Below are positions 1 to 64,000 of a DNA stretch of 64,000 nucleotides, one piece after another. Origin of the DNA: Bugulina stolonifera (lineage: Eukaryota > Bryozoa > Gymnolaemata > Cheilostomatida > Bugulidae); contig OW285195.1 of the NCBI GenBank assembly GCA_935421135.1, positions 15,576,158-15,640,157 of the forward strand. The letters are read 5' to 3'. Numbering within the stretch: the first letter of the stretch is position 1; each line of letters begins with the position of its first letter. A program made the translations under genes and the position numbers. The notes under the pieces were generated by a model, which worked only from the letters and a program-made list of their open reading frames with translations, was not told the DNA's origin and did no database searches.

Positions 1-3000
1 TAGGTAGTGTATTTTGGTGAATGAGAAGATATAGGCTCTAGGTAGTGTATTTTGGTGAAGGAGAAGATATAGGCTCAAGGTAGTGTATTTTGGTGAATGA
101 GAAGATATAGGCTCAAGGTAGTGTATTTTGGTGAAGGAGAAGATATAGGCTCAAGGTAGTGTATTTTGGTGAAGGAGAAGATATAGGCTCTAGGTAGTGT
201 ATTTTGGTGAAGGAGAAGATATAGGCTCTAGGTAGTGTATTTTGGTGAATGAGAAGATATAGGCTCTAGGTAGTGTATTTTGGTGAAGGAGAAGATATAG
301 GCTCAAGGTAGTGTATTTTGGTGAATGAGAAGATATAGGCTCAAGGTAGTGTATTTTGGTGAATGAGAAGATATAGGCTCAAGGTAGTGTATTTTGGTGA
401 AGGAGAAGATATAGGCTCTAGGTAGTGTATTTTGGTGAAGGAGAAGATATAGGCTCAAGGTAGTGTATTTTGGTGAATGAGAAGATATAGGCTCAAGGTA
501 GTGTATTTTGGTGAAGGAGAAGATATAGGCTCTAGGTAGTGTATTTTGGTGAAGGAGAAGATATAGGCTCTAGGTAGTGTATTTTGGTGAATGAGAAGAT
601 ATAGGCTCTAGGTAGTGTATTTTGGTGAAGGAGAAGATATAGGCTCAAGGTAGTGTATTTTGGTGAATGAGAAGATATAGGCTCAAGGTAGTGTATTTTG
701 GTGAAGGAGAAGATATAGGCTCAAGGTAGTGTATTTTGGTGAAGGAGAAGATATAGGCTCTAGGTAGTGTATTTTGGTGAAGGAGAAGATATAGGCTCTA
801 GGTAGTGTATTTTGGTGAATGAGAAGATATAGGCTCTAGGTAGTGTATTTTGGTGAAGGAGAAGATATAGGCTCAAGGTAGTGTATTTTGGTGAATGAGA
901 AGATATAGGCTCAAGGTAGTGTATTTTGGTGAATGAGAAGATATAGGCTCAAGGTAGTGTATTTTGGTGAAGGAGAAGATATAGGCTCTAGGTAGTGTAT
1001 TTTGGTGAAGGAGAAGATATAGGCTCAAGGTAGTGTATTTTGGTGAATGAGAAGATATAGGCTCAAGGTAGTGTATTTTGGTGAAGGAGAAGATATAGGC
1101 TCAAGGTAGTGTATTTTGGTGAAGGAGAAGATATAGGCTCTAGGTAGTGTATTTTGGTGAAGGAGAAGATATAGGCTCAAGGTAGTGTATTTTGGTGAAG
1201 GAGAAGATATAGGCTCTAGGTAGTGTATTTTGGTGAAGGAGAAGATATAGGCTCAAGGTAGTGTATTTTGGTGAATGAGAAGATATAGGCTCTAGGTAGT
1301 GTATTTTGGTGAAGGAGAAGATATAGGCTCTAGGTAGTGTATTTTGGTGAATGAGAAGATATAGGCTGAAGGTAGTGTATTTTGGTGAATGAGAAGATAT
1401 AGGCTCAAGGTAGTGTATTTTGGTGAAGGAGAAGATATAGGCTCTAGGTAGTGTATTTTGGTGAAGGAGAAGATATAGGCTCTAGGTAGTGTATTTTGGT
1501 GAAGGAGAAGATATAGGCTCAAGGTAGTGTATTTTGGTGAAGGAGAAGATATAGGCTCTAGGTAGTGTATTTTGGTGAAGGAGAAGATATAGGCTCAAGG
1601 TAGTGTATTTTGGTGAAGGAGAAGATATAGGCTCTAGGTAGTGTATTTTGGTGAAGGAGAAGATATAGGCTCAAGGTAGTGTATTTTGGTGAAGGAGAAG
1701 ATATAGGCTCTAGGTAGTGTATTTTGGTGAAGGAGAAGATATAGGCTCTAGGTAGTGTATTTTGGTGAAGGAGAAGATATAGGCTCAAGGTAGTGTATTT
1801 TGGTGAATGAGAAGATATAGGCTCAAGGTAGTGTATTTTGGTGAATGAGAAGATATAGGCTCAAGGTAGTGTATTTTGGTGAAGGAGAAGATATAGGCTC
1901 AAGGTAGTGTATTTTGGTGAATGAGAAGATATAGGCTCTAGGTAGTGTATTTTGGTGAAGGAGAAGATATAGGCTCAAGGTAGTGTATTTTGGTGAATGA
2001 GAAGATATAGGCTCAAGGTAGTGTATTTTGGTGAATGAGAAGATATAGGCTCAAGGTAGTGTATTTTGGTGAAGGAGAAGATATAGGCTCAAGGTAGTGT
2101 ATTTTGGTGAAGGAGAAGATATAGGCTCTAGGTAGTGTATTTTGGTGAAGGAGAAGATATAGGCTCAAGGTAGTGTATTTTGGTGAAGGAGAAGATATAG
2201 GCTCTAGGTAGTGTATTTTGGTGAAGGAGAAGATATAGGCTCAAGGTAGTGTATTTTGGTGAAGGAGAAGATATAGGCTCAAGGTAGTGTATTTTGGTGA
2301 AGGAGAAGATATAGGCTCAAGGTAGTGTATTTTGGTGAAGGAGAAGATATAGGCTCAAGGTAGTGTATTTTGGTGAAGGAGAAGATATAGGCTCAAGGTA
2401 GTGTATTTTGGTGAAGGAGAAGATATAGGCTCAAGGTAGTGTATTTTGGTGAAGGAGAAGATATAGGCTCAAGGTAGTGTATTTTGGTGAAGGAGAAGAT
2501 ATAGGCTCAAGGTAGTGTATTTTGGTGAAGGAGAAGATATAGGCTCAAGGTAGTGTATTTTGGTGAAGGAGAAGATATAGGCTCAAGGTAGTGTATTTTG
2601 GTGAAGGAGAAGATATAGGCTCAAGGTAGTGTATTTTGGTGAAGGAGAAGATATAGGCTCAAGGTAGTGTATTTTGGTGAAGGAGAAGATATAGGCTCAA
2701 GGTAGTGTATTTTGGTGAAGGAGAAGATATAGGCTCAAGGTAGTGTATTTTGGTGAAGGAGAAGATATAGGCTCAAGGTAGTGTATTTTGGTGAAGGAGA
2801 AGATATAGGCTCAAGGTAGTGTATTTTGGTGAATGAGAAGATATAGGCTCTAGGTAGTGTATTTTGGTGAATGAGAAGATATAGGCTCAAGGTAGTGTAT
2901 TTTGGTGAAGGAGAAGATATAGGCTCAAGGTAGTGTATTTTGGTGAAGGAGAAGATATAGGCTCAAGGTAGTGTATTTTGGTGAAGGAGAAGATATAGGC

Positions 3001-3435
3001 TCAAGGTAGTGTATTTTGGTGAAGGAGAAGATATAGGCTCAAGGTAGTGTATTTTGGTGAAGGAGAAGATATAGGCTCAAGGTAGTGTATTTTGGTGAAG
3101 GAGAAGATATAGGCTCAAGGTAGTGTATTTTGGTGAAGGAGAAGATATAGGCTCAAGGTAGTGTATTTTGGTGAAGGAGAAGATATAGGCTCAAGGTAGT
3201 GTATTTTGGTGAAGGAGAAGATATAGGCTCAAGGTAGTGTATTTTGGTGAAGGAGAAGATATAGGCTCAAGGTAGTGTATTTTGGTGAATGAGAAGATAT
3301 AGGCTCTAGGTAGTGTATTTTGGTGAATGAGAAGATATAGGCTCAAGGTAGTGTATTTTGGTGAATGAGAAGATATAGGCTCAAGGTAGTGTATTTTGGT
3401 GAATGAGAAGATATAGGCTCTAGGTAGTGTATTTT
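1..3435. repeat. 38-bp satellite array, about 90 copies
   Basis: A head-to-tail array of a 38-bp unit (containing AGGTAGTGTATTTTGGTGAA) fills the window from its first base to about 3435, so it probably continues to the left. Units are almost identical and differ mainly at two positions: T or A just before AGGTAG, and T or G in GAA[T/G]GAG. One unit near 1367 carries GGCTGAAGG. The order of the variant types in bases 1-532 recurs at 571-1102, giving a higher-order period of 15 units (570 bp). From about 2270 to 2820 and 2890 to 3280 the units are nearly all of one type. Short open frames on the minus strand here only reflect the repeat and are not genes. Confidence 0.97.
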
Positions 3436-4514
3436 ATGTTGCCATGGGAACTGGATTAGTTCTGTAAATAAACTCATGCAGGTTTGTAGAACTGTAAGTG
3501 TCTTTCCAACTTAGGTTTCAGTTACACTAAGCTGGGCTATTAGTTATGGAGCACAGGCTACTAGAATGCTGACCTGTGTCTCTTATGCGCTTTCATTTGC
3601 CAGCTATACCCATAACTGCACCAATAATACACATGTAGGGAGGGTGAGCGTCAAACTGCAGACCAGTAGCCAAACCCGTTTGAGTGAATTGGTCGTCTAG
3701 GAAACTACAGTGGTAGATTAAATTGGTTTAAAATAAGCAATCTAGTCAGTGAAAAAGGAACTGCCCCATTTCTACCATAATCTAAAATATTATAGCAATT
3801 TGGAAAATGTTGGTGTGATGAGTGAGTGTTTTAAAGTTATGTAACTGAATTTTCTTTTGAAATTTCTCCCACATTTTTAACCATGTCTGAAAGGGCCTGA
3901 ACAGCTTTCAGCGTTAGCATTAAGTCATATGACGCAACGTTACAGGGGGTCAAAGACCGAAAACAGCGCTATGGAATTTCCCTGCTGTGACTGAAATAAT
4001 TTATTTTTCAGTTAAATTATTGCATAATATTGTTAAATATGCATGAATGAATAAAAAAAATGCTTTGTTATTCATTATAGCAATGTACTGTAGATGCGCA
4101 TGTGGCATAATGATAACTATATTTTTTTTTAATGTTTGAAAAAAATTGGTGTAGAAGAAGTTTTCAAATGGTGTACAATTATTGGCTCAACTGAAAACTT
4201 CCGAAGTTTCAAATGATCATCCGCTATTTACGTGTACATGGTTAGTTGATGTTAACACCTATGTATGTAAAGCTGAGGCCAGACTATAATGAGTATAGCT
4301 GTAATGGTAGGTTAGTCTCGCGACACAATCTGCAACTAAAGCAACCGGGCTACGCATTAGCCAATAATCAAAGTACACTTTAATGTTTAATTCAACCAAA
4401 AACTAACAATAGTTGTAACATTTTATTATTTTTTCATCACCTTGAATTAATAATCTAGATTTGGAGCGTGATTCAACACCATATAAAGGTGTTGCCAATT
4501 TATCTCCTCTACAG
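3436..4514. other. Unassigned stretch after the satellite
   Basis: About 1.1 kb of AT-rich unique sequence. I see no open frame or splice-bounded exon that I can support. It may contain introns or earlier exons of the gene whose last exons follow at 4515. Confidence 0.4.
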
Positions 4515-5686
4515 TACCGGTATTTTGTTCAGTTCACTATTTATGACGTCATCACCTGGACTTACTTATTTCTACTGGTGAGACCAATTATACAGGTGCA
4601 TATGTACATGATGATCTCAGAATGTGTTACATATATAATATTCACATAAAATGTACATGTGCTTGCAGGTACTCGAAATACTCTGTAGACTTGAATACGC
4701 TAGAGATAGGTTATGCAGATGTTACCTTTGCCACTGCTTACAAAGGAGATGGGAGTATACTCCATGTAGGTCATGTAGGATACAATACATGGTGCGGAGG
4801 ATCCACTCATCTTCTGCTCGCATTTAATCTAACAGGTAGGTGTGCAACACATACAATGTACATGCTGTGACTGTATATGACTGTATATGACTGTATATGA
4901 CTGTATATGACTGTATATAACTGTATACGACTGTATACGACTGTACACGACTGTACACGACTGTATACGACTGTATACGACTGTGTACGACTGTATACGA
5001 CTGTGTACGACTGTATACGACTGTATACGACTGTATATGACTGTATATGAATCGAGCTGACATGGTATTATGGCATGTGTCCCCAATAAACCTTTTGGTT
5101 GTGCAGTGGATTCTTATTTAAACCTGATGTATATTTGTATACAATATACATTGTACATGTATATCTTAGGCTAAGCTGTAAACTGTAATTATACATGTAT
5201 GGTACAAACACTCAAGTTATTGTTAATAATAAGCTTTAGGTCAAACCTGAGAACTACCGCAGTTAAAAAATCTAAATGAACTTCAAATATAAAAAACTAG
5301 TTAGTGGATGACTCATCAAGAAACGATAAAATCCTTTTAACTTTATTGTGGGCCTCCACTTTGACAGACTCAATGAATGCATGATAGATCTGGCAAGTCG
5401 TCTGGCAAGATTGGTTTTACCAGTATCTAGCCTCAGTTCTCTATTTACTAAACACTTACACTATGCTCTCAGTATTACGAGTCATCTATCCTCACATTAA
5501 TATTTAGGAACACAGTTTGCGCTGACGGATGACGTTACCATGGTGTACGCGCCCGTTGGAGCGCTACGAAGCTTTGTACGTCAACCGCAGGCTATACAAG
5601 TTGAAGTGTACGGAGTCTGTGGAAGTATATTAGTGAGGAATACTGCAGGAACTAGACTTACACTTGATGTCTTAGATCCACAGTAG
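4515..5686 (+). CDS. 3' exons of an unrecognised gene
   Basis: Three exons join in one frame: 4515-4577 (acceptor CTCCTCTACAG, donor GTGAGA), 4669-4835 (acceptor GCTTGCAG, donor GTAGGT) and 5508-5686, ending in TAG. Phases agree (2, then 1). The readable part is about 135 residues, including YSKYSVDLNTLEIGYADV, a Gly/His patch (GDGSILHVGHVGYNTWCGG) and a C-terminus with VEVYGVCGS. I do not recognise a family. It looks like a soluble, beta-rich domain with few cysteines. The start of the gene lies upstream and was not found, so the model is partial. The first exon is the least certain. Confidence 0.6.
4867..5051. repeat. 10-bp minisatellite in intron
   Basis: About 18 tandem copies of CTGTATAYGA, with some CTGTGTACGA and CTGTACACGA variants, lie in the last intron of the gene at 4515-5686. 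The open frames on the minus strand here are produced by the repeat. Confidence 0.95.
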
Positions 5687-5972
5687 CACCATTGGGGCTA
5701 CATACACGTAATACATGTCGGCTACATGTAAACAGTGTATGTGATTGTACTAAAATCAGTTACGATATAAAGTCTTACTGATCCTAATTTCTTGGTAATT
5801 TGTGATACAATGGGTAGTTCTTAATTTTCCTGTGGTACGCTGTAGTTATTTCTAGCAATGCATTATGAATAAAGGATAATTATAATTGTTAACATTTTTG
5901 TTTGACATAATGAAAAGTTACAAGTAAATCAGCTGTGTTGTAGGTATGCAACTCAACAGGTAATTTCAATAC

Positions 5973-5973
<1 letters not shown>

Positions 5974-6030
<57 letters not shown>
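5974..6030. repeat. (AAT)n microsatellite
   Basis: An uninterrupted run of about 19 AAT units directly abuts the inverted repeat at the 5' side of the LINE. The same triplet recurs as a short tail (7198-7214) at the 3' side of the element. Confidence 0.95.
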
Positions 6031-6090
6031 GTATCCCCCCAGAGTATCTGAGCACAGCAACTGCTGTGCTCAGATACTCTGGGGGGATAC
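6031..6090. repeat. Perfect 29-bp inverted repeat
   Basis: Bases 6031-6059 (GTATCCCCCCAGAGTATCTG onward) are the exact reverse complement of 6062-6090, with a 2-base loop. The right arm is the start of the LINE reading frame (codons for LRYSGGI), so the left arm is an inverted copy of the element's truncated 5' end. Confidence 0.95.
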
Positions 6091-7145
6091 TAGATTGGAC
6101 GCAGGATGACTTAAAAGGCATAGACAGGAAGACACGGAAACTTATGACTATCAATAGAGCGTTGCATCCAAGAGCTAATGTGGCTAGACTGTACCTACCG
6201 AGGAATGAGGGTGGAAGAGGACTAAGATCAGCAGAAGAAACAGTGAGGACAGAGGAACATGGACTGTCGGATTACATCAGGTGTGAAGAGAAAGGATATA
6301 ATAGATTTTTGAAGAAATTGATGAAGGAGAAAACGAAAAGAGAATACCAGGACAGTCAAAGAGAAACCAGCGAGAAGGAATGGAAAGAGAAGGCACTACA
6401 CGGACAGTATACAAAAATAGCAGACAAGACAGACAGAAAGAAGACATATAAGTGGATGAAAAATGGATATATGAAAAAAGAGACCGAAGGACTGATCACA
6501 GCAGCACAAGACCAGGCATTACCAACACGATGGAGAAAAGTGAATATAGAAAAGCAATCTGGAACACCTCTGTGCAGAATGTGTAATGAAAGAAATGAAA
6601 CAGTTTTTCACATTCTAAGCGAGTGTTCTAAGATGGCTCAAACAGATTATAAAAAGAGACATGACAAGGTCGCACAATTAGTGCATTGGAATCTGTGCAG
6701 GAGATATGAACTTCCGCATGCTAAGAACTGGTATGAACATAATACAGAAAAAGTGACAGAAAATGACAAAGCAAAGATTTTGTGGGACTTCAACATTCAG
6801 ACTGATCATGCGATACAAGCCCGTAGACCAGACATCGTCGTGAAAGACAAGGATATGGACCACACGTGGATTATTGACATCGCAGTACCTGGGGATGCTA
6901 GAGTAGAAGAGAAGGAAAGAGAAAAGATTGAGAAATATCAAGATTTGGCGAGAGAGCTACAGAGACTTTGGGAAACATCTGTAAATGTGATCCCTGTTGT
7001 CGTAGGAGCACTGGGAGCAGTGATGAAGCTAGAAGAATATCTGGGGATGATTGATATACAGCGGAAGGAAGTAGACAGGATTCAATTTTCTGCTCTACTA
7101 CGAACGGCAACTATACTGAGAAAAGTGTTGGATGTCTCAGGTTAG
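6066..7145 (+). pseudogene. LINE polyprotein C-terminus (zinc knuckle plus endonuclease)
   Basis: The open frame has 359 codons but begins inside the protein: the first codon of the open stretch is GTG, within the inverted repeat. In order it shows a thumb-like segment with LYLPRNEGGRGL (residues about 42-53), a lysine-rich region, a zinc knuckle C-x2-C-x8-H-x4-C (CRMC...HILSEC, residues about 171-188), and a restriction-like endonuclease motif, PD followed after 14 residues by D (RPDIVV...WIIDIAVPGD, residues about 256-280). These last two are typical of the R2/NeSL clade. The frame has no internal stops, so the copy is probably young. It cannot be autonomous because the catalytic reverse transcriptase is missing. 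Confidence 0.85.
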
Positions 7146-7537
7146 GGGTTCTAACCAGACACCAACTCACACCGGCTGCAGAGCTGAGGAAATCAACATG
7201 AATAATAATAATAATCATATATATACATGACTGATGTGTATAATTATATCAAAGTATACTATTGCCTTGCTTATAATGTACGTTACCTATTTTGAACAAC
7301 TTTATTTAGAATATTTATGTGACAACAGTAAATGTTGAAGTGATATCATTCTGTTACTTTAGCTCACTGGTGTCTTATAAAAAGCATTGCGTCAATATTG
7401 GGAGACAATCACTTTCCAGCCTCGTTTTGATACTGTGACTGTGAGAATATATGCTTATTTAATATGGTGTTGTTTTTATGCTTTGTGTTTAATAAACCTC
7501 CACTAACGTGTTTGTTCCATTAATTGCATAATAATTT

Positions 7538-7575
7538 GGAGTTGTCTGCTTTCAGAAAGAGGAAAGGACAACTCC
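7538..7575. repeat. Short hairpin with GGAGTTGTC ends
   Basis: GGAGTTGTC at 7538-7546 pairs with GACAACTCC at 7567-7575 around a purine-rich loop. The same end sequences recur at 31423-31470 and 33231-33265 and, as single arms, elsewhere in intergenic DNA. Confidence 0.6.
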
Positions 7576-10500
7576 TCAGCTCATACAAATGTTATCAAAA
7601 TGTTGCAATATATCATTACACTTGACAATAATACACTTATTACCCGATAAAATAATATGATCCTTGAATCACTTCCGATATTCCCACTATTCAGTCTTTT
7701 TTTAATTTTCTCATTTTCAGTTTTTATTAAGTTTTATTAAAACATTACAACAGCAGGAATTTCGTTTTTCAGCTGGTAAGGGCGATTTGTGTAAGATGCA
7801 CCTTGATTTACTCTAGAGTCTAGACTGTCATAGAAATCGAATAAGTGAGTAGTTCCCAATACTCATTCAGCCTACCAATTAATTTTTGTTTAGTATATTA
7901 TGCGCAGGTTGTTGGTGAACCTGGTGATTGTCCCCTCCTGACAATAGAGGAATAATTATGAGAATATAAATATGGATCAAGTTTCTACAAATTAGATTTT
8001 CCGGCAATTAGACCCACAATTAGTGGAGAGTAGCAGCATGCATTAGCCTGCCAAGGGACTAGCTACTTGGTAGTGTCCAGTGCTTTCCCTTGACCAGGTC
8101 AACTATTGACTTGTCTGGGCCAGTGATTGCCATATTATTGCACATTTTTCAACACTCTTTCCCCAAATATTCCAAACACTTAGCATTATGGCTGAGATGC
8201 TGGTAAATGATTGTAGAATGTGACAATTAAGGAAACGCCTGCATATAATGTACATTGTATACATGTAGTTGTATATTGTAGTTGCATGTACAGAAATAAT
8301 ATGGTAGTGAGAAGTAGCGTAGATGGCATACAGATATTATAAAAACAGTGCTACACTGTCATCATAGCAGTTGTAATTAATTTTCATTACTATAGTATAT
8401 CCAGTTCCAGTCTATAACCGTATGACGGTGCTTTTGGAGTTGTCTGTCCACGCACTTACATTCCAACATTCAAGTGGGGAGGGGGACGGACTGAGGGAGG
8501 GATAAGGCTAACATATGGCAAGGTCAATTCTGGGGCACCTGGTGAAGGCATAAGTTAGTGTGAAGCTAAATTCATATACGAACGTAATTCTTGACAGCAA
8601 CTCTGAAAGTAATTAGTACAGATAGTGGATATAGATGCTTGCACTCATTTGAGAGTGTGTGAAGCATCACTTGATCCCTAGAGTAAACTGGCAGGTAAGT
8701 AGACCCTAAAGGCTTAGATAAAGCAGGATTACCTGCGGAGGTGTGCTTCAAGGACTATGTAAGTATTTAATACAGGACTTACACTGTGATATTATCTCCT
8801 TTATTCTGTTTACAATCTCAGAGTAATGCTTTTATTTATATTTCAGTATAATAGTCAGGCTGTGGGAAGCCTGACCTGGCTGTAGTTATTCTGTAAGCTG
8901 TATATTATACTACATCGACACTATACGGTTGTGTTGTTATATATTATATGCTTGAACAATCCTGCTCTTTGAAATACATATTATATATTGGAATATTATG
9001 TTACATGTACCAATGTATTATGCATACCTGTGTATATATTGGGTAACACAAGTAATATAAATTGTAAATACAAAAGGGGGTTCAGATTTTCCAAGGAATG
9101 GGTGGGCTTCCTCACAATAACAGAGGTTTCCTACTAGGAGTGGAGTGCTTTCTTTGGATCACTGTGTATGCAGCAATAATAATAATAACTAAATAATTAT
9201 TGTAATTCTGCTAATTGCAGGCTACCTATTACAATATACATACCTGTATATTTGCAGTGTTACCCCAGTCAGTATATCTCATTATCAGGCAATGGAATAA
9301 TAAAATACCCAAAATTGTTACATTGCATATTTCTCATTTAACTGTAGTACAATGTATACATACAGCTATAAATAAATAAATTAATAAGTTGTTAAAACTA
9401 TCTAGGCATGCATAAGTATTTTATATTGTGGTAGTGATGGATCACTTACTGCATAAATTATGTCTGTAGCCTACAGACCAACATCAATTACTAGGCTGGA
9501 TTACCCTAGTCCCCTTCTAAATATTTCACTAGTTCATGGAACAGTAGCTATCACTGGCCCTGCCCACTAATTCTAGCCTCATTTCTTGATAAAGCCAGTC
9601 ACTGGTTTCTATAGAAGGGAAAGATAATAGTTGTTACTGAAGCAAGAGTTGTTAGCAAGCATAGATCACAGGCTAATCTGTTGATATGTATTTCACTGAT
9701 TGAATCCATGCATTCACAGAAAGGGTGTATGCTGGGGGAGTTCCACCAGCTATTATAAGAAAGCTGAGATATTCTGTTACCTTTGAACTAACTGCTGACA
9801 TTGCTGTTTATCATCAGTAATTCTTAGTATAGTAGACTCATTTACTAAGTCACTGCTTACAGAGGTAGACGCTGATTTCACCTGGTACTCTAGAGAACAG
9901 AGGAGATAACTGGAGGTGAGTCTAACCATTATGGTTATGAACTGTAAAACTTGCTATTTCCAATATTTTCTCACTTTAAAATGATATTATTATTGCTTTA
10001 CATAGGCTATCAGTTCCTCATGGACTTCTGAAATTTAAAACTATCGTGTTTAGACCAACCAATGTACAGGGCTACTACGGGCTATTTGATGCCCATTATT
10101 TACATCAGCAAACAATATTTGTAAATTTTATACCAAGACTGGTGATTTTATTTGGCAATGCAGTAACTGTACCATATATGAAAACAATAGGCTATCTTTT
10201 ATGTACAAATTTTGTTCCAGTTTGTAGAACAGTAACATATATTTTAAAGTGCCAGTTCTAACCTTTGCCAGAACAATGTTTCAAGCTAGCAAATTGCTGT
10301 ATGAGGTGAAGCTATGTTATATAATAATATTATTGCGGACCTACCTGTAACTTACCTACATGTACAAGTGTATCAAGTATGTAGGTGCAATAACCTGTTT
10401 TGTAACAGTTTTTTGGTTTTTAAAGTTTTTCAACCTCTTAATTGATCAACCATTTACAAATCCATTCAGCTAGCAGGTAAATTTTCTTGACTTTTGCCAG

Positions 10501-10998
10501 GCTAAGCTCTAAGCCAGGTAGTGCGCATGTGTGCATGCCATGCAGACTCCTAGGGCTAGGCACCAGTAGTATGTATGTGAATAATTGTGGTGATAATGTA
10601 GTCTAAGGTAAGCCTTAAGGTTAGTCTATAATATTAGCTGCTTTCAAATAGCTTTTCTATGATTGTAATATTTGTGTACTGCAGAGCATAGCCTAGAGTG
10701 TGTATCACTCTTGTATACAAGATGCTTTGGATTGTAGTATAATCTACACTAATTAGTACACACTTTTATATACTCTAACTGTACACCTGTGAACAATTAT
10801 GGCTCACAGTCTATACTAATATTATCCAGTGTTTATAATTAAAAATATCTGTCTGTTAATCTATGGGCTAGTGATAGCTGATTACATCAATACCATCTAT
10901 TTGAGGAATTTCAACAGTTGAACTGATTTTCATTTCAATGTAGCAAATTGTTGATTTTTGCTGCTAAACAAGTAACTGTGGTTAGGGACTGGACAGAT

Positions 10999-11227
10999 AG
11001 CCTGTGTTCATAGCCTGCGTTCATAGCCTGTGTTCATAGCCTGTGTTCATAGCCTGCGTTCATAGCCTGCGTTCATAGCCTGCGTTCACAGCCTGCGTTC
11101 ACAGCCTGCGCTCACAGCCTGCGCTCATAGCCTGCGCTCACAGCCTGCGCTCATAGCCTGCGCTCATAGCCTGCGTTCATAGCCTGCGTCCATAGCCTGC
11201 GTCCATAGCCTGGGTTCATAGCCTGTG
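10999..11227. repeat. 13-bp minisatellite
   Basis: About 17 tandem copies of AGCCTGCGTTCAT, with T/C, A/G and TTCA/CTCA variants. Confidence 0.93.
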
Positions 11228-12698
11228 TCTGTTGTACATGAACCTACCATTATGTAATCATTATGTGAAGCAGCTTCAATTCCTCTTTATTAATATTTGC
11301 ACAGTAAGATATAAGCTTGGAGATGGATAGATTGAGGGTGAGTAAATTGCATTATTATAAGTTGGGTGAGAGTGCTATTTATCCGCCATGCTAATATCAG
11401 TTTAGTTGGCACCTAGGCTAACTGTGTACATACTAACTGGCATGCTGCTGCTGTCACTAGGTTGCATGTTGTTGCATGTGGATCCATGTGGTTGACACCT
11501 GTCAGCGGTCAATAACCACCTTGCACAACCACACAGTCCTTGTCTGCTAAACAGTCATGTGTGGGCATGTATTGATGTAGCTGAGACTTTGGACAAGTCT
11601 AGTTTAGTAGTAGTAGCAGTTGATACTGAACCTCTTCTACCGAACGAACGTGGTCAAAGCAATCTCTCAACTACAAGTTACCAAGTATAATGCCTAAAAT
11701 ACGTGATTTATCATAGTGTTTCAACTAGACATGACAAGGCAATTTTTTAACAATGAGTATAATAATATCTGACCAGAAATATTGTTTTGCTGAGGTAATA
11801 GTTTTATTCTCACAGTCATTGCGATGAACTTTATTCAGCCATGGTAGGCTAAAGCTGAGTTGCACAAGACGTTGTAATGCTCCCTCATCCTCTATTGCTT
11901 GGTGCCTATCTTTGTATTAGTAGATTAATTCAGCATCTGGGGAAGAAGAAAAGTTTCTGGAAGTTTATTTATTCCAATCTGTTATTATGGATACATCTGT
12001 GACCAGGAAACTGGTACAGACATTTCTGTGCTGGTGTTATAATTACATGTACAATGTATATTAGCAGAGGTGTGCTTACTGGGGTATGCTTTACAGTGCG
12101 GGCTGAGAGGGTGCTGAAGGAATGAAAACTCTGTTTTATGTCAAAGTAAAATAGGACTAGCCAGCAGCCTAAGTATTTTATGCCTAGCCTACCTATTTTA
12201 GTCTAAGCTTATTTTCGGAGTTACGACCAGAAACCATGTGAAGTAGGTCGAGTCTGTAAGTTAGAAGGCAAAGATGGGGTTTAATTGATAGTCATCTACC
12301 ACATGCATATAGTAGCTGACCTCTTGTACACTTATACACTACCAATACGCTGCACTTCAAGTAGTTGACTGATAAGAAAGATAGAGTCGTATTCACTTAG
12401 TCTCCATGTTCTAGTGACACTTTTTATCTTGTTTTAGATAAAAGCGATATTTACAATATTTGTACATTTAGAAGTTAATTGTGTTTTATCTAAACAAGTG
12501 TTAACACTTGAGTTTGGAGTACGTAGGCTAAGTCTCAATATAACATTCCATCAGGTACTGTAGGAGTAGGTACAGTAAGTATCAATGGAATGGTGATCTA
12601 CTGCAAGAGCCCTAGTTCCTAGCTGTGTCTACAGTTTATATGAGGGGTGGTCTAAAGAGCTGTAGGCCTACAGTTCCTCAAGCATTCAAATCCACATA

Positions 12699-12886
12699 CA
12701 GTGAAATTTGCTTAATTCCAACTCTAAGGTAACGCCATAATTGGTTTGAATTAGGCCCAAGTTTGAATTGTAAAATCACTTCACTGAATTGAAAGCATTA
12801 TATAGTGCTCAGCAGGGACCAAGGCTAATAGTTTGAACTAAACAAGTTTTTGAATTATCCGGAGTTGAATTAAGCAAGTTCCACTG
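12699..12886. mobile_element. MITE-like element with about 25-bp terminal inverted repeats
   Basis: The left end CAGTGAAATTTGCTTAATTC and the right end (reverse complement CAGTGGAACTTGCTTAATTC) are inverted repeats with few mismatches, continuing into AACTC. The element is 188 bp and has no coding capacity. The CAGTG ends and the size resemble pogo/Tigger-type MITEs. A TA precedes the left end, but the matching TA at the right end is not clear. Confidence 0.6.
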
Positions 12887-13559
12887 TTTATGTACTTCCA
12901 ATGTAGGCCTACCCACAGAGCTATTCACATCATTACGGTTAGAAACTTTTAATTCAAATCAAACTTCTTTCATCTTGTAATATTGTAAGTAGTTATATGC
13001 ATGTACTAGTCTTGTTATAAGCGCAGATAACTGTGATCTCCTAGTAAAAAATTGAACCGTTTTTATTCTATATGTACTTAACAAGCATAACTTATACATT
13101 GAACCGTCAAAAAGCTACTTGAGTATATGGAATATGAAATAGGATATCAGATTTATTTCCCAGTGCAATATCCACTTGACATGTATATCTACCATGGACC
13201 AAGGAACTAGTGAATGTGTAGGGTAGGTACCAGAATATATAAACCCTTTTATGCCAGTTTAGAATCCATTGTCCTGTCACTGTGACTGTACTGACAGCAA
13301 AGTCACCTACACACTTGCAACTATAAAAGCAATTTTTACAATAATTATTGTTATTGCAACATGAGGAAATCAAAAAAACAAAAACACTATTGTATCCATT
13401 GTACTTAAATGAATTCTGGGATAGAATATTGAGATAGTTATTTTGTTTCCATGGAAACAAGATTAGTGCTTAGCATAACTATTTTAGTGAGTCACAATAC
13501 AATGTGTTATCTGTGCAGGCGTCTACCATAGAAATGATCAGGCTCAGACAGATTTGAAT

Positions 13560-13700
13560 TATAAGAGGCTACATGTACATGTAGGTTTGAATTTAATAGG
13601 TTACATGTACACGTAGATTTGAATTATAAGAGGTTACATGCAGGTTTGAATTATAAGAAGCTACATGTAGGTTTGAATTATAGGAGGCTACAGTTAGGTT
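13560..13700. repeat. Imperfect tandem repeat of about 30 bp
   Basis: Four to five imperfect copies of a unit with TTTGAATTATAAGAGG and CTACATGTAGG. Confidence 0.7.
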
Positions 13701-14651
13701 TGTATTGTTTGGTACTTGTGTTCTTACATGTAGTTGAGCTTTTGCGTAGCATTACGTCATTTATGTGAGATACAGTCATTGGTCGGTTGCTTATCCCCAG
13801 TTGCTTATCCCCGTTGCTATAATATAGTTCATAGATCTTACGTAACTAGATAAGTAGAGAGATATTCCTTGCCCATAATCTCAAATAATAGAATAATATT
13901 TACATTCTACTGTTTGTTTAGAGTAGACTCCCTGCTAATCTCAGGTGTGACTGAATAGATTATTTGTTGTACAATCATAGCAGAGAAGGAAATAAACTTG
14001 ATGTGGTACAAATATAAAATGACACCACAGCTGGCTATTCAACTTGTTTTGGGTGACCAAATCATACTCTAAACTCTTGACTCTATGAATGATTTGATAT
14101 AGTGGCATCAACTAACAAGTTCATATTGCAAATACCAGCATGAAGTTTTTGAAAATTGCGGCCACCTGGCAACAGCATACACAAATTATTCAGTTGCTTT
14201 ACCAACATGGTGAAATAGTAGGGAAATAATATGTGATATATTATGATGGTAGATTGGTAACTCTAGCTTGTTTCAACGGGCCTCCAGCCTTGTTTGAAAC
14301 TTGTGGATTGACTTCCTTCTCCTGTATCTTTCTATTCATGGATGGGCAGAGGAAGCTCTCGTATTTACAATTGAGTGGTGAAGTGTTGCAATGACTGAAA
14401 ATGGTTCGACAAGATGGCTGCTTATTCTATGTCCTACTGATTCATGTTTTTGATTGGACTTACCAAAGTTCTTAGCTCATCTCCACAGTCTATTTTCTCA
14501 CAGAAAAATAACCTTTGTGTTTGGAATTTAGGCTGTGGCATTGGCAAGCCATTTCTGAAGAAACCAGAAGTGAGTTAAAGTATTGTTACCTGAAAATTAC
14601 GAAGGTGATTGAGTAGATAAGGTGAAGGTCATTGTATCGGTAAAGAGACAT

Positions 14652-14918
14652 TTCGAAAAAGACAGTTCGAAACAGGACATTTCACAACTGGACAGCTAGA
14701 AACAGGACAGTTCGAAACTGTAGATTACATTTAGAAGAACGCAACTTGCAGATAATTTATTTTAATTAATTAATTCAATTAATTAAATTAAAAAAATAAT
14801 ATTAAAAATAAAAATTAGTTGATATCTGGTGGTTGGGGTTTGGGGTTAGGCATTTCGAACTGTCCAGTGTTGAACTGTCCACTTTCGAAACGTCCTGTTT
14901 CGAACTGTCTTTTTCGAA
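14652..14918. mobile_element. Foldback element with TTCGAA-rich arms
   Basis: The left arm (from TTCGAAAAAGACAGTTCGAA) and the right arm (ending GAACTGTCTTTTTCGAA) are near-perfect inverted repeats of about 70 bp around a very AT-rich centre. Each arm itself repeats a TTCGAAACWGGACAKTTC-like motif. There is no coding content; it looks like a non-autonomous foldback transposon. Confidence 0.65.
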
Positions 14919-17631
14919 CAGTCGCACATTCCATTGTATCATATGTCTGTTGGAGCTCACTGGTCACCTGTTGGGCCACTTTAATTTCTTTGTCAGTTTG
15001 CCAAAAACCAGCACCATATCCACAGACTAGTCTTGCTAAAACAGAGGCAGCAGTGCAGTGCTGACAACTAATAAGAACTTGGTATAGGATTCTAACAGAT
15101 TTTAAGGTGCCAGTGTGATCTGTATACTTAGTATATTATCTACTTTATGATAATCATTCCAGAATATTCCTGTAAACTACATGTAAGTTCCTTGTGGAAT
15201 AGGAGCATAATTGCACCCATAGGGTTATGCTATCATAATTATTAGCTAATAAAGGTTGGGATAATGCCAAGGTCAAATGGTGTATAATTGTAAGGGATGC
15301 CTGGTGTCAATATGCAAGTGTAACAAAGTGTTACCAAGTGTTGTAGCAAAGCAACCCACATTATTGTAATATGTATTATAGAGGAAAGAGAATTCAAACA
15401 ATGTGTGCTTTTGGGTAGAGTTCTGTCAACTATGCTATGTAGATACAGTGAGATATTTGCTCAAAAAATTCAGCTGGTTAAACATGGTTTGGTGTTTGAT
15501 CCTTCCTGGTCATGAACACATAATGTAACCTCCTAATTCACCCCACATACAACACAGTAGTAGTAGTACATGTAAATGTATAGAACAAAGTAGCTTCCTT
15601 ACCTGATGATGTAATACCTAACAAATCAATTATGTGAAATTATTATGTCCAGCTGTTCCAGATGATTAATATGCATTCCTTCATTGTACTCAGATCTGGT
15701 ATAATATTCCAGCTTTGTTTGTTTGTTTGAACTCTGATAGACTGTGATACAAATCATATTGTGGTAAGATTGATTCTAATAAACTACTCTTGTCGTGGTC
15801 AGCCCTGAGAAGTTTTGTTTTTCTCTGAAATTCTCTGAATTTTATTGGTTGATTGCTGTAAAACCCAAATACAAACACTGATCAAAGGCTAATGATATTT
15901 ATCTGCTACTGCACCTAACAGCATGTGCAGGAAGGGAACACTACAGAATACTGTCACAGCACTGTAACATTATACATGTAGGAGGTTGACTACATAAAAT
16001 TGGATAATTATAATTATTATTATTTACAAGATTTCATGGTTTATGCATGGTTGGTTGGTACTGCCTGCTGTGTACTAATAATAGTGCTGCTATGTAAAGA
16101 GGGGTTTGTTGTATGTACATGTGCATGTTCTGCATGCATGCTATGCTATACTGTGGTGTGGTTGATTTTATCAGTGCATTGCTATCATTCCTTGCTATCA
16201 GAGTACAACTCTACCAGTATTTCCTCGGATTTCACTGCTAATGCAGTAGTGAAGAAATATTAGCAGATATATTCATCATTGTGAGACCACTCATTGACAA
16301 ACCTACACATATTTATATCTCCATTATGTTAGTGTGACTGCAAGGTTACTGCCTGGTGGTACATAATGCTGTAGTAGTGTGACTAGTTGAGATACTACTG
16401 TGATGTACTACATGCTGTAGTAGTGTACAACTAATGTCATGTACATGTAAACATACAATAGTAACCTGGAAACAGTCAACACTTATAGCCTAATGACCAA
16501 CACTAGAGTGAGTTGGAGAGGGGATGGGTCATCGAGTGCAAACTGAATAGAGCCACCTGTCATCAATCTTCCATACTCCTTCAGTTTCCTGTCACATATA
16601 TATAATTATGAAGGTGCAGTAACCTTCATTTGAATCTCAAATTTTCTCCTCTCTTCGTTTCAATTTATACTGTGACTGGTTGGCCACATGTAGCCCACAA
16701 GTGGCACATGTTATTGTTTAGTATTGTTTATAGTGTACACTACTATGATGTAGTCATACACGAATCTCCTTTGATCTAATGGCACATGACATAACTTACT
16801 AATAAATTAGATTAGTATAGGAGTTTAGGGTGGTGCATTATTAGTGCAATACATAGTACAAAATGTCCTCTAGCCTGGGTCCCAAGGTGCATGTGCAGGG
16901 CTTATTGCCTGTGGCACTGAGACTAGATTTATCTGAGCAGCCAAATTTGGGAAATTTGAAGTGTTTAAGTAAAGTTCTACGTTGCCAAAGTTTTACTGCA
17001 ATTCTACATTCATCTGCCCTAAATGATGAGACCCCTATGCCTAATACCTCTAACACATGTTTCTACCAATCAGTAAACAGTAGTATCAACGCATACCTTC
17101 AGAACATGTGTAACTTGACACGAAGCATTCCGGCATTTTCATCAAAGAAATTGCTCTCACTTCAAACTATAAAAAAGTTATTAGAAAAAATTGAGCCTCA
17201 TCTGTCACGCCAGCAGAATAATTATAATTTAATAGAATTTTTCAGTTTATCATAAAATGGATCAAGGATGCTGCCAGCTGTCATCACTGTGTAGGGAGGT
17301 ATGTCAGTGGGGCAGCTGTAAGGAATGTCTTATTGTATTTGATGGCAAACACATACTTTCATAGAGAGAGAGAGAGAGAAGACTGACACTGCAGATAGTA
17401 GATTGTACTGTACTATAGGTTGTATCCACATACAGTAAACAGACTATGTTATGTAATGTGTATGAATGGAGTGTATTATGTTGATAGCAGTTGGTATTAT
17501 GTAACTATAGATTATATAATACCATGATCTCTCAAGAGACTATAGATATTAAGTTATAAACCGGTGCTTCAGTGTCCCTCAGTGTCCCTAATGTTATTGG
17601 TATTTCTACTGGACCAGGCAATGTTGAGCTG

Positions 17632-17840
17632 CTACCTCATGCACATGCACATGTGCATGCACATGTATATGTACATGTGCATGACAGCTGTGCATGCACA
17701 TGTACACGTACATGTATATGACAACTGTGCATGCACATGTACACACCTATGTATATGACAACTGTACATGCACATGTACACGTACATGTATATGACAACT
17801 GTGCATGCACATGTACACGTACATGTATATAACAACTGTG
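17632..17840. repeat. Minisatellite of about 37 bp
   Basis: Four to five copies built from GTGCATGCACATGTACACGT plus ATGTATATGACAACT. The unit is itself made of short palindromes (TGCATGCA, ACATGT). Open frames on both strands here are by-products. Confidence 0.9.
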
Positions 17841-19015
17841 CATGTGATATGGAATGCTGGTATCTGGTGTTGCTGTGAGACAAAGTGGTTCTCTGATTCT
17901 ATGTACATATACCATATACACATACATGTAGGCCTATTATACCTATATTATATACAAAGCAGTATGCTCTCTTCATGGGTGACGTTGTAAGCTGCATGTA
18001 GCATAATATAATTATTACATTATATTTTATTGTATTAGGAATACAAAAGGAGAAGTTCATATTGGGTAATATATTTTTACTATATTGATGTTGGACTGAG
18101 TCTAACCAGTCATCTGCAATCATTAGTAGGCTGACTAGTCTAATGTCATATTGTGCCCTTGTACTAAGCAGTATTTTTCCTGACAGCGTATTTACATATT
18201 TAATTGAATTTACATCTTTGTATGCAGAAAGCATACACACAATATTACGTTAGCTATTGCCCTAATCCCAACGTCAAGTGACGTTAGTTCACTCTTCAAT
18301 CTATATAATGTTTGCCTACAGCAGTGTATTCACTATATGAGTACTTGTCAACTCATCATGGGAATGTTTGAAGTTGTGTTTCCCTGCATTCGTCTGAGCA
18401 AGGGATGACAACTACCTATATGATAGATATCTCTATACCGTTCAACCTACAATGGTAGCATTATTCATCACTTCATATTTAACATGATATAATACACAGT
18501 CATAGCCATCTATGCTATTAGCTCTGAACTGCAAGCATCAGTGCCTGACCACACTGTAGAACCCTTGATGTTAGATAATGGGTCAAAACCCAGAGAGTAT
18601 ATGCATAGCCTACGTCACCTAATTGTATATATGTATTATGTAATAGTATCCACAAGCTGCCAGCTTGTTTATAAAAAAGATCCTATCAGATCTCTGAACT
18701 GAATTCATTGCTGCCAACTCTTAGCAAGTGGCAGTTTCAATGCCCTACAGCTCCTACAAACTGATACTATCATCAACCGCTGCCTAGTTAAAGCAATAAT
18801 TGCTGACCAGTAAATAGCCATCACTACAAAATTTGGAATTTTCAAGATGTAATTAAATTATGTTTGTCTATAAGAACATATGAGATAGGGTGGGCTAGAT
18901 AGCCCACAACCTAATGGAGGTATAGACTTGGGTTCTTAGACTTGCTATGAGAATAATGCTCATAATTTCTAATATCTTTCTTTAGAGAATCCGACAGGGA
19001 GTTAGAGAGGCAAAC

Positions 19016-22000
19016 ATGGCGTGTAAAGCCAAGTGCAATCCATGCTGTAGCAAAGTCTGGAAGTGGATAATGGACCACAAGGAGAATGTGTTGCTGGTGC
19101 TGCTCGTAATATTCATGGGATTCGGAGTTATGATTGGTCTGTTGGTGAGGAGAGTGAATCCTCCATTGGATGCTGAACAGGTAACGAGTGTCATATTCTC
19201 TGGTGTAGGTCTCACTGTGGAGACTGTTTAATCACGATACTATACATGTACTTACAGCTTAACAGCGCTGACAAAATTTAGTTTTATTAATAATGTACAG
19301 CGTCATTAGAATTACTACAGGGATACACAGCCATGTTCTAACCATAAGGATTCTTAAATTCACACCAAAACTGAACACTATCTTGTGTTTCATAAGATGT
19401 GTGATTGTCTTCTGATGAGTTAAACTTGCATGCTCTCTGTTTGGAGACTTTTTTGTTTCTGTGACGTGTTTGACGCTGCCGAGAATGTTATGAGTTTTTA
19501 CAACAAGTAAAATTTAAATTGTGTGGGCTACCTCATGGATTGCAAGCTCCTCGTCTAATATACATGTTCAAGCTTGGGATGACCTGTCTGACTCGAGCCG
19601 TTAAAATCATTAAATTGTTTCTCCCAGATCATGTACCTGGCGTTCCCCGGAGACCTTTTGATGAGAATGCTGAAGATGATGATTTTACCGCTGATAGTAT
19701 CCAGTCTGATTGCTGGGTTGGCTAACCTTGACATGGGATCTAGTGGGAGAATGGGTGGTCGTGCTGTACTCTACTACATGACAACTACTTTCCTAGCCGT
19801 CATCCTCGGTGTGTTGGTATAAGTATGTTGTATAATAACGTGATGTAATAACCAATAAATGAGGTGTATGTTGTGTATGTATTTACTAATCATCTCACTT
19901 TTTAGGAATCATTCTCGTATCTGCTATTAAACCTGGAGACAGGTTTGACAAGGATCAGCTGAAGGAGTCTAGCGGAACTCCAGACCTGGTCGTAACCTCC
20001 GATAAGATTCTTGATCTCGTTCGGTACGTCAGCATTTAGTTTACTTCCTTTCTTCTTTTAGTGACACGATGGCATGCACACGCATGTGTTCAGTTCCCTG
20101 ATGCATTTCAGACTTTTGACTGACCCATGGGTGAGGATAATCAGCTAGGAGTTCAGCCAATTCCTTGAAATATTAGTTGAATATTATTTACTTTTTAATT
20201 TCTGTTGCATAAATATTTAATCTTGAAAGTTATCTTTTTATAACTGCAAGGCATGTCAGCCCTAATCAACAGGTATAATATTCCCAAAACATTTTTTGCA
20301 CATAGATTGACTTGTCATATTTCAGTGACTCTCTCTATGACCTCTCACATGGGATTATGGTCCAGTTTGTGCACATTGCTGTATAGGGTATACTTTTATT
20401 ATCGAAGATTTGATCTCAACTTTTGTTGGTGTTTGATGTAACAATAATATAGGCTGTCATATTTGATTTCGGAATGTCTGACAGTTGATATTTTTGTCAG
20501 CAGTAGTGTGATTGCGTTTTGTACACATACAGGTTACTTTACACGCCATCCATGCCAGAGCAATTGATCTCACACATATTATACTGCGAGACAGTGTAAT
20601 AGAGTCTTGGATAGACAAGGGTAGACAACTCTTGTAACTTGCCATAATATTTCTAGATCAGTTTTCCCTGACAACCTGGTGACATCATCGTTCCAACAGA
20701 TCCAGACAGAGTACACACATCTGAACTGTTCTGAAGGACCAGACAGGGAGGACGTCTGTGATGTGAGACACAAGATAGTCAAGAGATATAAAGGTAGGCA
20801 GTTGACCAATTAGATGGGGTTTTAATATTAATATTATGCTCTATAGCAGCTAAGTACGATACGCGTACTTGTTGCTATACACGTGCAGGTAGAAAATAAA
20901 TTGTAATGTAGTGCAATTTATATTCTATGCTATGCTACGCTTTATTATGAATTAAAGCTACATGGAGTATTGCAGTGGTAAGACGAGTACAATACTATTT
21001 CAGTAAGAGAAGACGACTCACAGTTACTCTCCTATTAGTTTTTTTGGACCGAATCTATCCCCGTTGAATCCAAAGCTGAGCTAAAAATAACACTATTAGA
21101 ATTGTCCTATCATGTCACACTGACTGAGAGTAGACAACTCTGTTGTTGTTGAGATACATTGTGTACAATATAATAATATGCTGAACATGATATTCTACTA
21201 GCTGAATGCTCTACTTTTAAATTGAGTAAAGGATCACCTTATGGGGAAATCATGCACTAATACTAATTTCTATCAATTCTAGATGATCCAGACAATGAGG
21301 AATACTACACTATCCATGTACGAAGCAAGTCAGGTGTAAACATTCTTGGGATCCTAGTCTTCTCTATAGCCTTTGGTATTACTCTCGGAGCAATGGGTGA
21401 GGAGGGGCGGCCGCTTAAGGACTTCTTTAACTGCCTCAGTGAAGCATCGATGAGGATAGTCAATCTGATCATCTGGTAAGTCAAGTCTAGTTTAGTCGTG
21501 GACAAGTGCCCAATCAACAACGGTAGCAATTTATGTGGATTCCTATTACCTGCTTAGTACCACCAATGTCCCTGACAGCAATAGAACTTCGGACCTTGTA
21601 GGTGGAAGATCAGCACTGTATGCCCAATCATTACAATGCACATGTAGGATATATTATTTGAATCAGTTACCGTAGGTACTCCTCAGTTACCGCAGGTACT
21701 CCTCAGTTACCGTAGGTACTCCTCAGTTACCGTAGGTACTACTCAGTTACCGCAGGTACTACTCAGTTACTGTAGGTACTCCTCAGTTACCGCAGGTACT
21801 CCTCAGTTACCGTAGGTACTCCTCAGTTACCGTAGGTACTACTCAGTTACCGCAGGTACTCCTCAGTTACCGTAGGTACTCCTCAGTTACCGTAGGTACT
21901 ACTCAGTTACCGCAGGTACTACTCAGTTACTGTAGGTACTCCTCAGTTACCGCAGGTACTCCTCAGTTACCGTAGGTACTCCTCAGTTACCGTAGGTACT

Positions 22001-23887
22001 ACTCAGTTACCGCAGGTACTCCTCAGTTACCGTAGGTACTCCTCAGTTACTGTAGGTACTCCTCAGTTACCGCAGGTACTCCTCAGTTACCGCAGGTACT
22101 CCTCAGTTACCGTAGGTACTACTCAGTTACCGTAGGTACTACTCTATTCTTACTCTCTAACTGCAGGTACTCTCCTATTGGCGTCTGCTTCCTAATTGCT
22201 GCTAAACTGGTGGACATTGAAGATCTGGGTGGAGTTCTCTCTAGCCTCGGTTTCTACATGCTGACAGTTCTGGTTGGGTTGGCGGTGCACGGTCTAATCG
22301 TCGTCCCCCTCATCTACTTCATTTTTGTCAGAAAGAACCCCTTCAAGTATATCTATGGAATAATTCAGGCCATGGTAACAGCATTTGCGACATCTTCGAG
22401 GTAAGTTCCACTGCAGTACAACCTGTCTTCCAACTAGCCTTGATGACCTTTCTCAAAGGTCAACACAGCCTGATATTAGTGGGATATACAATTTTTATTT
22501 AATTACTAGTATTCTTTCCAAATTCAGTTGGTCTTACAGACAGTGTGCGGGCTATATGCGTGTCACTGACGGCATTCAGAAGCTATGAGATGCTTTGTGA
22601 AGGATTTTTGCAACTGTGGGTGTTGGTAAGCATGGTGGGGCTATTTGGTTGATTCTACGACAAAATTAGCTTTTATTATTGAACATACATTACTACATAG
22701 CGCAGTTTTGTATTCAAAGCAATCTCTTTAAGAGTTTCACTGATATTTATTATTCAGTTCCGCTACGATGCCGGTAACAATGAAATGCCTAGAAGACAAC
22801 AATAAGATTGACAAAAGAGTTGTTAGTTTTGTCATTCCTGTTGGAGCTACAATCAACATGGATGGAACTGCTCTGTATGAAGCTGTCGCAGCCCTATTTA
22901 TAGCTCAACTAAATGACAGACCTCTTTCCGTTGGAGACATCATTGTCACAAGGTATTAATTTTAGATCATTGTGAATCATAGAAGTCACATTAAACATTT
23001 TTTTACATTATGAAAACAGAAAACAACATATTGTAGTCAATTTAGCTGTTGGCTGATCTATTGTATATAAAATGGTTAGAGGTGTTCTTGACACAAGTTC
23101 TTCTCTGTGCCACGTAAATTTAGTATGTAACATTCCAACATATTTGTAGCATAACAGCGACAATAGCTTCTATTGGTGCTGCTGGCGTTCCCTCAGCTGG
23201 ACTCATTACCATGATTATAGTGCTCAATGCTGTCGGCCTCCCTGATGATGATGTAGCATATATTATTGCTGTGGATTGGTTCTTGTAAGTTGTAATACAT
23301 TCCTATTGGAGGTGATGTAATGCACAATGTATACACTATATACATGTACATATAGGCCTACTAGTAATATGTACATGTACATATAGGCCTACTAGTAATA
23401 TACAGTGTACGTTTATACTGCATGCACCTCTAATCCCAAAGGTACACACTCTAGTAGACACTGCTATGGAATTACAGGCACAGTGTACCTACCTAGTCTG
23501 TTCAACTACTAACCAAATATATTTCCTGTACTATTCTAGAACTTACAGTATTCTGTTTGATCTTTCACCCTCAGAACTGTTTCATTTATTCGGCATAGTA
23601 AACAGGTAAACAAGTAAACAGGTAAACAGGTAAACTACAAGACTATTCATATCATCACTGATTATTACAGAGATAGATTCAGAACTATGATCAATGTATT
23701 GGGAGACTCCATTGGCGCTGGTATCGTCAATCACTACACAAAAGGGGAGCTGGATCCGCTAGAGGATGATCATGAGATGAGAGAACCTGAGGAGGGGATT
23801 CCAGGGGTGGATGCAGATTATCCAGAGAAGAATGGTAAAGTAAACAATGGTTTCTCGGCAGCAGTTACCACTGATACACCCATGTGA
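19016..23887 (+). CDS. Excitatory amino acid transporter, SLC1 family
   Basis: A plasma-membrane carrier predicted to import glutamate/aspartate coupled to Na+ and K+ gradients. Nine exons: 19016-19180, 19628-19808, 19906-20023, 20657-20793, 21283-21475, 22167-22400, 22758-22952, 23150-23284, 23671-23887. Phases agree and total 1575 nt, 524 residues, the usual length of the family. TM1 follows a basic, Cys-rich N-terminus. The serine-rich HP1 tip (SSS) is near 341-344, NMDGT at 376-380, the HP2 AAGVPSAG at 418-425, and [12 protein letters not shown] at 454-465. D454 binds the substrate amino group. R457 sits where acidic-substrate transporters have Arg and neutral ASCT carriers have Cys, so dicarboxylic substrates are expected. 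The start is the first ATG after an acceptor at 18985, implying a non-coding upstream exon. The C-terminus is acidic. No missing residues were noted. Confidence 0.96.
21661..22140. repeat. 20-bp minisatellite in SLC1 intron 5
   Basis: Twenty-four copies of MCTCAGTTACYGYAGGTACT end just before the acceptor of SLC1 exon 6. A run of eight variant units starting at 21721 is repeated in the same order at 21881, giving a 160-bp higher-order unit. The repeat core GCAGGTACTC matches the exon 6 splice junction (CTGCAG|GTACTC at 22161-22172). Confidence 0.96.
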
Positions 23888-25670
23888 TTCAGGAATACTC
23901 TTCAAATCATCGTGATAGTACTCAAATCACTAATCAAATATTATTTTCATAAATGAAGAATGATAAACAGTGAGTATGCAGGAAAGCAGTTAATTTTATT
24001 TTTATTTTTCAAGTTGCATTTGTATAACTGTGTCTCATTCAAGAAAACTTTAAAATATTTTATTTCTTCCTTATACCTCGGAAATAATATATAACTCTAT
24101 TCTAAACGTAAAGCTAATATTCATGTACATATAGATACTCTTTACTACTGCATTACTGCAGCATATACCTGTATGGTCTGTTGTTTACCCCTCTCCAACA
24201 ATTACCTGACTGATATTTTTGGTGTGCTTTAAACCACTTTCCATGCATTTATACTTCTTGTGCTTTTTATTAAAAATGAATAAATTGTGTATGGACTGCC
24301 CAAGGTAAGATGAATTCTCAAAACCAGGAATTCTTTTGAGCCCAAAATGTCCAAGTGAGCAAAACTACGTTCATTTTAGGAATAGGGTTTGAGAATACAA
24401 TGTGGTATGTCCATCCTAAAGTTTATTTTAGGTCAATATTTGACCTATACAATTTATTTTACAGTTTACACTACAGCTGCAGTTCATGTTGGGTAGCATC
24501 ATCAGGAATTAGCAGTTACTAAATAATATTATACTATCATGTATGTAGTTGTTGGTGTTTGGGGTAAGAGGAGACAACTTCCAAAATCAAGAGAAGACAA
24601 CTCTCATTTAGTGGTCCCCCATAAAACTGTTGAGGTCCTAAATAGCTGCTAGACTAGCATGCAGAAATAAATTGATTTTGATTGGTCAGCAGAACACCAA
24701 TAGTGATAGCAGATTTGTACACAATCTTGCACTACTTCTCCTCTGTCACATCATAGTCTAAGCCTATATGCAGTATGACTTGTCAGGTTCAGCACTTGTA
24801 GTAAAGACTTCTCCAATTCTGCACAATGTCAAGGACACAAGCACCTGACAGCTTGTGTAATACATGCAATACAAGGAAATAGTCGATTGTTATAAAAGCC
24901 TATCTATTGAAGTGTACATTGTTCTGGAATATAATAGCAATGAATGCAAGCTTATTGTATTGGCTTTGATCCAATAATTGGAAGTTTCACTCTAGCAATG
25001 AAACTGCTAACTACAACAACTAGTTTTACTATTCAGAGCATAGGATACTAAACTGCTGGTATGGAGACTGAGTCAGCTCTGAGTTAAGTTCTATCAAGTA
25101 GTTGAGTAAGTATAATGTGTAAATAAGTATGGTGAAATGCTGTGACACTTGCAATCCACCTGGCCAGGTGAGATGTAGGTAGTCTAGGACCTAGTCTCTA
25201 GGTCATTATTCTAGACTTTCAGTTGCACAGAACCACAGACTATTTCAAAACTGTGAAAGTATTGAATACCTGTTTACATGCGTATATAGATTCTATATTG
25301 TAGAATTATTTGGCAGGCTCCACAAAACATAGTTACCTACACTGTCACATGCATTCCGATTATTGGATGCGCTGATTTATAATCTGTATTATATATGTAT
25401 ATACATGATGTACATGTGTGTTATGTTGCATTATTAACATGACAATGTGTACAAAAATCCAAACAATATTCAAGAATGAAAAAAGATTTAAAATTGCTTT
25501 CCTAATGCCAAATAACAGATTTGAGTGTAGTACAAACAAACTGCTGTGCATACCTAATACATGTATGAATTATTCATTTGTATCAGTTTTTTCAGTTCCC
25601 ATGGTCTCTCTTTTAGTCTTTAGAGAAAGAAGTTGTCGACTGTATAAGCGCTTCACTTCCTGCAGCACAG
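23888..25670. other. Intergenic, SLC1 to ankyrin-caspase gene
   Basis: AT-rich; AATAAA-like sequences occur around 24280, downstream of SLC1, and could serve its 3' end. Paired GGAGACAACTTCC / GAGAAGACAACTC motifs lie near 24570-24605. I found no coding exon. Confidence 0.5.
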
Positions 25671-28600
25671 ATGGCGGAGCTGTTCCTGGCTGCTAACAGG
25701 GAAGAAGCAGAAAATTTTATCAAATCTCTGCCAGCAGATAAAGTTCAAGAACAGCTACTAATCATCCATGTAGAGAGCGAAGAAGAAGTGAGGGGGTGGA
25801 CAGCACTGCATGAAGCTTCTAGAGAGGGAAAAACTGAAGTTGTAAAGTACTTGTGTAGCATAGCCTCACCACCAGAAGAATTAATTTTTGCACAAGACAA
25901 AGATGGAATGACTGCTATGAACTATGCTCAAAATGTTGAGATAGCTCAAGCCTTGGTTGAATCCGTTGATCCCTTGCGGCAGTCTGACTTCCTGTCTGCT
26001 ACAAACAATCAGCAGCAAACAGCATTCCACACTTTGGCTAGTTTGGATTCACCCGATGCGTTGAATTTCTTATCCAGGAAATATTTTCAAGATGAAAGAC
26101 ATTTGTTCCAAACGGATTCCTACGGAAGAACCCCACTCCATTACTGCAAAAGCAAAGCTACTGCTCAATTGTTCCTTGAACTGTTAGAGCCAGCAAACAG
26201 GAGAGATTTGATCCAATCTGTAGACAATGATGGGTGTACAGTACTACATATTTCCACCAAACACAAGTTGGCAAGTTCGAATCTAATTGGTTATCTTTGT
26301 TCATTAGAATCGCTTGGAGATGAACTCTCATTGGTGAAAGATAAAAAAGGGAGAACAGCCCTACATTATGCCCAAACAATGGAAACAGCAAAAACAATAA
26401 TAAAGAGTGTCAGTAAAATAGTTGCCAAAAGACTTGTACTTTCAACTGACCAAGAAGGTTATAGTGCATTGCATGTTATGGTTTCGAATGAATCGAGTGA
26501 GGATTTAGTCAAGTACATGTGCCTCGAAACTAGTTTTGGTGATGAATTGGCATTGTTAAGCTGTCAACAAGGTAGAACGGCATTACATCATGCAAAGCGG
26601 AAATCTACTGCACAGATTTTAGTTGAGTCAGTTTCACCAGCTAAAAGACCAAAACTTCTATGGACAAAAGATAAAGAAGAATTTATGCCATTGCATATGT
26701 GTGTCAGCGAAGGACATACTGATGTGGTGAAATTCTTATGTGAGAGTGAAGTCTTCTCGATCAAACTTTTACAACAGCAAACCAAGTTTCTTGGAACTCC
26801 ACTGCACTACGTCGACTCCAAGAAGATGGCGGAGATACTTCTTGAACCTCTAGAACCTTCTCTGCGTCGCGACCTGCTGATGATGGTCAACGAAGACGGC
26901 GAGACTCTGCTTCACTTGGCAGTGCTTGCTAATCACGTGGAACTAATCGAATATCTATGTCACATTGCTGATGAAAATCTACTCTGGACACAGAACAACA
27001 ATGGATGTACTGCATTATTTTTTGCAAAGAGTCAAGACGTAGCAGAGCAACTTGTTAACTCGGTTCAAGACCAAGAGAGATTTCTGCTAATCAAGGACGA
27101 AGGTAATGAAACTGCTCTTTTTTCGGCAATTGAGGACAGCCTGCTGGAAGTAGTTCAATATCTGTGTAGCTTTTCAGACATTTTGAGTGAGCTTTTATAT
27201 ACAATAGATGAGTTTGGTAGGACACCCCTGCACTTGGCTGAGACATCAGAAGTAGCACAGGTAATCATCGAAGCTCTACCTCCAGATAATAGAAGGGAAT
27301 ATATATTAAGCGTTGATGAGGATCAGCATACAATTCTACACGTTGCCGCAGGGAAAGGTTCAAATGATTTGGTTGAGTATTTATGCCTGTCAGATGACAC
27401 AGATGAAGAACTAATCTTGGCTAAAGATGATACCAGAAATACTGCAATGTTCTACCCAGACAATGCCGAAGTTCTTAAGTTCATGGTTGAAGCTTTAGAC
27501 GTTGACCAAATGCCAGATATTCTCACTTATCAAGATTTAGATGGCAATTCAATCTTGCTGTCTATTGTCAGGCTAGGAAGAGTTGATGCCGTTTCATATT
27601 TTCTGCAATTCGTTGAAGATGAACTTGACCAGGACGTTTTGGAGCACTGTTTGGGAATGAAGAACAAATGTGACCAGAATGTCTTTCACCTTGCAGCCAT
27701 ATCTCTAGCTTTCGCTGACACATATAAAGTGCTTCAAGACTACATTCATTGCGTGGACATGGAAGCTATGATGTCATCAGATGCTTATAATAACACGCCA
27801 ATGCACTATGTCGCTGCTAAGTATGCTACCACCATATTTGCTGACTTCATTCTTCATTTGCCGTTGTCGCTACGCCGGCAGTTTGTTTCGCTTAAAAATA
27901 CAAGTCAAACCAACTGCACAGATATCGTAAAAACAACATTTTTCTCTAAGAAATTTTTTCTCAGATCGGTTTTGTGCGAGTCTGATAAAATGCTTTCTTA
28001 TGAAGAAAAGTTCGATGAGTACAATCGCTTCAAATCTGGCAACTACAAGGAAATTTTAGAGGTACCCGAGGCACACATTAACTACGATGAGAATATTCTG
28101 CGTGTTCTAAAGTATGCGCTGAATGAATATTCCCTGCTTGACTCCGCCTATACTATTTCCCATACCTTATTCTCCTTGGCTGCAAGACTACGAGATGGTA
28201 CAAAGAAAGAATCATTAGTAAGTGCTAGATCTCAAAATGAATACTTTATCATTAATGCAAAAATGATTCTAGGCTTCATCAGCTTCTGTAGCATTCACGA
28301 TGGGAGACACTGCACCAGTTACATGTGTTGTGTTAGCACATACAATCCATTGTTCATTCTGCGTTTAGCCATTACTTATTTGTATCCACATCGCTTCAGG
28401 TTAAGAATCTGTCCGATGCCTTGTGCTTGTTCATAAACTATGATGAACTGGAGGAAGATGACCAGCTGCAATGTAAAATAAATAACATGGACACACATGC
28501 ATACCACGGAAAGCCCAAGGTAAACAAATATAATCAATCTTAATAGGTCATCACTGCTGTCAACAAGGTCAGTCAACAAGGTCAAGGTGTCATCTCTGCC

Positions 28601-31106
28601 ATGTGTCATCTGTATTTAGGTCTCTCACAACCTAGCGTATGAGCCATGCAATAGTTTGTCTGGTCAAGAAATTTGCGAAGCATATGCATAGCATGCTAGT
28701 ATGTGGTCCCATTCTGACGCTTGTTGAGGGTCAGGTCCTGATTCGCTTGCCTGCTTGTCAGCTAGTATAATATATACAGAATGTGTTGCACTGTTTTAGG
28801 TGGTAATCTTGGAAAGCACCAGTTCTATTGAGGAGATGGACTTAGTGGTACCAGGTCCTGATTATATCATTGTTGTAGTAGAGTACACAAGGACTGTACC
28901 AACCATGTAAGTAAAGTTATCTCCCCTCTCCAGCTAGTAATAACTTTGGACATATACATAAGCTTTATAGCCACCAACAGGCATGATGCATTATTTGTTG
29001 ACCTCTCCTTTAGCAATCCAAAACTGGAACTAGCCTACTTAGACATAAACAGATTCATTTGGGAGACCAAGAATGATGAAGAGGTGAAAGGTGTTAGTGT
29101 AAACTCTACGCTAGGCCACCGATACAACAGAGAGGATTGTCAGGTTGAATCCAGTCTGGCGAGTGTTTCCTTCGATGACATCATCCTGGTAGGTGAGGAC
29201 AAAGGGAGGGCTCTAATCATCTGCAACCAAAGTACCGGTAGACAGAACGATTTACGCAACGCAGTTACAGTGCTGAGAGACCAGCTCGAGCTGGAGGTAA
29301 TGTGGCAAATGTTGCACGAATAGTAATAGCTGATCATTCACTTCCTGCTTTGAATATTGATGACTTGAAGTTTTAAAATAAATTTTCAGGTGTCCGTAAA
29401 CGTCTGCAGGCTGCAGAAGCATGTACATGTAAGTGTAAGATCAAAATTTCTTGTCAGGCTAAAAATGTTAAAATATGTTTTAAAATAATAATCAAATCAA
29501 TATGTTCAAAATTTTAGGTGGATGTGCAGAGGGATCTTACAGCAAAGGAGATGGTAGAATCAATATCAGAGTTTTCTCTCAAGAAGGTTCATAGTTCTAT
29601 TGCAGTACTCGCTATCATGTCTCATGGTGCAGATGGTAGCATATCTGACACAGATCTTATAGGTGAATGCTCAGTACAAGAAATAGTAGATTCCATGTGT
29701 AGTGAGACACTGGGTAGAACACCAAAGGTAATTAGATTTGTAAATCAATCAACTATGTAGTCGCATACACAAATAATTATAATGCATGTTTTACTGCTTG
29801 TTTACGGCCTTGTTTTATAGTTGCAATCACACAACTTCTCGTAGCTCAAAATCATTCATTGTTTGTGGTCGGAGTAATTCGGGAGGTAATTGGGTTGAGG
29901 CTGGCATCACAATGCGTTTTCTTTATAAAGTTTCGAATGCGCAACCCTAACTATGCCAAAATAAGTTGCACCTCTGTTTTGTGGGAGGATTTCTCGATTT
30001 TTAGTCCTTCAGTATGTTATGACAACATATGTCAGTTGTCAAGTCAGTTATTTAGTAAACTCGCACGCCTACCTTACTGGTGAATTTGTAACACAATCTA
30101 ATCTAAAGACGGACATCCTGACCTTGACATTGTGCACTGTAAGCTGTAGCGGACGTTGTCATATGACATGCTGTAAATGTAACCTGTACAGTCACGTAGC
30201 AGCACCAGAATGCAGGATAAATATATTGTTCCTGCCATGATAGCACTTATTATAATCATGTGTAAGATACATGAAAATACATGTAGACAGTTAGATGTGT
30301 GCATACTGTACATACATACATTGTGCATGATATGGTAGTTATGCAATAGTGTAATTCTAAATACGTTTATTATTTTAGCTGATATTTCTATCGTTTTGTC
30401 GTGGTACGATTGGGAGACGTAATAGGACAGCCAACAGCGTTGAATGTGCAGTGGTCCCATGGCAAAATCTATCTGTGGATTCACACACGCACCCTGTTAG
30501 ACAAGTGCTTTCTGCAAAAGAGAAACATGAGGCATGGAGCACCGTACTGTTCCCAACATTTCAAGTTCCAGAAGATTGTTTTATCTGTTTTTCCACCCTT
30601 CCTGATAGCAAGTATGATATTACTACTCTAGTAGGTGAACAAAATGAGCACATACATGAAAATTTGAATCTTAATTTGTGTTTGACCAGCCTTCAAACCT
30701 TCATCCACACCTCACAAGTCACCCAAAATGTTGCCAAAAGCCGACTAATATCGTTAGATCCTATGACTACATGTGATTTACTTGTATTAATGTAGTACAA
30801 CCTACTGTTATATGTGCTAACAATTAAATTGCAAGATGAGACCTTTGCGATGTGTGCATTTGCTCTAACATGACCATTTGTGCTGTTTGTAGATCGATGC
30901 CTGGCATACTATTTGAAGTATTATCCAAATATTTAGCAGAGATTCAAAGACATTCAGCTAATAAGTCAACACAGACTATTGAGTTAGTAACTTTACTAAC
31001 TGATTTAGCTGGGCTGGTTAGAGAGAAGTCCAGAGTCACTCAGTACATGAACTACTGTTACAAAGTGAACAAGATGAGTAAGCCAGTCCATCTGAGTGTG
31101 TACTGA
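25671..31106 (+). CDS. Ankyrin-repeat protein with C-terminal caspase domain
   Basis: Seven exons: 25671-28217, 28400-28519, 28800-28906, 29014-29296, 29518-29727, 30379-30611, 30893-31106. Phases agree; 3714 nt, 1237 residues. Residues about 45-790 are roughly 19 ankyrin repeats (for example GRTALHYA, GETLLHLAVLANHVELIEYL). Residues 800-990 form a linker without a recognised CARD or DED. The caspase fold begins at GRALIICNQ (about 991), continues with VDVQRDLTAKEMVESI (1020-1035), and has the catalytic His in MSHG (H1055) and the catalytic Cys in SFCRG (C1096) where QACRG is usual. The p10-like part has ICFSTLPDSK but lacks the usual SWR. Cytosolic action is expected. The catalytic dyad is present, but the altered S1 region makes classic Asp specificity uncertain. 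The start ATG has a good context (CACAGATGG). Confidence 0.9.
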
Positions 31107-31422
31107 AAACTAACAACAAGTTATAAATCTGTAATGGTACAATCAGTGGTGTCCAGCGATTGGTTGTAGTGATGGTGATGACTATTCACAATTCATATTT
31201 ATCTATACACATGTATATAATATTGTACAAATTACTTTTGTATTTTATGACTGTTATGTTTTTGTATCCCTTTTACATCACCTTTTAGTGGTTACAAACT
31301 CTCTCATGTTAGCTGCTGTAAGAATTCACTGAATCACATCTAATCAGTTTAGTGCCCGGAGCCAATATAATATTGTAAATGTAATGATCCAATTATGATC
31401 CAAAAATTATCCACAGCCAGCA

Positions 31423-31470
31423 GAAGTTGTCTGCACCATGAACTTCTGGCTCTATAGTGCAGACAACTCC
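31423..31470. repeat. Hairpin GAAGTTGTCTGCAC / GTGCAGACAACTCC
   Basis: A 14-bp near-perfect inverted repeat with a 20-base loop, 317 bp after the caspase stop codon. It shares its ends with the hairpins at 7538 and 33231, so a dispersed MITE-like family is possible. Confidence 0.65.
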
Positions 31471-31627
31471 TAGGTAATAAATAACTGACTAATACTACAG
31501 TGTCCCCACTATGAATAGGGCATGTGAATGTAGCTAGCTGTGGATAGCTTTTCCAGCTTTTATATTTGCAAGCATGACTTGTGTACTGTATATTGATTTG
31601 AGGTGCATTCAGTCGTTTGCAAACAAG

Positions 31628-32824
31628 ATGGAAGGTGGTAAGTATCTCTCACTTCATCAAGGGAAATGATTATTGTACATATTCATTCTGTTCTATCTTT
31701 ATTCATTATATTTGTTAGATATTGAGTGTTTTGGTATTTTGGATGTCGTTTTACGGTAAATTTGTATACCTACTACCACATTGCATATATGTTCCAACAA
31801 AAACACCCAATGTGATGTCACAAAAGTTGGAGAAATAGGTTGAAGCAGGTGAACTAAATGCAGAGAACACTACATCAAGCTCAGGTATAGACACAACTAC
31901 ACTTAGTGCAATGTATTTTACTTGCTGTTTGGTAATCTATACAGAAATCAGTTGCAGTCATTTGGTTTCCACAGATGCAAACAGTTTGTGTTGAATTACA
32001 GTGATGAGGTAACACTACCTTATACATTTAGTGGATGAGACTAGACTGTAGAGTCTATACCCCAGTCTTTCTGTGAATGCACTGTTATAGCTCTGTTAAT
32101 ATTATGTACATGTATGTAGCTAGCAGTGCTACTAGTAGGATATCTTAAAATTGTGGTCTCTTTGAAAAGGAGTGGACAACTTCTCTACTTTTGTCACTGC
32201 ATTATTCTAACTTGTATTATCTAGGTGGTGATGTCAAAGTTACCTGCTATAGAAGAGGTTGGTGTATCAGACAACAATATCTACTCTCTGCCTAAGGAAC
32301 TTGATAAGCTACAGGGGAAGGTCAGAGCTAACATTTCGGGTACGTCTAACACCCACCCGCTCTGTGACTAGTAAATAAGTGGAGATGTATGGTCCATTAG
32401 TATTTTTCGTGAAAAAATCGAACTATAAACTTAAACAAGCACAGGACATGGTATGATACTGGCAAACAACAGTTAGGGGTTGAGTAAACCAAACCATCAT
32501 CAAAGCTATGTGTCAATCTGTCAACAAATCTATGAAAACATAACTACCATGGTTACCATGGAGACTGTTACCATAGACCATAAATACGTGGTCACATGAT
32601 CAACATAATTGAGACAAGTCATTTGGTATACTGTACTCTAAATATTTACTTACTTATAGTTGAGAGTCTGAAGCATCATACAATATTCTACTATAAATAA
32701 CCATCAGTACTAATACTCTGCTATTGAACTGTTGTATCTTATATATGATATGATATGTCTTACATATTCCTCCACAGGTCAGCAGAGTGTGACGGAGAGG
32801 AGATGCTACCAGAACTGTCACTAG
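31628..32824 (+). CDS. Small five-exon gene, possible SAM-like domain
   Basis: Exons 31628-31637, 31719-31755, 31945-32008, 32225-32339, 32778-32824 have GT/AG ends and agreeing phases (1,2,0,1), giving 90 residues. The first exon codes for only three residues plus one base (ATG GAA GGT G). The core, with LQSFGFHRCKQFV, EVVMSKLPAIEEVGV and LPKELDKLQGKV, has the spacing of hydrophobic residues and the L-x3-GV/GF turns of a SAM-type helical bundle, but this is inference from pattern. There is no signal peptide or membrane segment. It follows the caspase gene by 521 bp on the same strand. It might instead be a truncated fragment of a larger family member. Confidence 0.55.
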
Positions 32825-33186
32825 CACCAAAGAAGGCAACAAGTCAGCAGGGAGTCCAATGCAAACGGCCAACGAAATAGAGTCTAGCAACACCATGTAC
32901 CATAGATCACCATAGATCAACACAGATTCCCAGTAGCAATCAACTAAATGGACCTGATTGTTCAGCAAACAGAAGACCAGTATGACAGCTCATAGACTTT
33001 ACTTATTCACGACATCCACTAGAAATACATGTATGCATACTTTCACAATGCACTGTCAAGTTATATTATGCTACCACAATAAATGGTAAAGTTATAGAAA
33101 CATTCTAGTATTATTCTATCTAGTACATTCTAATATGGAAAGTCTTCTAATGTCACTGACCTCATACAAATTATAAAAAAATTGTC

Positions 33187-33214
33187 GGGGAGCCACCCTG
33201 CTGGGTGGCTCCCC
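33187..33214. repeat. Perfect 12-bp GC-rich hairpin
   Basis: GGGGAGCCACCC, TGCT loop, GGGTGGCTCCCC, followed by AT-rich sequence. It resembles a bacterial terminator in shape but lies between eukaryotic genes, 15 bp before the next hairpin. Confidence 0.7.
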
Positions 33215-33230
33215 TAATTATTTTTAATAT

Positions 33231-33265
33231 AGGAAGTTGTCGAATAAATGACAACTCCCTATATC
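33231..33265. repeat. Hairpin with AGGAAGTTGTC / GACAACTCCCT arms
   Basis: An inverted repeat around GAATAAAT, sharing its ends with the hairpins at 7538 and 31423. It directly follows the GC-rich hairpin. Confidence 0.6.
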
Positions 33266-33399
33266 ATAGCAGGCAAGGCAAGTCTTGGATCCCTCGACTT
33301 CAGAGCCTACTTATAGTAGTGGATGAGGCCTCCAGATTTTTTTAAGTCCTTCTGTACGGACTCAGCAATTCAGGGTTGGAAGCTTGCTGAAGGCCTTTT

Positions 33400-34550
33400 G
33401 TCAGTCTTGGCGCAGTTTGGATTTGAACCCACAGCCTCTGTATTGAGAGCTGAGCATTCTACCAACTGGGCCACTCTGACACCCTTGAAAGTAGAGTGTG
33501 GTATTTTCATGTGTTACTTATTAGCCAGCATACTGGCACTAATATAAAACACTCAAAACAATTTAGAATGCCACCAGACCTGGCTCAGTTGGGATTTGAA
33601 CCCACAGCCTCTGGATTGAGAGCTGAGCGTTCTACCAACTGGGCCACTCTGACACCCTGGAAAATAAGGTGTGGTATTTTCATGTGTTACTTATTAGCAA
33701 GCATAATGACACAAATATAAAACACTCAAAACAATTTAGAATGCCACCAGACCTGGCGCAGTTTGGATTTGAACCCACAGCCTCTGTATTGAGAGCTGAG
33801 CATTCTACCAACTGGGCCACTCTGACACCCTTGAAAGTAGAGTGTGGTATTTTCATCTGTTACTTATTAGCAAACATAATGACATAAATATAAAACACTC
33901 AAAACTATTTAGAATGCCGCCAGACCTGGCACAGTTGGGAGTTGAACCCACAGCCTCTGTATTGAGAGCTGAGCATTCTACCAACTGGGCCACTCTGACA
34001 CCCTTGAAAGTAGAGTGTGGTATTTTCATGTGTTACTTATTAGCCAGCATACTGGCACTAATATAAAACACTCAAAACAATTTAGAATGCCACCAGACCT
34101 GGCTCAGTTGGGATTTGAACCCACAGCCTCTGGATTGAGAGCTGAGCGTTCTACCAACTGGGCCACTCTGACACCCTGGAAAATAAGGTGTGGTATTTTC
34201 ATGTGTTACTTATTAGCAAGCATAATGACACAAATATAAAACACTCAAAACAATTAAGAATGCCACCAGACCTGGCGCAGTTTGGATTTGAACCCACAGC
34301 CTCTGTATTGAGAGCTGAGCATTCTACCAACTGGGCCACTCTGACACCCTTGAAAGTAGAGTGTGGTATTTTCATCTGTTACTTATTAGCAAACATAATG
34401 ACATAAATATAAAACACTCAAAACTATTTAGAATGCCGCCAGACCTGGCACAGTTGGGAGTTGAACCCACAGGCTCCACATTGAGAGCTGAGAATTCTAC
34501 CAACTGGTACACTCCGACACCCTTGAAAGTGTAGTTTAATATTTTGATGC
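33400..34550 (-). mobile_element. Tandem array of tRNA-derived SINE units
   Basis: Seven units with a 173-bp period. On the minus strand each unit reads like a tRNA: an A-box region around GTGGCCCAGTTGGTAGAA, then a B-box GGGTTCAAATCCC. The remaining 95 bp or so is a constant body. The second and fifth, and the third and sixth units match almost perfectly, so the array grew by a three-unit (519-bp) duplication. The plus-strand open frames of 72-74 codons in each unit are antisense to the tRNA region and are not genes. The last unit (from 34432) is diverged. Confidence 0.85.
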
Positions 34551-35189
34551 TTTAGTTATTAGCTCAAGAACCAGTTATAAAATAATAGAAACGGAATAAC
34601 TAACTAATAAACCCAATCCAAGATAGCACCAGAATAGGTGTAGTTGGCAAGTCTCTATATACATTGTATATACATGTATTGGTGAGCTAATCAGCCAGGA
34701 GACAGAGGATTTGAGTAACAAACTTGTATTTCATAGTAATCTAATAATAGTATACAATTGAGTAACATAATGTGTTATATGGAGACTTAAAATCATTTTA
34801 TAAAATGAAAACATAATACAATGTATGTGTTTATGCCCCGCCCCCTCCTCCTCCCCTTCCCCCCAATAATACAACATAATTGATCTAGAGGTATGACAAC
34901 TCCAACCACACTGTAATATTTGTCTGTACGGCATGGTGCACATTCACCAATGTCTGCAGTATGTATGTATGTATACAGATTACACTATAGGACACTGATA
35001 ATTAGAAAGTTCCTTATTCTTATTCAGTATATAGAGCAGAATACGCTTTTTAAGACATCTACTAACAGTACAGGTACAGTTTATATAGGACATGTAGGAT
35101 ATAGTACCTGTACACATGATACATGTATACACATACAGTGTATAGTAGATATACTGCATACTCTCTGTTATACAAGACTAGATATACAG
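34551..35189. other. Intergenic spacer
   Basis: AT-rich with TACATGTA and (TATG)n motifs, and a C-rich stretch at 34835-34863. No gene seen. Confidence 0.5.
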
Positions 35190-37235
35190 TTACAGTACAT
35201 CTTCATCTCGCAGGTAGGATACTGTGTCTGTATGTAAACTGTTGATGAATTCTTGGACTATGTTCTTCTTCCTCATATCTACAACAGGGGACACATAAAC
35301 ATATACTACATGTATGTACATTACAATGATATACAAATATAATACTAATAATATTAGTGTGCTATTGTACTGTAGTAAAAGTAACTCACTGTGGAATGTC
35401 TGGCTTATAGTTGAAGTAGAGAGAAGTCTCAAAGACACTCTAACCAGACCAGTTGTGGAGTCTTTGCTCTGCTGTGGAGAAGCAGTGATGTTCATTAGCT
35501 CTGAGTCTACCACACTAAGAGAGAAGAGGGTGAGGGCCTCTATCGTCTCAAGGTTTAATCTGTAACATCAAAAGAACCAAAGCTAAAATGATAATTTTCA
35601 TATGGGCAGTAGTCAGAGCGTGCAAACTGTGGGAGAGAAGGGGGAGGGGAGACACGTCCCTCGCTAGCAATGATTTAGTCTGATTCTCCGTCCATAACGG
35701 CTGTGATGGATTACTATTCAGTAGCAACTCTTCTACTCTATGATAACATTGATAAACAGTTATGAATAGTAGTACGGTACGCATTTTTTATATACTCATT
35801 GTAGATTTATTTCCTTCGTCTCATAATTACAACATTTTTTATAACCAGATGCAGTAGCACATGTATATATATGGACAATACACATACATGTAAATACATG
35901 TATAATATGTGTGGATATACAGTGTACATGTAGATATAAAATGATATAATTGTGTGTTTTAAGGAACTAATACAAAACAGCCGTTGAGGTTTCCCTATAA
36001 ATAGTACACCTACCTCCATTATGTACATCATAGTCAATTCTGTTCCGTTGTAACACTGATTTAATATAACCAGTAACGGTTCTCTCTTTCTGATGTCATC
36101 ATTAGCCTCAGTTCTCATACCCTCACAGGAAAGCCAGTCGAGACAATCTATTAACGTACCCAGAGATAGCCTTGTGTTCCTTACTAGAACCCGAACTACT
36201 CTCTCTATAAATAAACAGAGTCCAGAGGATGAGAAGGGTACTGAGTAAGTTACACAGAGTGAGTGGGTGACTGTCACCAGGGGGAGTTAAATCAGTGTAT
36301 ATGAGAGTTGAAGCTGTATCAAAGCAAGCGAGTGTTTATGATACGTATAAATCAACCCATTCTACATGTACATAGCATGTGCACACGTACATGTTTATAA
36401 TTGTGTAACTCTGTGGGATATAGAGGTGGACATACCTACCAAAGGGTGTGCTGTGTTTATGTTTATATTTTTATTATATTATGTACAATGCTCTCTAGAG
36501 TATATCTACATTCAACTGTATTATGGTGGTGAGTAGACAGTAGAGAGATCAAATGTTCACATACAGGTAGAGGCAGGTAAGGAATCTAAAACAGAGTCAT
36601 AGCCTACAGTCACCCGCAATACAGTACATGGTAGCAGCTAGAAACACAAGCTAACAGTAGACCCTCACCTTCAAATAGCATTCTTGTAGCCCTAGTTCCT
36701 CCACCAGCTGTATGGATCTAGTAGGGGGCATAGTAGAAGACGCACATGTAAGAGCCCTATACAAGGAGAACTGATCATCCCACAGATCTTGGTTAGTGTA
36801 GAATACCTGATAACAATATTTCATACAAGGTAAGACAAATCCTAATACAAAACTGGTATTGTGTAGGAAGTGGGTAACTCCTAATAAGGGAAATGGTTTA
36901 GGAGGTATTATCTTCTTATCCCTTCCCTTTAAAGAGTAGGTCTTGTAGAATTATATAATATATAATACATAAACAACTCACAGTCGATGAACTTGTATTG
37001 CACTAAGTATATAAATGTTATAAGCAGGTATGGTTGTATGTACTCCTAGATTATTAGGTACTTACAAGGCATAGAAACAGTCTCTCCTTGCACATGTCTA
37101 CATGTATACTGTGTAGTTGATTAGCTAAGAATTTACAGTCTGAAGTTTTAAGCGTACCCACACTCCCCCTCCTTAGTACCTCCCTTAGCTGAGCTACACT
37201 GGGGCTAAATTTGACCTCGATCATACTCAACAAAT
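35190..37235 (-). CDS. 3' part of an unrecognised helical protein gene
   Basis: Supported exons in transcript order: 37066-37235, 36669-36806, 36014-36202 (acceptor TATAGAG), 35390-35559, 35190-35278 (stop TAA). Joins are in phase except between the third and fourth. There the good donor at 36013 leaves phase 0 while the next exon needs two bases; an earlier GTACAT donor (ATGAT|GTACAT) or an unseen small exon (perhaps around 35600-35740) would solve this. The protein is rich in amphipathic helices (SPSVAQLREVLRRG, TRSIQLVEELGLQ, KNIVQEFINSLHTDTVSYL). The helix spacing in the first two exons is loosely like a death-superfamily domain, but I cannot claim homology. There are no membrane segments. 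The 5' exons were not found. Confidence 0.55.
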
Positions 37236-37712
37236 CTGTAAACACAGCAGTCTAACAATAAAGGGACAGGCAGACATGCTTATGCTTATCAACTACGTGA
37301 TACCGAGCAACTACTTGAGGATATACCGACTTGTTGTATGATATCCCCATAAGGTAAGCAACCTTCTACTAATAGAGCGGGTAGAGTTGTGGTCTTAAAA
37401 AGTAGCTACATGTAGCTGATGCTAAATCACTCAGTTAACTATTAATAGCGTTATACAATACTATACCCATGCTTGCTCTGCACAGTCAAACCCTATGTAC
37501 ATATATTATAGGCCTAGTCCCATGTTATGCAGTTTTATTACATAGGCCTAAAACTAAATGTCAATATCCCTAGTCGAGGTAGAAGCATGATCAGGTGTCA
37601 TATTTCCACTACAGGAGCTTAATCAAGCTAACACTTGAATAGCAAATTATGCAAAGGGTCATATAACCCTACAGCATACATACTGTTACTGACTGAGATT
37701 TCTTCTCATGGT

Positions 37713-38308
37713 CTTATAGCTAGTAGCAGTAGGCCTACACGCTACATGTGTCTCATAGCTAGTAGTAGAAGGCCTACACGCTACATGTGTCTTATAGCTA
37801 GTAGCAGTAGGCCTACACGCTACATGTGTCTTATAGCTAGTAGTAGTAGGCCTACACGCTACATGTGTCTCATAGCTAGTAGTAGTAGGCCTACACGCTA
37901 CATGTGTCTCATAGCTAGTAGTAGAAGGCCTACACGCTACATGTGTCTTATAGCTAGTAGCAGTAGGCCTACACGCTACATGTGTCTCATAGCTAGTAGT
38001 AGTAGGCCTACACGCTACATGTGTCTCATAGCTAGTAGTAGTAGGCCTACACGCTACATGTGTCTTATAGCTAGTAGTAGTAGGCCTACACGCTACATGT
38101 GTCTCATAGCTAGTAGTAGTAGGCCTACACACTACATGTGTCTTATAGCTAGTAGTAGTAGTAGGCCTACACGCTACATGTGCCTCATAGCTAGTAGTAG
38201 TAGTAGGCCTACACACTACATGTGTCTCATAGCTAGTAGTAGTAGGCCTACACGCTACATGTGTCTCATAGCTAGTAGTAGTAGGCCTACACGCTACATG
38301 TGTCTGGG
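37713..38308. repeat. 39-bp minisatellite
   Basis: About 15 copies of a 39-bp unit containing TAGTAGTAGGCCTACACGCT and ACATGTGTCTCATAG; two copies carry an extra AGT. Since 39 and 42 are multiples of three, long open frames occur on both strands (225 and 176 codons). These show period-13 low complexity and no start context, so I do not call them genes. Confidence 0.95.
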
Positions 38309-40090
38309 ATAAAGTTATAATTTAGTCCCTTTTCGGTTGGTTGTCCTGGTGTCCATGGTCTAGTCTAGTGGTCTGGTCTAGTTCTCCTTCCTTTCACAGT
38401 GATGGCCATGTCATCCTTCCTTCAGCTCGTCTCTCTTGTCCATCAGCAACACTATCTGATGTCATTGTGCAGTAGAGTCTGGCCAATGCTTTGGGTCTCT
38501 ACACCCAAACAGTGCTGCTATATTCTGGCATTGCGTTGGCATACAAGGAGAAATTGCCTCTCTTGTAAGATATAGAAACTGATAAATTGTCTATTATTCC
38601 ACCACCAATAATTAAACGTGATTAGGACATGGGCCTACTCATGAAACAGGCAGAGTAATACTGAATATACATTATACATGGAACTGTGTGCTGAGTTAGG
38701 TAGAGATGATAGTCTAGGCCTGCTGAGTAAGTTCTCTCATCCAAATTGAAATTCATGAAGTCAACTATTATACTACTATCTTTATTTATATTATTATAAA
38801 TAGTTATATTAATATAATAAATATTATTATTATTTTATATAAATTAATTTTACTTTACATACGATTAACTTTCAAAAATATGAACAATCGTTTGGTAAAG
38901 ATGATTTATAACAATATGAATATAAATAATAAGAACCCATACGCGTAAAAATGAAAGCGTAATGGTAAGTGATTAGGGAATAAATAATAATGCAGTTCTC
39001 AAAGAATAGGATGTGGAGATCATAATGATAATAATAAAAATCTACAATTTACATGTAGTTGCTCGGATATACCAATACGCGCGACAAAACATTCTTAATT
39101 CTATGTAGGTGACAATGTCAGCGTGCAGTCGGTCTGCCTGCACTAAAGCCTGATATGGCGAAGTAGTTAAAAATGCGGATTTGTCGCCCCCGTGAATGTA
39201 CTATAAATTGAGTAGATAACTCCAAGGTTCATTTTTTGTTGGTTGTTCTGTAATCATTAATCTGTATTTAAATTCATGCAACAAAATATGTACATTGTAC
39301 ATCAAAATCTCTCTATTTGCAGGCTAAAATTGTTTGAGCATATAATTTCATATTTTTTACATAAACTAGTCCTTATCCAACACGCTCTTGTTATATACTG
39401 TAATACTTTCCATGTATAATAATGGTTGGGCAATATTGCAAAATTTAAGTGTTTTATGCGGTTGAGTCGTTTCAAAAAACACTTTTTTCACATTATGCTG
39501 TGGATGCACGACTTTGCACTTAAGGTTTATACATGTACAGCATGTACATTGCAATTATAATCTTGTTTTAAATTTCCATGAACTACAGTACATGTAGTGT
39601 CTCAAATCTTTTCTCACATTTCAAAATGCTGTCTCGTTCCACTTCAGTAATCTTAGCTTACAAGACTGTACAGTGTATCGGGTAATAAAACACAGTTATA
39701 TGAGGTGGATACACACTGTGCCCCTAGTACGTTTGCTCAATTCTAGCATTGCCTCTCTTCTTATATGCCTGATACCTATATTATTACAACCTGATAAGTT
39801 AGAAAATGAATCAAGTACTGTTCAAAGGGCAGTGGAATCACAGTTTTGTATAAAATGGGGAGGGTGCATGATGTCATATCAAACTGTCTCATTTAGGAAT
39901 AGTTACATGTATTATTGACCAGGTTTTAAATAAGTTGTTATTACGACTACAGGTCTAGAAAGTAGAATCTAAGCTACAGTCTTCTAAAAAAGAAAGATGG
40001 TCAATGGTTACTCACATTTACTCTAAATTATACCTTCCTTATAAAACAGATTTAAAATACTGCCAGGGTCTGCACTTGTATTCAACACGT
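38309..40090. other. Unassigned stretch between repeat and gene A
   Basis: Very AT-rich, especially 38760-39000. No supported exon, RNA gene or transposon end was seen. Confidence 0.45.
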
Positions 40091-42995
40091 TTATTCAGCT
40101 ACTTCAGGTAAGGTAGACTGTTCCCCTATAGAGCTCTTCCTGTATTCTACCAAGTTATACAAAGATTCAGTGAATCCTTTGCCCACCGCACCACTTTCTG
40201 TGACACTTTCTGAAGTTGGGCCATCCTCTCTCTGAGTGACCACTTGCAGGACTTCATCCTCGTCTGCCAGTGACGCACTGAAGGTATTAGAAGGTCTCTC
40301 TATAGGTAAGTATTTCCTGTTACTCCCATGAACAGACTGGACATTACCTGATGTTGATGCTGCCCCTGCAGCTGCTCCTGCAGTTGCCCCTGTGGTTGCC
40401 CCTGTGGAACCTCGCCTGTAATCAGAAAACAAGTTTATGTGAACTTATCTCCTCAACAGTATCTGATACAAGAATGCGCATGTACAACTACTTCCTGTTT
40501 AGTAACACCTACGTACTTTGAATGGAGGCAGAAAGTAATACAAATTTACTATTACTACCTTGCAGGTTACAAGTATATGCTTTATTTCTGCTTCCTACGA
40601 TTCCTACTACTTACGTAGGTAGTTTGAGAACTTCTCCTCTATGACCAGAACTCTGTGTGAAGGTTGTGTCTTCGTCCCCTAAAAGTGTGACAGAAAATCT
40701 AAGTGTAAAGCAACAGCCTATACAGGGACTATCCATAAATTGACAACAATAATATGTGTACCACGCAATTCCTTAACCTATTGATCATGATTGTTGATTT
40801 CTATTTTGAAAAAATGTGTAGGAGAAAAGACATTACATTACAATTTATAGCTTACGACAGTGTAGTAATGTATTCAGTGACTGTAGCCACATTGTCTGCT
40901 ATTCAATATATCTTCTACATAATATTTTGTAGGTCAAAATTGCATTATTTAATAAACAAAGCTAATGCATTCTGTCTGAGAAAACAGCAGATTTCCATGG
41001 CTGATTTAATTCTAAACAGAGCAGTACAAAACATACACAAAACGCTGCATCAACAGCATATGATTTGTACCAACAATAAGTTTGATGCTGTAAAGTCTTA
41101 GAGTAGCAGTTTGGTGAAGTGTTGCATATAATGTTAGAGAGATTTAAGTTTGTAACCTACCTAGTATGGTGCTTAGTCTGATTCCAGAGACACGTCGCCT
41201 GGTTGGTGTGTTACCACTATCTGCGAGCACCGCTCTTCCTGTAAATGTTTCTCTCGTCCTTCCTGTCTCTATATTGTGTGCAGCCACCCTAGAGCCCCTA
41301 GCCCTCCACACACCCCAGACAACTACCACCATTACCAAAATTGAACCGACAGCTCCCCCACCCACTCCTACTTGTTGTTGAATTGACATAGTACAGGAAA
41401 TGCCTCTACATTGCTCTTCGTCGGTTGCATCGTCACCTACAGCACAGATATTTAATTTGTCTCTCAGCTATGAATGCCTTATTTGATTGTATCTTTGATA
41501 AAACCTGGGAGACTAGTATGATGCTCATGCATAGGCTGACACTACTCTGTTTAGGAGAGTTTGGTGAAGCGCAAAAATGTTGTGAATTTATTGGAGCTGG
41601 CATAAAACGCTCGATCCTATTCAACTTTCTAAGCTGTGGTAAAAACCCAGAGTATACACTTAACCAAGTGAGTTGAAACAGTTGACATTAAGTGTGAAGG
41701 TTCTCTAACAGTATGGTTCACAACTCCCCACTGCGAGCATGGGCTACATTGATATCTATGATTATATAGGTTTCGATTCTTACCAGATTCCTCGCCGACA
41801 TCATTGTCTTTCTCTCTACCATTGTCACTGCCACATTGTCGGGAATACAGACTGCTGTTGTATGGAACAGTTGTGTTGCCACAGTCTATAACATTGCTTC
41901 CATTATTCAACTTGGAAGCATTCTGCATGCCAGCGATGTCACTAACACTATTGTTGGTCAAATTTAGCGTATCCACTTTTGCCAATCTGAAGCACATTTA
42001 CAATGGACGATGTTTTTAAAACAAATAACACTGAATGTGGTGCAGACTTTTAAATTACTATTTCTCTCTAAATTCAATGGCTTCTAGTCACTATGTACAT
42101 GTATGTACATGTAGAATAATTTTTTAAGTACTGCATAATAATAATGATAATGTGAATAATTAACATACATTATTTTCTATTTAAAACTTTGGAATATTAG
42201 TGTTAAAGTAAATAGTGAGGTATAACATAACATGATCGCTAAATATAAAACACAGTGGAGCTCACTTAGAAGATGAATCTCTCCTCCGTCGACTGTTTGT
42301 GCCGAACAGAACTTTTGCTCTACACCATTCCTAAAATGGACAATACTATTAGCATAATTTAGTTGCGAAGCATCAGGAATCCTATTAATATATTGCTGTA
42401 AAAGTTATTTTAACATGAACATGTCACAGCCTGTGTTGTTTAAACGAAGGGGGCAATCAACAAGATGGCTGAGTCACATGTGCAATGTGCATGTTCTAGT
42501 ACAAAAGATAAATACGTTCACATATCTGACAGCATCACTCACCATGCCGTACTCTGAAGGAGAGTTATCAGTTGAGATTTGGTACAAGTCTCTGCGTTTC
42601 TTCATGTTCTTCAGTTTGAATTCTACAGTCATAACATTCACTTTGTTGGATGTATAGTACTTCTATAGTCATATCATGTAACTATAAAGTCTCCACAGTT
42701 TCACTGAATTAATTTAACCAGGGATTTACCATGCTAGTACCGAGAAGATACAAACAGATATGCATTTACTAAGCAATGTAATACTTAAACAGTTATATAA
42801 CCTAGCATACTTTAGTTGTCCGTGCAGGTATATATAACCTAGTTGCCAGCAGTACTGCATCAATACCAGCGTGTATAATATTACATTATTAAATTAAAAC
42901 AACATATCAGACCAACCTTGTCCAGACTTCTCAAAACAGTAGCAGTAACACAGAACAACTGCCAATAAGACGAATATTCTACAAACATTCGACAT
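40091..42995 (-). CDS. Paralogue A: small type I membrane protein
   Basis: Seven exons in transcript order: 42917-42995, 42543-42622, 42266-42330, 41784-41986, 41161-41436, 40615-40678, 40091-40415. Phases 1,0,2,1,1,2; 1092 nt, 363 residues. A signal peptide (VCRIFVLLAVVLCYCYC) is followed by KNMKKRRDLYQI and EWC (C56), then a furin-type site RRRRD (67-71) and an N-glycosylation-rich segment with LNLTNNS. One membrane segment spans about 165-186 (GGGAVGSILVMVVVVWG) with WRARGSR as stop-transfer. The cytoplasmic tail is longer than in B and C and contains a Gly/Ala/Thr repeat encoded from 40415, an acidic DEDEVLQVV block and YNLVEY, a possible endocytic YxxPhi motif. It lacks the paired cysteines of B and C in exon 2. 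No known family recognised. Confidence 0.85.
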
Positions 42996-43326
42996 CGTGA
43001 TTAAAATTCCTTACACAACCTTTCTTCAAGACTATTGTATTCATAAAATTTTTAAAATTTGATAAAAGTGTACACCTTCTACTGGTAGGTTTGAAGTACT
43101 ACTGCCTTCAATACAGTAGCTGAGGATCTCCCAGCCTAGCTAGAAAGTAGCTTGATTTTAACAACCAAAGTGCCTTTTGGCTTTGACTTTCACAGCTGAC
43201 TTCTCCGAGGCTATCTACTCTATGATAGCTGTTTTGAATTTCAAAATAAGTCTCCATCGATAACAATTTAAAGTTGTCTTACCTTTGAACTGGAATAAAC
43301 CAACATTACAGGTTGCACTATTGCAT

Positions 43327-43500
43327 CTCTACAGACTTCATGACATCACTACAGACTTTATGACATCATTACATACTTCATGACACCATTACAGACTTTA
43401 TGACATTACTACAGACTTTATGACATCACTACATACTTCATGACACCATTACAGACTTTATGACATTACTACAGACTTTATGACATCACTACAGACCATA
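43327..43500. repeat. 20-bp minisatellite upstream of gene A
   Basis: Eight to nine copies of ACTACAGACTTTATGACATC with C/T variants, about 330 bp upstream of the gene A start codon. Confidence 0.92.
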
Positions 43501-44124
43501 TGGTAGCGCTATAACTGTATTTATTATATAAAAGACAGACTGTACAAGTTCATCATGTCTATGTCACCTTTTCGCCAATCAAATTGATGCTCCATTTCGT
43601 GTCTCTCTATTGCTGTGCTCTTCTAGTCTAGTCACTGCAGTTGCCGTTCTTCAATCCACAGTCCTTTACTCCTGCATATTATGTTCCAGCTTAGGAAAGA
43701 AGTCCTTTAATTAAATATGCTTTCAATTCAAGGGGACTAGGGGTGAAATTTATTTAAGACAAAGTACCGAGTTTAGCGCATGTGAAACCAAATCTGTAAT
43801 ATCTGAATGGTGGAGCCAATGGTAGCCTAAGTCTCTATGTTGTACATGTACACATAGGAAACTTAGGCTACATTTAGGTACATGGGTACATGTACATGCT
43901 GCTAGTGAGCTGTGTAGTATTATTCAGAAGTTAATGTATGAAGAAGTTGTCTTCCCTTCTCTTGCACATGTCACCTGACCTGATTCATTAATTATTGACA
44001 GTCAGTAGGAATTTAAAGGCACCTTCCCTGATTGCTACATTTTATGACATGAGTCCTTTCAAGTTAATGCTACTAGTGAAAAGTTGTTGTTACAACAATA
44101 ATGTTGTAATTAGAATACAGAATG

Positions 44125-44468
44125 GTATAATGTACTTTTAGCAAGGAATTTATCTTTGAGCAGTCAGAGACTTGTTTCAAATCCATGAAAATACCAGTCC
44201 CTGACTGGGGTTTGAACCCGGGGCCTCTAGGGCACCTAATCGGCTAGCACAGTGAACAGAACACGCTACCACTGCACCAGCTAAGCAACCAGTGGTAGCA
44301 TGTTCTGTTCACTGTGCTAGGCGATTAGGTGCCGTAGAGGCCCGGGTTCAAACCCCAGTCAGGGACCGGTATTTTCATGGATTTGAAACAAGTCTCTGAC
44401 TGCTCAAAGATAAATTCCTTGCTAAAAATACATTATACCATATATAGAAAATGGCCAAACCCCCTAAC
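44125..44468. mobile_element. Head-to-head tRNA-SINE pair with 13-bp target duplication
   Basis: Two copies of a tRNA-derived SINE face each other: a minus copy (44140-44290, B-box read as GGGTTCAAACCCC) and a plus copy (44290-44425). The pair forms a large near-palindrome starting TTTTAGCAAGGAATTTA and ending TAAATTCCTTGCTAAAAA. The flanks are the direct repeat AGAATACAGAATG (44112-44124 and 44469-44481). The duplicated region next to gene C has a single AGAATACAGAATG (49733-49745) and no insert, so the insertion followed the B/C duplication. Confidence 0.9.
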
Positions 44469-44822
44469 AGAATACAGAATGTTCATGGCATAGAGTTAAC
44501 TCCATAGCTCAAACTTATTGTCTAGAGCACTTGTTTGCACTGTGAGTAATCCCCATGTCCTGTTTGTTCTAGGCTATACCACAGTCTACATTTACAACTA
44601 TTAAGAAAACAGGCACTTCATAGTTTTTCAAGTATCTATGCTGTATTTTCAGGATAAAAAATATTTACATTCAGTGGATTATGATATATTTACACTCAAA
44701 CTCACATTGTACATCTAGTTAGACTATAATGATACAGACAGTTGAACAGCAGCACATATGGCATGCATTGTACATGTACAATGTACATTGTACATGTAAT
44801 ATAAAGTCACAGTTTTGTATTG

Positions 44823-47800
44823 CTAAAGTATGAAGTCATTAGTTGCTTCTGGATCCCTTATAAATGTGACATTGTGCTCTGAACTTGAGGTGATGCTTTC
44901 TGCAGTACTTGCTGCAGAGGTTGTCACTTCTGTAGGCTGTACTGCAAGTATTTCATCTTCTCCACTAGTGGCTCCTGAATCTGTGTTCTCCCTCTGGCTG
45001 CAATGAGATGTCATATGTTAGACAACCCAAATTGAACAGAGCAACAGACCTGCACATGTGTGTGTGGGTGAATGAGTAAATAGATAATTATATACATCTA
45101 AGTAGAGCCTTGTGCAATTCTCGCTGTCTCTGGCAGCTTGAGAACTCTGGCTCAGTGTATTTCACACCTTTTAAATGCTCTAAGTATATAGTATTGCCTA
45201 GGTGTGCTCCTAGGCACATTATCCCTGAGCTGCACTGATGAAGGTGTCAAACACCGAAACAGTACTGTATGCAGATTGAGTACATGCAAGTACATGTATT
45301 TGCTACAGAACTACATGTATCTCCAAGCACGCAGTAAACTAGCATGCAGCCAAACAGTACTAATCGAGTTCTACTATGTGAGTATGTATAATTGTAGGCC
45401 TATTACAAGAGAATGCATACCACCGGTAATACACGGTTACAAGCTATAAATCTGTGAGGATTTACTATGACTTACATGGGCATTTGGGGTTGTCCTCCCT
45501 GAGCAACATCCCCTTCATTTCCTACACCATAGAACAACAGGATGAGCAAAATGAAATAACATACATAAATTCTCTAAATGAATTTTAATACAAAGAGGCT
45601 TTTTCATGTACAACTAGCAAATGTGCATGCATAATTTATGACAATGCATATATAGCAAGCATATACATGTCGTGATGTATTTTTAGCAAGGAATTTATTT
45701 TGAGCAGTCAGAGACTTGTTTCAAATCTATGAAAATACCAGTCCCTGACTGGGGTTTGAACCCGGGGCCTCTACGGCACCTATTCGCCTAGCACAGTGAA
45801 CAGAACATCCTACCACTACACCAGCTCAGCAACCATAAAAAAGGAAGCTTCACCAGTGAGCAGTAGACATGCTCTGAGCGAACTGCACATGAGGCACCCC
45901 TCTTATTATGGCCACCTTGCTCCTTATATGATGTTAAGGGGTTTGGCCATGTTTTCAAATATATATGATGTATGAGCTGGTGTAGTGGTAGCATGTTCTG
46001 TTCACTGTGCTAGGCGATTAGGTGCCGTAGAGGCCCCGAGCTCAAACCCCAGTCAGGGACTGGTATTTTCATGGATTTGAAACAAGTCTCTGACTGCTCA
46101 AAAATAAATTCCTTGCTAAAAATACGTCACATATATTATTAAAAAAATGGCCAGAACCCCTTAACATATACACGTAGTATAGTACATTAGTGGCATGCAC
46201 TAATAAATGCGCCTAACACGTTGGGTAGCTGTGGTTAACAGCTACATCTGCATATGAATAAAATTGTGAAAATCTATTAAAAAGTTAACCAACATAAATA
46301 ATATTTTTACCATTGTAACTGCAACATGAATTACTTATTGTTTATATAAATATTTAGCCTCAGAACCAATGAAACTCAAATTTGACTGCGGATTGACTCT
46401 TGTTCATTAAAACCAGCAGCAATACATGCAGCATATCATTGGGAGCAGTAACTTGGCCTGTGATTACATCGATCATCCCAAATGACTTTAGCAAGTGACA
46501 GCACCTTAATTCTATTAAAACCGACGCCATTGTCTTGCATTTCATTTAAATGGTCTTGCAGAAAACTGGCATGACAACAACAAAGGCAAGAGTCTAGCAG
46601 CTTTGGTAGCAGTCATGTCAATTTCAATTGTTCCCAAAGTTTGTTAAAATAATGCTTGTTTCAAATTAAATAAAATACACAAAAGCTAGCACCCCAATGT
46701 GGAGCCTCGACACAATTCACGACCAGCAGTCATCTTTATCAATGAGGTGTTCATAATCTGATCTTCAGAAGTACATTGAATATAATGTTTATGATGAAGA
46801 AACATACTTAAGAGGTCTCTGTATCTAGCAGCTAGAATTTGTGCTCTATCCACTGCACCTCCACCTCCCATTCGTCTGGCTCTTCGTTTCTTCAATACAT
46901 AAACACAGGCTCCAATCAGGCCAATCACCAGGAGAGCAAGTGGAACACCTATTTCAATTCCAAGGAATCTCTTGCTTTCATGTTTAGCTGCAACAAGAGA
47001 TTTTTGTGTTATCATTGCATGGCAGTAACCATCAGGTAAAGCATCGTTTGTAAAAGAATGTTAGATCCTGTAATGACATGAGTGGATAAAGGTACAATGT
47101 ATAGTTAAATTACACTCACGACTTTCATAACGGTGTATAATATTCTTCGATTTTTTTCCATCATGATTATCAGGCTTTTTGCCATTTGTGCGTCCCGATT
47201 CTTCGCTACTGGATTCTTTCTCGTCACTGCTTCCACATGCTCCTGATAGGCGACTACTGTTACTACATTCCTCTACGCTACTATCGTTGTCTTGTTGTGT
47301 AACACTTTCAACGTCGAGAGTGCTGTTGTTGACCAAGTTCAGGGCCTCAACTTCTGGTAAACTGAAAAGGTTTGATAATAAAAAAGTAATGAATAAAGTG
47401 AAAGTAATGAATAAAGTGAAAGTAATGAACAAAGTGAAAGTAATGAACAAAGTGAAAGTAATGAACAAAGTGAAAGTAATGAACAAAGTGAAAGTAATGA
47501 ACAAAGAGAAAGTAATGAACAAAGAGAAAGTAATGAATAAAGTGAAAGTAATGAACAAAGTGAAAGTAATGAACAAAGTGAAAGTAATGAACAAAGTGAA
47601 AGTAATGAATAAAGTGAAAGTAATGAATAAAGTGAAAGTAATGAATAGAGTGAAAGTAATGAATAAAGTGAAAGTAATGAATAAAGTGAAAGTAATGAAT
47701 AAAGTGAAAGTAATGAGCAAAGTGAAAGTAATGAATAAAGTGAAAATAATGAATAAAGTGAAAGTAATGGATAAAGTGAAAGTAATGAATAAAGTGAAAG

Positions 47801-48972
47801 TAATGGATAAAGTGAAAGTAATGAATAAAGTGAAAGTAATGGATAAGGTGAAAGTAATGAATAAAGTGAAAGTAAGGATTAAGAAGCACTGCAGAGATGT
47901 CACTAGTCACATTAACATTAATATGGAACTGGACAAGTGGTCAGTGGTCTATCACTAGCAGCTACTAGCCATCAACTTCCAAGCACTTGTTTAAAAATTT
48001 GTGGATTTTTGAGGTTGAGTAACTCATTATTAGCAGTGGTCGAGAGGGGAGGGGGGTCATACTAAATACATTACACTACAGTTATTTATAGCTGAAAGCA
48101 TTACTAATGAGCCTGCATAGAGTAAGTGCACTGACCAATAGCGTTGTTGGAAACATTCTAGAGAATACAATTAAAACCACTTGGTAGAGTTCAGGGACTG
48201 GTTAGCTGCTGGAGGTGGAGCCTCTTTCAATTGCTTTGCATGGACTATAAATTCACAGCCTACTGTATGTTGAATGATAATGTCAAACCTGTGTTCTGAG
48301 GGCAGCAGAAAGTGTACACTATATTATTTTAGTGCATTTACACATAACTAACCTTGTTGTGACGTCTCTCTTTTGGCGAATGTTTGAGTTGAACAGAGTT
48401 TGAGCTTGGCACCATTCCAGAAACTAGCAATAAGATTAGTTAAAAAAGATTAGTTTTTATTTTTGTTACTATCAGAAGTGATTCCAACATGTAACAGATG
48501 AGAAAGTGAGGAACCTGCATTGGAAGAATTCGATAAAAACAGGAAGTTAGAGATTGAAGACTTTCCTTACCAAGTTGTACTCTGAGGGATATTTTCGGAG
48601 GTAAAGCTGAAAGCAGAGCTTCTTCCAGAGCTGGTATAAGTCTCTGCACTCTTTCAAGTTTTTTACCTCAACTTCTACTGGAATATAAACATGTTTCATG
48701 GTTTCCCAAGGAAACGATTGAGTGTAGTAAATCTACTTCAGCAATGAAACCAAAGTAGCTGTTCATTTTATGTTGGCAGAATCAAGCCTTGTAACAGTAT
48801 TTTTAAGCAAGAGAGAGAGAGTCATGTATCATTGACACAGAGTTGGAAAAGCAGTTAATCAAACCATACAGTGTACAAAACTTGGCTTACCCTGCACAGT
48901 ATTCTTGGAGCAGTAACAGCAGCACCAAAACGCTATCACTACAGCTATAAGTATCTTAGTGACATCTGCCAT
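44823..48972 (-). CDS. Paralogue B: small type I membrane protein
   Basis: Seven exons in transcript order: 48891-48972, 48571-48677, 48353-48423, 47120-47361, 46808-46987, 45476-45521, 44823-44997; phases as in A and C; 903 nt, 300 residues. Signal peptide MADVTKILIAVVIAFWCCCY; ectodomain CRDLYQLWKKLC (two Cys), EWC (C68), furin-type site RQKRD (79-83); then an acidic Ser/Asn segment with further Cys (EECSNSS, GACGSS); membrane helix about 178-198 followed by KKRRARRMG; tail QRENTDSGATSGEDEIL. DSGATS fits the DSGxxS phosphodegron pattern. Exon 3 begins at an acceptor 6 nt upstream of the one used in C, because the C-like AG reads TG here. Function unknown; a surface receptor or processed precursor is inferred. 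Confidence 0.87.
45678..46165. mobile_element. Second inverted tRNA-SINE pair in intron 5 of gene B
   Basis: A minus copy (45678-45834) and a plus copy (45974-46165) of the same SINE as at 44125 are separated by about 140 bp. That spacer contains GTTAAGGGGTTTGGCCAT, the reverse complement of the element's 3' tail (AATGGCCAGAACCCCTTAAC at 46146-46165), so a further partial copy lies between them. CATATACA occurs on both sides and may be the target duplication. The corresponding intron of gene C lacks the insert. Confidence 0.8.
47378..47876. repeat. 18-bp minisatellite in gene B intron 3
   Basis: About 27 copies of GTAATGAATAAAGTGAAA, with AAC/AAT, GGA and GAG variants, directly upstream (in transcript sense) of exon 4. 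Being a multiple of three, it keeps frames open on both strands for up to 280 codons; these are not genes. Gene C has only about one copy at the same place (51927-51950). Confidence 0.96.
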
Positions 48973-49470
48973 GTTGGTTTAAATACTTAGTTAGACTATT
49001 TTACAGTGTTGAACTCTCTAAAACTTTAAAAATTGGATTAAAAAGGATCGACCTTCCCCTTGATGGTTCAAAGGCAATACTGACTTTTAGGATGGCAGGT
49101 GAGAAATATACTGTGTGCCTAACGAAGCTATCTTAGCTAGATGCTAGCTCTTAGTATGCTCTTTGGTCTCGGCTGTAAGCTTTACTGTGCTTTATTGCTT
49201 GCTTGTAGAGTAGATCCCTAGCATTACACATTAACCTATTTTCCAATTCTAAAAAGTTCCATGTGGTAGCATTTGGTGCTAAATTTTAGTTTATATCAAT
49301 TGTACTGAAAAATATTTTTGTATAATATAGTAATTATTGTATGCCAATTATTTCAGAAAAATGCACTTTCTCCAATAAAAATAGACGTACATGATTGTAC
49401 ATGATTGTACATGTACATACAATACATGTAATGTAATTTAGTGCAGCGCTAAATGTATATGTACAGCTAC
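48973..49470. promoter_or_regulatory. 5' flank of gene B, conserved with gene C
   Basis: About 370 bp upstream of the B start codon (to about 49340) is closely similar to 53466-53840 upstream of C, for example GATGGTTCAAAGGCAATACT and TTAGCTAGATGCTAGCTCTT. It marks the edge of the duplicated block and should contain the promoter. No TATA box is obvious. Confidence 0.5.
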
Positions 49471-50154
49471 ACATAGAGAACATAGGCTACATGTAGGTAC
49501 ATGGGTACATGTACATGCTGCTAGTGAGCTGTGTAGGACTATTCAAAAGTTAATGTATGAAGAAATTGTCTTCTCTTCTCTTGCACATGTCACCTGACCT
49601 GATTCATTCATTATTGACAGTCATTAGGAATAAAGGCACCTTCCCTGACTGCTACATTTTCTGCCACTGAGTCCTTTTAAGTTAATACTATTAGCGAAAA
49701 GTTATTGTTACAACAATAATGTTGGCATAATTAGAATACAGAATGTTCATGGCATAGAGGCATGTACCTCCATAGCTAAAATTTATTGTCTAGAGCATGT
49801 GTTTGCACTGTGAGCAATCCCCATGTCCTGTTTGTCAAGACTAGACCACAGTCTGCATTACTGGTGTCTAAATTTGGGCAAGGCAAAATCCTCACTTCCC
49901 CAGTCAAGCATTTTATAGTTTTTCAAGTATCTATGCTGTATTTTTAGGATAAAAAATAATTTCATGCAGTGGATTATGGTATATTTACACTCAAACTCAC
50001 ATTGTACATCTAGTAGGACTATAATGATACAGACAGTTGAACAGCAGCACATATGGCATGCATTGTACATGTACAATGTACATTGTACATGTAATATAAA
50101 GTCACAGCTGGGTTCTGCTAAAACATGGGGAGTCATTCGTTGCTCCTGAATCCC

Positions 50155-53100
50155 TTATAAACTGGATGTGATACTTTCTGAAGTGCTAGCATCAGCTGAG
50201 GTTGTCATTTCTGTAGGCTGTGCTGGAAGTACATGTATTTCATCTTCCCCACTAGTGGTTCCCGAATCAGTGTTCTCTCTCTGGCTGCAATGAGATATCA
50301 CATGCTACACAACCCAAACTAAAAGGAGCTACAGACCTGCACCGTGTTTGTGTGGAGGAATGAGCAAATGGATGTATAAGTATATGCATACATCTACAGA
50401 ACTGTCTCTAAGCAAGCAGCAAACAGTAATTAACTAATAAAGCTTTACCAGGCATATGAGCATATATACATTGTAGTGGAAATGTAGGCCTATTACAATA
50501 AAGTGCATGCCACTGGTAATACAGGGTTATAAGCTATAAATCTGAGAGAATTAGCTATGACTTACATAGGCCTTTGGATTTGTCTCTCCTGAGCAACATC
50601 CCCTTCATTTCCTACAACATAGAACAACAGGCTAATAAGCTGGATGAGTATCATGAATTAACTTACAAAAAATATTTACATATAAATACTGTTTAATACA
50701 GAGAGGGGTTGTTCATGTACAACTAGCAAGTGCACATGTATAGTTTAGATACTCTGTAGCTGTACTTGCTGCATTGGTAGTACATTGCATTAGTGGCATA
50801 CACTAGCAAAATGCACCACCTAACATGTACATGCAGATCGACTCTTGCTCCTTAAAACCAACAGCAATACGTATATAACATATTATTAGAAGCAGCAGCT
50901 TGGTCTGTGATTACATTGATTAAACTAGAAGCAGCACCCTGATTCTATTTAAACCGACACCATTGTCTTGTAGCTCACCTAAATGGCCATGCAGAAAATT
51001 GAACAAATGCTGCAGCTGCGGTGGCAGCAGCAGCCATTAAATGCTTGTTGGCTTGACAACACTCAAGAGTCTAGCAGTTTTGGTAGCAGTCACTTCACTT
51101 TCAGAGTTTACCAAAGTTTGCTTGTTTGAAATTGAATAAAATACACTAAGGCTAGCACACCAATCATTTAACTGGAGGTAAAAAGGAACTTCAATACAGT
51201 TTACAAACAGCAGTCATCTTTATCAATGAAGTGTTCATAATCTGATCTTCAGAAGTACATCGAATATAATGTTTATGATGAAGAAACATACTTAAGAGGT
51301 CTCTGAATCTAGCAGCTGGAATTTGTGCTCTGTCCCCTGCTCCTCTTGCTCCCGCAATTTCTCCTCCCCCCATTTGTCTGGCTCTGTATTTCTTTGATGC
51401 ATAGTAACCTACACCAACCAGTGCCACCAGGAGGACAATGGCAACGGCTACTTTAATTCCATTAATAAGTCTCTCGTTTCCAGGTTTTGCTGCAACAACG
51501 AATCCTTGTGTTATCATTGCATGGCAGTAATCCATGTGATTGTGTTACCATAGCCGCTGAAACTCCAATTGTATATTGTATAAGGAGTGGAATGGGTCTT
51601 ACTACAGCAGTAACCATCAGGTAAAGCGCTTGTGAAAGAATGAAGGAATTAAGGTGCAATGCATATAGTTAAATCATACTTACGACTTTCATAATGGTCT
51701 ATAATATCATTCGAGTTTTTTCTATTTTTATTGCCAGGCTTTTTGTCATCTGCGTCTCCCGATTTCTCGTCACTGCTTTTACACCCCCCAGTAGAGCGAC
51801 TGCTGTTGTCACACTCCTCGGCACTGCTATCATTGCCTTGCTGTGTAACACTTTCAATACTGAGAGTGTTGTTGTTGATCAAATCTAGGGCCTCGATTTC
51901 TGGCAAACTGAAAGGATTTGATAGAAAAATAATGAATAAAGTGAAAATAAGGGGCTGCAGAAATGCCACCAGCCACCTTTAGCAATCAGTAGAAAAACAA
52001 ACCATAAAATTAATGTGGAAGTACAGTGTAGAGTAACAAGAGAACGTGTGGAAAATAGCAACAAGCCAACCCACAAGTAGAAAACAGGTGCTTCTACATT
52101 AACTATTGATCTATAATAATATTGTAGTTGACACATGGTCTATCACTAGCAGCTACTGGCCATCAACTTCCAAGCACTTGTTTAAACATTTGTGAATTTT
52201 GGAGGTTTAGTTACTCAATACTACCAGGAGTTAGAGGTCCCGGGTCGGCACTAAATGCCTTACATTGCATTTATTTATAGCTGAAAGTGTTACTAATGGG
52301 CCTGCATTGAGTAAGTAAACCGACCAATAGCAATGTTAGAAATATATAATAGAGAATATAATTAAATAAGTTTGTAGAGTTTAGGGATGGGCTAGCTGCC
52401 AAAGGTTGAGCCTCCTGCAATTGCTTCTATGGACTATAAATGAGATCAGGACAAAGTGTAAACTATAATTATTATCCTAGTGCTAACAGCACATTTACAC
52501 ATAACTAACCTTTCTGTTGCATCTCTCTTTTGGCGAATGTTCGAGTTGAACAGAGTTTGGCACCATTCCTGAAACTAGCAATTAAATTAGTTTGTATTTG
52601 TATTGCATCAGAATTGGTTTTCCTTATTGGAAATTCCAACATGTAAGAGATCTTGAAGATGATGAAAGTAATAAACACAAAATAAAAGATGGCAATAAAA
52701 CAATCAAAACAGCCGTGGCTTAGGGGTTAGAATGCTGAGCGTTCATGCTGAAGGTTCCAGGTTCGAATCCCAGTCATGGTGGTGTTAGGAAGAGCATCTA
52801 GCCACAATTGCTCCTGTGCCTCAATAGTCATTGAGGCCATGCAAAGCATGGCTTCAAGGCAACTCTTTTACCTCTGCCGAAAACATGTCATGTCATCTGG
52901 GCCTTTTCTCACAGGGAGTTAACCAGCACTGGCACGTGGCAGTGCAAGCTGTTAGGGGCTGGTCATGCCGAGGAGTATAAGCCGGCGAGTTTTTTCAATA
53001 AAACAAGAAAAACAGAAGGTTAGAAATTTTAAATTCTCCTTACCATGTTGTACTCTGAGGGAGATCCTTTGAGGTAAACCTGAAAGCAGAGCTTCTTCCA

Positions 53101-53465
53101 GAGCTGGTATAAGTCTCTGCACTCCTTGAAGTCTTTCACCTTAACTTCTACAGGAATATAAACATGTTTCATGGTTTCACAAGGGAACGATTGACTGTAG
53201 TACATTTACTTCAGCCATAAATTGGACAGAATGTAATTGATGAACTTACAGTGGAGTTTATGATATTTTAGGTTTGAATCAAACCCTAGAACAATATTTT
53301 CAAGCAAGAGAAGGTAATGTGTTATGGATACAGAGTTGGAAGGGCAGATAATCATACCATACAGCACACTGCACTTGACTTACCTTTCACTGCATTCTTG
53401 GAGAAGTGCCAGTAGCAGCAAAACACTATCACTATGGCTATAAGTATCTTAGTGACATTTGCCAT
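50155..53465 (-). CDS. Paralogue C: small type I membrane protein
   Basis: Seven exons in transcript order: 53384-53465, 53044-53147, 52510-52568, 51684-51907, 51292-51489, 50566-50611, 50155-50284; phases 1,0,2,1,1,2; 843 nt, 280 residues. Same plan as B: signal peptide (VTKILIAIVIVFCCYW), CRDLYQLWKKLC, EWC (C65), furin-type RQKRD (74-78), acidic Cys-containing segment with EIEALDLINNNTL, membrane helix about 167-187, basic KKYRAR, tail with DSGTTSGEDE. Against B, a 19-nt deletion in the last exon shifts the frame so that TAA follows SITSSL. The B-like terminal residues remain as untranslated sequence downstream. Intron 2 holds a SINE absent from B. Confidence 0.87.
52711..53006 (+). mobile_element. 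tRNA-derived SINE in intron 2 of gene C
   Basis: A tRNA-like head (CCGTGGCTTAGGGGTTAGAA as A-box region, CCAGGTTCGAATCCC as B-box) is followed by a body with GAGGCCATGCAAAGCATGG and an A-rich tail. Flanking CAATAAAACAA at 52693-52703 and 52996-53006 looks like an 11-bp target duplication. It belongs to a different SINE family from those at 33400 and 44125. It is transcribed antisense to gene C. Confidence 0.85.
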
Positions 53466-55328
53466 GTTGATTTCAATTCTTCGTTAGACTACTTGACAGT
53501 GTTGAACTCTCTAAAACTTTTAAAATTGGATTAAAAAGAATCGACCTTCTCCCTGATGGTTCAAAGGCAATACTAATTTTTAGGATAGCAGGTGAGAAAT
53601 ATACTATGTGCCTAATGAAGCTATCTTAGCTAGATGCTAGCTCTTAGTATACTCTTTGGTCTTGGCTTTAAGCTTTACCGTGCTTTATTGCTTGCTTGTA
53701 GAGTAGATCCCTAGCATTACACATTAACCTATTTTCAAATTCTAGAAAGTTCCATGTCCTAGAAATTGGTGCTACAATGTAAATTTCAGTTTATATAAAT
53801 TGCACTGAAAAATATTTTTGCATAATATAGTAATTATTGTGAACCAATTATTTTAGAAAAATGTAGTAGATGCACACTAGTAGATGTACATGTAGTAGAT
53901 GTACATGCAGTAGATGTACACGTAGTACATGTATATCTACTACATGTACATGTACTACATGTACATGTAGTAGGTATATCTCTAACTTTGTGTGTTATAT
54001 TCCTCATGTACAGCTAATAGAGAAGTAAGGATACTCCATGTTGAATATTATTATAAAATCTTCCATAATATGTATATGGCTACTGTAATGTATCTTTTCC
54101 AATTATAAAAGTTCAATAGATTATTGATACATGTTGCATGGTGCGAGCTAATACTTTTATAGTGAATAATAAAACAAGACAAATTTTTATATGTGGATAT
54201 ATCTTATACATGTATTATTTCAATGCTTATCCAAGCATCATCAGAAGATGAAAACACATTACACGTATATTATATTTGGTGATATGCATTGAAATACAAT
54301 GCATTATATATGTTTGGTGATACATATGTACATTGAAGTAAAATATATTATACACATATTACTACTTGATGATGTTATACTAGTACTTCAAAATATAAGG
54401 AGCTTGTGGGACGTGCTTATTATTACAGTGTAGTACTACATTGACATTACAGCATATCATGTTACATCTACATGTAGATATACATTTACATGTAATTATT
54501 GTCTTATGTAATGGAGATGAATGTTCATGTACATGATAGCATAAAGGAGTCATGGAACAATATATTTAGCTACTGTGTGTGTATCATCACTCATACTCAA
54601 TAATAAGAGCATTCACTCTGGTTTTTTTGATAGATTATTATATAATTACATTTATATAATTACATGTATATTATATTCCTACATACTGAAAATGTGTAAA
54701 AGTAAATAGTGCAATAATTATCATGTGCTTGGCAATATATAGTTGAAGTATAAAATAGTTTTGTTTGTGTGTTAGGACTTGCATATCACCGGGTACTGCA
54801 TCAAGTACATAAGTGGCATGAGTTATGATTGTGTACATGTAAGTGAAGTGATATGTCATTTTACAGGAATATCTATGTTGATATTCTGTAATTATATGGG
54901 TAATTATAGGGATTCAGTTCATTGGTTGAGGAAAATTATATATAATTATGTGATAGTATGGCCACCTGACTCCTTAGAGTAATACCAGTGACACTTGTTA
55001 TGCTCACTTGAGCTGTATACAAAAATAGTGTAAACCAGCTCTTAGTGGAGCTAGTGGTGTGCTCTGTAGTATCAATATCCTTCCACGAAAGATAAGATTT
55101 CTTTGAACCTCATCTAAGGTTGACGAACGTGTATGTATGTCACCTAATGATGTTGCGTTATGTCATTGTTAGCCTCTGGCCCAAGAATACCATGTTTAGA
55201 TAGTTGCACTGTGTACTAAACTGTACACTGGTTAGTATGCTCTCTGGTAAACCACTTGAATGGGCTTAGGTAGTGTTTACGTAAGAGTTGGGTGGCTTCG
55301 GGCCAGATAAACCTTAACAACATTTTGG
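53466..55328. other. Intergenic, gene C to CAP gene
   Basis: 53466-53840 matches the flank of gene B. 53869-53975 is a minisatellite of TAGTAGATGTACATG units. The rest is AT-rich and shows no exon I can support. Gene C and the CAP gene diverge from this region, so both promoters should lie here. Confidence 0.5.
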
Positions 55329-55336
55329 TATATAAG
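55329..55336 (+). promoter_or_regulatory. TATA box of CAP gene 1
   Basis: TATATAAG lies 67 bp upstream of the start codon at 55403. The second CAP copy has the same octamer 47 bp upstream of its ATG. Confidence 0.6.
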
Positions 55337-55402
55337 TAGCGGGGGTATTCTATTAGATCCATTGAAATCTGTTCAGACAGACACTGTTTCTTCTCAACAG
55401 AT

Positions 55403-58400
55403 ATGGAGTCACACAAGTGTATCTTATATGGTGAGTTTATTAGAATAATGATAATATTTTATGGTGTAATTAATTGAATTTCTGGTAGAAGTTATAATAT
55501 TAAACACATTTGAAAGCATTTTACAAGTTTATATCTCTACAAGATTTATATTAAATCTGTACTTTACCTCACGCAATTGGTGTAGCTTTAAAATCTGTTT
55601 TTACTTCTAGTGGTGGTGCTGTGGAATTTGGTTGGCCTTGCCATGCTAGCAGATTCTGTAAGTTCAATTATAATATTATAAATAACTTTTGCACTCCACG
55701 ACCTTTAGTTGCATTTCACCTTTCAAGGAAAAAGTGAACTATTATAAATTGTTACCATTGAGGTTACTCATTGGTATGATGTTCATGGTCTTACACAGTA
55801 TTTCTATAGGCAAGCAGTACCACAATACTACATGTAGCTGCTGATAGCATAATTTAACTATTTATTAAAAATAATCTTTCCAATGAACTATCTAGATGAA
55901 CTTTTTCCATAAAATACAAAGGCCAGAAGAGAGTTGATTCAAGGTGCACCTGACTGACTCTTTCACTAGATTATGCTCTAAACTGACACACTTATACCGT
56001 TACTTATAATTCCAGACATGCCCTGCCAAGTTCAGAGATTACCGTAGTACTCACACTGCATGTTTGGCTCCCCAAGAAGGATCAGACAAACCGACCATTG
56101 AAGGAGTTTCGGCTGCCGATAAAACTCTAATTGTTGAGCTACACAACAAGTATAGAAGTACAGTTCATCAGTACAACAACCAACCAGCAGCTACCAACAT
56201 GCAGAAGATGGTAAGTTGTATTGAAATTGTCAAAAAAGTAAGTCATAAGTTTTGTGTTTGATTGTTTTAGTTTAGTGTGTCATAATATGCGTATATGTAT
56301 ACATGTATGTATATCTAGTGTGTAAGTATGTGTACATGTATAAATTATATATTATATACTATGTATAGTGTGTAAATATGGGTATATGTACGTGTATGCA
56401 TAGTGCGTAAGTATGCGTATGTGTATGTATAGTGTGTAAGTATCTGTACATGTTTTGCTTGCTTGAATGATTCCACATGTTTGTGATAATAAGATCATAC
56501 TTCTGTCTTCTCTCAAACTCAAGTAAGACAAACTGAATTGTGATAATTCAAAGTTTCTCTCTGCACCCTACTGGGGTATTTGATGAGATTGGTACAGCAA
56601 ACAAACCTACACTTTAATCTGTCTAGAGAATTTAATATTTTTTGTGCTCATTTAGTATTGGGATGATGAACTGGCAATGATTGCCCAGAAATGGGCATCT
56701 AACTGTAACTGGGGCCATGATGAAAACCTGAACAGGGCAGTACCAAGTAAGTGAGTGAGAGTTAAAGTACCAAGTAAGTGAGTGAGAGTTAAAGTACCAA
56801 GTAAGTGAGTGAGAGTTAAAGTACCAAGTAAGTGAGTGAGAGTTAAAGTACCAAGTAAGTGAGTGAGAGTTAAAGTACCAAGTAAGTGAGTGAGAGTTAA
56901 AGTACCAAGTAAGTGAGCGAGAGTTAAGTTTAGTCATGATCCATTTCACTAGAAGTTCCTATATGTGAGGGTGATTATGTCAAAGTCTGTTCACAATATT
57001 TAACATGAGCATGATTGAAAATGTATTTTTACAATTGTGTGAAGACAACTCCGTGTCCAGAGCATGCAAACACTGACTGCTGCCTTGATAAGAATTGTAC
57101 AAGGCAGCTGATTAATCCAAGCAGATACTATTGCTTAGAGCTTACATGTAACTCCTTCAAAATGATTAGGAAGTGTTTGTTTAAGTACATGATGTAACAT
57201 GGGATAAATATAAAATATAATTAGAAAACAGCCGCATGATTCCCGTGGGTCTGACTGTGAATAAAATGTACTTAAACTAGGAAACATACTACCACCTATC
57301 TGCTTAGCATTAGCACTTTCAACTAAACTTATTAGGGGCCTTGTATAAGAAAAGTGAAATTGTCAAACAGTCGGCCATAGTTTTGTTGGTCCGACTGTGA
57401 ATAGTACGGTTGAACTGAAACTTGTAATACCACCTATCTATGCAGACACATCATACATGTAGCTATCTATGCAGACACGTCACACATGTAGTTATCTATG
57501 CAGACACGTCATACATGTAGTTACCTATGCAGACACATCATACATGTAGCTATCTATACAGACACATCATCCATGTAGTTATCTATGCAGACACATCATA
57601 CATGTAGTTATCTATGCAGACACATCATGAATGTAGTTATCTATGTAGACACGTCATACATGTACATGTAGCTATCTATGCAGACACATCATACATGTAG
57701 TTTTCTATGCAGACACGTCATACATGTACATGTAGCTATCTATGCAGACACATCATACATGTAGTTATCTATGCAGACACGTCATACATGTAGCTATCTA
57801 TGCAGACACATCATACATGTAGTTATCTATGCAGACATGTCATACATGCAGTTATCTATGCAGACACATCATGAATGTAGTTATCTATGTAGACACGTCA
57901 TACATGTACATGTAGCTATCTATGCAGACACATCATACATGTAGTTTTCTATGCAGACACGTCATACATGTACATGTAGCTATCTATGCAGACACATCAT
58001 ACATGTAGTTATCTATGCAGACACGTCATACATGTAGCTATCTATGCAGACACATCATACATGTAGTTATCTATGCAGACATGTCATACATGCAGTTATC
58101 TATGCAGACACATCATACATGTAGTTATCTATGCAGACACGTCATACATGTAGTTATCAACAACTTTCTAGAAAGCTACTCAGTGGGCCAAAACCTAGCA
58201 CTTGGACAATCTACTTGGAAAGGTGCCATAGACGATTGGCAGGCTGAGGTGGACTATCTGAAATTTGGTAAGTATGTAGGTGTTCAACTCTACTCCAAGA
58301 TTATGATTTGTTACCCACTATGTATTATGTTATTGTTCTGAAAGGTCAACTCTCTTGTTCTGCAGTACAATTGTAGCAGAAGAGTTTGGTTTTCAATTGA

Positions 58401-61400
58401 GAAATTATACAGGTGTCTACATTGTTTGCAGGTGAAAGTAAAACCGCAGGTAAAGATGTTGGTCACTATACACAGATGGTGTGGGCTGATTCAGCCAGAG
58501 TTGGGTGTGGTTATGCCGCGTGTAACGGGCTAGGAAACCACTATGTTTGTAACTATGCTAAAGCGTAAGTTAAGCTACAGTAGACCATGTAATAAGTTTG
58601 TGACCTTGACCTTCAGAACCATTCAATCAGCTAGACACTCCAACTTCCTACAGATTTTCACTGTCTCTGATAATGTATGATAATTAACGCAGGAATATAA
58701 TTATATTTCAGTGGGAATAGTGGATCATCCAAATACACTCCATACACGTCTGGTAGCAGTGCATCTAGCTGTCCCCAGAGCACCACACCTGGACTGTGCG
58801 GTAAGTTTATATCTACATGTTACACAAATCCAGATTGTTTCTTATTATAATATTATATTATTGTCATTCTGTTTCACAACTAGGATTTACAAGTCACATG
58901 ATAATGAGTTACCAGATGTTGGGTTTCACAAAATTGTGTGACTTATTCATTGTACATACATGTACTATATTACTGTATATTATAGTACATGTACATGTAT
59001 GTTATGTAGTTTAGCTGCAAGTATAATAATACATGTATAGTATCAATCTGTATAGTGTTACTCTAATGCATGGAGATACATCTTACACCTATTTCTGAAT
59101 AGATTGTGGAGGAAAGGTGTGTAAGAATGGAGGAACACTAAATCTCCAAACCTGTGAGTGTAGCTGTTTAGATAAACCATGGATACAGCAAGGTGGAGAG
59201 TGTGACAGTAAGTACAGAGTTAGATATGGGCTTATAGCTCCACACCACTATTTGAAAGAATTTCTGTATTTCGCCGTTTTGGAAGAAATTTTTCTCAAGG
59301 TTCCCACGTTGTCGCTTTGCATACACAAAATATTATTTTTAGTTAGATTTTAGCTTTTTGATCTATTGCAGTGGACTGCTCTCAAGCTACGGACTCCTCT
59401 ATATGTGCAACCAATGGTGGTAGCTGGGACAAAAGTTACTGCAGGTTCTCCAACGTACCATACCAGTACTGCCCAGTCATGTGCAACTGGTGCCCAGGTA
59501 GGTACTTGCAGGTGTCACAGAGTTTAGGATATTTTATTTATAATTATGACTACATTCTTCTTCATAGACGAATGTATTACAGAACTAGAGAGTAGTTGTT
59601 CTGGATGATATTTTAAAAAGTAGAATTTACCAGATTATACTGTGAAACAGTAGCGTTGTACTTTCGCAAAGTGAGAATTCCCTCCAATAGATTTACCAAT
59701 TTAGCTAAGTCCAGCTACTGTCATCTGCTTACATACAGTACATACATACAGTACATTGTATTATGTTTGTTTACATTTCTTTATCCTAAGACATCTAGTA
59801 GCAAAATATGTAGCAGATGAGGAGATATAAGTGAGGAGATATAAGTGAGGATGTGGATATAATAGTACATATTCAAGATAAACTAAGGTCATACCTACAC
59901 TGTACACTGTACATGCTTGTATCCTCAAATCTAACATGTGACTCAGTTATGACAGTTTCTATTGTACTAGCCGAGGACTCAAGTACAACATCAGCACCGT
60001 CTACCAATCCACCAGTGAAAACGACTGCAAGTACTAAGACAACAGAGGCCCCATCAGGTGAATGTCACATCCTGGGATACACTTTATGAGCCGACTGTTT
60101 AGCTAGTATAGCTATTATTCCCTTGTTCCATTTGTTTTGTCAAGAAGGGACAATTACTAAATTTACTGCTGTAAACTATTTGTACAAATTTATGGTTTGC
60201 TACTGCAAATTTTTGCTGCAAACCTGCACCATATTATCCTAGGACTTGATTTAATTATTTGGATTGTACACTTCAGAGGACTTTCTCTGTTAACCTTAGT
60301 GCTCTATCATTTGCATATTTCAATGAACACAAGATTGCGTTATAATAATCAATAATCACAGAATATCACAACGTTGTTTTTCAATAAAGTGTTCTGATTT
60401 GGTGTGTTAATAGGTCTTCCAGTTTGCAAGAAACCAGTAGAGGCTGCCAAGTGTGGACAACCTGGCCCAAGCTACTATCCCAAGTCTTTCTGCATGTACA
60501 GCTCAGTTAGTGAAGCCTGTCAAGGAATGTGCAAGAAAGACTGTAAAAGTTAGTTTACTTACAAATTCAGCCAAAATTTCTACAGTTAAATCTGTATACA
60601 AATTTTGGTGCTAATCAAAACATCACTGCTGTGCTGTGAATATTATAACATGAAGTAACAAACTCTTACCGGGTCTGCTTTAGTTACATCTTGTCTTGAT
60701 CATGATGGAGGCAGTCATGATGTTGGAGAAACTTGGAACACACCCTATGGACAGATGACATGCACAGAACAAGGAGTTACTGTCACTGAAGGTTGGTATA
60801 GCCAATGACCAGTGATCAGTAGTGCCTGGTATTATTAGTATATTATACTGAGTTTTAATCATGTACAGAGTTTGAATCATGTACAGAGTTTGAATCATGT
60901 ACTGTGTAAAAGCCACCAGGTTTACTTCCTGCAATTCACATTTTCCTACTTTGAGCAGTATTGGTCAAATAGTACAGGAGCACTATATAAAGATGGGTGC
61001 CCTCCCTACCCTCCCCCCTCCCCTCCCCACCAATGACTTTTCAGGAAATTGGAACTCGATCTCCCACATATACACTTTATAAATAAAATAGCAATCAGGG
61101 CTATGAACCAGTAGTACTAATAATTTGCAGTGAGAGAAGTTTCATCCTTTATATGCTACACTAGTTATAGTCATGTTGTCAAACCTGTTTATAAGTGACT
61201 GTAGTATCACGCTGTGGTCAAATGGAGCTCAGTCTATAATAACTTATTCTACTGGTACCAGTCATAATACTCTCGTATATCTTACAGGGTGTTACCTGTC
61301 CCAGGCTGGAGCTTTCGTCTTGGTCGGTGAAAATCACACTTATGTCAACGGGAACATCCAAATGACCTGCACTTGTACTGCTCCTCGATCATACTCCTGC

Positions 61401-61418
61401 ACAGGGAAGTATGTCTAA
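55403..61418 (+). CDS. Secreted CAP-domain protein with Cys-rich C-terminus
   Basis: Thirteen exons: 55403-55430, 55611-55657, 56016-56210, 56656-56746, 58172-58267, 58432-58564, 58712-58800, 59103-59207, 59372-59497, 59971-60057, 60414-60548, 60684-60791, 61288-61418; phases agree, 1371 nt, 456 residues. Signal peptide about 1-25. The CAP domain spans about 55-200: ELHNKYR (H68), GHYTQMVWADSARVGCG (CAP1, H164), YVCNYAKAGN (CAP2). The usual GEN is GQN (Q127), so one acidic residue of the CAP cavity is replaced. A Cys-rich EGF-like segment (227-261), a six-Cys ShK-like module (262-303), a Thr/Ser/Pro mucin-like linker (304-332), a second six-Cys module (333-377) and two short Cys-containing exons follow. 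An extracellular protein; sterol/lipid binding, defence or matrix roles are known for the superfamily, but none can be chosen here. Confidence 0.93.
56740..56934. repeat. 27-bp minisatellite containing the exon 4 donor
   Basis: Seven copies of a 27-bp unit beginning GTACCAAGTAAGTGAGTGAG. The first copy straddles the real exon 4/intron junction (GTACCAA|GTAAGT), so six further perfect donor sites follow in the intron. Using a later one would add an in-frame TGA. Confidence 0.95.
57440..58163. repeat. 29-bp minisatellite in CAP intron 4
   Basis: About 24 copies of a unit with ATCTATGCAGACACATCATA and CATGTAGTT, some with an extra TACATG, ending 8 bases before the acceptor of exon 5. The start of the acceptor region (GTAGTTATC) is itself unit-like. 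Confidence 0.95.
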
Positions 61419-62207
61419 ACGCTGACAGCACCTGTCAATAGTCTTCCACGAGAACCCGACTGGCAGCTGCACCAGATTAGCACCTGAAAAGCACCTGCCA
61501 CCTACAAGGCACCACAAAGTTTATAAACATTTCCTATTCCTTCACCTCACTACACTTTCTTAGCCCTTGATCTGACTTGTTAGTTAGGACTGTATTTACT
61601 CCACTACACTTCTTTAGCACTTGATCTGGCTTGTTAGTTAAGTCTTTAAACTTGTTTCAAGACTTATAATAGAATCTGAGTTTTATCCAATTTTTCCTTT
61701 TTGAATAAATCTGATTGACAAAAACATACACCTCCATCTTTCTCCCACCCAAGTTATCCTATTGTGTTGTGTTTATTAACTCTAAAGACTGGTGGTTTAC
61801 ATTTCAATCTGTATTGATCTGAGCACCAAGTGATATCTATAAATTGTTCTACCGCTTCACGGTTGTAGAAGCTCAATCAGTAAGTCCATTGCCCCTTGCT
61901 GCTTTATAAATACAGTGTATGTGTCAAATACATATAGCTCAGCCACCATTTATTGATACAACTGACTGTTATACTGTAATGGTTTCTGTGATTTGGTGCG
62001 ATCGTCGACCCAGAAATGAAGTGCCTATGAGTGGTAATAGGACTTCGCATTACATGAAAGATCGAGCGGTCTCAGTAGCCCAAATACTACCAAAGACGAC
62101 CCATCTGATCTCAAGTCCGACCTTCAGACTATACAATGAAAGAGAGTAGTTCGACCTAGTAGGCGGTTCGCTAAGCGAATGACCTAGTAAAAGGAAGAGA
62201 AAGTCCC
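61419..62207. other. 3' flank of CAP gene 1
   Basis: AATAAA at about 61704 is a plausible poly(A) signal for the CAP gene. Further on, 61919-62149 is a short open frame ending near a purine-rich tract. It may belong to the LTR-like element that follows, but has no recognisable domain. Confidence 0.45.
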
Positions 62208-62515
62208 TGTATCAAGTATAGATGTGTCTTTATTGAAAGCCAAGTGTAGACTGAGACAATGAACAGTAAAACAGTGCCCTTTATATAGTATAAGGACTTC
62301 CGGCCGACGTGACGTCGGGAAAAGACGACGTGTGGTCGTCCGGAAGTTGCGCAACAAGATGGCCGCCGGAAGCTCGACGGCCGACCCAAAATAGGTCGGG
62401 TTCTACAAAAGTTGCTTATAATGGTCCAATTCATGTACAAAATGAATATCAATGGATTCTGAGAGGTCGGGCCTCTGTACATGGGTATAAAAGGCATTAA
62501 AAAGACTTAGTAACA
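62208..62515 (-). mobile_element. Possible solo LTR or LTR remnant
   Basis: 308 bp bounded by TG and CA. On the minus strand it contains CTATATAAAGGGCACTG and, about 45 bp further, AATAAAGACAC, the promoter and poly(A) order of an LTR. It is markedly GC- and CpG-rich (62290-62400), unlike its surroundings. A purine tract (AAAAGGAAGAGAAAG, 62189-62203) lies outside the left end. No target duplication is visible and orientation cues conflict, so this is tentative. Confidence 0.35.
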
Positions 62516-63563
62516 TTCATGCAGTTATATACAGTTATATAGTGGAACAATACATGAATAAGTAGTGAGTGTGAACACATGGAGACACGTATATAGACAG
62601 TAATTAATGGTTTGGACATGCAATACAGCTAAAGGCAAGTATACGAACACTAATTATGAGAATGTGAGTGTCAGATGAGTAGCGCTATAACAACTACTGA
62701 GCACTTAAGATGCGATGGAGCTTCGTCCGGGAGTTGGAGTCGTATACAAATGTCCTGTACCATCACAATACTTTTGGCCCTTATTAGCTCCTGCTCAATT
62801 TTTCCTGCACCTGCCAAAACCAGTAGTTACATGTATATCATTCAATGACACCTACTTCAGAACATGTTTATTCCTGGCAGACGTTTGTTGTTAGAAATAC
62901 CTGTAAACAAACAAAGCAAGCAAAAACGGTTCATTAGCACAGTAAGCATTGAGCAGCAATAGCATAACTTGAACTCTTTGTATTGCTTCATACTCTGTTG
63001 TATTGTATTTTTTATCACATTCCAGAGTTGTTGTGTTCTCTTGCCCACACTTAACCAGCTAACATTTATTTCATGCCACTTTAAACAAAACTCTGGTAAT
63101 AAGAGGCACTCATTTGCTTTATGTCATATAGAGAAAGTTCTTGCATTCCAACTGTTTAGGTAGAAAGAATACAGCAGGTCTCTAATGGTTTCACAGACTT
63201 ACTACTCTAACTGCAAGGTTTTGATCTTTTCTGATAGTGCTGTTGTTCATGGACACATCTAAAATGAAGGGTGTTTTCTTTCAAATTATGCCATTAGATA
63301 TGTCAAGCTCAGGGTATGTTATGTAACTACCATGTCTTTCCATCAAACAAGCCAAAGTTGTGGGTCTTTTTGAACTTCTTCTAAGGATGTGGAGCTTTGA
63401 ACCAGAATATGTTATGTGTTTAGATATTAGTGGTACATGTAGCTTTTGACTAAATGGTTGAGTGAATTTGAGTAATCTTTGGCTTTAGATGGCGCCGGTA
63501 TCAGGTCAGAGAGTCCACCCCCCCCCCCCAATAAACTAGAGGAAACTTGGCAATGCATTGGCA
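62516..63563. other. Intergenic, upstream of CAP gene 2
   Basis: No supported exon. A run of 13 C lies at about 63518-63530. The segment next to the second CAP copy should hold its regulatory sequence. Confidence 0.45.
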
Positions 63564-63571
63564 TATATAAG
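63564..63571 (+). promoter_or_regulatory. TATA box of CAP gene 2
   Basis: TATATAAG, 47 bp before the start codon at 63618; matches the element before CAP gene 1. Confidence 0.55.
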
Positions 63572-63617
63572 AAACAGAAATGCTGTAAAGGCAGAAATAT
63601 CTTCCTTCTCAGCAGAT

Positions 63618-64000
63618 ATGGAGCCACAGAAGAATGTTTTGTATGGTGAGTTTCTTCTAACAACGATAATAATATTTTACATTTACATTTTACATTTGCT
63701 CACTAGCATAACTTACTTTTTAACGTTGCTGAGATGGTGTAGTAGTAATGTGTTCTGTCCACTATGCTTAATGATTTGGTGTTGCGGAGGCCCCTGGTTT
63801 ATGCCCCAGTCAGGGATGAGTATTTTCATGTCTCTGACTGCTCTATTGGCAAATTGGAAATCCTTACAAAAAATAACATCACAGAGATGAGCGCAAATGG
63901 ATATTTCTTGTGATTTATGCAAAAAATGTGCTTTCACTTTGTGCAATTGGGTCATCTCAGTCATTTAATATTCTGTTTATTACTTCTAGCTGTGGTACTG
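63618..64000 (+). CDS. 5' end of a second CAP-family gene (cut by window)
   Basis: Exon 1 (63618-63645) is 28 nt and aligns with exon 1 of the first CAP gene (MESHKCILY versus MEPQKNVLY), ending in the same phase at a GTGAGTTT donor. Exon 2 begins at 63990 after TTACTTCTAG and reads AVVL, against VVVL in the first copy. The window ends there. This implies a tandem CAP gene cluster continuing to the right. Confidence 0.8.
63725..63880 (+). mobile_element. Diverged single copy of the 44125-type SINE
   Basis: The sequence GATGGTGTAGTAGTAATGTG, then GCGGAGGCCCCTGG and CCCAGTCAGGGATGAGTATT, matches the plus-strand SINE at 44290-44425 with many substitutions. The B-box is damaged (GGTTTATGCC). It lies in intron 1 of CAP gene 2. 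Confidence 0.75.

Follow-up and report, generated by a model that had tools for sequence, protein, structure and literature searches.

Three genes, here designated A, B and C, lie in tandem on the minus strand of the window, the whole 64,000-nucleotide stretch of DNA that was analyzed, which is very probably located on chromosome 9 of Bugulina stolonifera. The gene models were assembled manually from GT-AG sites in the DNA. Each consists of seven exons, and all three reading frames are intact. Gene A (40091 to 42995; exons 42917-42995, 42543-42622, 42266-42330, 41784-41986, 41161-41436, 40615-40678, and 40091-40415) encodes a protein of 363 amino acids (aa). Gene B (44823 to 48972; exons 48891-48972, 48571-48677, 48353-48423, 47120-47361, 46808-46987, 45476-45521, and 44823-44997) encodes 300 aa, and gene C (50155 to 53465; exons 53384-53465, 53044-53147, 52510-52568, 51684-51907, 51292-51489, 50566-50611, and 50155-50284) encodes 280 aa. 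These models exactly reproduce the outer coordinates, 40091 and 53465, given by an earlier examination of the letters alone (hereafter, the sequence-only reading) and bear out its description of seven exons with identical phases. The intron phases are 1, 0, 2, 1, 1, and 2 in A, B and C alike, an agreement expected by chance in ∼0.2% of pairs of unrelated genes under assumed phase frequencies of 0.45, 0.30, and 0.25. In the protein alignment, the introns preceding exons 4 and 6 occupy one common column in all three genes. Those preceding exons 2 and 3 coincide in A and C and are shifted by one and two columns in B, and those preceding exons 5 and 7 coincide in B and C, with A displaced by 25 and 38 columns in a region of gaps and uncertain alignment. 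B has TG at the exon 3 acceptor where C has AG; B seems to use an AG located six bases upstream, which adds Phe-Leu ahead of the EWC motif described below.

The three proteins share one layout: a hydrophobic, signal-like N terminus, an EWC motif, a furin-type site, a sequon-rich stalk, a single transmembrane (TM) helix, and a tail. Hydropathy, the sole basis for this part of the description, identifies one hydrophobic N-terminal segment and one TM segment per protein and thus agrees in all three cases with the proposed signal peptide and single TM helix with a basic stop. By the same measure, all three have the composition of a type I single-pass protein, that is, a signal sequence and one internal TM segment followed by basic residues. 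The TM helix cores, with coordinates placed by hand, are residues 167-185 of A (41309 to 41365, minus strand; mean hydropathy, 2.2), 180-198 of B (46896 to 46952, minus strand; 2.5), and 165-183 of C (51410 to 51466, minus strand; 2.5). The EWC motif is encoded at the start of exon 3 in A (42322 to 42330) and C (52560 to 52568) and at 48409 to 48417 in B, all on the minus strand. C-terminal to it, in the lumenal part, each protein carries the furin substrate pattern R-X-[KR]-R followed by D, in the same alignment columns. The site, again placed by hand, reads RRRR|D in exon 3 of A (42280 to 42291, minus strand) and RQKR|D in exon 3 of B (48367 to 48378, minus strand) and C (52524 to 52535, minus strand); the EWC motif and dibasic cleavage site of the sequence-only reading are present in all three proteins.

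The stalk contains six sequons in A, four (two of them overlapping) in B, and three in C. With the end of the signal peptide estimated, and with the bar marking the furin site, the mature cysteines are 56 | 110, 126, 152, 157 in A; 38, 49, 68 | 119, 129, plus one in the TM segment, in B; and 37, 48, 65 | 114, 124 in C. According to the alignment, three of these are common to the trio, namely, that of the EWC motif and two in the stalk. Exon 2 of B (48571 to 48677, minus strand), which belongs to the N-terminal chain, carries Cys38 and Cys49, neither of which is found in A. When this exon was modeled alone as a single sequence, without relatives, residues 2-28 were predicted to form a helix (mean pLDDT, 91). 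The tails, which had been described as acidic and Ser/Thr rich, are basic first and then Ser/Thr rich and acidic; their overall acidity is weak, with D+E versus K+R counts of 21/20 in A, 15/12 in B, and 14/12 in C. The tails of A (YLPI and YNLV) and B (YRDL) contain candidate endocytosis motifs, but none is common to all three, C having FRDL in place of the YRDL of B. The C tail is also ∼18 residues shorter than that of B.

That these genes form a tandem family of three was confirmed by profile comparison. Alignment of A with B/C by hhalign yields a probability of 99.1 and an E value of 1.9e-18 over 132 columns (42% identity) that span the signal peptide, the N-terminal chain, the furin site, and the stalk. 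Judging from this alignment, A is a true homologue of B and C, even though no DNA similarity between A and B/C is detected at an E value of 0.01 and the overall protein identity of A and B is 33%. The homology signal is distributed unevenly over the exons. The Smith-Waterman scores of A-B exons 2, 3, and 4 were reached by 0 of 2,000 shuffles, that of exon 1 was reached by 2 of 2,000, and those of exon 7 were reached by 45 of 2,000 (A-B) and 2 of 2,000 (C-A). Exons 5 and 6 of A and B give no such signal (675 and 1,267 of 2,000 shuffles), and two mismatched-exon controls were reached by 1,078 and 1,326 of 2,000. Conservation between A and B is lowest in the TM/juxtamembrane part, at 6 of 39 aligned residues, and the TM segment and membrane-proximal tail of A cannot be aligned with those of B/C. 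The proposed strong divergence of the tail between A and B/C accordingly applies to this part but not to exon 7, in which A retains an NTxS...EDE motif and SES residues.

The B and C proteins are 71% identical, and their long aligned DNA pieces, introns and flanks included, are 70 to 83% identical. This level of difference implies tandem duplicates and not two haplotypes; haplotype duplication and an assembly artifact were both rejected because the sequences are too different. By this comparison, B and C are the younger tandem duplicate within the trio. In the 5' flank, 381 of 427 aligned bases are identical, and the similarity rises toward the 5' end; the corresponding values for introns 1 and 2 are 0.78 and 0.64. 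The 5' similarity may come from gene conversion or from conserved regulation, although introns 1 and 2 fit neither neatly. Intron 3 of B contains an 18-bp tandem repeat of 27 copies (47383 to 47875) that adjoins exon 4 and is open in several frames and so can mimic coding sequence.

Searches for relatives outside the trio placed it in no known family, as the sequence-only reading had stated, with the protein databases, Pfam, NCBIfam, PDB, and a profile search all included. Among 5.8 billion proteins, B yielded 1,564 candidates and the three-member profile yielded 7,996 top word-sharing candidates that were scored, with no match in either case at E values up to 10. At the same limit, Pfam returned only weak matches below the cutoff (three for B, none for A, and six for C), and no immunoglobulin-like, sushi, or other recognition domain was among them for any of the three proteins. 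PDB sequences gave no match to B and six to the profile, the best at an E value of 0.098. Two Pfam matches found for B only, TMEM154 (13.2 bits versus a cutoff of 30.3; residues 167-206) and Psg1 (14.8 versus 30.1 bits; residues 153-206), lie around the TM segment. ETRAMP, a family of small membrane proteins of Plasmodium (malarial according to Pfam), matched C in Pfam with an E value of 0.58 and 10.6 bits versus a cutoff of 29.1, with none listed for A or B, and matched one of the three members in NCBIfam with an E value of 0.0024. This likeness is weak and confined to the charged pre-TM stretch and TM segment of C, and the NCBIfam match is read as composition. The weak Pfam, NCBIfam, and PDB matches (Psg1, TMEM154, DUFs, a plant Cys-rich domain, ETRAMP, ARR1, RING2, and an uncharacterized chain) were all judged compositional.

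A rather unlikely explanation of these results is that A, B and C are fast-evolving members of a described family of cytokines, growth factors, or receptors whose sequence similarity has been lost. The short N-terminal part, helical in the model of B exon 2, would suit such an origin, and distant folds escape the sequence searches that were run; conversely, nothing exceeded the Pfam cutoffs, the best PDB match had an E value of 0.098, and the protein searches returned nothing. The reach of the protein search was gauged with a positive control, a 939-aa open frame of ankyrin repeats located elsewhere in the window (25617 to 28436, plus strand), which retrieved 448 proteins among 7,990 scored. 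The eight best were metagenome proteins with 31 to 38% identity, and named animal proteins ranked lower; the database therefore holds animal proteins. The 120 control matches listed include no bryozoan names, so that the control does not demonstrate a bryozoan proteome in the database, and genes of many short exons are easily overlooked in contigs annotated without splicing. "Orphan" is thus used here in the sense of not found by the searches run, and in this sense A, B and C appear to be an orphan family of processed surface glycoproteins that is possibly lineage restricted.

Within the genome (234,951,659 bases in 27 contigs, the window being on contig 9 of 16,362,498 bases), searches for further copies recovered only pieces of the trio, with 11 matches for B, 7 for A, 6 for the N-terminal half of B, and 4 for that of A. 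The sensitivity of these searches is such that B misses A at E values up to 1 and A misses B and C at E values up to 10; the N-terminal half of A alone reaches B (E value, 0.47). A tblastn search of 264 kb around the locus produced 37 matches, of which a single one beyond the gene cluster (25 residues; E value, 0.40) was taken as chance. The accessible portions of the literature on bryozoan allorecognition, on fusion and the genome of Bugula stolonifera, and on furin-processed lineage-specific proteins contain no description of the family. A relatively high share of the B. stolonifera transcriptome is unannotated according to the part of the work of Treibergs and Giribet available to us, in which thin bryozoan sampling is blamed for many unannotated transcripts (PMC7534450). 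Predicted B. stolonifera proteins have been deposited on Dryad, as stated in the accessible text of a further paper (PMC13326412).

To characterize the selection acting on the younger pair, the Nei-Gojobori method with a bootstrap interval was applied to 270 aligned B-C codons. The resulting dN of 0.160 and dS of 0.416 give a dN/dS of 0.38 (bootstrap interval, 0.27 to 0.55), at odds with the diversifying selection previously expected for these genes. By protein part, dN/dS is 1.20 in the signal peptide (with 2 silent changes only), 0.48 in the N-terminal chain, 0.30 in the ectodomain beyond the furin site, 0.82 in the TM/juxtamembrane part, and 0.21 in the tail. The exon-wise comparison of B and C, which had been put forward as a check, gives 0.83, 0.73, 0.28, 0.32, 0.56, 0.62, and 0.11 for exons 1 to 7; none exceeds 1, and the minimum falls in the last tail exon. 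In no part or exon, the signal peptide included, is dN/dS demonstrably above 1. In exon 7, 6 of 89 replacement sites have changed versus 12 of 28 silent sites (Fisher P = 2.9e-5). Silent change is lower in exons 1 to 3 than in exons 4 to 7 (8.5 of 47.1 versus 46.9 of 126.2 sites; P = 0.011, calculated from rounded counts), so that dN/dS in the first three exons rests on little; the value of 0.73 for exon 2, for example, rests on 2.5 silent changes. Part of the tail is also unconstrained, as C lacks the last 18 residues and the YXXphi motif of the B tail. As measured by these ratios, B and C are under purifying selection overall, a statement that concerns paralogues and is compatible with allelic diversification.

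This result bears on the idea that A, B and C are polymorphic self/non-self recognition molecules involved in bryozoan allorecognition. The allorecognition proteins of Hydractinia (Alr) and Botryllus contain immunoglobulin-like or other domains, are polymorphic, and are encoded by clustered genes in colonial animals. The trio resembles them in being clustered genes for single-pass surface proteins in a colonial animal, and the tandem arrangement, the apparent lack of relatives, and the far-diverged A would all fit a recognition role. Unlike them, however, A, B and C match no immunoglobulin-like, sushi, or similar family in Pfam, and the selection between B and C is purifying, the only value above 1 being that of the signal peptide; moreover, genome searches of limited reach recovered only three copies. 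We consider this explanation very unlikely. Still less probable, in our view, is the more ambitious proposal that the trio gives the first molecular access to bryozoan self/non-self recognition or zooid communication, in the form of a cut two-chain protein whose fold has no counterpart elsewhere, A and B/C acting as alternative partners or as ligand and receptor. As for Alr1, the portions of the Bugula neritina genome paper available to us report no more than weak similarities (PMC7576161).

The reading that we prefer, with a probability of roughly 0.5, is that A, B and C are a family of furin-processed, two-chain type I membrane glycoproteins with a putative receptor or adhesion role. The signal peptide would direct the chain to the endoplasmic reticulum, the stalk would be N-glycosylated, and a furin-like protease would cut the protein in the late Golgi. 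The cut would yield a helical N-terminal chain of ∼50 residues and a glycosylated membrane stub, to which the N-terminal chain may be held by a disulfide between the EWC cysteine and a stalk cysteine. The two-chain product would serve as a receptor or adhesion molecule, and its cytoplasmic tail would do trafficking or signaling work, which could explain why constraint between B and C is strongest there. Among the observations that speak for this reading, the furin consensus with its following D is kept in three of three proteins despite the 33% identity of A and B, and all three frames are intact though the DNA of B and C differs by 17 to 30%. Cys38 and Cys49 of B are both present in C and both missing from A and are probably paired with each other by a disulfide. 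The cysteines common to the trio are odd in number, so that one of the three would be free or would link two molecules.

The main rival is that the trio encodes membrane-anchored precursors, from which furin would free the ∼50-residue helical chain as a secreted peptide ligand, with the stalk, TM segment, and tail being a sorting or retention device. Three observations would suit a released ligand: A and B resemble each other most in the N-terminal chain (23 of 45 aligned residues), the single-sequence model makes exon 2 of B a helix, and the chain terminates at the furin site. On the other hand, the tail is the part most constrained between B and C, with its motif partly retained in A, and two stalk cysteines are common to all three proteins. 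We regard release as somewhat unlikely and favor the EWC-stalk bridge because the tail is so constrained; retention of the chain by this disulfide is argued from three sequences and is possible.

Known systems provide partial parallels for both readings. Furin-processed two-chain type I receptors, for example Notch with its S1 cleavage, have an ectodomain RX[KR]R site, one TM segment, and a cytoplasmic tail. The trio shares these features, together with a signal peptide, but its proteins are far smaller than Notch and contain no EGF, LNR, or other described domain according to Pfam. KITLG and CSF1 are membrane-anchored helical cytokines of type I topology whose helical N-terminal part is released or retained. 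A, B and C are similar in topology and in the modeled helical N-terminal part, and they differ in having only ∼50 residues before the cut, a furin site near the N terminus, and no Pfam match. Lineage-restricted surface proteins are a common, poorly understood class. In this context, the trio is a tractable orphan family: it is compact, has a clear processing site and conserved cysteines, and is constrained in its tail, and its cleavage, chain retention, and zooid-type expression are directly testable; by themselves, these genes neither overturn nor settle a known question.

A possible short-tail form is suggested by intron 5 of B and C. The start of this intron is conserved between B (46701 to 46807, minus strand) and its counterpart in C (51185 to 51291, minus strand), with 91% identity over 107 nucleotides, and is open in frame. 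Spanning the boundary of exon 5 and intron 5, a stretch of 84 columns is identical at 82 positions and ranks among the best conserved B/C DNA. Reading in frame into intron 5 would replace the tail by 28 residues shared by B and C, with one difference, followed by differing ends, and this read-through is a possible alternative short tail. A has no such extension, its frame stopping a few codons into intron 5. Because stretches of the B-C flanks are equally conserved (84 of 84 in the 3' flank and 81 of 84 in the 5' flank), conserved regulation is an equally good reading. A genome search with the 107 intron 5 bases found two places, those in B and C, the tool being uninformative on rarity. tRNA-derived, SINE-like elements, repeated and partly inverted, were recognized by eye at ∼44190-44420, 45680-45830, and 45975-46130, and two of the three sit in intron 5 of B.

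The remainder of the window contains unrelated features. A tandem repeat of ∼90 copies of a 38-bp unit with strong GC skew occupies its start (2 to 3435), followed by a 393-aa frame (5964 to 7145, plus strand) with a weak, sub-cutoff zf-RVT match (E value, 0.00026) that is perhaps a retroelement remnant, and by an exon of a sodium:dicarboxylate symporter (22036 to 22404, plus strand; Pfam SDF E value, 3.6e-15). A 173-bp unit repeated 6.7 times (33408 to 34563) has a consensus that resembles a tRNA by eye; Rfam, run at gathering scores, reports nothing in the window. Beyond the window, two frames 37 to 43 kb past its end (L032 and L033) resemble, by eye, fucolectin- and SUEL-type lectin domains. 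Finally, the COX1 gene of the assembly, on contig 27, follows invertebrate mitochondrial code 5, reading ATA as Met and AGR as Ser, on which basis a demosponge origin was rejected. A second, very different COX1, which we take from its look to be of ciliate type, lies on contig 26 (34375 to 36051), with a related sequence near one end of contig 12 (7199 to 8926), and probably represents a cobiont or a contaminant.
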